Source: Holospora undulata HU1 (GTDB taxonomy: Bacteria; Pseudomonadota; Alphaproteobacteria; Holosporales; Holosporaceae). From it: DNA of 59,427 nt. Under the pieces are notes generated by a model. It was not told where the DNA came from. It saw nothing but the letters and a program-made list of their open reading frames with translations, and ran no database searches. A program made the translations under genes and the position numbers. Within the stretch, counting starts at the first letter, position 1; the number at the start of each line of letters is the position of its first letter. Of this stretch, positions 1 to 59,427 are shown one piece after another. The stretch lies in the NCBI RefSeq assembly GCF_000388175.3, contig NZ_ARPM03000202.1:1-59427 (forward strand). The letters run 5' to 3'.

Positions 1-336
1 AACACTGCCGCTTTCCTTTGGAAGGTTTGGTAGCACCCAAGATGTAATCCCCTGTAAGCCAGATATGAACCCAATTGCAATTATAGCCTTGCTAATTAAA
101 GCGCCCTATGGGATTTGTTCTCCCCCAGTCATAAGAGCCATAACACCGCTTGCCTTTATCAGAGCGCCCATACGTTCTTGGTATATCATGAGCAAAACCA
201 TTTTCATCACTACCTATCTGCTTATCTTCCTTTTTCCATTCTTCAATTTTTTGGCAAAACGTAGATCTTTTTTCTGGATCGGATGATTGAGAGTTTTTTA
301 TATATTTCCCCTAAACGTTGTTTTGCATATAGCTAA
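1..336 (-). pseudogene. IS630-family transposase fragment (frameshifted, cut by window edge)
   Basis: Reading leftward from about 336, the sequence encodes pieces of the catalytic half of an IS630-type DDE transposase: a motif like ENGFAHDIPRTYGRSDKGKR, then CYGSYDWGRTNPIG. After a one-base shift near 105-110 it continues as ALISKAIIAIGF and ITSWVLPNLPKESGSV. A stop lies between the first catalytic motif and the upstream segment, so the gene is dead. The N-terminal helix-turn-helix half is missing and the 3' end runs off the window. No intact terminal repeats are visible. Confidence 0.75.
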
Positions 337-765
337 AACATGATAAAAAGAACATGACAATGGAGCTGGATAGAGTTATAATTGCGTAATAAATTATATA
401 ATAAAAGTTATGAAACATTCATTAGATTTTATAAAAAAAGTATTAAAAATAAAAACAAAGTGCTGGTTATAATTTGAAAAAGTAGCCGATAGATTTTGCA
501 TATCTAAATTAGCAGTAGTGAGATAGAGTAAAAATCTTGAAGGGGTCAACAAAAGGAATAAACCAAGGACAAAATTAGACAAAGAGAAATTGAGAATAGA
601 TGATATACAAGAATTTCCAGACATGTGCTACGAAGGGCGAAGAGGTTAGAAGTCAGCGCTTCTAGTATAAGATATGCAAAACAACGTTTAGGGGAAATAT
701 ATAAAAAACTCTAAATCCCCCAAAAGCGAATCCAGAAAAAAGATCTTTTGCCAAACAATTGAGCA
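245..765. repeat. Inverted pair of about 90 bp from IS630 copies
   Basis: Positions 245-336 read on the minus strand match 673-765 on the plus strand almost base for base; both begin ATGCAAAACAACGTTTAGGG. The matching part is the middle of the IS630 transposase, so two truncated copies face away from each other around a spacer (337-672). In the spacer I see no gene, only AT-rich sequence with short spurious frames. Confidence 0.7.
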
Positions 766-852
766 GCTAGAAAAAGCAGGGAAAGCAATTCCTTACATAG
801 ATGAAAGTGGTTTTGCTCATGATATGCCCAGAATCCACAGTTATTCTGAATA
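673..852 (+). pseudogene. IS630-family transposase fragment, second copy
   Basis: On the plus strand this stretch encodes a short piece of the same transposase as the fragment at 1-336: PEKRSTFC-like sequence is eroded, then YIDESGFAHDMPRIHSYSE followed by a stop at about 850-852. The Asp of YIDESGF is the first catalytic acid typical of IS630 transposases. Both ends are lost. The 853-1163 stretch downstream is AT-rich with no recognisable gene. Confidence 0.7.
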
Positions 853-1163
853 GATAATTTAGGTTGAATCAATACTATAATTTTTTCATTCACTTTTATT
901 ATTTGACTGTTCAGACTTGTGATGAAGTTTTTGTACATATAGTGCCGGAAATGGAGTTGTATTTCCAAATAGATTTTTGTTTTGAATTCTGTAAAATCGT
1001 AGTATTTTCCCTTTTAAAATAACGTTCACGTATAGTCTTTTTCCTTTTTACTAAATGAATTTTTATAAGATCAGAACTTATATTAATTCAATTTTTATTT
1101 ATAACAATAATTTATCATTCCAATTACAAATCAAACATTCATGATTGTAATTTATGCAACGAA

Positions 1164-1192
1164 TTGACAATTTTTTTTAATCGTGCTAGGAT
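1164..1192 (+). promoter_or_regulatory. Sigma70-type promoter of tRNA-Ser
   Basis: A perfect -35 box TTGACA (1164-1169), a 17-bp spacer that begins with a T tract, and a -10-like TAGGAT (1187-1192) lie just upstream of the tRNA gene at 1205. The implied start site is around 1199-1201. The sequence match is direct; activity is inferred. Confidence 0.7.
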
Positions 1193-1204
1193 CCTAAATA
1201 CCTT

Positions 1205-1297
1205 GGAGAGATGGCCGAGCGGCTGAAGGCAGCGGTTTGCTAAACCGCCATACGTTTTAAAAACGTATCGAGGGTTCGAATCCCTCTCTCTCCGCCA
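1205..1297 (+). tRNA. tRNA-Ser (anticodon GCT)
   Basis: A class II tRNA with a long variable arm. The acceptor stem GGAGAGA (1205-1211) pairs with TCTCTCC (1287-1293), followed by discriminator G and an encoded CCA (1295-1297). The T arm GAGGG-TTCGAAT-CCCTC is canonical. The anticodon loop TTTGCTAAA gives GCT, reading AGC/AGU serine codons. The variable arm is the hairpin TACGTTTTAAAAACGTA. No phage attachment repeat is seen here, so it does not appear to be the integration site of the prophage that starts near 7.8 kb. Confidence 0.96.
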
Positions 1298-1322
1298 GAT
1301 TTTTTGAAGAGAACTTTTCTCA

Positions 1323-1353
1323 CGTCATTGCGAACGCAGTGAAGCAATCCAGA
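1323..1353 (+). repeat. Interspersed repeat element (CATTGCGAACGCAGTGAAGC type)
   Basis: The stretch CGTCATTGCGAACGCAGTGA AGCAATCCAG is one arm of a palindromic repeat widespread in Rickettsiales/Holosporales-type genomes (established knowledge). The second arm is not obvious here. The whole 1298-1730 region has no gene I can support: short frames on both strands overlap each other and show no family resemblance. A CCTAGG-centred segment lies at 1508-1531. Confidence 0.5.
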
Positions 1354-1730
1354 AAACCCAGTAACAGTGGGCTTTCCAGAGTTTTGGTTTGCTGTTAGAC
1401 CCGTACCTTACTTTCTCCAATTTTGCCATTTTACCCCTAAAATCTCCATTTTTACCCTCTCTATCTCCGATACATGCGAACACTCGGGGTGAAGGCACGC
1501 ATGTCATAAAAGCCTGGATTTACCTAGGTTTCAGAGGATTGGTGTTTTTCGAGGCTGCATTTTTTAGAGAACGAAAACCTTCGTTGCGATAGAGATTCGA
1601 AACGGAGAAAACAAGGCAAATCAAGGGATGGAAAGCAGTTTCAACTGTCCTTCTAAAAAGAAATATGGTATGTTTACATATGTTATGCGCCTTGCACATG
1701 TGAAAAAAATTAAAGTGATGATTAGATTGT

Positions 1731-2552
1731 ATGATGAAAAGATTCTTCGTTCTTATTTGTTTATGCTTAATTGTATTACAGAATAGCTATGCTGATTCCG
1801 GGCTGACCATTTCCTATATCAAAGAGATATCTGAAGCGGTCAAAAATGCTGACCAAGATACACTCGTTGTGTTTGACGTCGACAACGTTATTTCTGCCCC
1901 TAGCGATTTAATAGGAAGACCGAAAGCGAGACCTGTCAGAAGAGCAGTTTTTAAAGAGTACGAACAAAAATATGGGAAAGAACGCGCGGTTCATATCCAT
2001 TCACTCTATTACCTAAGAGCTAGCGAAGAATTTGTTGAAAAAGAAATTAAGGAAATTATTCTCGGACTTTATGCACGAAAAATCCCAAGCATAGCGCTTA
2101 CGGCAATGGGTACAGGAAAATTTGGGAATATTGACGATCCTATGCATCTCAGGGTGTTTCGATTAAAAGAAAAAGGTATTCTTTTTGGCTTTGAAAATTT
2201 AAACAAGAGAATCCTATGGGATGATGAGGCGGGTTATGAATCAGGTGTTATCTTTTCTGGCAAACAATCAAAAGGAGAAGCGCTGCAATATTTCTTAGAG
2301 AACATTGCGCATTGGAAGCCAAAGCATATCATATTTGTTGACGATAACCTTGAATATCTAAATAGTATGAGCTCCATGTGTAATCGGCTTAAAATCAAAT
2401 TTACCGGATTTCATTATAAAGCAGCCGTTTTTGATCAAGACGAAGAATTGAGTTCCGAAATAGCAAGGCTTCAGTTAAAAACATTGGATGAAAAAGAGAT
2501 TTGGATTCCGGATTCTGAAGCTAAGGAAATAATTGAAGAAGGAAAAAAATGA
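1731..2552 (+). CDS. DUF2608 family exported protein (HAD-like)
   Basis: This 273-aa protein resembles the DUF2608 family (PF11019), found in Legionella, Coxiella, chlamydiae and Holosporales-type bacteria and related to HAD phosphatases. It has an N-terminal signal peptide: Met-Met-Lys-Arg, a hydrophobic stretch to about residue 17, and a likely cleavage after SYA. The HAD-like motif LVVFDVDNVI follows at about residues 45-54. A second acidic motif, IIFVDDNLEYL, lies near residue 204 and fits HAD motif IV. It is predicted to be periplasmic or secreted, with unknown substrate. The start is the first Met of ATGATGAAA with no strong ribosome site. The stop overlaps the next start (ATGA), so it is coupled to the NUDIX gene. 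Confidence 0.85.
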   Translation: MMKRFFVLICLCLIVLQNSYADSGLTISYIKEISEAVKNADQDTLVVFDVDNVISAPSDLIGRPKARPVRRAVFKEYEQKYGKERAVHIHSLYYLRASEEFVEKEIKEIILGLYARKIPSIALTAMGTGKFGNIDDPMHLRVFRLKEKGILFGFENLNKRILWDDEAGYESGVIFSGKQSKGEALQYFLENIAHWKPKHIIFVDDNLEYLNSMSSMCNRLKIKFTGFHYKAAVFDQDEELSSEIARLQLKTLDEKEIWIPDSEAKEIIEEGKK

Positions 2553-2986
2553 AACTTTATTTAAATATAGTTGAAGTCGCCATAGAACATAATGACAAGT
2601 TTTTAATTATCAAAAGGCCTGAAGGCAAGCATGCCGGAGGTTTGCTCGCTTTTCCCGGTGGAAAAGTTGAAGAAATAGATGAACACAATGAGTGGGATAT
2701 TTTGAGGCTTGCAGCAAAGCGTGAAATTTATGAAGAAGTTGGCCTAGACCTAAAAGATGATCTGAAATATATCACAAACAACTATTTTGTTGGCAGTAGT
2801 AATGTTGCAGCGCATGTGATAGATACCATATTCCATTGTAAAATTGAAAAGACAGATTTGACGGTTAACGCGTCCGCTCGTGAAGTTCCAGAGTATTATT
2901 GGCTAACAGAAGAAGAAATAAATCATGTGCACAATGCACCTGAATGGCTAAAAAAGTATGTGCAATATATTAGGCGGACTCCATGA
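2549..2986 (+). CDS. NUDIX hydrolase (MutT-like)
   Basis: The 145-aa protein has a NUDIX fold. The N-terminal strand (VEVAIEHNDKFLIIKRP) leads into a Nudix box spanning residues of about 38-70: GGKVEE, an insertion EIDEHNEWDI, then REIYEEVGL. The box keeps the Glu cluster that binds Mg2+, but its spacer is longer than usual. NUDIX enzymes hydrolyse nucleoside diphosphates linked to another moiety; the substrate here is unknown. The start overlaps the DUF2608 stop by four bases and its own stop overlaps the start of the broken DUF1653-GNAT gene at 2983, so the three were one operon. Confidence 0.88.
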   Translation: MKLYLNIVEVAIEHNDKFLIIKRPEGKHAGGLLAFPGGKVEEIDEHNEWDILRLAAKREIYEEVGLDLKDDLKYITNNYFVGSSNVAAHVIDTIFHCKIEKTDLTVNASAREVPEYYWLTEEEINHVHNAPEWLKKYVQYIRRTP

Positions 2987-3652
2987 GCGCAATCCAAAAA
3001 GGAAAATACCGTCATTACAAAGGTCATTTATATGAGGTAACAGTACGGCACGTCACTGCGAAACCCTTGAAGATATGGTGTTTATAAAGCACTTTACGGT
3101 GACTTCGGGATATGGGCGCGGCCTCTAAAAATGTTTCTGGAAGACATTGAAGTTAACGGCAAAATTCAAAAAAGGTTTGAGTTTCTAGAAGATAAATCAT
3201 CAAAGAAAATCCATACTGATGCCTTAAAATCCGACTACAAACTTTTCGAAGCAACTTCAGATGAAGTAGAAATCCTAGAAGACAAACTTGATAAATTCAA
3301 TCTAGAACAATTGTCTTTTATAGGCGATATGGAGATTAAAAAGAATTATCTGATCAAGAACAAAACCGGAGATATTGTTGCAGGAATCAGGGGCTGTTTT
3401 TATCTAGAGGAATGTCTCTTTATAAGCATGCTTTTTATAGATGAAGACAAGAAAAAACAAGGTTTGGGAAGTATTTTGCTGCAAACTATCGAGGAACAAG
3501 CAATATCAATGAAGATCAGGCTAATTCACCTCGATACCTTTGATTTCCAGGCTAAAGATTTTTACATCAAACATGGCTATGAGGTATTTGGTGTTTTAGA
3601 TGGCTGCCCTAAAGGTCATAAGCGCTATTACATGAAGAAGGTTTTGGGATGA
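2983..3652 (+). pseudogene. DUF1653-GNAT fusion, two frameshifts near the 5' end
   Basis: Starting at 2983 the sequence encodes MSAIQKGKYRHYKGHLYEV, the start of a DUF1653 domain. The family resemblance then moves to a second frame (HCETLEDMV, about 3055-3080) and to a third frame (YKALYGDFGIWARPLKMFLE), which runs into a 173-aa open frame from 3131 to 3652. That frame finishes DUF1653 (EVNGKIQKRFEFLE) and continues as a GNAT acetyltransferase with the acetyl-CoA motif KKKQGLGSILL and a C-terminal FYIKHGYEVFG. Two single-base indels therefore split an unusual fusion. The C-terminal GNAT part could still be expressed from ATG 3131. The substrate is unknown. Confidence 0.75.
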
Positions 3653-4258
3653 TAAGGCACGCCACAATTGATGATACTCCGAGACTTTTGCCTCTTTTAT
3701 CAGAGCTAGGCTACCCAGCTACTTTGAAGAATTTGAATAGAAGGTTTCTAAAATTCGTAAAGAATCCTGGTTACGGTGTTGCGGTTTGTGAAATGAATGA
3801 AGAAATTACAGGCTTTATTGCTTGGACAACAACAGATCATTTGATTTCAGATGCAACCCGCTTTTCGATTGTTGGGATCGTTGTATCAACAAATCACAGA
3901 AACATGGGTATAGGACCTTGATAGCTTTAGTAGCTTCTTTGGGTATGCGCCTAAAAGCGACACTCTTGTGGTCATTTTAAGTAATAATAAGCTAGACAGC
4001 AACAATCTGATGGAAAGCTTGATTTCTTGGATATCAGAGCCTGAAGAATTGGTGTCACTTAACATGCATCAAGAAAAGCTAACCTGGTCTTGGACTAAAA
4101 AACTTATAGAAGAAAATGAGTCACTGAAGTTTGCGGCCAGCTATAACGAAGCGCACCCTGAGGCTGAAGCAGCGGGATATGGTCCATTTGCCTTAACGCC
4201 TTACGATCCAGATCATCAAGGTTTAGTTGGGCACAACACATCCAGCGTGGACTGTTAG
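3649..4258 (+). pseudogene. Truncated GNAT acetyltransferase joined to a serine-hydrolase-like remnant
   Basis: Residues 1-88 (3649-3914) are a second GNAT: MIRHATIDDTPRLLPLLSEL through TRFSIVGIVVSTNHRNMGIG, which breaks inside the acetyl-CoA loop. In another frame the sequence then continues LDSFSSFFGYAPKSDTLVV and ILSNNKLDSN. That looks like the C-terminal strand of a beta-lactamase-like (PF00144) serine hydrolase. The remaining frame to 4258 has no family I recognise. The simplest reading is a deletion that joined the 5' end of a GNAT gene to the 3' end of another gene. The start overlaps the previous gene by four bases. Confidence 0.6.
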
Positions 4259-5440
4259 CTTTGAAACGCTGAATATAAATCAAGTGGTCTGGCGTCATCC
4301 CATTTTTCATAAGCCTTAGTTAGCATTTGCTCGGCTGACTGACGTAAATGCGGAAGCATATTATGTTCTTTTGACACCTTTATAAATGCTTGCAATCTTG
4401 AGATAAACCGTGGTCTAGCCAAGTTTTCTTCTTGCTTCCATAATGAATCAGCAGGTACAGGGCCGGATGGCCAGCACTCATCTTTATCCATGATATGGAT
4501 AGCAAACGGCATACTGGAAAGTAGCCAAAACCCACAGGCTGCAACATAGTTTTCATTGTATTTGCCCTAATTTTGCTTACAATTGTTTCGCGGTAAAGAG
4601 ATTCTAGTTTGTTAACAATTGATTCAGGCAAAGCTTTGGCACACCAACAGGTGGGGAAATTCATCCTAAAATAGTTGCATCTAGCAAGCTATTTCCAGGC
4701 CTGACCCACTCAAAATCAATCAGCTGAAGTTAGTCTTTATCTTCATGGTCGAATACGTTATCAGGACAAATATCGCCGGTGAGCACATAGAAATCTCCTG
4801 GACTTAAGCTGATTTTAATAACATCTATGGCTTCTTGTTTTATTTCATTTGTAAACGGAATATCAAATGCCTTACAAACAAACTCTAATTTAGGGATCAA
4901 ATCTTTTTCGTTCCACTTAATGCGGTCTTCTGGCGTTTCCCTCTTCGGATGAGCGGATACCAATAGTTTATCATATTCCCCAAGACGCTCGTAACTTGCC
5001 ATATGAAAATGCGCGAGAGATTTGGTAAAGCGTTTAAGCGCTGCTATGGCTTTATCTGGATCAGCTTTAGTCAAACTATCAACAAGGCTGATATGGGTGT
5101 CACCTAGATCTTCAAGAAGGATAAATCTAAAACTTTGGCTTGCGCCTAAAAACTTCGGAATGCTGTGATTAATGTCAGACCCGTTCAAGAATTTGAGCCC
5201 AGCAAAATCTCTGGCGAACCTTGCCATAATATCTTCATCGGTAGTGTCCTGACTTTTATCAGAGAGTGACTGTTTGAAGATCACGGATCGCGTTTCATTA
5301 TTGCCTGAGGATAAAAACAGACGTGCAATCCGATTCCGTCTATCAGCTTCGCTTAACAATTGGATATCGTTGATTTTTACTTCAAGACCAAAACAATCTT
5401 CCAAAGCTTTATTAACAGCCTCGAGTAAATCCGGTTCCAT
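4255..5440 (-). pseudogene. APH-family phosphotransferase (aminoglycoside/choline kinase-like), frameshifted
   Basis: The 5' part (5440 to 4730) encodes about 236 aa of an APH-type kinase: FILLEDLGDTHI, FTKSLAHFHMASYERLGEY and the catalytic-loop motif VLTGDICPDNVF, where HGDxxxxN is usual (the His is Thr here). A stop follows, but LIDFEWVRPGNSLLDAT continues at once in the next frame. The C-terminal pieces (RMNFPTCWCAKALPESIV, then SRLQAFIKVSKEHNMLP) occupy two more frames down to 4255. At least three indels or stops make it non-functional. The start at 5440 is chosen because GGAGG lies five bases upstream. It follows the hydrolase gene by two bases, as in an operon. Confidence 0.75.
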
Positions 5441-5442
5441 GA

Positions 5443-6288
5443 TTACCTCCGCCATAACCACCGCATCAACTCTTCATCAAAATTATCAGGTTCTTCGAGT
5501 TGTGGAGTATGGCCACTTTTTTCAAAAATACGGACTGTTAGATCGGATACATGTTCGCGATATTTTTCCCATAAATGCGGTGGGTTGAAGTAATCATACC
5601 TTCCAAGCGCCAAGAAAATCGGGCAGCTAATAGCTTTTAGAGCGTTAGCAACATTATAATCAGCAAACATAGAGCCCCATATGATTCCAGCTCCGACATA
5701 ATTAACCTCTACGCCTTCCCAAAGTTTAGATGCATCGAAATTTGCGTCATACCAAATTCGTGGGCTAAACGATAGTAGACGCGCTATAAATGATTGATCG
5801 CCACTTTCCATGAATCTTTGCATGGTGATTTGCAGCGCAGATTTCCTCTCAGGACAAACCGATTCTTCAAAATATCGATCTGCTTCCTTGTAAATCTCCT
5901 GCCCTGTAATCGGACTGGAGGCAATTAAAACAAGATGACTCACTCTATCTGGAAATGCACGTGCATACTCCATTGCCATAAAAGCATGAATCGAGTGCCC
6001 AATAAGGATTATTTTATCCGCGCCCAAAGATACCCGCATTGCTTCAATATCCTGGACGAGTTTATCGACTGTAAAGTCATCTTCCGTGTGATTCGGAGAT
6101 GCAGGGACAAAACCTCGTGTATCAGCGCAAATAATTTTCAGCTTTGATTTTAGGTTTTCAGAAAAAGTGCGCGGATAATATTTATGGCTACCAATAACAA
6201 TAGCAACTGGCCCACTTCCATCAACAGAAGCTTTTAAGCAAAAATTATCCCTGTTTAATTCGATTATCTTTTCAGTAGACACTTTCAT
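5443..6288 (-). CDS. Alpha/beta hydrolase
   Basis: The 281-aa protein is a complete alpha/beta-hydrolase-fold enzyme. The nucleophile elbow is GHSIHA (Ser near residue 98). The acid is probably Asp in LGRYDYFNPP, and the catalytic His is in KSGHTPQLEEP near the C-terminus, the usual order. An early CADTRGFVPAS segment matches the strand and loop after the oxyanion region. There is no signal peptide, so it should be cytoplasmic. The substrate is unknown; esterase, peptidase or haloalkane-type activities are all possible. It is upstream of the broken APH gene and the two were probably co-transcribed leftward. Confidence 0.85.
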   Translation of the reverse strand: MKVSTEKIIELNRDNFCLKASVDGSGPVAIVIGSHKYYPRTFSENLKSKLKIICADTRGFVPASPNHTEDDFTVDKLVQDIEAMRVSLGADKIILIGHSIHAFMAMEYARAFPDRVSHLVLIASSPITGQEIYKEADRYFEESVCPERKSALQITMQRFMESGDQSFIARLLSFSPRIWYDANFDASKLWEGVEVNYVGAGIIWGSMFADYNVANALKAISCPIFLALGRYDYFNPPHLWEKYREHVSDLTVRIFEKSGHTPQLEEPDNFDEELMRWLWRR

Positions 6289-6338
6289 TACCTATATTTC
6301 AATCCCAGCTTTGGTTATAAAACACTTAACTGCTATAG

Positions 6339-6374
6339 TATACGCACAAAGTGTTTTGGAGTCAAAATAAATCA
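6339..6374. repeat. 36-bp direct repeat, copy 1 (flanks the MFS gene)
   Basis: TACGCACAAAGTGTTTTGGA followed by GTCAAAATAAATCA matches 7774-7809 with about three mismatches, at an offset of exactly 1435 bp. The pair brackets the MFS transporter. The second copy overlaps the 3' end of the recombinase-associated gene at the left edge of the prophage. Confidence 0.75.
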
Positions 6375-6396
6375 ACCCCCTTGATCTTAATTCAAG

Positions 6397-6428
6397 AAGC
6401 CCCAAGGGATAAACTCCTCAGGGCTTTT
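6397..6428. terminator. Probable intrinsic terminator after the MFS gene
   Basis: A hairpin with stem AAGCCC...GGGCTT and inner pairs around AGGG/CCT sits 6-37 bases beyond the MFS stop codon. A short T tract follows on the plus-strand side only (TTTTCC), so it is a weak but plausible terminator. Confidence 0.5.
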
Positions 6429-6433
6429 CCATA

Positions 6434-7624
6434 TTAGCTCTTCAAGCAAATACGATTTACAATCATCATAAAGCAGCTTAGAGAAAGAAAATAAAGAGGC
6501 ATTGGCAACAATGTTCCATCATGTAGCAATCCCATAAATAATGTAAAGAGCGAGATCAGGCAGTAGTAGAAAAATCCAAACAAGCTGGATGCTGTACCAA
6601 TTGCATGTTTATAATCCGCAAGTGCTAATGCAAGAGCATTGCTGGTTGCCATACATATTCCAAAAGCACATCCCATTTGAGAAATAATAGTAATCGCTAT
6701 CATTACATGAGAAGGCAAAGCAAATAAATTATGATTTATCGTCGCCACACAACTGAAGATTGTTGTGGCAAAAGCAATGATCAAAAGTCCATAGCCCATT
6801 ATTTCTTTAGAAGAATGTTTATTCTGTAATCTTTTAGAAACGATTCCACCAAGCATTGTAGCGACTGCAATAACTGTAAAGCTCAGACCATAAGACTTAG
6901 GCGAAAGGCCTAGACCCTTGATGAGATAAAATGACCCTTCCGCAAAATAACTAAAGAGAATGCCATTACATCCAGCGACAATAACGCCGAAGCCTAGTAC
7001 TTTTTTGTCTAGCACAAGTTGCTTCGCAATATTCCATAAAGAAAACTTTTTTCGAGAAGCATGTGGATGTGTTTCTGGCAACTTTACGCTCACAAGGATC
7101 GTTACAATAAGCGCAAACATGCTCAGGAATATGAAGATGTTTCTCCACCCAAATATTTCCGCGATCAGCCCTCCGAATAAAGGTCCAAGCGCTGGAAATA
7201 AGGCAAGCGCGCTACCGGTCGCAGAATATACTCTTCCAAGGGCGGGGCCATGGAATGCATCTCTGCAAATTGCTTGGCCAAGAACGCTCCCTATACTGCC
7301 GCCAAACGCTTGTACTCCGCGACTGATCATCAACATTTCAATTGAAGTTGAGAAATAGCAACCAATACAACCGATAATAAAGACTAGTAAGCCCGCGATA
7401 ACACAGGGCTTACGACCTAATTTATCAGAAACTTTGCCCCAAAATAAAGTTCCAAGAGCAAATCCAAAAAGGTAGATCGTCAGCGTATACTCTACCATCG
7501 CTTCGCTTGTTCTAAGTGCATGCGCTATATCAGGCAAAGATGGCGTATAAACAGTTTCAGAAAGTTGTGGAAGACCCACAATAAGAACAATAAGCCAGAT
7601 TGCTGGCAATAAAATATGTGTCAT
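6434..7624 (-). CDS. MFS drug efflux transporter, Bcr/CflA type
   Basis: About 396 aa with twelve predicted membrane helices. Marker motifs are TPSLPDIAHAL in the first loop (typical of Bcr/CflA), motif A-like GKVSDKLGRKP between helices 2 and 3, RGVQAFGGSIGSVLGQA in helix 4, and GPLFGGLIAE in helix 5. The family exports bicyclomycin, chloramphenicol and similar compounds by proton antiport at the inner membrane; the real substrate is unknown. The start at 7624 is chosen over an upstream ATG because a CGAGG ribosome site lies a few bases before it. The gene sits between two 36-bp direct repeats and may have arrived as a unit. Confidence 0.9.
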   Translation of the reverse strand: MTHILLPAIWLIVLIVGLPQLSETVYTPSLPDIAHALRTSEAMVEYTLTIYLFGFALGTLFWGKVSDKLGRKPCVIAGLLVFIIGCIGCYFSTSIEMLMISRGVQAFGGSIGSVLGQAICRDAFHGPALGRVYSATGSALALFPALGPLFGGLIAEIFGWRNIFIFLSMFALIVTILVSVKLPETHPHASRKKFSLWNIAKQLVLDKKVLGFGVIVAGCNGILFSYFAEGSFYLIKGLGLSPKSYGLSFTVIAVATMLGGIVSKRLQNKHSSKEIMGYGLLIIAFATTIFSCVATINHNLFALPSHVMIAITIISQMGCAFGICMATSNALALALADYKHAIGTASSLFGFFYYCLISLFTLFMGLLHDGTLLPMPLYFLSLSCFMMIVNRICLKS

Positions 7625-7773
7625 AAAAAAACCTCGACATTTAAAATTCAAAAATTAAGCAATAAAATAGCGTCCTCTATTTTCAAGAGACGCTCAAATC
7701 AACCTAATTTCTTTACTTAAACGACGACGATTTTTTTCATTGGAACATCCCAGATTAATGACTACAATAACAT

Positions 7774-7809
7774 TATACGCACAAAGTATTTTGGAGTCAA
7801 AACAAATCA
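7774..7809. repeat. 36-bp direct repeat, copy 2
   Basis: This partner of 6339-6374 ends exactly where the prophage recombinase-associated frame stops (7807-7809), so it lies at the left prophage boundary. It may be an attachment-site remnant or the scar of the insertion that brought in the MFS gene. Confidence 0.7.
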
Positions 7810-8216
7810 TACCACCTCGCAGCCAAATAATTCGCCTTGTTCATGCCAGAGACTAGGGATGTTTTGCATGAGGTCGGCGAGTTTCATATGACGGGGTTGG
7901 CGTCCTAAAAGAATAGCCTCTTTAAGTTTTGGAGCAAGGAAATTGAATCTCAGGATCAGCTGCACATATTTTGCTGTGACTTTATTCGCATCGCATAAAT
8001 CTTGCATGGTTTGATACTTGCCGGATTTTAGCTGGCGTTGCCATAGGTGGGCACGGACCAAGGCTTTGACTAATGTGGTAATAGATGCATTCTGGTATCT
8101 ATAGATGCATTCTGAGACGCTAATTGCGCCTTTCCCTCAGGCACCATCACCATCTTCCTACCGCCTCGTTTTTTAAGGCGCATGGGCATAAATACCGATA
8201 ACTCACCCTTGCTCAT
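7807..8216 (-). pseudogene. Recombinase-associated small protein, disrupted by a 20-bp tandem duplication
   Basis: The start at 8216 overlaps the recombinase stop as ATGA with GGAGG seven bases upstream. The frame runs MSKGELSVFMPMRLKKRGGR and KMVMVPEGKAQ, then breaks. It resumes in another frame as ITTLVKALVRAHLWQRQL through LWHEQGELFGCEVV. The C-terminal part matches the conserved helical tail found with phage serine recombinases (RAHxWQ, YVxxILRxxxLAP, ILxGRQP). The break is caused by 20 extra bases at 8081-8100; removing them restores one frame of about 130 aa. This is probably a small DNA-binding partner of the recombinase. Confidence 0.75.
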
Positions 8217-9528
8217 AGCCATGCCTCCATGCCGGCGTGTAGGAGTAAACTCTGCAGTCCATCTGTATGGATACGCACATCAATGCCATCTTCTCGCACC
8301 AACACCGCTTTGATCAGCAAGCAGATGATGCGATATTGCTCAATCGGAAAGAGCGAATCCCAAATCACATCAATTTGCTGCAACATCGCAAAGGCTTCAT
8401 CCGTGGAGATTTGCCCCTCAAGAGACTTCAGGGTTTTAGCGGTAATTTCAGGGCATTTGAGGAGTTCGCGTACTTGCTGTACCACGAAGCGCTCAACTTC
8501 ATTGGATGCGATGGTTTTGTGGTGGGAGGTACAGCTTTTGCCGCGCAAATGGTTGCTGCAAGCATAATAACGATAGCGTTTATCTTTCTTTTTGGTGTAG
8601 GTTGGCGTCATGGCTACATCACAAACCTGACAGCGAATCAGATTTTTTAGTAGTGCCTGATCCTTAGACGCAGATTCTCTGCCTCTGATATGTGGGCATT
8701 TTTCAAAAACGCGCTGCACTTCGTCAAAGAATTCAGGCTCCAAAATACCTTCATGCTCCCCCTCGTAAACAGCATCTTTGTGGGCGACAAAGCCTTTATA
8801 AACAGGGTTAATCAAAGTCCTGCAAAGGTTAGCTTTCGTAAATAACTGCGCCCCATATTCTTTACCTGTTTTACTGATGATGCGTTTGGTGCGATAACCT
8901 TGCTGATTAAGTTCCCGTGCCAGATTGGTGGTGGAACGCAAGATCAAAAACCGGCTAAAGATATATGCCGAATCAGCTTGGCTTCTTCCACGTTGATCAC
9001 TAATTTTCGATCACAAATGTCATAACCAAGTGGGGGATTACCTCCCATCCACATGCCTTTTTTCTTGGAGGCAGCAAATTTATCCCGGATACGCTCTCCT
9101 GTAAGTTCACGCTCATATTGGGCAAAAGAAAGCAACACATTGAGCATCAACCTGCCCATGGAGCTTGAGGTATTAAAGGATTGAGTCACTGCCACAAATG
9201 TCACTTGATGCTTATCAAACAGCTCCACAATTTTCGAAAAATCAACAAGAGAGCGCGATAACCGATCAATTTTATAAACCACCACACAATCAACCAGGCC
9301 ATTTTCAATATCTTGAAACAACTCCTGTAAAGCAGGACGATTCAAGGTTCTACCTGAATAGCCACCATCGTCATAGGACTTACTTAAAGCGACCCATCCT
9401 TCATGTTGTTGGCTGGCGATATAGCTTTCAGCAGCAAGTCTTTGTGCATCAAGGCTATTGAAGGCCTGCTCTAATCCTTCCTCATGGGATTTACGTGTAT
9501 AAATGGTGCAGCGTATCTTTTTATTCAT
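8213..9528 (-). pseudogene. Large serine recombinase (phage integrase), one frameshift
   Basis: The N-terminal 194 residues hold the resolvase catalytic domain: IYTRKSHEEG with nucleophile Ser14, DDGGYSGRTLNRPALQ, VYKIDRLSRSL and the arginine-rich helix YERELTGERIRDK. The frame stops at 8944-8946. The recombinase domain continues at once in the next frame: ILRSTTNLARELNQQGY, then NPVYKGFVAH and the zinc-ribbon CQVCDVAMT with YYACSNHLRGKSC. A single-base indel near 8955 in an AT-rich run (reading IFSRFLILRS in the restored frame) splits it. Serine integrases cut attP and attB by forming a 5'-phosphoserine bond. As written it is inactive, so the prophage is probably trapped. Confidence 0.88.
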
Positions 9529-9980
9529 TAGGCCTTCTTGTTATTACGCAGACCAAAGAAGGCGGGTCCATTCCATCTGGTGCCGGTGATTTTGCGAGCA
9601 ATGGCTGATAAGGATTTATAACTTTGCCCTTGGTAGATGAAGCCATTTTCTGAAACCAGCACCTCATGCAAGTCACCTTGGAATTCACGAATGAGCTTGG
9701 TGCCAGCTAAAGGTTTAGAAGCCATATAATGATTGGTGAACTTTTTACCTTTCTCTATTTGATTCGCAAGATTATCGAGCTGCTTTGCTGACTTTTCAGC
9801 CATAGGGCCATAAGCGAGCTCTTGCAGACGATAAGCCAACCTTGGGATGAGATAGGTTTTGGAATGAGGCGGCGCATCCGTATCAAAAATACTTCGCCAC
9901 AATTCTTTAAGTTCTGCGGTGCTTTTACTTTGTAAAGCCAGCACTTGCTTAATAACAGATTCTTTCACGATCTTGACCAT
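9528..9980 (-). CDS. DUF2924 domain protein
   Basis: The 150-aa protein matches DUF2924 (PF11149): KELWRSIFDTDAPPHSKTYL, a helical segment RLAYRLQELAYG, and a C-terminal domain of LAGTKLIREFQGDLHEVLV, GQSYKSLSAIARKITGTRWN and GPAFFGL. This last domain looks like a small DNA-binding module of the kind that recognises a GTRWNG-type signature. The family is almost always encoded just before a phage serine recombinase in alphaproteobacteria, and here its stop abuts the recombinase start (TAATGA). A role as recombination accessory factor is inferred from that linkage. Confidence 0.88.
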   Translation of the reverse strand: MVKIVKESVIKQVLALQSKSTAELKELWRSIFDTDAPPHSKTYLIPRLAYRLQELAYGPMAEKSAKQLDNLANQIEKGKKFTNHYMASKPLAGTKLIREFQGDLHEVLVSENGFIYQGQSYKSLSAIARKITGTRWNGPAFFGLRNNKKA

Positions 9981-10164
9981 AATGAGTTTTCTCTAACAAA
10001 CCTGCTCTAGAAGCGCTTCCTTTTGAAGAGAAGTCAAGAGAAAGTTTCTCTGAAAGCCTTGATTTGCCTAGGTTTTTACTAGATTGCGCGCGCATAATTG
10101 CTGTAGCAATAATATGTGCAACTTCTTTCAGGCGATCATAGTTTTGGGCTTGGGTTAATGACAT
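9949..10164 (-). CDS. Small prophage protein upstream of DUF2924
   Basis: A 71-aa protein beginning MSLTQAQNYDRLKEVAHIIA. The start at 10164 is preferred to a longer frame from 10224 because GAGG lies six bases upstream. The N-terminal part is helical and resembles small proteins commonly encoded before DUF2924 in alphaproteobacterial prophages. The C-terminal part, rich in Ser, Lys and Arg, is encoded by a stretch (10051-10074) resembling an intergenic segment at 1508-1531. It overlaps DUF2924 by 32 bases. Function unknown. Confidence 0.6.
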   Translation of the reverse strand: MSLTQAQNYDRLKEVAHIIATAIMRAQSSKNLGKSRLSEKLSLDFSSKGSASRAGLLEKTHYGQDRERICY

Positions 10165-10251
10165 AAAGGACCTCATGTGATTGGCATGTGGTTTATGTAC
10201 AGCTTCCGGAGAGATTTCGTTCACAAGAACTTCATATGTTACAAATAGCTC

Positions 10252-10281
10252 TTGACCAACCTAACACCTGTTAGGTATGAT
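10252..10281 (+). promoter_or_regulatory. Repressor promoter with a palindromic operator in its spacer
   Basis: TTGACC (10252-10257) and TATGAT (10276-10281) form a sigma70-type promoter with an 18-bp spacer. A perfect inverted repeat, CCTAACA-CC-TGTTAGG (10260-10275), fills the spacer exactly. A dimeric repressor bound there would block RNA polymerase, so the LexA-like gene starting at 10305 is probably autoregulated. The leftward small gene and recombinase module could be controlled from the same site. Confidence 0.7.
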
Positions 10282-10304
10282 AAATTTAAGTTAAATTTTA
10301 GGAT

Positions 10305-11015
10305 ATGAGGTTCAATCAACAAGCGATGAATGCGCCCAAGAAAAACAAGCCGGGTCCCGTTAAGTCCACAGGACTGACCAAGGCTCAAGAAGACACGTTT
10401 GCTGTCATCTGCCGCCTTAAAGAGCAACATGGCGTTGCTCCTACAGTGCGAGAAGTTGCAGCTGAGCGTAGCGTTTCTGCTGTATCGGCGCTGGAGATTA
10501 TTCAGCAGCTGGAGGCTAAAGGTTATTTGCGCCGGGGGCATGGCAAAGCTCGAGCTATTGAGATCTTGGATCACCCCCTAAAGTCAGATCAAATTCCCCA
10601 TATTGTGCCTATCCAAGTAATAGGCCGTGTAGCGGCAGGAAATCCGATTTTGGCGATTCAGGATCATCTGGGTGAGTTTTGCGTGGATGCAAGCCTTGCA
10701 TGTGGTGAGTGTTTTGCTCTTCAAATTTGCGGGGATAGCATGATTGGTATCGGCATTCATGACAAAGACTATGTCGTGGTCCGATCTCAACCGACTGCGA
10801 TGAACGGTGAGGTTGTGGTGGCTCTGATCGATGATGAGGCGACCTGCAAAACCTTTTATCAAACTTTAACCGGTGTGGAACTTCGGCCTGAAAACACAGC
10901 GCATGAAGTCATCCATGTCAAAAAAGGCCAAGATTTAAGGATTCTTGGGAAAGTAATTGCAATCAGAAAAACAGTGGAGGTTAAAACGAATGCTGCAAAT
11001 GGTGTTAAACAATGA
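10305..11015 (+). CDS. LexA/CI-type S24 repressor
   Basis: The 236-aa protein has a winged-helix N-terminal domain like LexA (GLTKAQEDTFAVICRLKEQH, APTVREVAAERSVSAVSAL, LEAKGYLRRGHGKARAIEI) and a C-terminal S24 peptidase domain. The scissile Ala111-Gly112 (RVAAGNP), nucleophile Ser145 (GDSMIG) and general base Lys182 (ATCKTF) are all in place, so RecA-stimulated self-cleavage is expected. It is somewhat longer than LexA (about 200-230 aa). This is probably the lysogeny repressor. It sits on the opposite strand to the replication and recombinase modules and overlaps the unknown gene pair downstream. An in-frame second Met lies at residue 7. Confidence 0.9.
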   Translation: MRFNQQAMNAPKKNKPGPVKSTGLTKAQEDTFAVICRLKEQHGVAPTVREVAAERSVSAVSALEIIQQLEAKGYLRRGHGKARAIEILDHPLKSDQIPHIVPIQVIGRVAAGNPILAIQDHLGEFCVDASLACGECFALQICGDSMIGIGIHDKDYVVVRSQPTAMNGEVVVALIDDEATCKTFYQTLTGVELRPENTAHEVIHVKKGQDLRILGKVIAIRKTVEVKTNAANGVKQ

Positions 11016-12246
11016 AGTGTTGATGGAAAGAATCCATGCGAATCGTGAATTTTGGGAAAGTCATCTGGAAATGCCCCTTGATAGGCTGATCCAGGATTAC
11101 CAAGATGCTAAGATCCGCAAGAACTGGCTCGATTCCTTATCAGGACGCCAGCTTGGCCTGTTGTTTGACCTATCCATGAAAAAGCCTCCCCATGAACTTT
11201 CTGTGCAGCAAATGCGCAAAACCTTAACTGATTTTCCTGAAGAATTGATCAATTATTTTCTGGTGCACCATTTTAACCACGCTAAACTTGAAGCGGCCAT
11301 CACTGAAATTGCAAAGCCCGTACTTTCTGCTGAAACTATGACCAAGCTTTTGGTCAAAGATGATAAATACGACAAGAAAGGCTTGCTGTTTGCGCTTTTT
11401 AAGGCTGATCCTGAATTGCTCAAACACGTGTACCATTTTGATAAGGTGCAAAAGAAAGGGTTTGGCTCCTTTGTGCTGAAAAACCCGCCACGCCAACCTG
11501 CTGCTTCTTTCAAAGAATTTGTGACTGAAGATCTAGTCCGCAACGCTCTTAAAGCCCATGATGAAGAGCAAAATGACAGCTTTGAGACCCATCTTCAGGG
11601 TTTGTTTTATCATGAAGATCGGCTGTATCTTTTTATTAGAAGGGCCAGTGATGAAGATTTGCTGTTAAGCTCTAATCGCATTGTTCATGGTCATAAACCG
11701 GATTGGATCATTCTGGATTTTGCTGTCAATGCCAATCAAGTGAATCTTTGTGCCAAATGTTCCAACCAAGGATTGAAGATTGCTGACCGTTTGGTAAGTT
11801 TTTACTTCGATAAGGATTGCTCCTTCATTAATATGCAGGATTACAACTTTGCTGCTCAAGTGAAGACTTTCCTTCGGTCGTGCGCAAGTGAAATCGATAA
11901 GGAGCTCAAACTCTTTGAACTGAAATTCAGATCAGCTCATCTTAAAAACAACACCCATTTGATTTTAACAACGCACCCGACCGACCCCATTGCAGAAGAA
12001 CTTGAAGCGCTGCACCAAGCCGTTGGTGATGTGCTGGAAAACATTGCCATGATTGATTCGGTAAGAGTGGTGTTTCAGGGTAAAAAGGTTACTCTCTTTT
12101 TCAGGGGGGATGCAGCTGATCCCGGTCATGTGATGATTTGTTATTCAGAATATGTTTTGGATAAAAAGGGACGCGCAGCTTTTAAAACATGGATGAAGGA
12201 TTGCTATGGCCTTACGATCTTGCCTAAAGCAAAATGCTGCGCATGA
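10990..12246 (+). CDS. Unknown 418-aa prophage protein, first gene of an overlapping pair
   Basis: I do not recognise this family. The start at 10990 is chosen because GGAGG (10976-10980) lies nine bases upstream; it overlaps the repressor gene by 26 bases. The N-terminal 130 residues are helical and charged (ERIHANREFWESHLEMPLDR, RLIQDYQDAKIRKNWLDSL). A middle part has alternating strands (LYLFIRRASDEDLLL, PDWIILDFAVNANQVNLCAK) and one Cys pair, CAKC. The last 80 residues look like an alpha/beta domain (SVRVVFQGKKVTLFFRGDA). No membrane helices or nucleotide-binding loop are visible. It overlaps the next gene by 41 bases, so the products probably act together. Unlike most late genes, it has no frameshift. 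Confidence 0.7.
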   Translation: MLQMVLNNEVLMERIHANREFWESHLEMPLDRLIQDYQDAKIRKNWLDSLSGRQLGLLFDLSMKKPPHELSVQQMRKTLTDFPEELINYFLVHHFNHAKLEAAITEIAKPVLSAETMTKLLVKDDKYDKKGLLFALFKADPELLKHVYHFDKVQKKGFGSFVLKNPPRQPAASFKEFVTEDLVRNALKAHDEEQNDSFETHLQGLFYHEDRLYLFIRRASDEDLLLSSNRIVHGHKPDWIILDFAVNANQVNLCAKCSNQGLKIADRLVSFYFDKDCSFINMQDYNFAAQVKTFLRSCASEIDKELKLFELKFRSAHLKNNTHLILTTHPTDPIAEELEALHQAVGDVLENIAMIDSVRVVFQGKKVTLFFRGDAADPGHVMICYSEYVLDKKGRAAFKTWMKDCYGLTILPKAKCCA

Positions 12247-13339
12247 AGATGCATTGCAGGCTTTGCTTGAGTCCAGCAATTCATGGATTAACCCGAATCA
12301 AGTTTATCTAGAGGCGGCCCATCATCTTGGGCAGCTTGGCTTTATCCAGCTCAAAGAGCATTATTTCATCAAGTGCGCCAACCCCTTGGATGCTTTGGAT
12401 TTTGACCATCTGATTAATCCGGATTGTGAGAATAAAATTGCTATTGCTGATGATTTCGATGAATCCTGCGATGATCTCATGTGCGAGGAATGTGGACGTT
12501 ACATTTTACCCATCACCCACCAAAAACAACGTTTTCATGTTGTTTCTTTATACTTACAAAAGCAGCCTATATTGCAATGGCTTGAAGCTGAGCTCAAAGA
12601 ATTTACGTTTAAAAATCAGAGCGCCGGGGTTTATCATATTTTGTTGGACTCTGGTTTTGTAACGATGATTTTGCCTGATTTTATAGATAACCTCTCGTAT
12701 TTGGCTGTAGATCGCATTAAAGCGCAGCCAACACTGATTATCACATTACGAAAAACCTTACCGCATTTGCCGCTTGATGTGCAGGCTATAAAACTATCGG
12801 ATTTCATCAATGGCAATCTCTCTTTAAAACAAGGTTTGGATCTGGCGATGGAGCATGGCATCCCCAAAGAGATTCCCAATGTTTCAAGACAAATACTGCC
12901 TTTTGTTTCACTTCACACACCAAAAACAGCAGCACTTCCTGCAACCTACAGCATCACCATTGATAGCGAAGGTATTTTTGTGGGCGGCATTCACGTCATT
13001 GGCAAACAAGCCCCAAGTCGTATTCAAATTTTCAGGATTTTACTGGAACAATACTGGCGAGATTTCGAAGAAGGGAAACCCAAAGAGATGCACACACCGC
13101 TTAATCTGCATCAAATTGCTGAGCGCTTAGAGCCACATATGGGGCTGATTGATGATTTAGAACAGCAAATTAGAAGGCCGCTTAACAAGATGCAAAAGGC
13201 TATTGAAGAAACACTTGCTAAAGAGCTGGGTGTTAATATTAAACGTCATGATATCATTCAAACCCTTGGCTGGCCTGGGTTTAAAAAGCAGGAATACGGA
13301 TACCGTCTAAACCCTTTAAATCTGGTATTCACAAAATAG
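12206..13339 (+). CDS. Unknown 377-aa prophage protein with winged-helix-like C-terminus
   Basis: No family is recognised. AAGGA five bases before ATG 12206 supports this start, which lies inside the previous gene. The N-terminal 60 residues could be a small winged helix (VYLEAAHHLGQLGFIQLKEH). A four-Cys cluster follows (NPDCEN..., SCDDLMCEECGRYIL), suggesting a zinc site near residues 70-100. The last 110 residues look like a DNA-binding winged helix (RIQIFRILLEQYWRDFEEG, LEQQIRRPLNKMQKAIEETL, RLNPLNLVF). A regulator, replication factor or anti-phage partner are all possible. It converges with the primase-helicase gene with no gap: TAG at 13337-13339 touches the opposing stop at 13340. Confidence 0.7.
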   Translation: MALRSCLKQNAAHEDALQALLESSNSWINPNQVYLEAAHHLGQLGFIQLKEHYFIKCANPLDALDFDHLINPDCENKIAIADDFDESCDDLMCEECGRYILPITHQKQRFHVVSLYLQKQPILQWLEAELKEFTFKNQSAGVYHILLDSGFVTMILPDFIDNLSYLAVDRIKAQPTLIITLRKTLPHLPLDVQAIKLSDFINGNLSLKQGLDLAMEHGIPKEIPNVSRQILPFVSLHTPKTAALPATYSITIDSEGIFVGGIHVIGKQAPSRIQIFRILLEQYWRDFEEGKPKEMHTPLNLHQIAERLEPHMGLIDDLEQQIRRPLNKMQKAIEETLAKELGVNIKRHDIIQTLGWPGFKKQEYGYRLNPLNLVFTK

Positions 13340-15529
13340 CTAATCATGATAAAACCAAAGTGAAGGATTTTCCAGAGGAATAATGGTGCCATCTTCAGCG
13401 GACTTATAATGGGTTGGTAAAATAGGCTGAAAATGCGTGGTTTCTTCGCCTGTTTCAGGATCAACTTTTGTCTCCTTCAGGTCCATAGCCTCCACACATA
13501 AAAAGCCATATTTTGATTTGCGGGCTGCGGTTTTACAGAATTTGATATAGCCTTTGGTGGCAAGTACATCAATACGATCACGAATGGAATGCTGGCCGCC
13601 AAGACCTGATCTATTTTCAAAGGCTCTGCAGAACTGACTTGCGGTATAAAGTTTACCTTTTCGTGCCTCCTCATAAATGAGCTGTAAAATGATATCGTGC
13701 TTGCGCCGGCGCTCTGCATCCAACTTTTCACCGTAATGCTTATTCACCAAACGCTCTGATTCTTCTTCGAGTACCGACCATTTGCCGGCTATTTTATCTA
13801 CCCATTTATTATCGATACGCTCGCCATTGCGTAGTTCAAACATCAATTGCCTGGGCGTTTTGCTTTCATCAGGCCGAAACAAAATCATGCCGGTGGTGTA
13901 AAAACCTCTGAGGGCGCCGGCACCACTAAGTGACTGGAAAGGATCTTCTTCCAAAAGCTTTTTGGTAATCTTTTTAGTGTGATGGGCGACAATCATCCCG
14001 GCATTGGGATTGACCTGATGACGCAAACGTTCCAGCCTTTCTTGCAAGAAAAACAGCATGGCATTGTTGTCATTTTCGGTGCCATGATCACCGGCATCAA
14101 AGATATTGCGCAAAGGGTCAATCACAATGAGGTCCACGGTTTTTGGATCAAAAAAGTCGTTAATGGTTTGCACAATCTGCGCAATACCTTCATCATTCAG
14201 TAACATCCTGGTTTGCGGCGTTATCACCAGATTATTGCTGATTTGCTCGAGCACATCAGGATCAAGCTCCAGTTGTTTAAGGCGTTCGCGCAAATAATGA
14301 TAACCAATCTCTGTTTGCAGATAAAAAATCTTTAAGGGCTTTGCGGGTTGCATTCCCAGAAAATGTTTACCTGCTGCCATATGCACCAGCCAGCTTATAA
14401 GAAAATCACTTTTTCCGACTTTGGGCGCACCGCCAAAAATCAACAGTCCACCGGGTGTTACAATACGCGGGGCAATCACATCATAAGGCATGGGTGAATC
14501 ATCCTGAAGTAATTGCCCCAAGGTAAAAGCCGGGACCATCTTATTAACGCTAATTGTCTTTTTTGGGCAAAGGTCGATAAAATTCTCTAAATCAACGCCT
14601 TCCGCATCAGAATCTGCTGCATCATAACCTTTGGGCTTGTTTTCTGGGATCTGAAGGATTTGGATGGATGCCACACCCAGGTTTTTGAGTTTTAATGACA
14701 CTTTATCGGCATATTGTCGGCCTGGCTCATCATGATCCGGCCAAATGATCACATGTTTGTTTTTAAGCGGCTCCCAATCGGTTTTATCAATGGGCGCATT
14801 GGCACCAAACATGGCAGTGGTTGCCGTAATGCCATGTCTCATGAGGCTATCTGCCGATTTTTCTCCTTCAACTAGCACAATTGTCTTGGCTTTGAGGATG
14901 CCTGGAATATTGTAAAACGGCCTTGGGTTTGGCGCCCGATTACGACAGGTTTTCACATCCCACGGCCTATATTGCTTACCTGAATCTGTTTCATAGCGAT
15001 AAACGCAGGCAATCAATTTGTTTGATTCATCAAAATAATCCCACCTAGCTGTGGGGGCACCGAGCAGCTCAGGACCTTCTTCCTCTTGTGTCGCCTCGTG
15101 TTTTTTCTTAATCTCTGAGATCATGGCGTACACGCTTTTAGTGCGCTCGCCGGACCACTGGGCAATATCGGTTAAAATTTCAGGGAACTGCGAACGTGTA
15201 TCTTTTCCCGTAACAGCAGCCCATAGGCTGATAATGTCGCCCCCTTCGTCGGTTGCAAAATCATGCCACATGCCGATGCGATTACCTTCAAGCTCAACAA
15301 CTAAGCTTTGGCCTGGGTTGCCTTGCACATCACCCACATAAAATTTATTGCGCTGGAAAACGCCGCCTGGTAGCAAATAAGATAAACACGATTTAAGGCT
15401 GTAGAGTAATCTTGCTTTCAGCTCGGATACTTGTTCTGACGGCTCCCAAGGTGCGGTGCTTTCAAAACAATTTTGCGGGATCGCTGTGTTGAAGTTAAAA
15501 AAATCCTTCATATCAATGACATTACTCAT
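13340..15529 (-). CDS. Bifunctional phage primase-helicase (TOPRIM plus RepA-like ATPase)
   Basis: 729 aa. The N-terminal 170 residues resemble the leader of phage/plasmid primases (GMWHDFATDEGGDIISLWAA). A TOPRIM-like domain follows at about 220-300: VLVEGEKSADSL and VIIWPDHDEPGRQYADKV supply the acidic residues. A RecA-fold helicase ATPase of the AAA_25/RepA type spans about 350-560, with Walker A GGAPKVGKSD, Walker B LIVIDPLRN and sensor-like IVAHHTKK. The last 130 residues look like a winged helix (GQHSIRDRIDVLATKGYIKF). It should start and drive prophage DNA replication. It is the last gene of the leftward replication operon and overlaps the Cas4-like gene by four bases. No damage is seen. 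Confidence 0.88.
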   Translation of the reverse strand: MSNVIDMKDFFNFNTAIPQNCFESTAPWEPSEQVSELKARLLYSLKSCLSYLLPGGVFQRNKFYVGDVQGNPGQSLVVELEGNRIGMWHDFATDEGGDIISLWAAVTGKDTRSQFPEILTDIAQWSGERTKSVYAMISEIKKKHEATQEEEGPELLGAPTARWDYFDESNKLIACVYRYETDSGKQYRPWDVKTCRNRAPNPRPFYNIPGILKAKTIVLVEGEKSADSLMRHGITATTAMFGANAPIDKTDWEPLKNKHVIIWPDHDEPGRQYADKVSLKLKNLGVASIQILQIPENKPKGYDAADSDAEGVDLENFIDLCPKKTISVNKMVPAFTLGQLLQDDSPMPYDVIAPRIVTPGGLLIFGGAPKVGKSDFLISWLVHMAAGKHFLGMQPAKPLKIFYLQTEIGYHYLRERLKQLELDPDVLEQISNNLVITPQTRMLLNDEGIAQIVQTINDFFDPKTVDLIVIDPLRNIFDAGDHGTENDNNAMLFFLQERLERLRHQVNPNAGMIVAHHTKKITKKLLEEDPFQSLSGAGALRGFYTTGMILFRPDESKTPRQLMFELRNGERIDNKWVDKIAGKWSVLEEESERLVNKHYGEKLDAERRRKHDIILQLIYEEARKGKLYTASQFCRAFENRSGLGGQHSIRDRIDVLATKGYIKFCKTAARKSKYGFLCVEAMDLKETKVDPETGEETTHFQPILPTHYKSAEDGTIIPLENPSLWFYHD

Positions 15530-16230
15530 ATGCCCCCTCCAAAACAGGTTTTATGGTAAGGGCACCATTTGCATTCAAAGTAATTTGGATCTTGGCTAAG
15601 ACGCGGCAGCAATTCAGAAGCCTCTGACGCTTGTAAGATTTGCACAGCGCGGTCAGAATATTTTTGAGCAACAGCGCCATCAAAAGCTACCCACTCGAAA
15701 TAAAGCTCTGAAGAATCCTTATTAAGAGCAACCAACAACGCCGGTCCTTCTGTTAGCTGCATATAGGCCATATAGAGCTGAATTTGCACATAATACCCTG
15801 GTTTGCTGACTGCAAGGCCATGTTTTTCAAGATCTTTCCAGGATTTATTATTGAGCGTTTTGCACTCAAAAAGTGCCGGGTAAAGAAAACCATCCGGGCC
15901 TGCTACAATCACGCCGTCAATATGACCGGCAATCCGATCATTTGCGACTGAAAAACTATATTTCTGGCCGTCTTTGTTACGGGTTATGATATCAAACCCT
16001 GCATCTTTCATCCATGAAATGACTAATGATTCCAGATGATGACCCATCGCAAAAGTCCGCAGCTGCTTACCACTAAAGGGTTGATCAGGCTCTGCGCCCA
16101 TAAACTCATACTGTAATTTACGTGCGCAGTTTTCGCCTAAACGAGAAGCACCAAGATAGGACCTTTTTGGTTTTTGCTGATGCTCACGCGCAATAGCGCT
16201 ATCCAGCATCGCTGCTAATTTACTTTCCAT
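15526..16230 (-). CDS. PD-(D/E)XK nuclease, Cas4/RecB-like
   Basis: About 234 aa from ATG 16230, picked for the GAGG eight bases upstream. Motifs fit the PDDEXK_1/Cas4 group: YLGASRLGENCARKLQYEFM at the N-terminus (a Cys that can join a cluster), GHIDGVIV (metal-binding Asp), LFECKTLNN (ExK), YYVQIQLYMAYM (the QxxxY helix), and the C-terminal CKWCPYHKTCF. Together these give four cysteines, as in iron-sulfur nucleases of the Cas4/AddB class. In phages such enzymes act in recombination or end processing. No CRISPR array or other cas gene is near, so this is a replication/recombination gene and not an adaptation module. Confidence 0.85.
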   Translation of the reverse strand: MESKLAAMLDSAIAREHQQKPKRSYLGASRLGENCARKLQYEFMGAEPDQPFSGKQLRTFAMGHHLESLVISWMKDAGFDIITRNKDGQKYSFSVANDRIAGHIDGVIVAGPDGFLYPALFECKTLNNKSWKDLEKHGLAVSKPGYYVQIQLYMAYMQLTEGPALLVALNKDSSELYFEWVAFDGAVAQKYSDRAVQILQASEASELLPRLSQDPNYFECKWCPYHKTCFGGGI

Positions 16231-16597
16231 GACCTGCCTCATCGATGATTTGGCACCATTTGATTAAGTCAGCCACGGTAAGGCTTCCGATAGGTGCTGC
16301 CAGATTCGCGTGTTTCGCCAGATAATTGAAGAGGACCAAAGCATTCTTGGGTGCGTTTCGCATAATATGAATCGGGACGGAAGTAACACTCCCTTTGTTC
16401 CGGTTGGAATCGTGGGAACCTTCGCCGCCAGCTGCTAAAGGCATCCTGGCACTTCTTGCTGCAAAACCACCAATGTTTTGAATAATGGTTGTTTGGCTGG
16501 CGCCGCCCTTCGGGTGGATGAAACTATCCAAAACCGCCCGCTTTTGCGTGACAGAATGCGCACCACGGCGCGTGATTCTTTGACATGTTATAACCAT
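16220..16597 (-). CDS. Hypothetical prophage protein, 125 aa
   Basis: A strong AAGGAGG ribosome site precedes ATG 16597. The protein is basic, with a Gly/Ser/Ala-rich centre (RSARMPLAAGGEGSHDSNRN) and a helical C-terminus (IGSLTVADLIKWCQIIDEA). No family is recognised. It overlaps the nuclease start by 11 bases and lies in the replication operon. The 61-base gap to the upstream gene holds no clear signal. Confidence 0.5.
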   Translation of the reverse strand: MVITCQRITRRGAHSVTQKRAVLDSFIHPKGGASQTTIIQNIGGFAARSARMPLAAGGEGSHDSNRNKGSVTSVPIHIMRNAPKNALVLFNYLAKHANLAAPIGSLTVADLIKWCQIIDEAGHGK

Positions 16598-16658
16598 TTA
16601 ATTTTCCTCCTTGAATTTTGAACTTTGGACGTCGTCGTCTGCGAGACTTCGTACTTCG

Positions 16659-16967
16659 TTACGTATTTCGTATACGCGCCTCGTACTCATCTCTTGTCTC
16701 CTCGCCAACGCCCAAAATTCTTCTAGGAACCCCTTTTGAAGATGCCCCCATATTTTTCGTCATAAGTGCTTTGAAGAAGTGATCGCGCACCGCATCGGGA
16801 TCAAGCTCGGCAAGATCACAGACAAAGCAAAAAGACTGGGGTGATTTTTGAAAAAACCATCGCAGTGCCTGATGCCTATAAAGATTGGAATCTGTGCATC
16901 CAAAGGCATCGCGCGCGGCTCTATCAATCACAGCCCGCCATAGCAGTATTTCTGCTGTAATGTTCAT
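16659..16967 (-). CDS. Small prophage protein, 102 aa, replication operon
   Basis: The frame begins MNITAEILLWRAVIDRAARD and includes YRHQALRWFFQK and FVCDLAELDPDAVRDHF. That pattern (ALxWF...VCxLAxLDPDxVR) is common in small proteins from alphaproteobacterial prophages and looks like a helix-turn-helix of the Trp-repressor kind, though I cannot name a family. Its ATG overlaps the end of the Hint/LAGLIDADG gene (ATGA at 16967-16964), so translation was coupled to that gene. Confidence 0.6.
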   Translation of the reverse strand: MNITAEILLWRAVIDRAARDAFGCTDSNLYRHQALRWFFQKSPQSFCFVCDLAELDPDAVRDHFFKALMTKNMGASSKGVPRRILGVGEETRDEYEARIRNT

Positions 16968-18010
16968 GGCTGCTCTCCTTGCATCACCATGAAGTCGGAT
17001 TTCAAATAAAGGCTATCTGGCCCTTGTAAAACCAACTTCACGCATTGCTGCGGCTGTAGCGGATGCACGGTGAATCCGGTTCGAAGAACATGGCGTTTTT
17101 GCACCCTTGGCCCTGGAATTTTGCGCCCCACCCGAGAAGTGGGATGTCTTTAAAATCACCATAGATGCAAAAGCGGTAATAGATTTGCCCTTCAACGGTT
17201 CGCTCTTTAGGTAGTGCCATCAGACCTAAGCTTTGAGCCACAAACGCAATATCTTGCGCTAGCTGCTTGCTTGAAGTCGTATACTCAAAGGTTTTGTGGA
17301 GCATGTGACCATCCGTATCAAGCAACCCTGCCAAAATCTCTTGTCGTACTTTTTGAGAGGCTCGTTTGTAGACGTCCGGGATAAACTTTTCCGGTGAGCT
17401 TTTGTTGTATAAACCAAGGTTGCGCAACGCTTCAGTCAGTGGATTGGTTTTCCCGCTGATACTGCTAAAATAATAGCCATTGGCTTGATTGCCCGGAATT
17501 TGATAGATTCGCGCCGAAAGCCCCATTTGATCTGCCATCACAAAGCAATAATCCACAATCTCAGGATCGGGTGTTGTAATGCTTGGTGGAGGTATTTCGA
17601 AAACAGCCATCACCAACTAAAATGCCTAAAAAATACGGATCAAGAGGCAGAGCTGGCCCGTCACTAAAATTCACAGGCATGCGGTATAACAAGTGCACAC
17701 CTTTAAAGTGCGGTGATTGCTTGAGATATTCCCACATCGGAACAGATTTCAGATCATAGAGTTCAAGGCTTGTGGAGCGCACCAACGGCAAAGATTGGCT
17801 AGCGCCTAAAACAAATGACGCTCCCTTAATCGGCCTGATTTCAAAGGTATCTTCTAAAGATGTTCTGATATCAATCACCGTTCGTGGCAGGCTATCTGCG
17901 CCCATAATCTCATCGCCTATTTCAAGTTCTGTAATAGGCTTTATCGCACCGCTTGCCATCAGAATATCGATAGGCTGAGGTGAGGTTTTTGGAGGATGAT
18001 GTCGTGTCAT
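16964..18010 (-). pseudogene. Free-standing intein-like Hint / LAGLIDADG homing endonuclease, two frameshifts
   Basis: A strong ribosome site (GGGAGG, six bases before ATG 18010) starts MTRHHPPKTSPQPIDILMAS, followed by GAIKPITELEIGDEIMGADS: intein block A without the usual Cys1. Block B lacks its His (LGASQSLPLV). Two LAGLIDADG helices are visible: YFLGILVGDGCF (about residue 126) and EILAGLLDTDGHM. One indel near 17575 separates them; a second in an A5 run near 17091 leads into TGFTVHPLQPQQCVKLVLQG and LYLKSDFMVMQGEQP, the C-terminal block, ending Met-Gln where His-Asn is needed. No extein surrounds it. This is a splicing-dead homing endonuclease relic, perhaps left from an intein in a lost helicase gene. 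Confidence 0.75.
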
Positions 18011-18098
18011 AATTTACCTCCCTACCTATTAATCCAGCTTGGTTGCGCGGAAGAAATAGGTGTTTCTGGAACATCTGAAGCTTGGGGCTTACGGCTAC

Positions 18099-18611
18099 TT
18101 ACTCCCATGACCGAAGCATAAGAGCTGTAATTTGGGGTGATAATGGAAAGCACAGTGTTTTAGGTTGGTAATTGCCGCTTTTATCCTCCTCAACACCGAT
18201 TTTGATACCAAACTCTATGCCCATCAGTTCCAAAAGATCGTTAATGGTTCGACCTTCAATGGCATTTTGAGAGCGATCATTAGGGTGGATGTTTCTGGCA
18301 GACTCCAAGATGGACCTAATCATCGTTCTGCCATTCATGCCCCAGGTATCTTCACCCTTAGCGTTGCGCTTGGCGCCTTCAATACCGATTAAATGATAAA
18401 CTTTGCGTTTGGCATAAGGACCTTCCAAAATAGTCAGCTCAGTATTGAGATAGACAGAACCTGTGCGATCGCTTTTGGTTAGCCACTGGCCTGGACCAAA
18501 CCCACCGGGGCGTAAGGTCATGGTAACTTTGGCTAAAGTTCCGGCCGGAATAAGGGCCAAATCATTTTGTGGCAAAGCGTTATTGAAATCTGTTGAAAAT
18601 TCGTATGTCAT
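18099..18611 (-). CDS. Hypothetical prophage replication-operon protein, possibly ssDNA-binding
   Basis: The 170-aa protein contains ALIPAGTLAKVTMTLRPGGF, SVYLNTELTILEGPYAKRKV and YHLIGIEGAK. This resembles the DUF669-type and related phage proteins that follow a RecA-like ATPase and are often described as single-strand binding. The assignment is tentative. The N-terminal half is beta-rich as expected for an OB fold; the C-terminal half is helical with acidic residues. It lies 15 bases after the ATPase gene. The 88-base gap to the next gene downstream (18011-18098) holds only the ribosome site of the Hint gene. Confidence 0.6.
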   Translation of the reverse strand: MTYEFSTDFNNALPQNDLALIPAGTLAKVTMTLRPGGFGPGQWLTKSDRTGSVYLNTELTILEGPYAKRKVYHLIGIEGAKRNAKGEDTWGMNGRTMIRSILESARNIHPNDRSQNAIEGRTINDLLELMGIEFGIKIGVEEDKSGNYQPKTLCFPLSPQITALMLRSWE

Positions 18612-18626
18612 AGTGTTGGTGCTCCT

Positions 18627-19478
18627 TTAATATTTAAGGGTTGCGCTAGCCTCTTCAGCAAGGTCAGGGGTCGAAATCTGCTTCTTTGCTGGAAAGGTCT
18701 TAATTTTTTTGAGTAATTTGCCAAGATGGGCTTCTTCCACCATCTCAAGTCTGCCGCTGCGATCTTTGGCCGGATATTCCCAAGGGTTCAGCGTCTGGCA
18801 AACAAAGGCTCTTTTATCCGGCGCATCTTCTGTCTTCATGGCCACCATACTGATGACATCATCAAGCACGCCGGGTATTTCATTCGCTGTTTTGCTGCCC
18901 TCACATTGAGGCACCCAAAGGGGGCGATTAAAGTCATCCAGGCGCTGCTCTAAAATGCCCACCAAAATCACATCTTTTTGCGGGATGTGCTGGAATTGGT
19001 TCAGCCAAGCCATCATCTCAGAAGCCAAGATTCCATAAGCCGCTCTGGTATCTGATCGGCCGGTTTTATCGGAAAAACTCTCCGGCTGCGATTTAGCCCA
19101 AGTCAGACAAAGACGTGAGGCAACTGTGATGCTATCGATAAAAATACATTTGTACTTTTCCATCGCTTTTGGATCGCCATAGTGAGCGCAAACATACTCA
19201 TAATGCTTTTGGCTATAGGGTTGATCGGGCCTGAGCGCCGGATTAGGACCACCGATAAGGCAGGCAATATCCCGGGCTTCATTCCAGGTGCGGATAATGG
19301 CGTCACCCTGCCAGTCTTGAACTGCAAGTAAACCCGCTTCTAAATCAATGCATAGGGTTGGTTCATCAAGCGTTGTAAGTAGCCGGGTTTTACCGATCCC
19401 AAAGCCGCCAAAGATCACCATTTTGACGCCGGTTTGTTGTTTTAAGCGCTCATCAGCGCTGATAATTTTTATGCTCAT
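18627..19478 (-). CDS. RecA-like phage ATPase (AAA_24 type)
   Basis: 283 aa with a RecA-like fold. Walker A is GGFGIGKTRLL near residues 25-35 and Walker B is CIFIDSITVAS near 112-122. Further matches to the phage nucleotide-binding (AAA_24) family include LCIDLEAGLLAV and the segment around AYGILASEMMAWLNQF. Proteins of this type bind and help anneal or unwind phage DNA. The last 20 residues are a low-complexity tail. It overlaps the upstream gene by four bases (ATGA), so it is translated as part of the same operon. Confidence 0.85.
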   Translation of the reverse strand: MSIKIISADERLKQQTGVKMVIFGGFGIGKTRLLTTLDEPTLCIDLEAGLLAVQDWQGDAIIRTWNEARDIACLIGGPNPALRPDQPYSQKHYEYVCAHYGDPKAMEKYKCIFIDSITVASRLCLTWAKSQPESFSDKTGRSDTRAAYGILASEMMAWLNQFQHIPQKDVILVGILEQRLDDFNRPLWVPQCEGSKTANEIPGVLDDVISMVAMKTEDAPDKRAFVCQTLNPWEYPAKDRSGRLEMVEEAHLGKLLKKIKTFPAKKQISTPDLAEEASATLKY

Positions 19479-19948
19479 TGGTCGTTACCTCCATCGATAA
19501 TTTGAAATTTGGGTTTGCCTAAATGGACGCTACGCGCCTCATCAAAGAATTTGCGAAGGTCAGCGGACCAGCCGAGGTATTTGCGCTCATCAATGGCATA
19601 GGTTGCTTTGACATAATGTTTGCGTTCACCGGCGGGGATTTTGTCGATAATGGTTTCAAGTTTTTCTTGATCCCAAACCACTTTTTTAGGCATTTCAGCC
19701 ACAATGGTGTAAGCGCCGTCATCAAAGCGAATGGTGCCGGTATCCCTACCATCTAGATTCAATTTGTCTTGAGCTGTTTGAGTGAATTTAAGATTCAGGC
19801 CGTCCTCTAAAAGGGTTTTGCGATTTTTAAGACACTCGGCCATTTCGGTCAGCCTTTCCATTAGCGAACGCAAATCCTCGGCAGAAAGCTGGCTGATTTC
19901 AGTAGGTTTAGCTTCATCGAGAAACGATAGGGGTATTAAATTTTGCAT
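19475..19948 (-). CDS. Hypothetical prophage protein, 157 aa
   Basis: Begins MQNLIPLSFLDEAKPTEISQ, then a coiled helical segment (SLMERLTEMAECLKNRKTLL) and a beta-rich part (TIRFDDGAYTIVAEMPKKVV), ending in YLGWSADLRKFFDEAR. I recognise no named family, though small proteins with this order are frequent before RecA-like ATPases in alphaproteobacterial prophages. It is second in the replication operon, 22 bases after the sigma-like gene, with a GGAGA-type ribosome site. Confidence 0.6.
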   Translation of the reverse strand: MQNLIPLSFLDEAKPTEISQLSAEDLRSLMERLTEMAECLKNRKTLLEDGLNLKFTQTAQDKLNLDGRDTGTIRFDDGAYTIVAEMPKKVVWDQEKLETIIDKIPAGERKHYVKATYAIDERKYLGWSADLRKFFDEARSVHLGKPKFQIIDGGNDQ

Positions 19949-19970
19949 ACAGTTCTCCTTGGTATGGTTG

Positions 19971-20591
19971 TTATATTCCGCATTGGGGAAAAAATTGTTC
20001 GCACCTTCTGATGTAAACAGAGTTAAGAAAAAACATGGGCCGCATGAGCTCTAAATCCCGGTAAATGGCTGCTCTTGAGCGCCCACTCATGTGTGATATT
20101 TCGGTGATGGTGAAGATTTTTAGCTGCTCACAAAGCGTTTGAAAGCTTTCCGGCAATTGACCAATAGCCCGACTCACATCAATGCGAATGCTGATATCTT
20201 CGAAGGCTTGCGTCATGCCCCCAGCATGACGGTCACTTCTCGATTCTTCAAAGCAATGATCATCTGCCAAATAATCCATGAGGGTTTGGCCGTTCTCATC
20301 TTCTTTGTCTAAAGACAGCGTTTGGGTTTTACCGCCCCGTTTGATGCACATATGTTTGTGGATCAAATTGTTGCTGCGGCGCGAAAGAAGTTTGTCGACA
20401 AAGGTTGCAAGGCTACTTTTTGAGCGGTCAAACTTGGATAAAGCCGGCCAAATCTCAAGCAGTAGATCTTGTTCAATGTCTTCGATTTCCTGGGATTCAA
20501 AGCACTTCATTTGCTTTAAACGCCAGGCATGGTACTTAAGTTGTTTTACAATCTCAGGCTCTAAACCCGAGTAGTTATTACGTGATCTCAT
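19971..20591 (-). CDS. Phage-encoded sigma-70-like regulator
   Basis: About 206 aa from ATG 20591, where GGAGG lies six bases upstream (a longer frame begins at 20615). Region 2-like sequence is EIEDIEQDLLLEIWPALSKF and FVDKLLSRRSNNLIHKH; region 4-like sequence is IGQLPESFQTLCEQLK with the helix-turn-helix ITEISHMSGRSRAAIYRDLE. The spacing fits ECF-type sigma factors, but the -10 recognition helix is eroded, so it might instead act only as a DNA-binding activator. As first gene of the leftward replication operon, beside a repeat-rich control region, it is well placed to control the switch to phage gene expression. Confidence 0.7.
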   Translation of the reverse strand: MRSRNNYSGLEPEIVKQLKYHAWRLKQMKCFESQEIEDIEQDLLLEIWPALSKFDRSKSSLATFVDKLLSRRSNNLIHKHMCIKRGGKTQTLSLDKEDENGQTLMDYLADDHCFEESRSDRHAGGMTQAFEDISIRIDVSRAIGQLPESFQTLCEQLKIFTITEISHMSGRSRAAIYRDLELMRPMFFLNSVYIRRCEQFFPQCGI

Positions 20592-20854
20592 ATGAAGCCT
20601 CCTTGATTGGTTCATGCTTCAAGGATGCGATTTTTGGCGGTTTTTCTGACCGGACGCGCCTAAATCAAATAAGACCGCGGGTAATGTAAAAACCCGGAAA
20701 TAAGCCCACTCAAAAACAAACAATCAGACTTCTGGAAAATTAAATAAGACCACCCGAATGAGATGTTGGAATGGGATCATATGAAGGGAGAATTATCAGG
20801 TGAGATTGGTGCTGTGCGCTTTTGATAAAAATAATTTTGCAGCCTATTTGTCAC

Positions 20855-20940
20855 ATGGCACTGGTGCTATAAGTTTTGAATGGAAGGTGTTTTTAACAAC
20901 ACTCACCCTATGGCATTGGCAATATGAGTTCTAAATGAGG
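20855..20940 (+). repeat. Two imperfect direct repeats in the control region
   Basis: ATGGCACTGGTGCTATAAGT at 20855 and ATGGCATTGGCAATATGAGT at 20910 share about 33 bp at roughly 70% identity, 55 bp apart. They lie between the divergent replication and RuvC operons. They could be operators or promoter elements. No gene is evident in 20592-21316. Confidence 0.5.
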
Positions 20941-20950
20941 GGTAATTTTT

Positions 20951-21122
20951 GTAAATCTAGACCCAGATTTTGTAAATCTAGAATCTGCAGAAATCTAGAA
21001 ACCCAGGTAAATCAATGGTTTGAGGGCTGTTTCTAGATTTACAAGAAATCTTAGGCGCGGGTCTTGGAAATCTAGCGCAAACCCCTGATTTTACTAGGGT
21101 TACAGAAGGTTTCTAGATTCGG
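20951..21122. promoter_or_regulatory. Cluster of TCTAGA-centred repeats (operator array or replication origin)
   Basis: GTAAATCTAGA occurs at 20951-20961 and 20972-20982. Variants follow: AGAAATCTAGA at 20989-20999, the inverse TCTAGATTTAC at 21032-21042, GGAAATCTAGC at 21066-21076 and the inverse TCTAGATTC at 21112. Five exact TCTAGA sites and one near match in 172 bp is far above chance for a six-base word. Mixed orientation and irregular spacing suggest binding sites for a phage regulator or initiator. Confidence 0.65.
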
Positions 21123-21130
21123 GAGAAACT

Positions 21131-21152
21131 CCCTATATATAAATATATAGGG
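21131..21152. promoter_or_regulatory. Perfect AT-rich palindrome followed by a hairpin
   Basis: CCCTATATAT-AA-ATATATAGGG is a perfect 22-bp inverted repeat. It is followed at 21154-21174 by a second dyad, AAGTG...CCC...GGG CACTT. The pair sits between the TCTAGA cluster and the rightward late operon, fitting an origin unwinding element, an operator or an attenuator. Function is inferred only from position. Confidence 0.5.
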
Positions 21153-21316
21153 TAAGTGACCCTGACGGGCACTTGCCCCCATATTTATAAAAGGTATTTC
21201 GCGCGCGTAAAAGTTCCTGTTCCTCACTGCATATTTTTGCGAACACAACTCCACACAAAGCTGAACATAAACACCAGAAAATAAATTTTGTGAATAGCAT
21301 TTCTTGGATGGTAGAT

Positions 21317-21778
21317 ATGGAAAACATCTTGGCTTTAGATTTAGGAACACAAACCGGCTGGGCTTTACTCAATGAAGGTCGTGTCTTCAGCGGAAGTGAG
21401 AGCTTTCATACATCACGCTTTAGTGGCGGTGGTATGCGTTTCTTACGCTTTCGCCATTTTTTGGATTCCCTCAAGCAAAAGGCGGACATTAAGGCTGTCT
21501 ATTTTGAAGAAGTACGCAGGCATTCAGGGGTTGATGCTGCCCATATTTATGGCGGATTTTTAGCGCATCTCACAGCGTGGTGCGAAGATCATGAAATTCC
21601 CTATCAAGGATTCAGTGTGGGAACCATCAAACGTCATGCCACCGGCAAAGGTAATGCCAGTAAAGAAGAAATCATCACTGCCATCAAGGCCAAAGGATTT
21701 AATCCGGTGGATGATAATGAAGCTGATAGCTTGGCGTTATTGCTATGGGCGCAAGACAACATGGGGGCAAAACAATGA
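21317..21778 (+). CDS. RuvC-like Holliday junction resolvase
   Basis: About 153 aa beginning MENILALDLGTQTGWALLNE, with the ribonuclease H-fold first acidic strand (LALDLG). A second catalytic acid lies in VYFEEVRRH, and the C-terminal DDNEADSLALLLWA supplies the remaining acids. This is the pattern of phage RuvC-type endonucleases, which resolve branched DNA before packaging. The start at ATG 21317 matches the family; an in-frame GTG at 21290 would add nine residues. It is the first gene of the rightward operon, and its stop overlaps the next start (ATGA). Confidence 0.85.
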   Translation: MENILALDLGTQTGWALLNEGRVFSGSESFHTSRFSGGGMRFLRFRHFLDSLKQKADIKAVYFEEVRRHSGVDAAHIYGGFLAHLTAWCEDHEIPYQGFSVGTIKRHATGKGNASKEEIITAIKAKGFNPVDDNEADSLALLLWAQDNMGAKQ

Positions 21779-22029
21779 ATGGCAAACGATTACTGGAGCA
21801 ATCCATATCAACGATTGAAGAACGGCAAAAAGTGTATGGCTCGCCCAAAGAAAACTTTGAGCATATTGCCAAACGCTAGTCGCTGCTCTTGGGCACGACC
21901 ATTACGCCTACTCAAGTTGGCTTGATGATGTTGGATTTAAAGATTGCTCGATTGCAGAAAAACCCTGGGCATTACGATAGCTTGGTAGACGTTGCAGGAT
22001 ATGCGGCGTGTTTGAGTGATCTAAAATGA
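21775..22029 (+). pseudogene. DUF6378-like small phage protein with an in-frame amber codon
   Basis: From ATG 21775 the frame reads MNGKRLLEQSISTIEERQKV, YGSPKENFEHIAKR, then TAG at 21877-21879, then SLLLGTTITPTQVGLMMLDL and KIARLQKNPGHYDSLVDVAG, YAACLSDLK to the stop at 22027-22029. The family usually has Trp after IAxR, so TGG to TAG is the likely change. The domain, about 80 aa, is common in phages near RuvC genes and its function is unknown. Without suppression only 34 residues are made. Confidence 0.75.
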
Positions 22030-22483
22030 AATATTTTTTCTTTAGTCGGACACATCTATGCAGAACAATGAATATAACACTTATCAGCAATACCAACGGC
22101 CCCGGGCGATGAAAAAAATATTTTCACTTTTGCGGACAGATCATGTGGCGTTGCTGAATATAGTAAGCAGAAACAAACAGCGCATTCATGTGTCACAAAA
22201 TATTTTGCAAAAAAATTGCAGATATGCGGACAGATGAACGCCCAAAGCTGAATAGAGTTGATATGAAAGAAATTTAAATGAGAAAGGATGACAAGGTCAT
22301 GGGTTAGATAACGCTGAAGCCTTACAAAACACAACTTGAAGATTTTGCGTGTCCTGGCATTGGTATGCACGGGTCCTTCCCTATACCTATGCCATGCGGG
22401 TGGCAGAGCCCCGGGATTTTACTAGCGTTAGAATTGGCCCAAACCTTGACACTTGACACAAATATTAAGGAACGGGTGCGCTT
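22030..22483 (+). other. Intergenic region with degenerate repeats before the methyltransferase gene
   Basis: No gene is convincing. The motif CGGACA followed by SAT recurs at about 22047, 22132 and 22218 within similar contexts (TTTTxxTTTxGTCGGACACAT type). A GATTTTACTAG(C)GTTA block at 22415-22430 also occurs at 21087-21102. A doubled TTGACA (TTGACACTTGACACAAAT) at about 22445 could be part of a promoter for the methyltransferase gene at 22484. Confidence 0.4.
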
Positions 22484-23730
22484 ATGACAGAACTTCAAAT
22501 ACAACATATCCCCATAGACAATCTTATCGCATACGCCCGCAATCCCCGCAAAAATGATGCGGTGGTTGATAAAATGTGTGCCTCCATCAAAGAATTTGGT
22601 TTTCGTATCCCCGTCATTGCTAAAAGCGATGGCAGCGTTGTTGATGGCCATTTGCGCCTCAAAGCTGCTAAAAAACTGGGTTTAAAACTGATTCCAGTTA
22701 TCTTAGCCGATGATTTAAGTGATGCCCAAATCAAAGCCTTTAGATTGCTTGCCAATCAATCGGCTAATTGGGCGGATTGGGATGACGATTTACTCAAACT
22801 TGAACTGGAAGATTTGCAGGCACTTAATTTTGATCTGGAATTAACTGGGTTTGATTTTGATGAAATACAAAAGCTCTTGGATGCTACCGATATTGATCTT
22901 GAGGAACCTGCTGAAGCGGATGCAGTTGATCCGGCAGATAATATCCCTGTTATCAGTAAGCCTGGTGATTTATGGATTTTAGGTGAGCACAGACTTTATT
23001 GCGGCGACAGCACAATACTTGACTCCTACAACATTGTTTTAGAGGGCGAGCAAGCCGATATTACGGTGTGTGATCCTCCTTATAACGTCAATTATGGCGC
23101 CAGCATAAAGATACGCTGCGCAACAAATCCCGCGAAAATAAACACAAAATCTTGAATGACAATCTTGGCGAAGGCTTTGAAAGTTTTCTCTATGACGTCT
23201 GCTCTAACATCATCATGAACACCAAAGGCGCAATTTACATATGCATGGCAGCTTCAGAATTGGCTGTACTACAAAAAGTCTTTAAGCAAGCTGGTGGTCA
23301 TTGGTCAACATTCCTCATTTGGGCGAAAAATCATTTTTCTTTAGGCAGAGCAGACTATCAACGGCAATATGAACCTATTCTTTATGGATGGCGCGAAGGT
23401 GCTGATCGTCATTGGTGCGGTGCTCGTGATCAAGGCGATGTCTGGTTTATCGATAAGCCCAGCGCTAATAATTTGCATCCCACTATGAAGCCAGTTGCGC
23501 TCATGGAACGCGCTATTATTAACAGCAGTAAGCCTGGCGATATCGTTCTTGATCCCTTTGGTGGTTCTGGTACAACGCTCATGGCAGCAGAGCGCACCAA
23601 GCGTCGTTGTCGCATGATTGAGCTTGATCCTAAATACATCGATACCATCATAAGGCGATTCCAGATGCAAACCAAAACAAAGGCCATTCATGCCGTCACG
23701 CAAAAGACCTTTGATGAACTATGTACGTGA
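22484..23730 (+). pseudogene. ParB/Sulfiredoxin-like plus DNA N4/N6 methyltransferase fusion, one frameshift
   Basis: Residues 1-125 are a ParB/Srx N-terminal domain: NLIAYARNPRKND, PVIAKSDGSVVDGHLRLKAA. The methyltransferase part then starts (PGDLWILGEHRLYCGDSTIL) with the catalytic motif DPPYNVNYG. The frame breaks at about 23106: NYGAS is followed by KDTLRNKSRENKHKI in the next frame, which runs on with TTG 23152 as an in-frame Leu codon to SAM motif I, DPFGGSGTTLMAAE. One base appears lost. Intact relatives are phage adenine or cytosine-N4 methyltransferases that modify the phage genome against host restriction. No cognate nuclease is encoded nearby. Confidence 0.88.
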
Positions 23731-23736
23731 TAGCTT

Positions 23737-24207
23737 ATGGAACTCATCAAGCAATCGCAATGGGCAAAGCGACATGGATTTTCAAGGCAATACGCGGGAC
23801 AGCTGGTGCAGAGTGGCGTCATTCAACTGGTTGATGGCCTTATAGACGTTGAACAGGCAGATGCTGCTTTAGCCGCCATGCGTGATCCAAGTCAGCCTGA
23901 GCGACGCAAAAGTACTTCTGATGTCACTGAGCTTTCAACGCTTCTACTTAAAACCAGAATAAAAAATGAAATGGAACGGGGCAAGCTTTTGGAAGCCCGT
24001 GCCAAAGCAGAAATTGGAGCATTGGTTTCAGTAGAAGACGTCAAGGTGTCGGCCTTTAACAAAGCCAGAATCGTTCGTGATAGTTTGATGAACATTCCTG
24101 ATCGCGTTGCTTCACTTTTAGCATCTATCGATGATCCCCACAAAATTCACGAGGTGTTATTGCAAGAAATTCGAACTACTTTGGAGGAATTAAGCCGTGA
24201 CGTGTAA
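23737..24207 (+). CDS. Terminase small subunit (Nu1-like)
   Basis: 156 aa. The N-terminus QSQWAKRHGFSRQYAGQLVQ is a winged-helix DNA-binding motif as in lambda Nu1. The rest is a helical oligomerisation region with a coiled coil (LLLKTRIKNEMERGKLLEAR) and a C-terminal helix that should contact the large subunit (DRVASLLASIDDPHKIHEVL). It recognises the packaging site. It sits directly upstream of the large subunit and overlaps it by 11 bases. Confidence 0.8.
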   Translation: MELIKQSQWAKRHGFSRQYAGQLVQSGVIQLVDGLIDVEQADAALAAMRDPSQPERRKSTSDVTELSTLLLKTRIKNEMERGKLLEARAKAEIGALVSVEDVKVSAFNKARIVRDSLMNIPDRVASLLASIDDPHKIHEVLLQEIRTTLEELSRDV

Positions 24208-26393
24208 GCCTTACCACATGAGTTTTAATACGGGGCTTCGGCCTGATCCACTACTCAAAGTTTCTGAGTGGGCGGATGGATTTCGTATGTTATCGCAAAC
24301 CGCATCCTCTGAACCCGGCAGATGGCGCACCGAACGCACGCCTTATCTTAAAGAAATCATGGATGCACTATCGCCATCATCACCTGTTGAAAAAGTGATT
24401 TTTATGAAAGGCGCGCAAATTGGAGGCACTGAAGCGGGCAATAACTGGATTGGTTACATTATTGATCAAGCGCCTGGTCCTATGCTGGTGGTTCAGCCCA
24501 CTGTTGAAATGGGCAAGCGTTGGTCTAAAGGACGCTTAGCCCCACTGATTGATGATACACCTACCTTGCGGGATAAAGTTAAGGACCCACGCTCTCGCGA
24601 TTCAGGTAACACCGTCCAAAGTAAAGAATTCACCGGCGGTATCGTTGTGGTGACCGGTGCCAATAGTGCTGTGGGTTTACGTTCCATGCCCGTGCGCTAT
24701 TTGTTTTTAGATGAAATTGATGCTTATCCGAGGGATGCTGACGGTGAAGGTGATCCAGTCTCCCTTGCTATTCAACGTACTGCTACCTTTGCTAGACGCA
24801 AAATTTTGCTTGTCTCAACGCCCACCATTCAAGGATTAAGCCGAATTGAGAGGGAGTTTGAAGCCTCCGATCAACGCTACTACTGGGTGCCATGTCCACA
24901 TTGCCATACCTTTCAAATTCTAAAATGGCCGCAAGTCAAATGGGACGACGATCCACTCAACGCCTATTATGTCTGTATCTCTTGCGAAGAAAAAATCTAC
25001 AATCATCAAAAAACCTGGATGTTAGCGAATGGTGAGTGGCGAGCCGCTAATGAGTGCAATGGTAAGATTGCGGGATTTCATCTCTCAAGCCTTTATAGCC
25101 CAGTGGGTTGGTTAAGCTGGGGACAAGCAGCCCAGAATTTCTTGCATGCTAAAGATAATGAACAACTGCTGAAAGTTTGGGTTAACACGACTTTAGGCGA
25201 GACCTGGGTCGATAAAGGTGAAGCACCCGATTGGCAGCGCTTGTTTGAGCGTAAAGAGAACTATCCTATCGGCATTGTGCCGTTTGGTGGGTTAGTTCTA
25301 ACTGCCGGTGTTGACGTACAAAAAGACCGTATTGAGGTGGAGATCGTTGCCTGGGGCAAAAACCGAGAGAGTTGGTCGGTTGATTATTGCAGGCTTTCAT
25401 ATTTCCAATTTGTACAGCCCAGTTGGCTGGCTAAGCTGGGGGCAAGCAGTTCAGAACTTCTTGCACGCCAAGGATAATGAACAGCTACTGAAAGTTTGGG
25501 TCAATACCACACTGGGTGAAACTTGGGTCGATAAAGGGGAAGCGCCCGATTGGCAGCGTCTGTTTGAACGTAAAGAGAACTATCCTATCGGCATTGTGCC
25601 TTTCGGTGGGCTAGTTCTGACTGCCGGTGTTGACGTACAAAAAGACCGTATTGAAGTTGAGATTGTTGCTTGGGGTAAAAACCGAGAGAGTTGGTCGGTT
25701 GATTATCGTATTTTTGATGGTGACCCCGCTAAAGCCAGCACTTGGTAGCATCTTTCCACATTGATGAGCACTTTATTCCCCAGCGAAGACGGCTTAGATC
25801 GAGGAATTTCCATGATGGCCGTTGATGCCGGTTATGCCACTCAAGAAGTCTATGGCTGGATTCGCAGTTTACCACCTGGGCGAGTGATGGCCGTAAAAGG
25901 TATCGATAAAGCATTAGTACCAGTGGGTGCACCAAGCCGTGTGGACGTCACCATTTTAGGACAAAAACTCAGACGTGGCGCCAAACTCTGGCCGATTGGC
26001 GTCTCCGTTTTAAAATCAGAACTCTATCATGCGCTTAAGCTCTCCCAAGGCGAGGAAGGCTTTCCTCCGGGATATTTCCACTTTCCAGCTTACGGGGCTG
26101 AATATTTTAAGCAACTGACATCGGAGCAGCTGGTTACCAAAGTTCATAAAGGCTATCCAAAACGTGAATGGAAAAAAATCCGTGACCGCAACGAGGCCCT
26201 TGATTGCCGCATTTATGCCAGAAGTGCAAGTATCGCAATCGGCATCGACCGCTGGCAACCCTCCAAATGGGATAGCTTGATGGGATACAAAAAATCATCG
26301 ATTCCTGAATATAAGATTCAACATGAACAATTACCACTGTCTCAGAGCAAAACCTCAAGACCAAGGGTGATAAGAAGTAAATTTATGGGATAA
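24197..26393 (+). pseudogene. Terminase large subunit (GpA family), duplicated inside and with a nonsense codon
   Basis: The GTG start at 24197 has GGAGG nine bases upstream. The ATPase part is clear: KVIFMKGAQIGGTEAGNN (Walker A region), FLDEIDAYPRD (Walker B), LLVSTPTIQGLSRIE, and a zinc-ribbon-like CPHCHTFQ with CISCEEKI. The nuclease part begins LVLTAGVDVQKDRIEVEIVA. A 319-bp segment (25067-25385) then repeats as 25386-25704, shifting the frame and stopping at 25477. The second copy leads into GDPAKASTW-TAG-HLSTLMSTLF; the TAG at 25746-25748 probably replaced a CAG. The rest of the nuclease follows to 26393 (SMMAVDAGYATQEVYGWIR). No functional packaging motor can be made. Confidence 0.88.
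25067..25704 (+). repeat. Diverged 319-bp tandem duplication in the terminase gene
   Basis: Copy A is 25067-25385 and copy B is 25386-25704. By eye they differ at roughly 35 of 270 aligned bases (about 87% identity), nearly all at third codon positions. The encoded protein is almost unchanged (for example WGQAAQNF versus WGQAVQNF). 319 is not a multiple of three, hence the frameshift. Confidence 0.85.
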
Positions 26394-26397
26394 TTTT

Positions 26398-26619
26398 ATG
26401 TATTTAGTCGATGATCTGGTCAAAATTGAGCAAGCCATCACAAAATTACAGATGGGTGAGCGCGTGGTTTCTGTTGCCTATGGCGATCATATCGTTAAAT
26501 ATGCGGAAGTGGATTTAAAAGATCTCTTAAACTTACGCACCCGCATTAAATCAGATTTAAAAAGCAGCACGTCCTTAAAGCGGCGCATTACTTTTGCCAC
26601 ACATAAGGGGATTTGCTGA
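26398..26619 (+). CDS. Head-tail joining protein, lambda gpW-like
   Basis: A 73-aa protein: two helices flank a beta hairpin (KLQMGERVVSVAYGDHIVKY), then DLLNLRTRIKSDL. Length, fold pattern and location between terminase and portal fit lambda gpW, which stabilises the filled head and allows tail joining. Its stop overlaps the portal start (TGATG). Confidence 0.8.
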   Translation: MYLVDDLVKIEQAITKLQMGERVVSVAYGDHIVKYAEVDLKDLLNLRTRIKSDLKSSTSLKRRITFATHKGIC

Positions 26620-28006
26620 TGCTACTTAAAACATTCGCACAACTTTTCAAACGCCCCAAAAGCAAAGCTTCTGCTTGGGATGCGGCAGGTTCTGGCAAGC
26701 GCCTAACCTATTGGCAGCCCGAAAATAGCGCCATCAATAGCTTACTTGGGAATCATCTAGAAACACTGATATTATTGAAACACTGGTGAGTAACGCTGTT
26801 GGCACCGGTATCAAACCGCAATCAAAAGCTAAAAATGCAGAATTTCGTAAAGCGGTACAGGCATTATGGCTGCGCTGGTCCGATGAGGCGGATAGCCATG
26901 GCGTTAATGATTTTTACGGTCTACAAGCCTCTATTTGTCGCAGCATGATTGAAGGGGGCGAATGTTTTGTTCGCTTTAGAGTACGTCGCTCTGAAGAGGG
27001 ATTATCCGTTCCCTTACAATTACAGGTGCTTGAATCTGAGCATTTAGATACATCAGTGAATCGCATTTTAATCACGGGTAATATGGTTCGAAACGGTATT
27101 GAGTTTAATAAACTTGGCCAACGTGAAGCCTATTATTTGTTTCGTGAACATCCAGGTGAAAAGCTGCTTGTCTCAAACGGTGAATCAGTCCGCATTCCTG
27201 CCTCTGAAGTATTGCATATTTATAAACCCTTGCGTCCCGGTCAAATTCGAGGAGAGCCTTGGCTAAGCCGTGTGTTGCTTAAATTGTATGAGCTGGATCA
27301 GTACGATGATGCCGAGCTGGTGCGCAAGAAAACCGCTGCTATGTTTGCAGGGTTTATCACCCGTCTTGATCCTGAAGCCAACATGATGGGTGAAGGTGCC
27401 GCCAATGAACAAGGGATGGCCCTTGCCGGACTTGAGCCTGGCACCATGCAGCTACTGGAACCTGGAGAAGACGTTAAATTTTCTAATCCTTCGGATGTTG
27501 GGGCAAATTACGAAGCCTTTATGCGCCAGCAGCTCAGAGCCATTGCTGTTGGCATGGGCATTACCTATGAACAGCTGACAGGAGATTTAACCAACGTCAA
27601 TTATTCATCCATTCGTGCAGGGCTCATTGAATTTCGTAGGCGCTGCGCCACTTTGCAACATCATGTGATAGTGTTTCAATTTTGTCGGCCTGTTTGGAAT
27701 CGCTGGATTGAACTGGCTTTGCTTTCTGGCGCCTTACCTTCTCAAGACAAAGATACATCTATCAAAGATGTGAAATGGATACCCCAAGGTTTTGACTGGG
27801 TTGATCCACTCAAAGATCAGCAAGCACAACAAATGGCAGTGCGTAATGGCTTTAAAAGTCGCGCTGAAGTGGTTTCAGAGCTGGGATATGATACAGAAGA
27901 AATTGATCAAGAAATTGCGGCAGATAACAACAGAGCTGATGAAGCAGGGTTTGTTTTAGATTCCGACCCAAGGCATACAACACCGCCTAAAAAACGAGGT
28001 TTTTAA
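26619..28006 (+). pseudogene. Lambda-type portal protein with a frameshifting deletion near residue 47
   Basis: The frame opens MLLKTFAQLFKRPKSKASAW and continues DAAGSGKRLTYWQPENSAIN, SLLGNHL, then breaks near 26760. In the next frame the portal resumes as RNTDIIETLVSNAVGTGIKP and continues for 400 residues: GECFVRFRVRRSEEGLSVPL, EVLHIYKPLRPGQIRGEPWL, LTGDLTNVNYSSIRAGLIEF. The usual segment with RSRDLVRRNP-type residues is missing, so about 20 codons seem deleted and the frame shifted. Portal rings anchor the terminase and form the DNA channel. The remaining 406-aa frame from 26786 lacks a typical start. Confidence 0.82.
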
Positions 28007-29124
28007 TGAATGACATTTACTTAAAATTTGCCATGAAACCGATGATGATTGAGCGTCGCAGCTTTGAGTGGCTGGCTGCCCACATGGCATCAAACAAGGC
28101 TTTGAAGTTTACACCCCCCTCCTTAGCACATGGTGGCAGCAATAACATCGCCATCATTCCGATTCATGGCATTTTAACCAAACGCTCAGGCATATTTGAC
28201 GGCATGTTAGGTATGACTTCCTACGATGAAATACAACAACAAATCAGCGCTGCTTTGTCGGATGATGCCGTACAAACGATTTTACTCGACATTGATAGTC
28301 CCGGCGGTGAAACCAGTGGACTGTTTGATTTAGCCGATTTTATTTATCAGGCACGCAGCCAAAAAACCATTTGGGCCATGTGTAATGATGAGGCCTATTC
28401 TGCGGCTTACGGGATTGCATCCAGCGCTGAAAAGGTTTTTATCAATCGGACGTCTGGTGTAGGTAGCATTGGCGTGATTGCCAGCCATATTGACCAAAGT
28501 GCCTTTGATGAAAAGCAAGGGGTTAAATACACTACCGTTTTTGCCGGCAGCCGTAAAAATGATTTAAATCCTCATGAGCCGTTAACTTCTGAATCCATGC
28601 AAACTCTGCAAAGTGAAGTCAGCAGGTTATATGAGATGTTTGTAGAGCTGGTAGCCCGTAATCGAGATCTTACAACAGAAGCCATAAAGGCTACAGAAGC
28701 TGGCCTTTATTTTGGCCTTAATGCCATCCAAACAGGGCTTGCGGACGAAATTCTCACCTTTCCTGAATGTATTCAAAAAGCAGCCTCTCAATCTTTTATA
28801 AGGACCATAGCTATGACTGAAACAGTACCGACCATTAATCCAGAAGAATTACTTACCCAAGGCAAAATCCTAGGGCGCAGTGAATATCACGCGGAAGCTT
28901 TAGAAATTTTCCGTTTATGTAAGCTCTCGAAGATGCCAGAAAAACTGGGTGATTTTATTGAGCAAAATATCCCGGTTAACGAAGCACGCGAACAGCTCAT
29001 GCAGCTACTCGCTGATCGTACCGGTACTGAAATCTTGAGCACTGTGAGCCTTGAGCCAACCCCTCAAGAAAATCCGGTGATCCAAGCTGCTAAAGCTCGT
29101 AGTCACATGAAATTAACCGCATAA
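28006..29124 (+). CDS. S49 family prohead protease (lambda gpC-like) with scaffold-like tail
   Basis: 372 aa. The protease domain has LLDIDSPGGETSGLFDLADF and the nucleophile in NDEAYSAAYGIAS (Ser near 132), with a probable Lys partner near 184 (GSRKND), the SppA/gpC dyad. The last 110 residues are helical and charged, like the scaffold gpNu3 encoded inside lambda C. A possible internal start is the ATG of MTETVPTINPEELL near 28813, after an AAGGA ribosome site, which would give a free scaffold of about 103 aa. It cleaves scaffold and portal during head assembly. It overlaps the portal stop by one base. Confidence 0.88.
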   Translation: MNDIYLKFAMKPMMIERRSFEWLAAHMASNKALKFTPPSLAHGGSNNIAIIPIHGILTKRSGIFDGMLGMTSYDEIQQQISAALSDDAVQTILLDIDSPGGETSGLFDLADFIYQARSQKTIWAMCNDEAYSAAYGIASSAEKVFINRTSGVGSIGVIASHIDQSAFDEKQGVKYTTVFAGSRKNDLNPHEPLTSESMQTLQSEVSRLYEMFVELVARNRDLTTEAIKATEAGLYFGLNAIQTGLADEILTFPECIQKAASQSFIRTIAMTETVPTINPEELLTQGKILGRSEYHAEALEIFRLCKLSKMPEKLGDFIEQNIPVNEAREQLMQLLADRTGTEILSTVSLEPTPQENPVIQAAKARSHMKLTA

Positions 29125-29139
29125 ATGGAGGAAACCCTT

Positions 29140-29512
29140 ATGACCGTTGCTATTGAACAAAAAAACTTAGGAGATCTTCTTAAGTTTGAAGCTCCTAATC
29201 TTTATTCCCGTGAAGAGATAACTGTAGCTCAGGGGCAAAAACTAGCCCTTGGTGCCATTATCGGCCAAGACAGTGAAACAGATTTGATTAAAGCATTAAA
29301 TCCTGCTGCCACAGACGGCACACAAAATGCCCTTGGGGCTTTGATTGCTGAGGTAGATGCCAAGTAGTAACACCAAAGCCGTGATTGTGACACGCGATGC
29401 AATTCTTGCCGATCACGCCGTTGTCTGGCCAACCACCATCACGCTTGAACAAAAAATAGCTGCTATCAAGCAGCTTGAGGCACGCGGCGTCATTATTCGT
29501 AAAGGGGTATAA
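29140..29512 (+). pseudogene. Head decoration protein (lambda gpD-like), frameshifted
   Basis: GGAGG eight bases upstream supports ATG 29140. The frame reads MTVAIEQKNLGDLLKFEAPN and later LYSREEITVAQGQKLALGAI, ALGALIAEVDAK, then stops at 29365-29367. In the next frame it continues SSNTKAVIVTRDAILADHAV and VWPTTITLEQKIAAIKQLEA, ending at 29512. This is the full HDPD/gpD family pattern of about 120 aa, split by one indel near 29362. Such trimers stabilise the expanded capsid. Confidence 0.82.
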
Positions 29513-29515
29513 TCT

Positions 29516-30517
29516 ATGCAAAATCCATTCTCACATCCGGCATTTAATATGGCAGCTTTAACGGCTTCCATTAATTTATTGCCAAACACTTATGGTCGGA
29601 CAGAATCATTAGGTTTATTTCCTTCTAAGTCGGTACGCTTTAGGCACATCGCTATTGAAGAGCGCAACGGCGTTTTAAGCTTGCTTCCAACAGCAAGTCC
29701 AGGTGCGCCGGGTACTGTTGGTAAACGCGACAAACGAAAAGTTAGAACATTTACTATTCCGCATATTCCCCATGATGATGTAGTTCTACCGGAAGAAGTA
29801 CAGGGTATTAGAGCTTTTGGTACTGAAAATGAATTGCAAGCTATTGCGAGTGTTATTACCGATCACCTGCAATCCATGCGTAACAAACATGCCATTACCT
29901 TAGAACACCTTCGAATGAGTGCTTTGAAAGGCATTATTTTGGATGCTGATGGAACAGAGCTCGTCAACCTTTATAACGAATTTGAAATCACGCCAAAAAT
30001 AGTGAGCTTTGCTTTAGGGACAGCTGGCACTGATGTTAAAAGAAAATGTATCGAAGTGCTGCGTCATGTTGAAGATAACCTACGTGGCGAATTCATGACA
30101 GGCGTTCATGCGCTAGTCAGCCCTGAGTTTTTTGATGCCTTAACCTCACACGCCAAAATCAAAGAAGCCTATGACAGGTGGCAGGAAGGGGCAGCACTGC
30201 GTAATGATATGCGTTCAGGATTTACCTTTGGTGGGATTACTTTTGAAGAATATCGTGGTCAAGCAACCGATCCTGATGGCAACGTCAGACGCTTTATTGC
30301 CCAAGATACAGCGCATTGTTTTCCGCTAGGTACTGCTGAGACTTTCTCAACTTATTTTGCACCGGCTGATTTTAACGAAACCGTGAATACCTTGGGGCAA
30401 CCGCTTTATGCCAAGCAAGAGCCAAGGCGCTTTGATCGCGGTACAGATTTACATACTCAATCTAATCCGCTGCCAATGTGTTATCGTCCGGGAGTTCTGG
30501 TGAAGCTGACGGTATAA
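29516..30517 (+). CDS. Major capsid protein (Phage_cap_E family)
   Basis: 333 aa, matching lambda gpE-type coat proteins in length and pattern: NPFSHPAFNMAALTASINLL near the N-terminus, IAIEERNGVLSLLPTASPGA, FTIPHIPHDDVVLPEEVQGI, the spine helix ELQAIASVITDHLQSMRNKH, and the C-terminal PRRFDRGTDLHTQSNPLPMC. It is intact in a head module where several neighbours are broken. It starts three bases after the decoration gene ends. Confidence 0.92.
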   Translation: MQNPFSHPAFNMAALTASINLLPNTYGRTESLGLFPSKSVRFRHIAIEERNGVLSLLPTASPGAPGTVGKRDKRKVRTFTIPHIPHDDVVLPEEVQGIRAFGTENELQAIASVITDHLQSMRNKHAITLEHLRMSALKGIILDADGTELVNLYNEFEITPKIVSFALGTAGTDVKRKCIEVLRHVEDNLRGEFMTGVHALVSPEFFDALTSHAKIKEAYDRWQEGAALRNDMRSGFTFGGITFEEYRGQATDPDGNVRRFIAQDTAHCFPLGTAETFSTYFAPADFNETVNTLGQPLYAKQEPRRFDRGTDLHTQSNPLPMCYRPGVLVKLTV

Positions 30518-30520
30518 GCT

Positions 30521-30829
30521 ATGAGTTTAACCAAAATGTTTGAGGATTGTTTTGCGCATTTAGGGAAAGAGGCAATATACCAGAGCTCTGGCGCTGCTCC
30601 TTTTCCTATTCGCGTTTTAATCAAACAACCCGATACACCTTATGAAATGGGTGATGGGCAAGTGATTGGCCATATGGCGATATTTGAAGTGGGTACCCAT
30701 GAATTAGCCTTTCCTAAAGTCGGTGATCAGCTGATTATTGGAGGCAATCGCTATAAAATCTTTAGCGAGCCTCTACGTGATGCTTCTAATACAGTTTGGG
30801 AAATAACAGCTATGGTGATGGAAGGCTAA
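30521..30829 (+). CDS. Head-tail connector protein (gpFII / Gifsy-2 type)
   Basis: A 102-aa beta-rich protein: PIRVLIKQPDTPYEMGDGQV, MAIFEVGTHELAFPKVGDQL, IIGGNRYKIFSEPLRDASNT. Size, sequence style and position after the capsid gene fit lambda gpFII-like connectors that close the portal and dock the tail. It is intact, with three bases separating it from the capsid gene and one base from the next. Confidence 0.7.
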   Translation: MSLTKMFEDCFAHLGKEAIYQSSGAAPFPIRVLIKQPDTPYEMGDGQVIGHMAIFEVGTHELAFPKVGDQLIIGGNRYKIFSEPLRDASNTVWEITAMVMEG

Positions 30830-30830
30830 T

Positions 30831-31367
30831 ATGTCCACCTTTACCTTGGATGTTGCAACATATGGTGATATCGACCAAATCATTGCAAGGGTGTGTGGAA
30901 CTGAAAGCCAAGTACAACTGGCGGCCATGCGCGCCCTCAATAAAACCGCTCTCTGGCTTAAATCCCAAAGCGTGAAAGAAATCAGCGCGCAGAAAAAACT
31001 TCAACAAAAAATTATACGTGAACGACTGAAGCTTGTTAAAGCCAGCAAAAGTTCTTTAAAAGCATTAGTGGTCGCCAGTTTTTATGGTATTAAAGCCTCG
31101 CTTTTAGGTTCCATGCGCCAAACGGCTATAGGTGCCAAAGCGGGGAAATCTCAATTTACCGGTGCCTTTGTCGCTATGATGCCCACGGGCCACCGAGGTA
31201 TTTTTAAACGAAAAACAAAAAGCAGATTACCCATTCGTGAAGTCGTGCTACCGCTTGAACCTGTCGCTTCTAATATCATCAAAGGCTTTGTGGATACAGG
31301 TGCCGCAGATAAATTCATTCAATATTTTCGCCATGAACTGGGCTTTATTTTAAAGGTGAGCCTATGA
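30831..31367 (+). CDS. Minor tail protein Z-like
   Basis: 178 aa. The helical N-terminal region (AAMRALNKTALWLKSQSVKE) and the basic middle (KIIRERLKLVKASKSSLKAL) with the later RLPIREVVLPLEP motif resemble the lambda gpZ / prophage minor tail protein Z family, which sits at the head-proximal end of the tail. Its stop overlaps the next start (ATGA at 31364). It is intact. Confidence 0.7.
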   Translation: MSTFTLDVATYGDIDQIIARVCGTESQVQLAAMRALNKTALWLKSQSVKEISAQKKLQQKIIRERLKLVKASKSSLKALVVASFYGIKASLLGSMRQTAIGAKAGKSQFTGAFVAMMPTGHRGIFKRKTKSRLPIREVVLPLEPVASNIIKGFVDTGAADKFIQYFRHELGFILKVSL

Positions 31368-31886
31368 ACTTTTGGGAAGAGATTACATGCTGCCATTACC
31401 TCTACGTTAAAACGCGAGATAATGGAAATTCACACTTGTGAATCTTATCCGGTGATCAAAACGGCGTTATTGGCACCAGCTATTTTAGTAGAACTGGCAA
31501 GCTTTGAACCCGGCAATGATCCAGGAACCGGGGAAATTGCGCTGCGCGCTCGCTTTGAAGCAAGAATTATTGTAGATAGCACGATCCCAAATGCCGCCTT
31601 TGCCGTAAGGGCTTTGGCGAGTGAAGTTGCAAGGGTCATTCATCAAAATTCATGGGGGATGAATGTATCACCTGCTGAATTTTTAGGTGCGAGTCCTGAT
31701 GGGTTTAAGCCGGACCTTGATGCCTATATGGTTTGGATCATTGAATGGGCGCATGAGATCCACCGTGGGGATTCTGTTTGGACACCAAGCGGTATTCAGC
31801 CACATACCATTTATGTGGGCATTGCTCCGGGAATCGGCGCTGCCCATGAGCCTGATTATATAGAGGTACCAAATGGAGAGTTTTAG
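31364..31886 (+). pseudogene. gpU-like tail terminator/minor tail protein, frameshifted at the start
   Basis: ATG 31364 begins MNFWEE, then the family-like sequence moves to another frame: HAAITSTLKREIMEIHTCES, YPVIKTALLAPAILVELASF, with RFEARIIVDS and later YMVWIIEWAHEIHRGDSVWT. A single indel near 31378 would restore 173 residues. The 154-aa frame from ATG 31422 remains open, so a shortened product is possible. The position (after gpZ) and beta-rich pattern suggest a gpU-type protein. It overlaps gpV by 14 bases. Confidence 0.65.
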
Positions 31887-32339
31887 TTTTTCTGAACTTG
31901 ACCGAAAACTCGCCAATCTCATTCGCGTGGGGACTGTTAAAGAGGCCGATTACAAAAAAGCCCGTGTGCGTATTCAGATTGGCAAAATCCTCACCGATTG
32001 GCTGCCTTGGGTTACTTCTCGCGCTGGACAAGACAGAAATTGGTCAGCGCCCAGTGTGGGTGAACAGGTTGTTTTATTATCACCGTCAGGTGAAATGGCC
32101 CAAGGCGTTGTGATCCCGGCTATTTATCAAAACAAACATCCTGCCCCTAGCGATAAAGAAACAGACGTTGCCTTTGTGTTTCAAGATGGCAGCAAAGCAA
32201 TTTACGACAAGAAAGAGCATCACCTTACCATCTCCTGATAACAGAAGGCAAGCTAACGCTGAATGTAGGTGAATCAAGCCTTGAGATGAGTAAAGACGGC
32301 ATCAAGCTCAAAGCTAAACGAATTGATTTGAATGAATGA
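31873..32339 (+). pseudogene. Baseplate spike protein gpV-like, frameshifted near the end
   Basis: The 121-aa frame opens MESFSFSELDRKLANLIRVG and has the OB-fold signature of P2 gpV: ARVRIQIGKILTDWLPWVTS, GEQVVLLSPSGEMAQGVVIP. The C-terminal beta-helix then breaks at KKEHHLTIS, and LTLNVGESSLEMSKDGIKLK continues in another frame to 32339. P2 gpV is the membrane-piercing needle of the contractile tail. A PAAR gene follows directly. Confidence 0.82.
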
Positions 32340-32340
32340 T

Positions 32341-32628
32341 ATGCCAGGAATCGTAAGACTTAATGATAAATGCACCGGCCATAGCTGTTATCCGCCCAGA
32401 CTTTGCATTACTGCAAGCACAGATGTCTTTGTTGATAGTAAGGCCGTCCACCGCGAGCAAGATAAATGGGCCATGCATGCGTGCCCTAATACGCCGCCCC
32501 ATGATGGTCTGCTCGCTAAAGGTTCAAGCACAGTTTACGCCAATGGTAAAGCGATTGCTCGTATTGGTGATCCCGTTTCTTGTGGTTCAAAAACACGTGA
32601 TGGCAGTCAAACTGTTTTTGCGGGATAA
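32341..32628 (+). CDS. PAAR-motif spike tip protein
   Basis: About 95 aa: MPGIVRLNDKCTGHSCYPPR, then three short PAAR-like repeats: VFVDSKAVHREQDKWAMHAC, STVYANGKAIARIGDPVSCG, SQTVFAG. His and Cys residues spaced for a single metal are present. PAAR proteins cap the gpV needle with a sharp metal-bound cone. A Met three codons upstream (32332) is in frame, but the family start fits ATG 32341. Confidence 0.85.
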   Translation: MPGIVRLNDKCTGHSCYPPRLCITASTDVFVDSKAVHREQDKWAMHACPNTPPHDGLLAKGSSTVYANGKAIARIGDPVSCGSKTRDGSQTVFAG

Positions 32629-32631
32629 ATT

Positions 32632-32970
32632 ATGCGCGGAATGAATGGAAGAAGCGGCAAAGAATTAACGGGCCTTGAGCATCTCAAGCAATCGATTGTG
32701 GATATCTTAACCACCACAATTGGTAGCCGTGTGATGCGCAGAGATTACGGTTCTAGGCTATTCGAACTTGTTGATCGCCCGACATCTGCCGGTTTTGCCG
32801 TTGAACTATATGCAGCTACGGCTGAGGCACTGCAAAAATGGGAGAATCGTTTTAAGCTCGAGCGCGTTAAAGTTGAGTCTATTAAAGAAGGTCATATTAC
32901 GTTGATTTTAGAGGGGATTTATCTGCCAGATGGCAAGCCTATAACCTTAGATGGGATTGTGGTGTCATGA
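32632..32970 (+). CDS. Baseplate wedge protein gpW/gp25-like
   Basis: 112 aa with the gp25 lysozyme-like fold signature: GLEHLKQSIVDILTTTIGSR, VMRRDYGSRLFELVDRP, KWENRFKLERVKVESI and LEGIYLPDGKPITLDGIVV. P2 gpW and T4 gp25 belong to this family and form the wedge core. The stop overlaps the next start (ATGATG). Intact. Confidence 0.9.
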   Translation: MRGMNGRSGKELTGLEHLKQSIVDILTTTIGSRVMRRDYGSRLFELVDRPTSAGFAVELYAATAEALQKWENRFKLERVKVESIKEGHITLILEGIYLPDGKPITLDGIVVS

Positions 32971-33801
32971 TGCAAGATCTAACGCGCCTACAAAATCCGA
33001 ATGTTATTGAGTCGCTTGAGTATGAGACGATTTTTTCGCATATGAAGCAAGAGCTGATTCGCCTTGATCCAACATTTTCAGCGCTGCTTGAAAGCGACCC
33101 GGCCATGAAGATTTTAGAAATTGCCGCCTGGCGCGAACCGCTTTTACGTCAAAGGGTCAATGATGCCGCGCGCTAATTTACTGGCTTTTGCAGCTAAATC
33201 AGATTTGGAACATTTAGCCGCTTTTTATGATGTACAGCGTAAATCAGGGGAAGATGACGAAGCTTTTAGGCGGCGTATCCAGGCGAAAATCATGGGCTGG
33301 TCAACTGCAGGAAGCCGTGAGCATTATTGTTATCATGCACTTTCAGCTGATATCCGCATCAAAGATGCGCGGGCTGAATCACCAAGCCCTGGAATGGTGA
33401 AAGTTTCGATTTTATCCCATGAAGGTGATGGCACGCCAAGCCAAGAGCTGCTAGAAAAAGCACGGTCTGTTATTTTACGTGATGATGTCAGGGTTTTAAC
33501 CGATACGGTTGAGGTGGTCAGTAGCGCCATTATCCCTGTTAACCTTGAAGCTAAAATCTATCTCTATCCCGAAACACCGGAAGATATTATTGAGACAGCC
33601 AAAGCTGCTTTTATCAAAGCACTGAATGACACAAAAGGTTTGGGGTGGAACCTAACGCGCAGCTGGATTATTGCACATCTTTTTGCTCAAGGCGTACAGC
33701 GCATCGAATTGCTTAAGCCGGCTGAGGATATCGTTGTTTTAGATCATGAATGTGTGGCGCTTGATTCCATAGAGCTAACGATGGGAGGGCGTGATTGGTG
33801 A
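32967..33801 (+). pseudogene. Baseplate wedge protein gpJ-like, frameshifted
   Basis: The first frame encodes MMQDLTRLQNPNVIESLEYE and LESDPAMKILEIAAWREPLL, RQRVNDAAR, then stops at 33174-33176. The next frame carries on without a gap: NLLAFAAKSDLEHLAAFYDV, SGEDDEAFRRRIQAKIMGWS, TAGSREHYCYHALSADIRIK, ending GRDW at 33801. The pattern is P2 gpJ/Mu gp47, needed with gpW and gpI for the baseplate. One indel near 33172 splits it. Confidence 0.88.
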
Positions 33802-35048
33802 TGATGTTACTGCCTCCAAGTAGTTCGCCTCAAGAACAAGCCCTTGTTGATGCTATCAGCTTTAGAGTTGATCCAGGTAAAATACGAGGGTTTAAATTTA
33901 ACCCTACCGACAGTGTCCTCCCATGGTTGATCCATGAATATGGGCTGGGTGAGATTTTAGCTTGGGTTCCTGATCCAAGACGCGCGATTCAAGATGGCGT
34001 TCGGTTTCAACGGATTCGTGGTACTCCTGCTTCACTGCGCATGGCTCTAAAATGGATGAATATCGAAAATATTTATATCGAAGAAGAACCACCAGGAAAG
34101 CACTTTGCTGAATTTCAGGTGGGCATTCACGATGTACCCAATGATTTCTTTGTTGATAATGTAGTGGCCCTTGCAAAACTATCAGCACCGGCCAGATCTC
34201 GCCTGATGCGGATGTATAACGACCGCTATGATATCAGGCGATTTATGCTGGATAGCAGCGAATTCCGCTATGATATCAGGCGATTTATGCTGGATAGCAG
34301 CGAATTTGGATCGCTGCTTTCTGATTATTCAGGAGTAAAACTGTCGCCTGATGGCCCAGTATTATCTTTTGGTCGGTTTAATCCGTTTGAAGCTAAATCA
34401 GAAGAGGTTTTACTAAAATTTGCAAGCGCACGTAGGCATCACAACAGTACGTTAAGTGATGATCTTTACCGGCTAGATGTAGCTTTTATAGGTGAGACGG
34501 AGCCTCATACCCGTAATTACAACGGCATTTATGAACGCGCGCATATTTGGCAAAACCCTGATCCACTATCACCTTTCACCCCTGATTTTGAACCACCTCT
34601 ACATCTTGCAAAAGCATTGATTGTTTTATCCGATAGCTGGCGGCTTGGCGATATTAACGCCTGCTTTTCCGTGCGCCTTGAGCATGAGATAGGTGCCACA
34701 TTTATTTTAAGCGCTGATACTTTATCCGAACATGTTTGGCGAATAAGCTTTGAAGAAGTTTTGGAAAGCTTTGCATCAAACTACACTGAGAATCTCGATG
34801 CTGAGATCGTGCCAGACGTTAATCCTCATTTTGCAAAAGAACACTCGGACTGGTTAGCTGAAACGCTCTTATGGCCTTATTTGTCGGCAGATTCGTTAGG
34901 TGAATTGGAGCTTTTGCCTTATCAAAAACGTGACCATTTTGAACCATCTCTTTATGAAGGATGCTTGCTCTGGCATGAGCATCGTCACTTAAACCGTCCT
35001 TGGACGAATCTAGAACCAATCGTGAAACAACCCTTAACTAGAACTTGA
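33801..35048 (+). CDS. Tail protein gpI-like with an exact 42-bp internal duplication
   Basis: 415 aa from ATG 33801, which overlaps the gpJ stop. The N-terminal 190 residues match P2 gpI: LPPSSSPQEQALVDAISFRV, LPWLIHEYGLGEILAWVPDP, IQDGVRFQRIRGTPASLRMA and RLMRMYNDRYDIRRFMLDSS. Residues RYDIRRFMLDSSEF occur twice in tandem. The gene then extends 220 residues beyond P2 gpI (about 176 aa) with DLYRLDVAFIGETEPHTRNY and IWQNPDPLSPFTPDFEPP, probably a fibre-anchoring domain. The duplication keeps the frame, so the product may be full length though perhaps misfolded. Confidence 0.82.
   Translation: MMLLPPSSSPQEQALVDAISFRVDPGKIRGFKFNPTDSVLPWLIHEYGLGEILAWVPDPRRAIQDGVRFQRIRGTPASLRMALKWMNIENIYIEEEPPGKHFAEFQVGIHDVPNDFFVDNVVALAKLSAPARSRLMRMYNDRYDIRRFMLDSSEFRYDIRRFMLDSSEFGSLLSDYSGVKLSPDGPVLSFGRFNPFEAKSEEVLLKFASARRHHNSTLSDDLYRLDVAFIGETEPHTRNYNGIYERAHIWQNPDPLSPFTPDFEPPLHLAKALIVLSDSWRLGDINACFSVRLEHEIGATFILSADTLSEHVWRISFEEVLESFASNYTENLDAEIVPDVNPHFAKEHSDWLAETLLWPYLSADSLGELELLPYQKRDHFEPSLYEGCLLWHEHRHLNRPWTNLEPIVKQPLTRT
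34223..34306 (+). repeat. Exact 42-bp tandem duplication in the gpI-like gene
   Basis: Copy 1 is 34223-34264 and copy 2 is 34265-34306, identical over all 42 bases. It encodes 14 residues, RYDIRRFMLDSSEF, twice. Perfect identity indicates a recent event. Confidence 0.9.
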
Positions 35049-35071
35049 TATGTGCGTCAAAGGGTATTCAT

Positions 35072-35666
35072 ATGGCCATTTTAACCAAATCCGGCAGAGC
35101 AGCTATTGCTGCAAGCATTAACCAACAACCGATCCATCTTGCTTGGGGAACGGGTGATCCAACTTGGGAAAGCGCTCATACGGTCAATAAAATTTTTACA
35201 AGTAATCAAATTGAGCTAGATCATAAGCCGGTGAAAGATGAGTCTATTACTCAAGCTGACACAACCTTTATTGCCGGCACCGATTATAGCGTCGATAGCG
35301 TGATGGGGGTGATCACACGTTTTCCAAACGGTAATTTAGAGAATAATGCTACCGTTACGATTTCCTACACTTACGCAACGCCGCCAGAGCCAATTACCGC
35401 AAATACCCTTTTAAATGAAGTAGGTCGCAGAACCGCTGATGAAGTTTTGTTTTGTGTAGGTAATGAAGACGGAGATTTGATTACCCCAACAGGCAGATTC
35501 AAGGCATCAAGTACGCCTACGAATAATCTTTTTCTCCGCTTTACTTTTGATTTTGATAATGCCAGCAACCAAATCATCCGTGAACTTGGCGTGATGGTTG
35601 GAACCAGTCCCGCTCATCAGAACAGCTGCTACCCGAGAAACTTTTTCATTTGTTGTGACGTTTTGA
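35072..35666 (+). pseudogene. Phage tail-associated protein, frameshifted near the 3' end
   Basis: The frame begins MAILTKSGRAAIAASINQQP and IHLAWGTGDPTWES, a start often seen in tail proteins that lie before DUF4815 genes. Later residues include TVTISYTYATPPEPITAN and NQIIRELGVMVGTSP. After about 35612 the usual ending, RTAATRETFSFVVTF, is found in a different frame, stopping at 35664-35666. As written, the protein instead runs to 35701 with an unrelated tail rich in Cys. The function is unknown; a fibre or spike adaptor is likely from context. Confidence 0.65.
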
Positions 35667-35710
35667 TGGGAGCAAATGAATACATATTTGAAGACAAATG
35701 AGGCAATGTT

Positions 35711-37741
35711 ATGACACTTAACAGTTATTACAACCGCTATGATCCGGCTAAAAAATATGATCGCACTCTCTTTTTGGCCGGCCGTGGCCTGCAATCAGCA
35801 GAGCTCAATGAAATGCAAGATTATGCGCTGCATAACCTTAAAGGCATTGGTGATGCAATTTTTAGGGATGGTGATGTTATACGCGGCGGCACCTGTGTTG
35901 TTGCCCCTGATACCGGAAATACAACCTTGGAATCTGGGTTTATTTATTTACGCGGTGCTGTGCGCGAAATAGGGTCTACAAATTTCACCATTCCCACCAA
36001 TGCAACGGTTAGAATCGGTGTGTGGTATGTGGAAAGCACCATGACTGAGCTTGAAGATCCAGGTCTTCGTGATCCGGCTATTGGTACACGCAACTATCAA
36101 GAACCCGGTGCTGCCCGTTTAAAAGCAGAGATCCCTTGGGATTTTCAGGTTGATGGAATAGCGCCTCCTACCCATGAGGGTGAATTTTATCCCATTTATG
36201 GCGTAGAAAACGGCGCATTTATCCAACATGCTCCGCCGCCCCAGTTTGATGCGGTCAATAGCGCTTTAGCCAGATATGACCGTGAATCTAACGGCTCTTA
36301 TGTGGTAACCGGCATGGACGTTAGGTATCTTGACAAGGATAACGGTGAACAAGTTTTTGTCATCAATGAAGGTAAAGCCCATGTGGATGGTTTTGAGATT
36401 GAACTCGCTCATAGCCTTCGTGTTCGTTTTCCTAGTGACCCTGATATTCAAACGATTGACTCAGAACCTCATACCTTTCAGCCAGATGCTCAAGGGGTCA
36501 TGGATCTCGTACTTAATGAAAATCCTGCCCATCAAGTTCTAGATGTGGATGTGACGATCCAGAAAACCATTACGATGACCCATGGTTCGTATACAGGGGT
36601 GATGGATCCTATTCCAGATACGGCTGTCCTTGAAATTATGCAAATTAAACAAGGAACAACCATTTACGTGAATGGGACTGATTATCGTTTGCGTTCCGGC
36701 GATGTGGATTGGTCTTTATCCGGTGCTGAGCCTGCTCCTGGCAGTTCTTATGAAATTACGTATCGCTATCGTAGCCGTATTACACCAACAGATATCACTG
36801 AAGATGGTTTTAAGATAGGAGGAGCGGTAACTGGTACCCTCGTTTTAGTGGATTATAGCTGGATGATGCCGTGCTATGATTTGATCACCATCGATGCCAA
36901 AGGTGTCGTCAGGCGCATTAAAGGACTTGCTCCCCCTTGGAGGCCATCTGTTCCTAAAGCGCCCAGCGGGCAACTCGCTTTAGCTTACGTCTATCAAAAT
37001 TGGCGCAGCGCTACAAAACCTGATGTTTTTAATAATGCTATTCACGCTATTCCTATGAGTGACATTGAGGCTATGCGTTCAAGCATTAATGATCTTTATG
37101 ATTTGATTGCTCAAGAGCGCCTGCGTAACGATGCCAATAGCCGTGAACCTGCTGCTAAAAAGGGTATTTTTGTTGATCCCTTTTTTGATGATGACATGCG
37201 CGATCAGGGGATTAACCAAACCGCTGCAATTGTGGATAGGGAGCTTGTACTTCCGATCGGTGGCAATATAGCTGATGCAGGTAAAGGTGTTGATCCATGG
37301 CTTTTACCTTATGTTTTAGAGCCAGTTTTAGAGCCAGTTTTAGAGCAGCTTCTTCAAACCGTAGAAATGAAAATCAACCCATATCATGCATTTGCGCCTA
37401 TTCCGGCGAAAGTTGCCATTAATCTCAATGTGGATCGTTGGACTGAAGTTGAAACCACATGGTCAAGCCCCATCACGCAAAGGTTTAGTGTGCTTTCAAG
37501 CCCGGTCACCCGTCAGGTTGTCGTTGGTGGTGGCGTTTTATCCAGAGTAACCTCCAGCACGACTCAAAATGTCTCGATCGGTACTCAAATGAGTCAAACT
37601 AACGAATTGCTCTCAAGCACAAGTCGTGAAGCCGCTTTTATGCGCCAAGCAACACAAACCTTTGAGTTAGATGGATTTGCGCCTGGTGAACAACTTCGGT
37701 TGGTGTTTGACGGTATTAACGTTGAACCGGTTAGTTTATAG
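35711..37741 (+). CDS. DUF4815 tail spike/fibre protein, N-terminal part
   Basis: 676 aa with the DUF4815 signature at the N-terminus: YYNRYDPAKKYDRTLFLAGR, GLQSAELNEMQDYALHNLKG, IGDAIFRDGDVIRGGTC. It has long beta-rich segments (DYRLRSGDVDWSLSGAEPAP) and ends ...PGEQLRLVFDGINVEPVSL. In relatives, the segment starting PLIADNSGKIKGKF is often part of the same long chain, but here it lies in another frame from 37750. Either a frameshift has split one gene of about 1090 aa, or the AGGAGG before ATG 37750 marks a true second gene. It should form a receptor-binding or baseplate-bound spike. Confidence 0.82.
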   Translation: MTLNSYYNRYDPAKKYDRTLFLAGRGLQSAELNEMQDYALHNLKGIGDAIFRDGDVIRGGTCVVAPDTGNTTLESGFIYLRGAVREIGSTNFTIPTNATVRIGVWYVESTMTELEDPGLRDPAIGTRNYQEPGAARLKAEIPWDFQVDGIAPPTHEGEFYPIYGVENGAFIQHAPPPQFDAVNSALARYDRESNGSYVVTGMDVRYLDKDNGEQVFVINEGKAHVDGFEIELAHSLRVRFPSDPDIQTIDSEPHTFQPDAQGVMDLVLNENPAHQVLDVDVTIQKTITMTHGSYTGVMDPIPDTAVLEIMQIKQGTTIYVNGTDYRLRSGDVDWSLSGAEPAPGSSYEITYRYRSRITPTDITEDGFKIGGAVTGTLVLVDYSWMMPCYDLITIDAKGVVRRIKGLAPPWRPSVPKAPSGQLALAYVYQNWRSATKPDVFNNAIHAIPMSDIEAMRSSINDLYDLIAQERLRNDANSREPAAKKGIFVDPFFDDDMRDQGINQTAAIVDRELVLPIGGNIADAGKGVDPWLLPYVLEPVLEPVLEQLLQTVEMKINPYHAFAPIPAKVAINLNVDRWTEVETTWSSPITQRFSVLSSPVTRQVVVGGGVLSRVTSSTTQNVSIGTQMSQTNELLSSTSREAAFMRQATQTFELDGFAPGEQLRLVFDGINVEPVSL

Positions 37742-37749
37742 GAGGAATT

Positions 37750-38976
37750 ATGCCACTTATTGCAGATAACAGCGGAAAAATCAAAGGCAAATTTACCGTT
37801 CCCGCCAATGTTCCGGCCGGTACAAAGCTTGTGCAGTTTATCGGAAACCAAGGTAGTTATGGTGAAGCTACTTATACAGGGCGCGGTATTATTACGACCG
37901 AAGAACGCAGACGCGTTACGGTCATTACCGATATCAGACGCAATGAAACCACCGTTGTCCTAACCCGTTTTGATCCACTTGCTCAAACCTTTACCTTAAG
38001 CGAAAGCCGCCATATTGGAGGCATTGATCTATGGTTTAGCAATCGTGGCGCTAAAAGAGTGGTCGTGCAAATTCGTGATACCAGCCTTGGTATGCCAACC
38101 CAAACGGTTTTAGCTGAAGGCGATATCATGCCATCTTCAATCAACATCAATGGCACTTCTACTCAAATAACTTGGCAGCCTGTTTGGCTTGAGGCTGGTC
38201 ATGAATATGCCATTGTATTGTTGACCGATGATGGCGATGCTGCAGTGCGTGTTGCAGAGCTCGGAAAATATGATGCAACCCATGCCAGATGGGTGACAAG
38301 CCAGCCTTATCAGGTAGGCGTACTTCTTTCATCAAGTAATGCCAGCACCTGGACGCCCCATCAAAATCGTGATCTCACTTTTAGGTTACTCGGTGCGCGT
38401 TTTACAGAAAATACAAGAACAGTGGATTTAGGCTCTGTGACAGCCACTAGCGCTTCCGATTTGATTACTCTTGCAAATGTGGAACGTGTTGCCTCTGACA
38501 CCGACGTGCAATTTACGCTAACAGAGCAAGACAGTACGGAACATAAATTATCTGATGATCTGCCAATTGCTTTGCGGGCCCGCGTCACCGGTCCTTTGAG
38601 TGTTAAAGCTTTACTCAGCGGTTCAGCACTCAGAAGCCCAGTGCTTTACCCTGGCATTCAAATTGTTCTAGGCAACATGTCTGAAACAGCAGATTACATC
38701 ACAAGAGCTATTACGGCGGGCAACAACAGTAAAGTAAGCATCACCTATGAAGCGCTGATGACCGGCACTGCTGATGTTAAGGTCTATATCCAAAAAGCAG
38801 ACGGCACTTGGCAGTTGGTGGATTTAACAACCGGAAAAGCCGTAGGCGATAGCTGGGTGGAACGCACCCATATTCTTTCAAGTTTTAGCGCCACTGAAAC
38901 CAGAGTTAAATTGGTTTTAAGCGGCAATATTCTTTATCGCCCTAAAGTACGCTCTTTACGTGTTGTGATTACCTGA
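37750..38976 (+). CDS. DUF4815-associated tail protein, C-terminal part
   Basis: 408 aa preceded by AGGAGG six bases before ATG 37750. It starts MPLIADNSGKIKGKFTVPAN and VPAGTKLVQFIGNQGSYGEA and then has beta-sandwich segments (GGIDLWFSNRGAKRVVVQIR, WLEAGHEYAIVLLTDDGDAA) and a trimeric-looking C-terminus (TWQLVDLTTGKAVGDSW). It follows DUF4815 by eight bases in a different frame. See the previous entry for the two readings. It probably carries the distal host-contact part of the spike. Confidence 0.75.
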   Translation: MPLIADNSGKIKGKFTVPANVPAGTKLVQFIGNQGSYGEATYTGRGIITTEERRRVTVITDIRRNETTVVLTRFDPLAQTFTLSESRHIGGIDLWFSNRGAKRVVVQIRDTSLGMPTQTVLAEGDIMPSSININGTSTQITWQPVWLEAGHEYAIVLLTDDGDAAVRVAELGKYDATHARWVTSQPYQVGVLLSSSNASTWTPHQNRDLTFRLLGARFTENTRTVDLGSVTATSASDLITLANVERVASDTDVQFTLTEQDSTEHKLSDDLPIALRARVTGPLSVKALLSGSALRSPVLYPGIQIVLGNMSETADYITRAITAGNNSKVSITYEALMTGTADVKVYIQKADGTWQLVDLTTGKAVGDSWVERTHILSSFSATETRVKLVLSGNILYRPKVRSLRVVIT

Positions 38977-38977
38977 T

Positions 38978-39187
38978 ATGCCAAATGATCTGAGCCCAAG
39001 GGGCTATAAGCTGCCCCATCCAAATAACATCGCATCCCAAGATGTGGTTCGCATTCGCGATACTATTGTTGCTGTGGATGCGGACGTTTCATCACGAGAA
39101 GCTGAACATAAGAAATTAAAGGAGGCGTTTGACCGCTTCACCTTTGAAACTTTTTTGAATTTGTGGAGCAACCATGACAATAGCTAA
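38978..39187 (+). CDS. Small tail fibre-linked protein, 69 aa
   Basis: MPNDLSPRGYKLPHPNNIAS is followed by RIRDTIVAVDADVSSREAEH and a short helix. The N-terminus (LSPRGYKLPHPxN) resembles the anchor segments of phage tail fibres that bind the baseplate. It overlaps the long fibre gene by 14 bases. Function is inferred from location. Confidence 0.6.
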   Translation: MPNDLSPRGYKLPHPNNIASQDVVRIRDTIVAVDADVSSREAEHKKLKEAFDRFTFETFLNLWSNHDNS

Positions 39188-40384
39188 AGAAGCTGTATAT
39201 GCGCTTCATCAGCGCCTCAAAGATTTGTCGATCGATGCACCGGCTGATCAACTGGCTTATCTTGCAAAAGCGCTAGAATCCATTGCAGGCCAAAGCACGG
39301 TTTATGACATTGTCAATATGTCTGATGAAAAACTGCAGGAGCTTTTAGAGGCAGTAAATAGCCATTTGGCAGACTTAAATGCCAGCAAAGTAAACTCTCT
39401 TGCAGCCATTGATACCGCTAAAACCGGTTCTTTAGATGCTATTAATACGCTTAAAGCAAGCTCGTTGAGTTCACTGCAGACAGCAACTACTGGGCATTTG
39501 TCGTTACTGGATACCCGCAAAGATACAAATATCACCGCTATTGAAAGCACAGGCCAAACACAGCTTCAAACACTCACAGGACTTGTCAGTAACTTTGAAT
39601 CGATTAATGACGTTCCAAATGGCTCATCGATTATGAATGAAGTTGCTAAGCGTAATATGATTGAACCAGGATCATTACCATTCCTCTTTGGTATTTTAAG
39701 CCGTCAAAACGATTACTGGGGCTATGGTGATTTAACCTCACAACTTGGTGTTTGGTATAACAACGTGGCAAATGCTGACAACATGCTTCAGCTTTTGGCG
39801 GGAACCCATGCGTATAGCACTAGTTATGCAGGATTTTACAGACCGCCTCAGCTCTATTTTTTGCAGGGCAGGAACGGGATGTTTATCCATAAGGAAATGT
39901 ACGTCAAATACAGTGTATCCAGTAATGAGTATACTTATCCTTATGCAGCGCTTGGGGTTGTTTTTGTAAAAAACACGACCAATGCTGATATTACCAGAAC
40001 TTTCTATTGTGGTGGATCATCCTATTGGTCCTCAGGATACGAAGGCTTAGGCGTGTTTGTTTGTACACCAAATAACGTAAATGCCAATAAATCTGCTATT
40101 AGCAGCGTCACATGGACAAATATTTAAATTATGCTGCAAGTACAGCCAACATTGCTTCATCTGCGAATGTATTGATTCCTGCAGGCAAAACGGTCGCTAT
40201 CCTGCTTTATAGCTCTTCCTATTACTATACCACTTACTATAACTACTACACCCAATTTATGCATTGGTACATCTACAACTTCAAAAGCAGTTTTCTAACA
40301 ACGGGGTTAGAAGTGGATGTTGACCGAACGCTTAGAGCCTGGCAGTGCCGAGGCTTTCAATACTCTTATGAACTTTGGAAATGA
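39174..40384 (+). pseudogene. Tail fibre protein, frameshifted near two thirds of its length
   Basis: The N-terminal 60 residues are helical; residues 60-145 contain a repeated SLxAIxTxK pattern (ASKVNSLAAIDTAKTGSLDA, TGHLSLLDTRKDTNITAIES) typical of a triple coiled coil. The rest is Tyr/Gly/Ser-rich (SYWSSGYEGLGVFVCTPNNV), as in receptor-binding tips. The frame stops at 40125-40127. The same protein continues at once in another frame as NYAASTANIASSANVLIPAG and SSSYYYTTYYNYYTQFMHWY to 40384. One extra base in TTTAAATT near 40124 accounts for this. Without the fix the tip lacks about 85 residues. Confidence 0.75.
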
Positions 40385-40393
40385 GGTTTATTT

Positions 40394-40972
40394 ATGCCAA
40401 TTTATTTACGATTTGAAAATGGAATGCAGGTTGAAACAACAACCTTGCCTAAAAAGCCCGAAGGGACTGGATGGCTCAAAGCGCCTTCTGAGTTTGACTG
40501 GGAAAAACGCTATAAGCTTCTTGAAGACAATACGGTTGCTGAATGCTCTTCTGACGAAATGCAAGGCGATCTTCTGAAAAATGCCAAACTTGCAGCCACC
40601 GAGACTGTAAGGTTTATTTTGAATAATCACAGACGCTCTTTTGCCGGCTATTCTCATGAGAAATCACGCTCTTACGATATCCAAGAAAAAACAGCAAAAA
40701 GTATTATCGCCGCTGTTAAAAACAATCAAACACCCGATGAAAAAGATGTTGAGCTTATTGCTCCACTCGCGGAGCTTCGCTCTATCTCAGTAGGCGATAT
40801 GGCCCAACTTATTTTGACCAAATCTAGAAAAGCTGATCGAGCCATTGCACGCTGTGAAAATATTGAAGACCGCGCTCAACGAAAAATAGAAACGTGCACA
40901 CCCCTTGATGAACTTAAAACGTTTATGGATGGTTTTGAGCAAGACGTCCAAACCAATTTGAGCAAATTATAG
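40394..40972 (+). CDS. Tail fibre-associated protein, possible chaperone
   Basis: 192 aa, hydrophilic: MPIYLRFENGMQVETTTLPK at the N-terminus and helical, charged segments (SIIAAVKNNQTPDEKDVELI, ADRAIARCENIEDRAQRKIE). Its position between a fibre gene and the sheath gene matches the place of fibre-assembly chaperones in P2-like phages, but no family resemblance is clear. It is intact, with AGGAGG following its stop for the sheath gene. Confidence 0.6.
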   Translation: MPIYLRFENGMQVETTTLPKKPEGTGWLKAPSEFDWEKRYKLLEDNTVAECSSDEMQGDLLKNAKLAATETVRFILNNHRRSFAGYSHEKSRSYDIQEKTAKSIIAAVKNNQTPDEKDVELIAPLAELRSISVGDMAQLILTKSRKADRAIARCENIEDRAQRKIETCTPLDELKTFMDGFEQDVQTNLSKL

Positions 40973-40981
40973 GAGGAAGCT

Positions 40982-42152
40982 ATGGCCGAACAATTTTTAC
41001 ATGGTGTTGAAGTTGCTGAAATCTCAAGCGGACCTCGTACCATACGTACCACCAAATCTTCTGTCATAGGTTTAATCGGTACTGCTCCTGATGCTGATAA
41101 TACCGTTTTTCCATTGAATAAGCCCGTATTGATTGTGGGTTCTCGTAGAGAAGCCGCTAAACTCGGCGCTACAGGAACACTCCCCATGGCGATTAATGGT
41201 ATTTTTGATCAAATCGGGGCAATGGTTATTGTCGTCCGTGTAGAAGAGGGTGAAGATGAAGCAGAAACGATTGCCAATATCATTGGTGGCGTTGATGCAC
41301 AAACAGGCGACTACAAAGGCGTTCAAGCATTTTTAAGTGCTGAAAGTATCGTGCATAGCGCACCTCGTATTTTGATTGCGCCCGGCTTTACGCACCAAAG
41401 ACCCAATAATCAAGCCAATCCTGTTATCAGTAGCATGCTGGCTATTGCAGACAGATTGCGTGCCGTCATTATTGCCGATGGACCGAATACCAATGATCAA
41501 GATGCCATTACCTGGCGCAAAGATTTTGGCCATGCGCGTGTTTATGTGGTTAATCCATGGGTGAAGATTTTTACGGGTCACGAAGAAGTCGTGCCGCCAA
41601 GCCCTTATGTAGCAGGCCTAATTGCCCGCAGCGATAATGAAAATGGTTTTTGGTGGTCACCGTCTAATCAGGAAATATACGGCATCGTTGGCACCGCAAG
41701 ACCTGTTGATTTTACTTTAGGGGGATACCAATTGCCGAGCAAATTTTCTGAACGAAAATGAAGTCACCGCGATTATTCGCCAAGAAGGCTATCGACTTTG
41801 GGGTAATAGAAGTTGCTCTAGTGATCCAAAATGGGCGTTTTTATCGGTACGCAGAACTGCTGATTTAATTAATGACAGTTTACTGCGTGCTCATCTTTGG
41901 GCTGTGGACCGCAATATTACAAGAACTTATTTGGATGATGTGGTGGAAAGTGTTAATGCCTATCTGGCTCATCTAAAAGCTCTTGGAGCTATTTTGGGCG
42001 GGCAGTGTTATCCCGATCCAGAGCTCAATACGCCTGCGAACATTACGCAAGGTAAAGTCTATTTCGACTTTGATTTCACGCCGCCTTATCCAGCAGAGCG
42101 GATCGTCTTTCGCTCCCATTTGATTAACGATTATATTAAGGAGCTGATCTAA
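40982..42152 (+). pseudogene. Contractile tail sheath protein FI-like, frameshifted in a G run
   Basis: The sheath opens MAEQFLHGVEVAEISSGPRT and IRTTKSSVIGLIGTAPDADN and runs 259 aa to TLGGYQLPSKFSERK, stopping at 41759-41761. One G too many in the G5 run at about 41726-41730 explains this. In the restored frame the sequence is DTNCRANFLNENEVTAIIRQ and EGYRLWGNRSCSSDP, then AVDRNITRTYLDDVVESVN to FRSHLINDYIKELI at 42152. Together these give the full P2 FI pattern, about 389 aa. As written, the C-terminal domain that builds the contractile lattice is lost. Confidence 0.88.
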
Positions 42153-42757
42153 TGTTGCCAAAAATTCTTAAAAACTTTAACGCTTTTGTTGATGGTCGTG
42201 GTTATGCCGGACGTATTGATGAAATCAGTCTGCCAAAGCTTTTCATTAAAACTGAGGAATACCGTGCGGGTGGCATGGATATTCCCGTTGCCATTGATAT
42301 GGGCATGGAAAAACTGGAAGCCGAGCTCACATTTTCTGAGTATGATCCAGAGTTATTTCGCTTATTTGGACTTGTAGACGGTAATGCTGTTTCACTGACT
42401 CTTCGTGGCGGACTGCAAGGCAGCGGTGACGCTGAAGCTGTGGTGGTGAATTTACGGGGTCAATTTAAGGAGTTTGATCCAGGTAATTGGAAACCGGCGG
42501 ACAAAGCAACGCTTAAATATACCGTATCCATCCGCTATTACAAATTAACCATTGATCGCCGCGAACTGATTGAAATAAACACCAATGGGAGGTTACGACG
42601 AGACATGCCGAGAAGAACGAACGTTCAGCAGCTTACAGAGGAGGACTTTGATGAGAATATTTTAAATTACAATACGACACCAAGAAAATCCCTTGGCTGG
42701 AAAACACCACTAGAGATTTTTAATAAAAATTTAGCTCGCGTTGCACTTCAAACTTGA
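42152..42757 (+). pseudogene. Tail tube protein FII-like fused to an IS30 transposase C-terminus
   Basis: Residues 1-140 are a P2 FII-type tail tube: MLPKILKNFNAFVDGRGYAG, AGGMDIPVAIDMGMEKLEAE, KYTVSIRYYKLTIDRRELIE. The last residues of the tube (normally ending soon after RELIEI) are replaced by NTNGRLRRDMPRRTNVQQL and NTTPRKSLGWKTPLEIF, the C-terminus of an IS30-family transposase. The stop is that of the transposase (42755-42757). The fusion is open and could be made, giving a tube with an extra 60 basic residues. This start overlaps the sheath stop by one base. Confidence 0.8.
42571..42757 (+). mobile_element. IS30-family transposase 3' remnant
   Basis: About 62 C-terminal residues of an IS30-type transposase, including NTNGRLRR and TPRKSLGWKTPLEIF and the VALQT ending. 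The terminal inverted repeat of such elements usually overlaps the gene end, so the GCACTTCAAACTTGA at about 42743-42757 may be part of it. The left end, with the rest of the transposase, is missing. The 42758-42844 spacer after it holds no gene and leads into the holin ribosome site (GGAGAG). Confidence 0.72.
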
Positions 42758-42844
42758 ATGTGGCCTCGCAGCAACAAAGCCCAAGCGAGCGAAGTTCCTT
42801 AAAGGGTGGAGCTTATGCATAAACTTTAATATTGGAGAGAATCT

Positions 42845-43036
42845 ATGAAACCAGGCATTAAAACCACTGAATTTTGGGCAACCTTAATCGGGAGCATTGC
42901 TGTTGCAGGTGCATCAGAATTGGGACTTAACCTTAACGAAGCCTCAGTCGCCAGCATCGCAGCCATGGTGATTACCTATGTGGTAGGTCGCGTGATGAAT
43001 AAAAACACGCAGGCCAAAATTGATCAAAAGTCTTGA
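42845..43036 (+). CDS. Small membrane protein, probable holin
   Basis: 63 aa: MKPGIKTTEFWATLIGSIAV has one hydrophobic segment and ASVASIAAMVITYVVGRVMN a second, with a charged C-terminal tail (NKNTQAKIDQKS). This matches small phage holins that sit just upstream of spanins. GGAGAG lies six bases before ATG. It would permeabilise the inner membrane. No endolysin was found beside it. Confidence 0.68.
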   Translation: MKPGIKTTEFWATLIGSIAVAGASELGLNLNEASVASIAAMVITYVVGRVMNKNTQAKIDQKS

Positions 43037-43042
43037 AACGTG

Positions 43043-43270
43043 ATGCCGCTTTGGATATCAGCATTGCTGCAAGCTTTGCGCGATCTAATGCAGCCATTTT
43101 TAGCGTATATGCTGGGCAAAGAGCAACTAAGACGCAAGCAAGCAGAAGAAAATTTAGAGCTTCAGGAATCTTATGAAAAACTGGATGAACAAAATAAATC
43201 TTATCGTGATCGGGGTAAGTCTGGTCTGCTTGAGCGGCTGCGCAAGCGTAGGAATGCAGAGGCAAAGTAG
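43043..43270 (+). CDS. Probable i-spanin (Rz-like)
   Basis: 75 aa: a hydrophobic N-terminal segment (MPLWISALLQALRDLMQPFL) anchors to the inner membrane, followed by a charged coiled-coil region (GKEQLRRKQAEENLELQESY). The next gene, a small lipoprotein, overlaps it in another frame by 98 bases. This arrangement is diagnostic of Rz/Rz1 spanin pairs, which fuse inner and outer membranes in the last step of lysis. The start at ATG 43043 follows the holin stop by six bases; a GTG one codon earlier is also possible. Confidence 0.68.
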   Translation: MPLWISALLQALRDLMQPFLAYMLGKEQLRRKQAEENLELQESYEKLDEQNKSYRDRGKSGLLERLRKRRNAEAK

Positions 43271-43418
43271 CTGTCCAGCTTATCCCCGTTACACCCAAGA
43301 AGAATGGCGTAAGATCGAGCAGTCAGTGGCCGAACTGCCTGAGCAAAGCTCGCTGATCCCAGCGCTGCAAGACTACATGGATTTGCTGGATAAGCTAAAA
43401 CTTTGCCATGGGGATTAG
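43173..43418 (+). CDS. Probable o-spanin lipoprotein (Rz1-like), overlapping the i-spanin
   Basis: 81 aa beginning MKNWMNKINLIVIGVSLVCL with lipobox LSGC (Cys near residue 23): a type II signal peptide, so the mature protein is an outer-membrane lipoprotein. The following part is Pro/Glu-rich (CPAYPRYTQEEWRKIEQSVA). It starts inside the i-spanin gene in a different frame after an AGGA ribosome site. The pair should act as the final lysis step. Its stop meets the opposing glycosyltransferase gene within four bases, marking the right edge of the prophage. Confidence 0.75.
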   Translation: MKNWMNKINLIVIGVSLVCLSGCASVGMQRQSSCPAYPRYTQEEWRKIEQSVAELPEQSSLIPALQDYMDLLDKLKLCHGD

Positions 43419-44504
43419 ATAATCTGCCCTGTTGCCTCACGAATGAGCTGATCCCACTTGTGAAAAATAAGGTCGGGATGAAAACGCTCAGCGACGGTTT
43501 TTGCTTCCTCACCAAGATGCCCTCTAGTGTTTGGGTCACAGACCAACTCTTCCATCAGCGCCGCTAATTTAAGAACATCTCCCACGGGAAAAAGGCGTCC
43601 ATCCATGCCGTCTCTGACAATATCTATGTTTCCAGAGCAGTTTGATGCAATGACGGGAAGGCCTGCCGACATGGCCTCAGCTAACGCATTGGGAAAGCCT
43701 TCGTATAAAGAGGGGAACACAAATAAATCAGCCTCCACAAGTTTTTGATGAATCTCCTGTGTTGCACCGGGTAATGAGACTCTTTCCTGAAGATTTAAAG
43801 AGTTGATGAGGCTTTGCAGATGCTCTCGCTCATTACCTTCCCCATAAATCGTAAGACGCAGATGCGGATAATTTGAATAAAGTCGTGCAAAGGCTTGGAT
43901 GAGGGTATCAAACCCCTTAAACGGACATAGCCTTCCCACAGAGATGATGTGCTTTGCTTGATCGAGCGCAGTGATTTTCTGCAAAGAAGGCTTTTTAACA
44001 GCATTAGGAATGACCAAAAGATTGCGTAAATTCTTAAAAAAATCAGCTGCCGATTGCGTTTGTACCACCACTCGAAAAGCTTTTGGATATAAAATGGTCC
44101 TCAAACCTTGATAAAGAGAAGGAATCTTATGGTAAAGGGGTGCGTACGCTCTGACACAATCACAGGAGTTTTAAGCCCCACACTTGCCAGAAGGGCAGTG
44201 AGGTTCATCACATCCACAAAAGAAAGCACCACATCTGGATTAAGGGTTTTCACCGTCTTCCTTAAACAAAAAACGCGCCTGAGGATATTTCCAAGGCGCG
44301 TAAAAAAAAGGATTCATTTTGAGTTTGATCAAGTTGGATCAAACGGACCTTTGAATCTAGAGGATAAAAAGGCTTTGTATCCGGTGATGCCAAGGTAACA
44401 AGCGTTACTTGATGCCCCTTTGACACCCAATAATTGGCAAGGTCCGATAAAATTCGCTCCGCCCCGCCAGAGTTGAGGGACGATATGATAAGGGCAAGGT
44501 GCAT
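43415..44504 (-). pseudogene. Family 4 glycosyltransferase with two frameshifts
   Basis: The N-terminal part (44504-44262) is MHLALIISSLNSGGAERILS and LANYWVSKGHQVTLVTL, a GT4 N-terminal Rossmann domain. It breaks at about 44275. The continuing sequence TVKTLNPDVVLSFVDVMNLT and LLASVGLKTPVIVSERTHP lies in a second frame, and the last part (44104-43415), IPNAVKKPSLQKITALDQAK to VGRLCPFKGFDTLIQAFARL and EGFPNALAEAMSAGLPVIAS, in a third. The EGFPNALAEAM motif carries the nucleotide-sugar-binding Glu. Intact relatives add a sugar to a lipid-linked glycan in the cytoplasm. It is the only broken gene of the glycan cluster and lies at the prophage edge. Confidence 0.85.
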
Positions 44505-44514
44505 GTTTTGAATT

Positions 44515-45714
44515 CTAAACGTTTTCTAAAATACTTTTTATCTGTTTGCCAACAGCAGAAATTGAATACCTATGTCTTATATTTGACGGAACCTTTTTAG
44601 ACTTATTTTTAGAAAACTCTTCAATCATTTGCATGAGCTTATTGGGAATATCTGAGACATCTCTCGAATCAGCGACAAGAAAACCCATCTCCTCAATGAG
44701 TTTTTGAGATGTGCCAGGCGGGGTAATTCCAAAAATAGGTTTATTAGCACCTATATAATCAATCAGCTTGCTCGGAAGAAATGGACTTTTTTCTGTAGGA
44801 GCATCAATGATAAGAAGAATATCAGCTGAATGCATGAGTTCTAAAGATTTTATGTAACTTACGGCAGGATAAGTAAAAACAGTATCTTCTAGCTTAAAAA
44901 AACTAATTATATCTTTGATCGACTTTGCCTCAGAGCCAATAAACTCTACACGAAGTTGTGCGCGCTGTTCGTGGGATAGCAGCTTTAATGCTTTCAAAAA
45001 GCTGTCAGGCTGCCTGTTGCCATAAAAATTTCCGATATAACGGAGTATAATTTTTTCATTTGTATGGTCTGATTGATGAAAGTATAAAGCTTGATTAAAG
45101 ATATGTGGCAAACAAATGGATTTCTTGCGCACTTCTTCTGAGTAATACTTTGTCACAAGATCAATGGTTTCTTGTGACGTAAAAATTAGACGATCCGCAC
45201 TTTTTAAAACACTATCTTGGTAGTATTTATTTATCCATTTTGTCCAAGCATTATAATCATTGAAAATATTATCTACCCATGGGTCACTAAAATGAGCCAA
45301 CCATTTGATATGAGGAAACTTCCGTTTCAGCTTTAATCCTGCAATGTGCGTTGACATGGGGTGACCAAAAGTAATAATCACATCAGGCGATGAATCGTCA
45401 ATTAAAACGCGTGCTTTTCTAAAAAGATCGAAATGCCATAGATACTGAAAATCAGGTAAAATCTCTTTTTTGATACGGTGTCCTTTAGAGCGCTCAATAA
45501 TTTTTGTAAAATTTGACTTTGGCGCATAAACGACGTTATCAAGAGGAGTAAAACTTAAAAGAGAAGGATCACCCTCATTTTCAGGTTCTGATGTCACAAC
45601 GGTAATATTGAAATCTTTGCGCAAATACTGCACCAGATGACTGATTTGTACGGACCTTGGAAACTTTTGAGGTGGATAACAATATGTTAATAATAAAATA
45701 TTTAAGCGTTCCAT
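44515..45714 (-). CDS. Glycosyltransferase family 4
   Basis: 399 aa with a GT-B fold. The N-terminal domain begins MERLNILLLTYCYPPQKFPR and includes VIITFGHPMSTHIAGLKLKR and WLAHFSDPWVDNIFNDYN. The C-terminal domain has RYIGNFYGNRQPDSFLKALK and SLELMHSADILLIIDAPTEK, with SKLIDYIGANKPIFGI near the donor-binding loop. The usual E(x7)E pair is partly altered, so donor preference cannot be read. It overlaps the AsnB gene by 13 bases. It probably acts on the inner face of the cytoplasmic membrane. Confidence 0.85.
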   Translation of the reverse strand: MERLNILLLTYCYPPQKFPRSVQISHLVQYLRKDFNITVVTSEPENEGDPSLLSFTPLDNVVYAPKSNFTKIIERSKGHRIKKEILPDFQYLWHFDLFRKARVLIDDSSPDVIITFGHPMSTHIAGLKLKRKFPHIKWLAHFSDPWVDNIFNDYNAWTKWINKYYQDSVLKSADRLIFTSQETIDLVTKYYSEEVRKKSICLPHIFNQALYFHQSDHTNEKIILRYIGNFYGNRQPDSFLKALKLLSHEQRAQLRVEFIGSEAKSIKDIISFFKLEDTVFTYPAVSYIKSLELMHSADILLIIDAPTEKSPFLPSKLIDYIGANKPIFGITPPGTSQKLIEEMGFLVADSRDVSDIPNKLMQMIEEFSKNKSKKVPSNIRHRYSISAVGKQIKSILENV

Positions 45715-47552
45715 TTATTTATCCATCTACTTAACACAATAAGGTTCCATACTTGATGAGCGATGTGTAAGTCTCCATCTTTAAGCTTTTGCAACAAAGA
45801 GCTTAATTCATCTTTGTGAAAAAAAGTTTCTAGAGATTTTGACTCCAGGTTTTCTTTTGCAAAATCGAAAAGATCTGACTGAATCCACTTATAGGCAGGT
45901 ACAGGGAACCCTTGTTTAGGGCGAGTAATAATCTCTTTTGGAATTCTTTTTTCTGCAAAAGACCTTAAAATTCGTTTCGTTGTAAATCTACGAGCTAAAG
46001 ATCCGACCTTCCATTCCAAGGGAAGTGTTGCACACCATTCCACAAGTTTATGATCTAAAAAGGGTACACGTAATTCCAAAGATGTTGCCATACTCATTTT
46101 GTCAGCCTTCATCAACAAATCTTCAACGAGCCAGCTTTGGCAATAAGCCTGTTGGAGCTGGTCAATAGGTTCTCTTGATCGGCTTTTTCTATAGAGATCT
46201 TTGATGTATTCTCTTGAAGACTTTTGTGCAGAGAAAAGGCAAAGTTTTTTCTTTTCGTCCTCAGAGAAAATATTGGTCATATACGTGGCATTTTCCTTAA
46301 GGAAACTTATATAACCAGAAGTTGAAAGATTTTGAAGGATTGCAAAAGGTAAGCGTTTCAAAACACAAGATGGCAGAAAATTTAAAAGCTTTAGATATGA
46401 TAATTTCTTTGCAAGAACATCTAAATTATATCCTGCTAATGTCTCATCCGCCCCTTCACCAGAAAGGACAACTTTTACATGTTTGGATGCTAATTTTGAG
46501 ACAAAATAAAGAGGAATAGATGCTAAATCTGCAAGCGGCTCGTCCGCATACCAAACAAATTCGTCAATAAAGTCAGTAAATTGGTTTTGGGAAATAATAA
46601 CTTCATGATGGTTTGAACCAATGTACTCAGCCATTTTTTTTGCGTAAGGCAGTTCATTAAATTGTCCGCCATCTTCAAATCCAATGGAAAAGGTGTGAAA
46701 ATTTTTGTGCCCTAATTCAACAGCCGCCGCTGCAACACAACTGGAATCAAGACCACCACTTAAGAGAATCCCAACCGGCACATCCGAGGCGAGCAAGCGC
46801 TTTTCAACGGCTTCTAAGAAAAGGGTTTCGAATTCTTTTTCGTAATCTCTGGTTTTAACAGATTTTTCTGAGCAGAAATTAATTTCCCAGTATTTTGAAA
46901 TCGTAGATGTATGCGCAGTTAGATCATACTCTAAATAATGCCCTGGCTCTAATTTACAAACATTCTCCCAAATAGTCTCTGGGAATGGTACGTAGCGTAG
47001 CGTTAAATAATGCCACAATGACTGTTTATTAAGTTCAGGCTTTTGTGGGAGGGCTTCCAGAATTGACTTTATTTCGCTTCCAAATACAAAACTCTTTTGA
47101 TCGTGATAATAGTATAAAGGTTTGACGCCTAATCGATCCCGGATAAGAAAAACTTTTTGAATACCTGGGTCATAAAGACAGATCCCGAACATTCCTTCAA
47201 AATCATGAATTGCGGCAATTCCCTTTTGAAGATAAAGCTGTAAAATAACTTCTGTATCACAGTGGGTATGAAATTTTATACCACTTGTTTCTAATGAAGC
47301 TCTGATTTTTTTAAAATTATAAATTTCGCCATTAAAAACGATACCAACACCTGACTCTTTATCCCAAATAGGTTGATCACCACCTGCAATATCGATGATA
47401 CTAAGGCGCTGCATGCCAAAGGCAAAACCATTACGAGACCAATATCCATTCGAATCAGGACCACGATGCTCTATGACAGATAGCATTTTTTGAATAAGCT
47501 CTGTTCCTAGAGCTTGATCAAAACTCCCAACAATCCCTGCTATGCCGCACAT
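45702..47552 (-). CDS. asnB: Asparagine synthetase, glutamine-hydrolysing (AsnB)
   Basis: 616 aa. The glutaminase domain begins MCGIAGIVGSF, with Cys2 as the Ntn nucleophile, then RGPDSNGYW and IVFNGEIYN. The synthetase domain has the PP-loop VGILLSGGLDSSCVAAAAVE near residue 250 and SGEGADETLAGYN, and ends with the usual VPFLDHKLVEWC, EIITRPKQGFPVPAYKW. The family makes asparagine from aspartate, glutamine and ATP. In capsule and O-antigen clusters, members often instead amidate a sugar acid or a linked amino acid; the context favours that role, but the sequence does not decide. Confidence 0.92.
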   Translation of the reverse strand: MCGIAGIVGSFDQALGTELIQKMLSVIEHRGPDSNGYWSRNGFAFGMQRLSIIDIAGGDQPIWDKESGVGIVFNGEIYNFKKIRASLETSGIKFHTHCDTEVILQLYLQKGIAAIHDFEGMFGICLYDPGIQKVFLIRDRLGVKPLYYYHDQKSFVFGSEIKSILEALPQKPELNKQSLWHYLTLRYVPFPETIWENVCKLEPGHYLEYDLTAHTSTISKYWEINFCSEKSVKTRDYEKEFETLFLEAVEKRLLASDVPVGILLSGGLDSSCVAAAAVELGHKNFHTFSIGFEDGGQFNELPYAKKMAEYIGSNHHEVIISQNQFTDFIDEFVWYADEPLADLASIPLYFVSKLASKHVKVVLSGEGADETLAGYNLDVLAKKLSYLKLLNFLPSCVLKRLPFAILQNLSTSGYISFLKENATYMTNIFSEDEKKKLCLFSAQKSSREYIKDLYRKSRSREPIDQLQQAYCQSWLVEDLLMKADKMSMATSLELRVPFLDHKLVEWCATLPLEWKVGSLARRFTTKRILRSFAEKRIPKEIITRPKQGFPVPAYKWIQSDLFDFAKENLESKSLETFFHKDELSSLLQKLKDGDLHIAHQVWNLIVLSRWINKWNA

Positions 47553-47555
47553 AAT

Positions 47556-48419
47556 CTACAGATTCTTTGTGCCATGAAACCACAAGCTCCACCCCCACCT
47601 ACGGGCAAGAGCTTTAATGATTGGTTTAGGGATAAAAGCACTTACCACAGGTGTCATTAGTTTTAAGACACAATCAAGATCTGTTCCAAGAATACGAACG
47701 TCTGCATCCTTGCTAAATGGACTTAACAATTCAAGGCCTTCTTTTTTTGTTACTGGCCATGTATGAGGGTTTCCCTCTTCACGATGCCCATCACCGTAGC
47801 GGCTATTTAGCTCTAATGGTGTGAGAAATTTTGACTCTCTATGTAAAAAGCCCTCAACATAATCTGTCATGTACCATTGATAAAAGCTTTTACGGTTATA
47901 AAGCATAATACCAAACCCACCACCGGGTTTGAGCACACGAAAAAGTTCTTTGATGGAAAGCTCAAGATTAGGTGAGTGATGAAGCACGCCCCAAGACCAA
48001 ACATAATCAAAGGAATTATCCTCAAAAGGAAGATTATTAGCATCTTCTAAACGGATATCTGCCTTAAGATCATGCAGTTCAAATCGTCTCTTAGTTTGCT
48101 CAATTGAAGTTGGATTAAGGTCAACACCTGTGCAATTTGCACCATTTTTAGCCCAATTCATAAGCATTGTTCCAAGACCACACCCAATTTCTAAAACTTT
48201 TTTCCCCTCATAGTGATCATAGGGAAAAAGCTTATCAAAGGGTCTTTTGTTATGAAGCGGCTTATTCCAACCATAGAACTCTTGATCAATACGATCAAAA
48301 AACTCACGCGTTCCCATCTCATAGGAACCCTCTTTAAAAGCAGTTTGACCATGGGTTTCCCCATACGTCATTGGATTTTCAGCCCACCAATTTTGAATAT
48401 TTTTTTTAGTATCAATCAT
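47556..48419 (-). CDS. Class I SAM-dependent methyltransferase
   Basis: 287 aa. Motif I is KKVLEIGCGLGTMLMNWA, motif II ANNLPFEDNSFDYVWSWG, and motif III-like ELFRVLKPGGGFGIMLY. The N-terminus starts IDTKKNIQNWWAENPMTYGE, a WxxNPxxY pattern common in methyltransferases of glycan clusters. The C-terminal 70 residues carry a separate domain with HREEGNPHTWPVTKKEG. The acceptor is unknown; O-methylation of a sugar is plausible. Three bases separate it from asnB and it overlaps the upstream gene by four. Confidence 0.88.
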   Translation of the reverse strand: MIDTKKNIQNWWAENPMTYGETHGQTAFKEGSYEMGTREFFDRIDQEFYGWNKPLHNKRPFDKLFPYDHYEGKKVLEIGCGLGTMLMNWAKNGANCTGVDLNPTSIEQTKRRFELHDLKADIRLEDANNLPFEDNSFDYVWSWGVLHHSPNLELSIKELFRVLKPGGGFGIMLYNRKSFYQWYMTDYVEGFLHRESKFLTPLELNSRYGDGHREEGNPHTWPVTKKEGLELLSPFSKDADVRILGTDLDCVLKLMTPVVSAFIPKPIIKALARRWGWSLWFHGTKNL

Positions 48420-48859
48420 GATTTGAAACCTCTAAACTTATCTTTGGTGGCTACGAAAGCTCCATAAAATAGCACAAAAGGCGTTAAAAGTATTTCGGGT
48501 AAAAACGTCATCTCGAGAAAACGACGAAGCAAAAGCATTCTTCGAACAGATGGTGTAAACTCAAATACTCTTCTTCTCCCATTCAAAACTTCAACTTCGT
48601 GCTTATGAATAAGCCTACTTTCAATTTTTCTCCAGCCAAGACCAATTGAATCAGGATATAATAAGATGATTTTCCCAGGTGAACGTGTCTGATTTATATC
48701 TACGATCTCAGCATCAGGAAATTTTTCACGCAACAGATCTAGCATATATTCCTTTGATCTCGGGTTAGATCGGTGACAGACAATTCGATAAAGCTTTTGC
48801 GGCATCCACCAAGGTTTAATGTTGAAAAAAGAATCATCAAAAAGTGCGTATGTGTTCAT
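48416..48859 (-). CDS. Hypothetical glycan-cluster protein, about 147 aa
   Basis: MNTYALFDDSFFNIKPWWMP is followed by YMLDLLREKFPDAEIVDINQ, KIILLYPDSIGLGWRKIESR and a C-terminal hydrophobic segment (FLPEILLTPFVLFYGAFV), perhaps one membrane helix. No family is recognised. The start is taken at ATG 48859 (a longer frame starts at 48871). It overlaps the deacetylase-like gene upstream by 23 bases and the methyltransferase downstream by four, so it is clearly part of the operon. Confidence 0.6.
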   Translation of the reverse strand: MNTYALFDDSFFNIKPWWMPQKLYRIVCHRSNPRSKEYMLDLLREKFPDAEIVDINQTRSPGKIILLYPDSIGLGWRKIESRLIHKHEVEVLNGRRRVFEFTPSVRRMLLLRRFLEMTFLPEILLTPFVLFYGAFVATKDKFRGFKS

Positions 48860-49709
48860 ATGTTTTCTCAAGAAGTTGAGTATAGTTTACATTTTGAGCG
48901 GTCTTTAAAAGCAAAGCCATGGCTTCAAAAAACTCTGGTTTGTCGTGAATATGGCTTGGATCTCCATAAATATTAATTAGTGTTGGGTATTTACTTGTAA
49001 AATGTGCAAGTTCTTGCGCTTCTTTTGTATATTCAGAAGGTAACTTTGTTCGATCGGGAGCTGCAAAATAGGCCCATGTATCCATAATATTTAAAGGCTC
49101 TGAATATATTCCTGTAACCGGAATTTCAATAATCCCGTCTTTTTTAAATAAAGGGCCATGCTGATATGCAATCAAAGGGCTTGTTGATGTTGAAAATCTG
49201 TAGCTCAATTCATTCAAAATGCTATACAAAAATTTAAGATCTTCACGCTTTTGAAATGTTCCAAAGTGAGGTGTTCGCCATCCTTTGGCTGTGATACCTA
49301 AAACATCTTGTAATGTTTGATGGCCTAAAAGAATATCCTTTCTTAACTCTTCTTGCGACTGTTGATCATAGAAAAAACAACTTGCATGCCTTTTATGCTT
49401 TTTGTCAAAATACGTATGTTCTCGTCCGCCATGATTAATAAACTCAGCGCCTTTTTCATGAATTTTGCGGTAAACTTTTTCGCCTTTTTTTAAAAGCTCT
49501 CCAGGAACAGCATAAACAGGTGTAATGCCTATATCTAAAAGCTTTGAATGTACTTCACATGCAACTGAAACGTCTTCTTCAGTATCGCAGTCAAACGAGA
49601 GAATAAGATAAGACTGGGGCAATATCTTCTTTGCTTTGCGGGCATAAATCCTCCACATCCATTCGGGATTGATTCGGTTTATGACTTTGTAGAGAGTGGA
49701 TGGAGGCAT
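48837..49709 (-). CDS. Polysaccharide deacetylase-like protein (NodB fold)
   Basis: 290 aa. The first NodB motif is ILSFDCDTEEDVSVACEVHS (catalytic and metal Asp), the second has EFINHGGREHTYFD (His pair). Later, KGWRTPHFGTFQKREDL and IYGDPSHIHDKPEFFEAM fit motifs 3 and 5. Members remove N-acetyl groups from glycans, sometimes at the membrane outer face, but this one has no signal peptide (MPPSTLYKVINRINPEWMWR), so it probably acts in the cytoplasm on lipid-linked intermediates. It starts two bases after the SGNH gene ends. Confidence 0.8.
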   Translation of the reverse strand: MPPSTLYKVINRINPEWMWRIYARKAKKILPQSYLILSFDCDTEEDVSVACEVHSKLLDIGITPVYAVPGELLKKGEKVYRKIHEKGAEFINHGGREHTYFDKKHKRHASCFFYDQQSQEELRKDILLGHQTLQDVLGITAKGWRTPHFGTFQKREDLKFLYSILNELSYRFSTSTSPLIAYQHGPLFKKDGIIEIPVTGIYSEPLNIMDTWAYFAAPDRTKLPSEYTKEAQELAHFTSKYPTLINIYGDPSHIHDKPEFFEAMALLLKTAQNVNYTQLLEKTYEHIRTF

Positions 49710-49711
49710 AA

Positions 49712-50653
49712 CTAGATAGCTTTTTGTAATTTCTGTAACATATCCTGTTTTCCCACGAAAGGATAGAAGTGTGCAGCATCAAAGAAATTGTCCAAAGAAG
49801 TCGTTAAATTTGTATCATTATTAAAATCTATAACCTTTCCAAATATCGATTGAATTTCGGAAATCCACCTTTTGTAGGAGTACATGCCAGTTAGAGATAT
49901 TTGATGGTTTTGTAGGGACTTATGAATGGGACATATAAAAACTATAAACCTTGTATTCGGAAAAGAGGACTTAATATTTTTGAGTTGCTGAAGATAAGTG
50001 TCAGAGTATTTATAGTTCTTAAGATTATACGCAGAATAATAATCAAGTGTTTGTTTTATGGCTTCTCCACTAAGGGGACGGTGTGTTCGTCTATATTTGA
50101 TAAACTCTCTGTCGTAGTAATCCTCGGGTTTGCTGAATAATATGCTAAGGGAAGTATGGGCGACTTTTACCTTTATGTACTCTAAGGCTTTCATTAAGGA
50201 AGATGTAGCAAAATCCAAAGTTTCTTCAGTACAGAAAATTGAGGTGTTATTAAGATTGGTTGCATGAAAATCCAAAGACAAGTATATAGTTTCAGGATTC
50301 CCCTGTGTTTGGGCGAAAAACTGAAGATATGGGAGGTACTCATTAATAGAAATACCACTGACAGAAAAGTTAAAAGTTTTGTGATTTGAGGGGCTTGCAA
50401 TATCAAGGTAAGAGCTTCGTGAAGAGCCAATTAGCACAGAACGAAACTGATTTTTATGAGAGTATAAATATGAAGCTTTTATTTTCCTTTCGTTCCCCGA
50501 CAATACGTAAGGTGTTTTATCAATTTCATAGAAATTATAAGGATCCACATATAAGTTGGTAATGCCACAAAGCACACCTAAGACCGTGAGCAGTGCAAAC
50601 AGTAATAGGCTAAGTCCCTTATACGTATTAAAATTGGAAGTATATAAACTCAC
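49712..50653 (-). CDS. Membrane-anchored SGNH-like acyltransferase partner (AlgJ/DltD-like)
   Basis: 313 aa with one N-terminal membrane helix (GLSLLLFALLTVLGVLCGIT) and a large outside domain. The start of the SGNH fold is RSVLIGSSRSSYLDIASPSN (Ser near residue 77); later comes TRFIVFICPIHKSLQNH, and the C-terminal FFDAAHFYPFVGKQDM supplies the catalytic Asp-His pair. AlgJ, AlgX and DltD proteins of this design transfer acyl groups handed over by an MBOAT protein. It overlaps the MBOAT gene by 26 bases, which supports such a partnership. Confidence 0.78.
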   Translation of the reverse strand: MSLYTSNFNTYKGLSLLLFALLTVLGVLCGITNLYVDPYNFYEIDKTPYVLSGNERKIKASYLYSHKNQFRSVLIGSSRSSYLDIASPSNHKTFNFSVSGISINEYLPYLQFFAQTQGNPETIYLSLDFHATNLNNTSIFCTEETLDFATSSLMKALEYIKVKVAHTSLSILFSKPEDYYDREFIKYRRTHRPLSGEAIKQTLDYYSAYNLKNYKYSDTYLQQLKNIKSSFPNTRFIVFICPIHKSLQNHQISLTGMYSYKRWISEIQSIFGKVIDFNNDTNLTTSLDNFFDAAHFYPFVGKQDMLQKLQKAI

Positions 50654-52067
50654 TCAAGTCATCCATTTTATATAAGCAGACTAAGAACGTTAAAAATAAG
50701 GAAATTAATATCCACATTCGGGGATTTCCGTGTTTCTCTACGGTTTCTTGAGAATTTGGAAAGAAGAAAGCGATGACTGCGCACATTGCAATAAAAGCAA
50801 TCTCCGACTTTCCAAAAAAATATGGCATAGGAGATACAGGGAAAGGAAGTTTTTGCTCAAGGTTTTTCCAACCATCAGGAATTATAAATAACTCTTGAAC
50901 ATTAAAGAGATATTTGTAGTATGAAATTGCTGCGCTCAGGCTTTCACTTCGAAATAAGACCCAACCCAAAAGAACGAGAAAAAATGTAAAGCCTACTTTA
51001 CCCCCCCCCATTGACCTTGAGATTTTTCGTGTGGAAGATAGCAAGTGATTTGCGACCAAAAGTAACCCGTGGTACAAACCCCAGAATAAAAATGTCCAGT
51101 TGGCACCGTGCCACATACCGCCAATGGCCATGGTGATTATAAGATTTGCGTGTCGCCTTAGTTTTCCCTTTCTGTTGCCACCCAAAGGTATATAAAGATA
51201 GTCTCTTAAAAATGCGGATAGAGACATATGCCAACGACGCCAAAATTCTATGATGTTGAATGCTTTGTAGGGAGATGCAAAGTTTTTGGGAAGATCAAAA
51301 TTGAAAAATTTCGATATCCCAATGGCCATGTCCGAGTAACCAGAAAAATCAAAATATAATTGAAAGCTATAAGCTAGAATCCCACACCAGCATTCAAGAG
51401 GATATACATGCTCTCCTTGCGCAACTGCTTGGAATACTGGTTTGACGTAGGGAATCAAATTATCTGCTAGTAAAATTTTTTTTGAAAGACCAGTAACGAA
51501 AAAGATCAATCCTTGGAAAATATTCTTGTAATCAGTTCGGTAGAGGGTTTTATCTGCAAACTGTGCAAGCATGTCTTTGTGGTGCAGAATAGGTCCTGCA
51601 ATTAAATGCGGAAAATAAGTTACGAATAGGAAGTAAGAGATAAAGCTTTTGTCTTTGTGGGCTTTGCCATTCCAGGTATCAACAAGATAGGCAATTTGTG
51701 TGAATGTATAAAAAGATATCCCAAGAGGGATAATATCATTCCAATGGATGCTTGTGATTTTGAGCGTGTGTATAAACACAAGGTCATAATACTTAAAGAA
51801 GAAAATTAGAGAAAGATTAAAAACAACGCCTGAAATGAGCCATACTTTTTTTCTTGTTCTATCTATTACTGATCCAAGAAGATAATTTGCTGTAATTGAA
51901 ATGAGCATCAGGGGAAGATACTCGAGCGCCATAAAACTATAGAAAACAATGGAAGCCAGACACAACACAAGCTTAGGCACGATCTGATTGAAACATACAG
52001 AAAATCTATACATTCCAGTCAATATGGGCATAAAAACGTATATAAAAATGTATGAGTTAAAGAGCAC
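50628..52067 (-). CDS. MBOAT family O-acyltransferase (AlgI/DltB-like)
   Basis: 479 aa with about ten membrane helices. Markers are IPLGISFYTFTQIAYLVDTW, YFPHLIAGPILHHKDM, FQLYFDFSGYSDMAIGISKF, then EFWRRWHMSLSAFLRDYLYI and the catalytic His in GGMWHGANWTFLFWGLYHG. It should pass an acyl group, usually acetyl, across the inner membrane to modify an exported glycan, together with the SGNH protein encoded next to it. It overlaps wecB by 11 bases. Confidence 0.92.
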   Translation of the reverse strand: MLFNSYIFIYVFMPILTGMYRFSVCFNQIVPKLVLCLASIVFYSFMALEYLPLMLISITANYLLGSVIDRTRKKVWLISGVVFNLSLIFFFKYYDLVFIHTLKITSIHWNDIIPLGISFYTFTQIAYLVDTWNGKAHKDKSFISYFLFVTYFPHLIAGPILHHKDMLAQFADKTLYRTDYKNIFQGLIFFVTGLSKKILLADNLIPYVKPVFQAVAQGEHVYPLECWCGILAYSFQLYFDFSGYSDMAIGISKFFNFDLPKNFASPYKAFNIIEFWRRWHMSLSAFLRDYLYIPLGGNRKGKLRRHANLIITMAIGGMWHGANWTFLFWGLYHGLLLVANHLLSSTRKISRSMGGGKVGFTFFLVLLGWVLFRSESLSAAISYYKYLFNVQELFIIPDGWKNLEQKLPFPVSPMPYFFGKSEIAFIAMCAVIAFFFPNSQETVEKHGNPRMWILISLFLTFLVCLYKMDDLSEFIYFQF

Positions 52068-53112
52068 TTTTCAACACTTGTTTTATCCGTCCTGCCGCCT
52101 TCCCATCCCATAGAGGAGGTATAGATCCTGTTTGGGGGTGTTTTATTTTCTCTAAAAGATTATCCACCGAAACGAGCTGATTCGATCCCATCGTGACAGT
52201 AATAGGGCGTTCAGTTGTGTTTCTCATAGTAAAACAAGGAATACCAAGGTATGTTGTTTCCTCTTGGATGCCTCCTGAATCTGAAATAACAGACGAAGAA
52301 TTGGAAACAAGACTCATAAAATCTACATACCCCAACGGTTCGCATAAGGTTATGTTTTGAGGTAAAGGGTGTATAACATCAAGATTTTTTCGTGTGCGTG
52401 GATGAACAGGAAAAATAATAGGCAGATCAATTTGCTCTACCGTATTGAGGATACTTTCTAATGTCTCTTTGACATCTACGTTTACAGGGCGATGAAGAGT
52501 TAAAATAATATACTCTTTTTTTTTCAGACCAAAAGTTTTATACGCATCAGATTTTTCAATTTTTTCTTTCATCATACAGTAGGTATCAATCATAATATTT
52601 CCAACTAAATAAATGTGTTCAGGATTGATGCCCTCTTTCTTTAAGTTCTCATCGGCGTCTTCTGAAGTTGTCCAGAAACAATCAGAGATTGAATCTGTCA
52701 CAACACGATTGATTTCCTCTGGCATTGTTCTATCAAAACTACGTAGACCTGCTTCTAAATGGGCAACAGGTAAATGAATTTTCTTAGCGGCAATGGAACA
52801 TGCCAATGTCGCATTTACATCGCCAACCACCACAACAAGATCAGGCCTGCTTTTTTCTAAACATAATTTTTCATAAGCTATCATCGTTTGAGCTGTTTGT
52901 TCGGCGTGCGTTCCACTTCCCCCCCCAAGATAATGATTAGCAGACGGCAATCCAAAATCATCAAAAAAAGATTGAGACATTTGATAATCATAATGCTGTC
53001 CCGTGTGGACAATTTCAGGCACACACCATGGTTCATTTTTAAGTGCATGATAAAGCGGTGCAATTTTCATAAAATTAGGGCGCGCTGCACATATGAGATG
53101 GATGGTTTTCAT
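52057..53112 (-). CDS. wecB: UDP-N-acetylglucosamine 2-epimerase (non-hydrolysing)
   Basis: 351 aa. Signature segments are RPNFMKIAPLYHALKN, VHTGQHYDYQMSQSFFDDFG, VVVGDVNATLACSIAAKK (Asp), HLEAGLRSFDRTMPEEINR (Glu), ILTLHRPVNVD (His) and VISDSGGIQEETTYLGIP. These cover the catalytic acids and UDP-binding loop. The enzyme interconverts UDP-GlcNAc and UDP-ManNAc, a precursor for ManNAc-type sugars in surface glycans. No UDP-ManNAc dehydrogenase (wecC) is seen in the window. It overlaps the next upstream gene by four bases. Confidence 0.93.
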   Translation of the reverse strand: MKTIHLICAARPNFMKIAPLYHALKNEPWCVPEIVHTGQHYDYQMSQSFFDDFGLPSANHYLGGGSGTHAEQTAQTMIAYEKLCLEKSRPDLVVVVGDVNATLACSIAAKKIHLPVAHLEAGLRSFDRTMPEEINRVVTDSISDCFWTTSEDADENLKKEGINPEHIYLVGNIMIDTYCMMKEKIEKSDAYKTFGLKKKEYIILTLHRPVNVDVKETLESILNTVEQIDLPIIFPVHPRTRKNLDVIHPLPQNITLCEPLGYVDFMSLVSNSSSVISDSGGIQEETTYLGIPCFTMRNTTERPITVTMGSNQLVSVDNLLEKIKHPQTGSIPPLWDGKAAGRIKQVLKSAL

Positions 53113-54269
53113 GAAATAATGTAATTTTTGTGAAGATTCATAAGTTTTAACTCGGTTACTTCAGGTGACCAATGATTTTTTGCATAAGCATGAGAGTGTT
53201 GTGCTAGCTGCTTACGTTTTTTATGGTGAAAAGAGAGTAATAAAATTGCTTTTTTGTAAGATTCAGGAGTATCTTCCACGAGATAAAATCCAGCAGCACA
53301 AAGTTCCTCAGCTGGATTGTTATTTCTATCATTTACAATAACAGGAAGACCCACCAGGGCTGCTTCTATACACGTTTTACTAATTTCATAATTTATAGAA
53401 TGATACACGTAAATATCAGATTGCTGCATAATTTCTAGAATTTTAGAATTCTCTAAACTTCGTATAAAAGTAACTCGGTGCTGACATCCCAATTGATCTA
53501 CTAATTGTTTCAAAGAATCATGCAAATCACCATCTCCAATCAGCGTAAGCTGAACACCTTCTAAGGAGGAAATAGCATTAATAATCGATGTAGGGTCTTT
53601 TTGAAGATAAGTTTGTCTTCCCACACAAAGAAGCTTCAAAGCCCCCTGAATATCATAATATTGCTTTTCTATTGCATTCATTCCAACAACATTGTGAATG
53701 ATAGAGTAATTTTTGACATTATTTTTTTTTAAGTAAGGTTCGATGGGGGTATAAACTGCAATAACGTGATCTAACTTTTTTAAGCAATACCTCTCTAGCT
53801 TGCCTTGAAACAAGCCTATAACTCTATCTTTCCACGTTTTTGCAAGTCGTCCACGTAAATAGTCAACATCAGGATTTCCATGCAAACTGGTGATGCACGC
53901 AACACCTAGAGTTTTCTTCATCATAATCCCCAAAAATGTATTGAGATGAAGACCATAGCAACGTATTAAATGGGGGGTTATTTTTTTTGCTAGCTCTATG
54001 GCACCATCAGACCACGTCTTCATTAAAAATGGATGCCATCCCAAAGTTCTTTTAAAAAAACCATCCGGCTCAGGGTAATTATAGAAAAAAAGCTTCGCAT
54101 CCCCAACCATAGGCTGTACTAACCGTGGATCTGGCCGATCATCATTCGTCATCATGATATGCACTTCATCAAAAAGATTTCCTGGATTATAATATCGCGG
54201 AATAACTTCACCTTTTTTAACCCAAGCAGAAATATAATCCGAAGATATAATAAGAAGTCTTTTATTCAT
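53109..54269 (-). CDS. Glycosyltransferase family 4
   Basis: 386 aa. N-terminal domain: KRLLIISSDYISAWVKKGEV, then GVACITSLHGNPDVDYLRGR. C-terminal domain: LLCVGRQTYLQKDPTSIINA, VQLTLIGDGDLHDSLKQLVD, ILEIMQQSDIYVYHSINYEI and SKTCIEAALVGLPVIVNDR, with the E(x7)E-like region at the end. The GT-B retaining family is clear; donor and acceptor are not. The start overlaps the upstream methyltransferase stop (ATGA). Confidence 0.87.
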   Translation of the reverse strand: MNKRLLIISSDYISAWVKKGEVIPRYYNPGNLFDEVHIMMTNDDRPDPRLVQPMVGDAKLFFYNYPEPDGFFKRTLGWHPFLMKTWSDGAIELAKKITPHLIRCYGLHLNTFLGIMMKKTLGVACITSLHGNPDVDYLRGRLAKTWKDRVIGLFQGKLERYCLKKLDHVIAVYTPIEPYLKKNNVKNYSIIHNVVGMNAIEKQYYDIQGALKLLCVGRQTYLQKDPTSIINAISSLEGVQLTLIGDGDLHDSLKQLVDQLGCQHRVTFIRSLENSKILEIMQQSDIYVYHSINYEISKTCIEAALVGLPVIVNDRNNNPAEELCAAGFYLVEDTPESYKKAILLLSFHHKKRKQLAQHSHAYAKNHWSPEVTELKLMNLHKNYIIS

Positions 54270-55087
54270 TTTTTAGCCATTATATCAATAGAATGAGTAA
54301 AAGGATGAGTTTTCAAAAAGAAAATCATTTTATTTAACAAGCCAATTAAACGATATTTTTTACAGAATTCAACTACTCTATTGATATGAGATGAGTGAAA
54401 GCTAAAGCCATGTCTGATTTTTTCATTGATGTCTATAGACACATGTAAATTCTGAGACACTAAATAATGTTTTACACCCAACATAGTAACGTAAAAAATG
54501 CAATTATCTAAAAAAGTGGTTTTTCTTCCAAGAAAGCTTAAGTATAAACGTGCTAAAGGCTTTGGAAATAGAGGAACCCAAGGTACATGATAATGGGCTT
54601 CTTTTCTAAATGCACAGTAGTTGGGCGCGATGATAAACATCCTTCCTTTAGTTTTTAAAACACGCTTAGCCTCAAGTATGGCTTTCTTATAATCCGGAAT
54701 ATGTTCAAGTACATTCCAGAACGAGACTATATCGAAGCTTTCATCAGGGTAAGGCAAGCAGAGAGCTGATCCTAGGTTAAATCTTTCCGGATCCACTAAT
54801 CTTTCTTCGGCACGCTCCTTCGATATTTCGTGCTCAAATACTTCAATCTCAACTCCATAAGCATCATAACCATGATGCACAGCTTCAAGGACAAAACTTC
54901 CATATCCCGACCCAATATCAAGTATCTTGGCACCTTTATCGACCAAAAGGGATATCTTTTGAACTAAATAACTGCTTTGTACATTTCCAATATAATCATT
55001 GATATGAGTGTCAATTTGTTGAGGTAAAAATATACCTTGGTATTGAGATTGAAGATGCTTTCTTATCTTATTTTCTAAAGTGCTCAA
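54266..55087 (-). CDS. Class I SAM-dependent methyltransferase
   Basis: 273 aa. Motif I: AKILDIGSGYGSFVLEAVHH. Motif II region: ALCLPYPDESFDIVSFWNVL. Post-motif: EAKRVLKTKGRMFIIAPNYC. The segment HYHVPWVPLFPKPLARLYLS is typical of methyltransferases in O-antigen clusters. The acceptor is unknown. It lies three bases after the next methyltransferase gene, so three methyltransferases follow one another here. Confidence 0.87.
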   Translation of the reverse strand: MSTLENKIRKHLQSQYQGIFLPQQIDTHINDYIGNVQSSYLVQKISLLVDKGAKILDIGSGYGSFVLEAVHHGYDAYGVEIEVFEHEISKERAEERLVDPERFNLGSALCLPYPDESFDIVSFWNVLEHIPDYKKAILEAKRVLKTKGRMFIIAPNYCAFRKEAHYHVPWVPLFPKPLARLYLSFLGRKTTFLDNCIFYVTMLGVKHYLVSQNLHVSIDINEKIRHGFSFHSSHINRVVEFCKKYRLIGLLNKMIFFLKTHPFTHSIDIMAKK

Positions 55088-55090
55088 TGC

Positions 55091-55954
55091 TTATTTTCCT
55101 ATTACAAAATATAAACTTGAAGCTTGTCTGGGCAAGAAAATCCGTCCAAAAAACTCAAAAAGGTCATCCATAATTTTATATCCTCTGACCATAGAATCCA
55201 GTGTCCAATGAGGAAGTCCCCATCCTATAGGTTTTATTTCTTGGATGGTAAATCCCGCTTTTTTTATTTTTTTAGACAAACTCTTGACCGTATAAAAATG
55301 CACATGATCAGTTATTCGAAGAGATTCTGGCTGGAATTTATAGGCCATCTGCCACCAAAAAGCACCTTCGTTGGGGACGCCAAGGATGCAGACACCATCT
55401 TTCTTCAAAATGCGAAAAACTTCACGTAAAGCTTGCTCATCATCTGGAATATGTTCTAACACATGATTAAAAAAGATTGCATCAAATGACTCATCTTTTG
55501 CTCCGTAATCAGTCACATCCGCAAGAACAACCTCCTGTGCTATACTTCGTTGGCGCGCTCTTAGCAAGCGTGTAATATTATAGTCTGATCCGTAAAGATT
55601 CTTTGCATATGGCTTAAGCCAAAAAAAGTTTGCTCCATCACCACATCCTAAATCCAAAAGGGAGTGAATAGGTTTTTTCGTGGCGTAATAGGCAAGGACA
55701 AATTCCACATATTTTTTTCGCTTTAACAGATGGTGGCGATAAGGACCCGCCCAAATATCTTCTTGAGGGGCTTCATACCATTCTTTTTTTCCTTCTATTT
55801 TAGCATGGTTAATATAAGATTGAATCTGTTCATAGTTACGAACAAGAAGGGGGATCCCTTCAAATTCGCGTAAATCTTGTTCATACTTTTCATAAAAAAA
55901 AGGAGAAGAAGAGTCAAGATAACTGTTTAAATTTTTTGACATACAAGGTACCAT
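55091..55954 (-). CDS. Class I SAM-dependent methyltransferase
   Basis: 287 aa. Motif I is HSLLDLGCGDGANFFWLKPY; later SYDAIFF-like sequence reads ESFDAIFFNHVLEHIPDDEQ, and EVFRILKKDGVCILGVPNEG follows. A Met at residue 5 (MSKNLNSYLDSSSPFF, start 55942) is an equally good start. The closing segment PIGWGLPHWTLDSMVRGYKI is often seen after the fold in glycan methyltransferases. It overlaps the next upstream gene by 28 bases from the long start or 16 from the short start. Confidence 0.86.
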   Translation of the reverse strand: MVPCMSKNLNSYLDSSSPFFYEKYEQDLREFEGIPLLVRNYEQIQSYINHAKIEGKKEWYEAPQEDIWAGPYRHHLLKRKKYVEFVLAYYATKKPIHSLLDLGCGDGANFFWLKPYAKNLYGSDYNITRLLRARQRSIAQEVVLADVTDYGAKDESFDAIFFNHVLEHIPDDEQALREVFRILKKDGVCILGVPNEGAFWWQMAYKFQPESLRITDHVHFYTVKSLSKKIKKAGFTIQEIKPIGWGLPHWTLDSMVRGYKIMDDLFEFFGRIFLPRQASSLYFVIGK

Positions 55955-56703
55955 CTGTTTGCAAAGTTTTTTAAAAAAGGCAAATTTGACAAAATATAAT
56001 CCAAGTTAAAGGATTTAAAATGAAAGAGATTACCTATCCATGAAAACTTAGATCTAAATCGCGGAATAAGTGGCAGATATTTCCACTGATCAAGGACTCC
56101 TAAAGCATGTATTTCAAGAATTTTTAGCCGATTTAAGCTGCAAAAATTTTTTATCTCAGAATAAGAAAAAGTATTAAAACTGTAATGCCCGTTACTGATG
56201 TAGTAATTTTTCCAAAAATTCTTGGATAAATTGTACTTTCCTGTAATATCTAATAATAAATATCCATTTTTTTTCACAACACGCGCACATTCCTTAAGAG
56301 TTTTGAAAAAATCTTCAACTAGAACAAGGCAAGAATAAGAAAATAAACAATCAAAAAACTCTTCTTCAAAAGGGATTTCTTCCAAATCTCCAAAGATAAA
56401 ATTAAGGTTATTTTTTTTTTCTTCTTGAGCTTTTTCTTGAGCAATCTTTAAAAATTGCTCATTGATATCTATACCGTACACTTCTTTGCACAAATTGCTT
56501 ATAGCAAAACTAAATAATCCATTGGCGCACCCCGCATCTAAAACTTTAGAGGTGTTTTGTACATATTTTAAAAGAAGATTAAGTTTAAGCCGTGCAGAAT
56601 AGTGTCTTGATACGTCAAATCCATAGGAATGAATTGAAGATTGATAGATTAAATTGCAGGTATAAACTTTGGATGAAGAAGTTTTGAGTATCGTATTTTT
56701 CAT
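55927..56703 (-). CDS. Class I SAM-dependent methyltransferase
   Basis: 258 aa. Motif I: SKVLDAGCANGLFSFAISNL. Motif II: LEEIPFEEEFFDCLFSYSCL. Post-motif: ECARVVKKNGYLLLDITGKY. The first 35 residues form an N-terminal extension, and the last 60 are basic with aromatic residues. Four methyltransferases in one cluster suggest a heavily methylated glycan. It overlaps the FemAB-like gene by four bases. Confidence 0.85.
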   Translation of the reverse strand: MKNTILKTSSSKVYTCNLIYQSSIHSYGFDVSRHYSARLKLNLLLKYVQNTSKVLDAGCANGLFSFAISNLCKEVYGIDINEQFLKIAQEKAQEEKKNNLNFIFGDLEEIPFEEEFFDCLFSYSCLVLVEDFFKTLKECARVVKKNGYLLLDITGKYNLSKNFWKNYYISNGHYSFNTFSYSEIKNFCSLNRLKILEIHALGVLDQWKYLPLIPRFRSKFSWIGNLFHFKSFNLDYILSNLPFLKNFANRWYLVCQKI

Positions 56704-57665
56704 TTTTTCTCCACTATCGATTTAAAACACGGGCGTAAAACTCCACCAAACCCTTGTTTAAAATTAACAATTCCTTGAATTTTGGGGGATGAATGCTTAA
56801 AAAATACTTCACCCATATCTAGGTAGGCGATACCCCGGCTATGAAGTTCTTGAATCATTTTCCAATGCAAAAAATGATTAGCTCCTAGTTTATAGGCAGA
56901 CTCATAAGATACTCCTGTCCAATACACAGCCTTATCCTTATAAATTCCGTAATTTACAGCTGAAACAGGATATCCCTCGTGGTATGCCATCTCTACAAAT
57001 GCCTGATTATTGGGGATAGCACTATTAAAGATATATTCAAAATATTGCTTATTGTGAGGAAGAATAGATGACTTTTTACACACGTGTTTATGCATTTCGT
57101 AGTAAACATCCAAATCCTTCGAACTAGCTCTTTTAAAAGTTACTCCGCACCGTTGCGCTTTTTTAATATCAGATTTATGCCCTTTTCTTATGTTAGACCA
57201 AATAACATTCGTTCCTAATGAAAGATCTAAAATACTAATGCGTGCTGTATGACTTGAAATTCCTTGTAAAAACAAAGGATCCTCAGTATAGCAAAGCGAA
57301 GATGTTGCGAAATTGATACAAGCCACTTTCTGTTTTTCTTTACTCAAGCGCCGTCTATATTCTTTTAAAAGTATACTTGTGTAAACAGGATCATCTCTTT
57401 GGCAAAGCCACCCTCCTATATTATCTAAATAAGATCTCTGAAAAAAACGATACTTTTTAAAACTAATTTTGTAAAGAGGAAAAATTCCAACGATCTTCTC
57501 ATCCTCATCAATAACAGCAAAGCTTTCATGAGAATGACTCGACCATTTATTTTTTCCCATGATGAAATCATAAGTGTGCCATAAAAAAGATGATGGATGA
57601 GCATACGCAAAAGAATCCCAGTCTTGTTTTGAAACTTCTTGAATATTTACAATAGAAAAGTTCAT
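56700..57665 (-). CDS. FemAB/GNAT-like acyltransferase (GNAT_acetyltransf_6 type)
   Basis: About 321 aa from ATG 57665; an upstream TTG at 57674 is less likely. It has two GNAT-like halves: SFAVIDEDEKIVGIFPLYKI, YLDNIGGWLC in the first, and AFVEMAYHEGYPVSAVNYGI, YWTGVSYESAYKLGANHFLH with RGIAYLDMGEVF in the second. This is the FemAB/BioF2-like pattern. Homologues in exopolysaccharide clusters transfer an acyl or aminoacyl group to a glycan. Substrate unknown. Confidence 0.82.
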   Translation of the reverse strand: MNFSIVNIQEVSKQDWDSFAYAHPSSFLWHTYDFIMGKNKWSSHSHESFAVIDEDEKIVGIFPLYKISFKKYRFFQRSYLDNIGGWLCQRDDPVYTSILLKEYRRRLSKEKQKVACINFATSSLCYTEDPLFLQGISSHTARISILDLSLGTNVIWSNIRKGHKSDIKKAQRCGVTFKRASSKDLDVYYEMHKHVCKKSSILPHNKQYFEYIFNSAIPNNQAFVEMAYHEGYPVSAVNYGIYKDKAVYWTGVSYESAYKLGANHFLHWKMIQELHSRGIAYLDMGEVFFKHSSPKIQGIVNFKQGFGGVLRPCFKSIVEKK

Positions 57666-57670
57666 TACTA

Positions 57671-59427
57671 TCAACGTACCTCATTGAACACATTGTCCAT
57701 TTTTTCATACTCCGTAATATCTTTAACCCTTCCCTTATCCATGACTACGATGCGACTACAGTTTTTCAGAGTTGTCAAGCGATGAGCAATCATGATAACG
57801 GTTCGATCTTTGCTGACAGTATTGATGGTTTCCATCAATCGAGCCTCTGTTTCATTATCCAGCGCCGAAGTGGCTTCATCAAAGATAAGCACCTCTGGAC
57901 TATGGTAAAGTGCTCGAGCAATAGAAATACGTTGGCGTTCTCCTCCAGAAAGGCGAATACCATGCTCTCCAACAAAAGTCTTTTCTCTTTCTGGTAAACT
58001 ATCAATAAAATCACGAAGCTGAGCCGTATCAATTACTGCATCTAATCTTAATTTATCTGTTACCGTTTCACCAAAAGCAATATTTTTTTCAATGGTGTCG
58101 TCAGTTAAATAAATACTCTGCGGCACGTAGCCGATCTTTCCATGCCATTGATAGGAATTTACTGGATACTTTTCATCTACCAAAATGAACCCTTTGCAGG
58201 GGGGTAAAAGACCAAGAATAAGATTGACAAGAGTTGATTTTCCAGAGCCTGTCTCTCCAACAATTCCAATAAATTCACCTTTTTTAATCTTTAAGAAGAT
58301 ACCACTCAATGCATCTTTTCCTACATTGATATACCTAAATGAAAGATCTTTTATCTCAAGATCTCGATCAAATGAAAACTCAGGCACGTCAACATAGTTT
58401 TTTTTAGCAGCCATCATGATATATTCCCGATGAACACGTTCAATGGAAGGAATCGTGGACTTAAAAATGTTAAGCTGATTGATGATTCGATTGAGTCCAG
58501 GCATCAAGCGAAACCCAGAATACAAATACCCCCCAAGCATTCCAAGCATGTGCACAGGGCTTTCTTGATCTAAACATAGAATTCCGATAGTTACAACAAT
58601 CCCCCCCATAAACAAAATCTCAATAACTATACGTGGCAAAACATTCAGCGATGATTGAAGGGCTTGAATCTTTCCTTTTTTAAGGGAATGCACTTGATAG
58701 GCGTTAATAAAGAATTCTCCTTTTCCTAAAAGCACAATTTCTTTGAAGGCGTGAAAAAATTGAATAAGATTTTGATTTCCATACAGAGCTGTTTCTTGAA
58801 GCTTTTGTCCAAATTGATAAAACCAAGGCAACACAAATTTAGTAATCACCACAGCAATCCCCCCTCCAATCCCTAATATCGTGAACGCTAAAGAAGGATT
58901 CATGTAAATGATTACACCGATAAGAGCAAAGAAAACCACTCCTTCCGATAAAATAATGGCAATAGCAACCATTCCACTTGAAAATACCATTTCAGTATCA
59001 CGGCCCACTACTTGCGTTCCTAGAGAAGAATTTCTCGTTAAATAAAATTCGTAATCCGCCCCTGCATAACGATGAAGAAGTTTGCCTTTGAAGTGATAAC
59101 TCATCTTTTGAATAAAAAAATTTTGAAAGAAAATCTCAGATGCAGCAACGATATTTTTTATCAAGTACACTACGCCCACTATCATAGCAGTGTAAAAAAC
59201 AACACGCCCGGGGGATAGATCAGAGGGAAAATCAATTTTACCCAAATATTTTAGTCCCGTTTCTGGCGCATTTAAAACTTGAGCAAACACAACGATAACC
59301 GAAGCAGTCACAACTTCCAAAAGCGAAGTTGTTAATGCAAATGCCACAATGCCAAGCCACTTGAGCTTTTCCTCACGTGTTAAAAGTGCACGCAGCTTTT
59401 TAATTGCCGATAATATAGATGGAGTTG
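57671..59427 (-). CDS. ABC transporter, membrane plus ATPase (MsbA/PglK-like flippase), start outside window
   Basis: At least 585 aa; the frame stays open to the window edge (SILSAIKKLRALLTREEKLK upstream of the in-frame GTG at 59347), so the true start lies beyond 59427. Six membrane helices precede the ATPase, with Walker A GIVGETGSGKSTLVN, signature GIRLSGGERQRISIAR, Walker B VLIFDEATSALDNE and switch MIAHRLTTL. It looks like lipid-linked oligosaccharide flippases such as PglK or MsbA-like exporters, fitting the glycan cluster. The only other exporter gene needed in a Wzx/Wzy system, a polymerase, is not seen in this window. Confidence 0.9.
   Translation of the reverse strand, partial: TPSILSAIKKLRALLTREEKLKWLGIVAFALTTSLLEVVTASVIVVFAQVLNAPETGLKYLGKIDFPSDLSPGRVVFYTAMIVGVVYLIKNIVAASEIFFQNFFIQKMSYHFKGKLLHRYAGADYEFYLTRNSSLGTQVVGRDTEMVFSSGMVAIAIILSEGVVFFALIGVIIYMNPSLAFTILGIGGGIAVVITKFVLPWFYQFGQKLQETALYGNQNLIQFFHAFKEIVLLGKGEFFINAYQVHSLKKGKIQALQSSLNVLPRIVIEILFMGGIVVTIGILCLDQESPVHMLGMLGGYLYSGFRLMPGLNRIINQLNIFKSTIPSIERVHREYIMMAAKKNYVDVPEFSFDRDLEIKDLSFRYINVGKDALSGIFLKIKKGEFIGIVGETGSGKSTLVNLILGLLPPCKGFILVDEKYPVNSYQWHGKIGYVPQSIYLTDDTIEKNIAFGETVTDKLRLDAVIDTAQLRDFIDSLPEREKTFVGEHGIRLSGGERQRISIARALYHSPEVLIFDEATSALDNETEARLMETINTVSKDRTVIMIAHRLTTLKNCSRIVVMDKGRVKDITEYEKMDNVFNEVR

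Follow-up and report, generated by a model that had tools for sequence, protein, structure and literature searches.

Two diverged tandem segments in a terminase gene of Holospora undulata: probable scar of an out-of-register join between related phages

How can a phage gene come to carry, one directly behind the other, two copies of the same segment that differ mostly at silent positions, in an arrangement that leaves no reading frame through both? The question is raised by the terminase large subunit gene of a prophage of Holospora undulata HU1, which lives as a symbiont in the Paramecium caudatum micronucleus and whose genome sequence comprises 1,402,636 bases on 203 contigs (PMC5911502 Table 1). 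The window, that is, the whole stretch of DNA analysed (59,427 nucleotides), is contig C2 of the 203-contig assembly. The answer that we consider the probable one, with moderate confidence, is a dead-end recombination scar, in which the terminase alleles of two phages of the Undavirus group were joined out of register.

The tandem segments and the broken terminase gene

The locus is made up of the following parts.
24197 to 25387, + strand: 5' piece of the gene for the terminase large subunit; it covers the gpA ATPase domain and the first stretch of the endonuclease domain and closes with copy 1 (from PF05876, PF20454, phrog_15 and an intact relative)
25067 to 25385, + strand: copy 1 of the 319-bp segment, belonging to the first allele group (from pairwise and allele comparison)
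25386 to 25387, + strand: junction 'AT', with which the left piece ends and the right piece begins (from alignment to 12 single-copy relatives)
25386 to 25704, + strand: copy 2 of the 319-bp segment, its start nearer the second allele group and its last ~183 bp nearer the first (from allele comparison)
25386 to 26393, + strand: 3' part of the terminase gene, with the remaining endonuclease domain and a nonsense codon at 25746-25748 (from an intact relative and PF20454)

Judged from its domain matches, the locus is a pseudogene of the gpA-type terminase large subunit family. The left piece matches PF05876 at residues 37-281 (6.3e-99), with the gpA ATPase domain whole, then PF20454 at residues 291-402 (profile 1-114), as well as phrog_15, while the right piece takes up PF20454 at profile positions 130-293 within 25761-26393. 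On an intact relative of 625 amino acids, the left piece matches residues 6-397 and the right piece residues 291-625 with one stop, the TAG at 25746-25748, which is a sense codon in 11 of the 11 relatives aligned there. Phage lambda gpA (PF05876/PF20454) has the same two domains in the same order; in the Holospora prophage, however, the endonuclease domain, which is continuous in a gpA-type terminase, is split over two open reading frames by the join, with its 319-bp partial repeat, and is further interrupted by the nonsense codon.

The two copies are tandem homologues, in register at a spacing of 319, and lie at exactly the positions given for them in the preliminary description. They differ at 45 of 319 bases (14.1%, for the roughly 13% first estimated); third codon positions account for 37 of these 45 differences, and of the 40 differing codons 37 are synonymous, which bears out the claim that nearly all changes are silent (dN 0.016, dS 1.14 by NG86, dN/dS about 0.014; P about 2e-11 for the third-position excess against a uniform spread). 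Identity is uneven along the segment: the first 138 bases reach 77.5%, the last 183 reach 92.3%, and the longest identical run common to both copies is 35 bases. Chance similarity is ruled out by 300 aligned bases at 85% identity. The tandem is the sole direct repeat of at least 50 bases within 3 kb in the 59-kb window, which holds no letter N, join included; 12 of the 12 relatives checked have a single copy at this position, with both flanks continuous.

Since 319 bp amount to 106 codons plus one base and are not a multiple of three, the tandem itself breaks the terminase gene, as had been claimed. Silent divergence could not have been maintained after the join, once the frame was lost, and the copies therefore diverged earlier, in separate working terminases; on this point the preliminary description was right, frame loss and the 37 silent codons of 40 both placing the divergence before the join. 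The dS between copy 1 and its nearest relatives (0.47-0.61) is well under that between the copies. A simple slippage duplication of the terminase segment is ruled out by the silent divergence.

Ancestry of the copies within a mosaic phage family

The relatives form two terminase allele groups at the position of the tandem. Copy 1 is 91-92% identical to members of the first (L003, L085, L089, L175), and copy 2 shares 80-87% with all relatives of both groups, 87% being the maximum. Over its first 60 bases copy 2 carries the base of the second group (L004, L087, L088, L091, L092) at most differing sites, and later it is more first-group-like; by this pattern it appears to be a mosaic of the two groups. 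In tree tests, the copies as sisters were rejected over the first 138 bp (p-AU 0.019), a split that was chosen after the pattern had been seen and is to be read with care; over the full 321 bp the test fell short of significance (p-AU 0.103; 0.076 when the set was changed slightly), and the last 183 bp were uninformative (p-AU 0.466). The different nearest relatives to be expected from recombination between phages are found, with tree support over the first 138 bp and without significance over the full length. No parent of copy 2 closer than 87% DNA identity was found among viral contigs by exact pattern or with protein queries from both right-half parts. The same join was encountered in one IMG/VR record only, which agrees with the window letter for letter along 9.5 kb and probably stems from the same isolate, and the near-identical sister H. 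elegans gave no match in the searches for a parent of copy 2, for the same join or for a second prophage.

The locus had been proposed to be a junction between two related phages, and the proposal holds in part: the copies have different nearest relatives and their divergence predates the join. The two sides are not, however, two globally different phages. Sliding identities along the prophage give no clean switch from a phage A to a phage B, a relative from another alphaproteobacterial family (G029) is ~85-94% identical over most of the prophage on both sides of the join, copy 2 is mosaic, and the right side groups with the first allele group again from about 26000, ~300 bp beyond copy 2. The suggested comparison of synonymous divergence and nearest relatives to the left and right gave an equally mixed answer: against the same relatives, dS is about 0.53-0.70 left of the join and rises to 0.89-1.58 immediately right of it, but is mostly lower again after 25749. 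The lack of a clean switch and the rightward return of first-group affinity therefore argue for a right-hand partner from within the same mosaic family rather than for a globally distinct phage; the entire prophage is a fine mosaic.

Mosaic recombination is known among tailed temperate phages. Their mosaics likewise join segments of different ancestry inside a gene, and a fine mosaic runs along the whole Holospora prophage; viable tailed-phage mosaics keep register and frame, whereas the Holospora join keeps neither and is dead, which is what one would expect of an unselected product. Prophage DNA 88-90% identical (L003, L175) is present in a Betaproteobacteria-labelled MAG as well as in the other alphaproteobacterial family (G029); either the phage group crosses host families or this MAG is mis-binned.

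A physical join or an assembly product

The ends of the join are set by the 12 single-copy relatives, the left side being homologous through GATTAT and the right side from ATTGCAGG, with AT as the only overlap. By this alignment the join looks illegitimate and out of register by 319 bp. With only 2 bp in common there is no useful homology, which fits end joining or template switching, the mechanism that we infer, and RecA or Red-type exchange is unlike a join of this kind; a 2-base overlap is often expected by chance and proves no mechanism. Probably, two phages of the same WO-like (Undavirus) group, co-resident or co-infecting, whose terminase alleles differed by about 14%, were joined within the gpA endonuclease domain, 319 bp out of register, at the 2-bp 'AT' microhomology. 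The outcome would be 319 bp repeated as two alleles and a frame shift, without a whole terminase, so that the prophage should fail to package its own DNA; the scar would persist because the prophage is decaying, without selection for growth. The join may have come before or after the other lesions. Against a recombination scar it must be said that neither a close parent of copy 2 nor a reciprocal product was found.

The block directly to the right of the join is also present on a second contig, C7 (5,248 bp; L173, G000:C7).
26387 to 29474, + strand: portal, protease and start of the head decoration gene, with two frame-breaking lesions (letter for letter on C7, with a different left flank)
The match is exact and includes both the portal deletion and the decoration lesion. 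To the left of the block, C7 carries the tail of another terminase allele (its final ~50 codons), followed by a hipA-like gene with a small partner of helix-turn-helix-like type; the second terminase tail and both genes lie at 276-2160, the genes between terminase and portal. A short sequence in this flank recurs at many other contig ends and is probably an IS end. In one viral contig (L090) the arrangement agrees with that of C7 along 2.2 kb, at 88% identity, and the hipA-like insert would be a cargo cassette of this phage group; in L003, L085 and L089 the terminase is directly followed by the next gene, as on C2. Going by these relatives, both left flanks of 26387-29474 are natural. An identical dead block with two left neighbours implies, therefore, that prophage pieces recombined after the death of the block or that the assembly graph is ambiguous there. 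Long DNA queries found no second full prophage in the assembly, only C7 matching, and the 5' half of another terminase was not found in the assembly. At the far end of the window, 48812-59427 (10,616 bp, to the contig end) is identical on C11 and C12 (L225:1-10616; L226:7562-18177), which continue differently; this is either a long exact repeat or a branch that the assembly left unresolved, and the exact sharing means that contigs here run into unresolved repeats.

These repeats give some substance to the rival that we regard as the most serious, though unlikely: two prophage remnants with different terminase alleles, whose contig ends shared a homologous overlap of 319 bp, could have been abutted when 452 contigs were reduced to 203. 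The first HU1 assembly was a draft from short reads (101-bp paired Illumina reads at about 4,000-fold depth, ABySS, k = 72, 452 contigs; PMC3751619), the assembly remains fragmented, 161 kb of H. undulata are repetitive by coverage (PMC5911502), identical blocks of 3,088 bp and 10,616 bp are shared with C2 by C7 and by C11 and C12, respectively, and C7 demonstrates a second terminase tail in the genome. Yet the junction contains no N, its 2 shared bases would, we infer, be abnormal as a step in an assembly graph, and a graph with k = 72 would not confuse copies whose longest identical run is 35 bases; moreover, the gene pieces stand in the correct order and orientation, neither of the complementary halves, the right part of allele 1 and the left part of allele 2, was found elsewhere in the assembly, and no whole-genome amplification is described (PMC3751619). 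On this balance we take the join, with good but not full confidence, to be physical rather than an assembly product.

A physical tandem might also have arisen without any illegitimate join between phages. In one such scenario, a plain tandem duplication within a single gene was followed by homologous exchange with another phage, which overwrote one copy; the 92% likeness of the copies over the last 183 bp, the mosaic nature of the whole family and an identical 42-bp tandem, which indicates that slippage duplications do occur in this prophage, speak for it, but two events are needed, the exchange must replace all or most of one copy, and the longest identical run is 35 bases, so that we hold it to be improbable. 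Hardly credible is an old duplication whose copies drifted apart in place: the tandem layout is its sole argument, whereas a dN/dS of about 0.014 requires selection on both copies although the tandem breaks the frame, copy 1 is nearer to other phages than to copy 2, and none of the relatives has the tandem. The recombination scar, which we prefer, also has a more speculative extension, to which we give only limited credence: the unselected, out-of-register illegitimate product of two phages would have been kept because it arose between prophages already dead in the endosymbiont and, together with C7, would suggest that dead prophages keep trading arms near the terminase.

The phage group and the decay of the prophage

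WO-like prophages with Holospora as host, H. undulata included, have been placed in a proposed genus Undavirus of a proposed family Symbioviridae, described in PMC9203015 as having a YqaJ gene and a GH108 endolysin, without ankyrin or eukaryotic association module. In the window, PF09588 is matched at 15526-16242, just over the cut-off, and an H. obtusa prophage contig (L005/L174) matches 23312-34740 at 85-87%; by these similarities the prophage belongs to the proposed WO-like Undavirus group. The likeness extends to host genus, gpA-type terminase, capsid E, P2-type tail gene and YqaJ domain, the HU1 copy differing in that it is broken in many genes; a chimeric terminase is not mentioned in the passages of PMC9203015 that were consulted.

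Frame-breaking changes relative to at least two relatives lie at 23107, 26769, 29361, 31381, 32235, 33167 and 35027; at 26769 a deletion has removed 46 bp of the portal gene that nine relatives retain. Further changes of this type, relative to G029 alone, lie at 17136, 17589, 18160, 40127 and 41720. The terminase join is accordingly one lesion among many in a dead prophage. One of two H. undulata prophage regions has been called intact (PMC5911502); if this is the present prophage, with its broken genes for terminase, portal and head decoration and several broken tail genes, the label is true of gene content only. The terminase fusion is a scar of an already understood kind in a decaying prophage. 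Provided that the join is physical, the scar is a small fossil of a failed out-of-register join of phage genomes, an event that should be common in theory and is normally removed by selection; apart from this, the case is one of ordinary prophage decay.

Between 16500 and 42700 there are many small frameshifts and few nonsense changes, and most proteins are about 84-97% identical to a relative; the decay seems to be recent and dominated by small indels. The identical tandem that had been noted in the gpI gene was confirmed as an in-frame 42-bp repeat in a P2 gpI-like tail gene (34223-34306, as 34223-34264 and 34265-34306), absent from G029 and H. obtusa, the two relatives aligned. At 16967-18010 a gene is broken into three, and its part at 17561-18010 weakly matches a Hint domain (PF05203); G029 has one open reading frame of 347 amino acids in the place of this gene.
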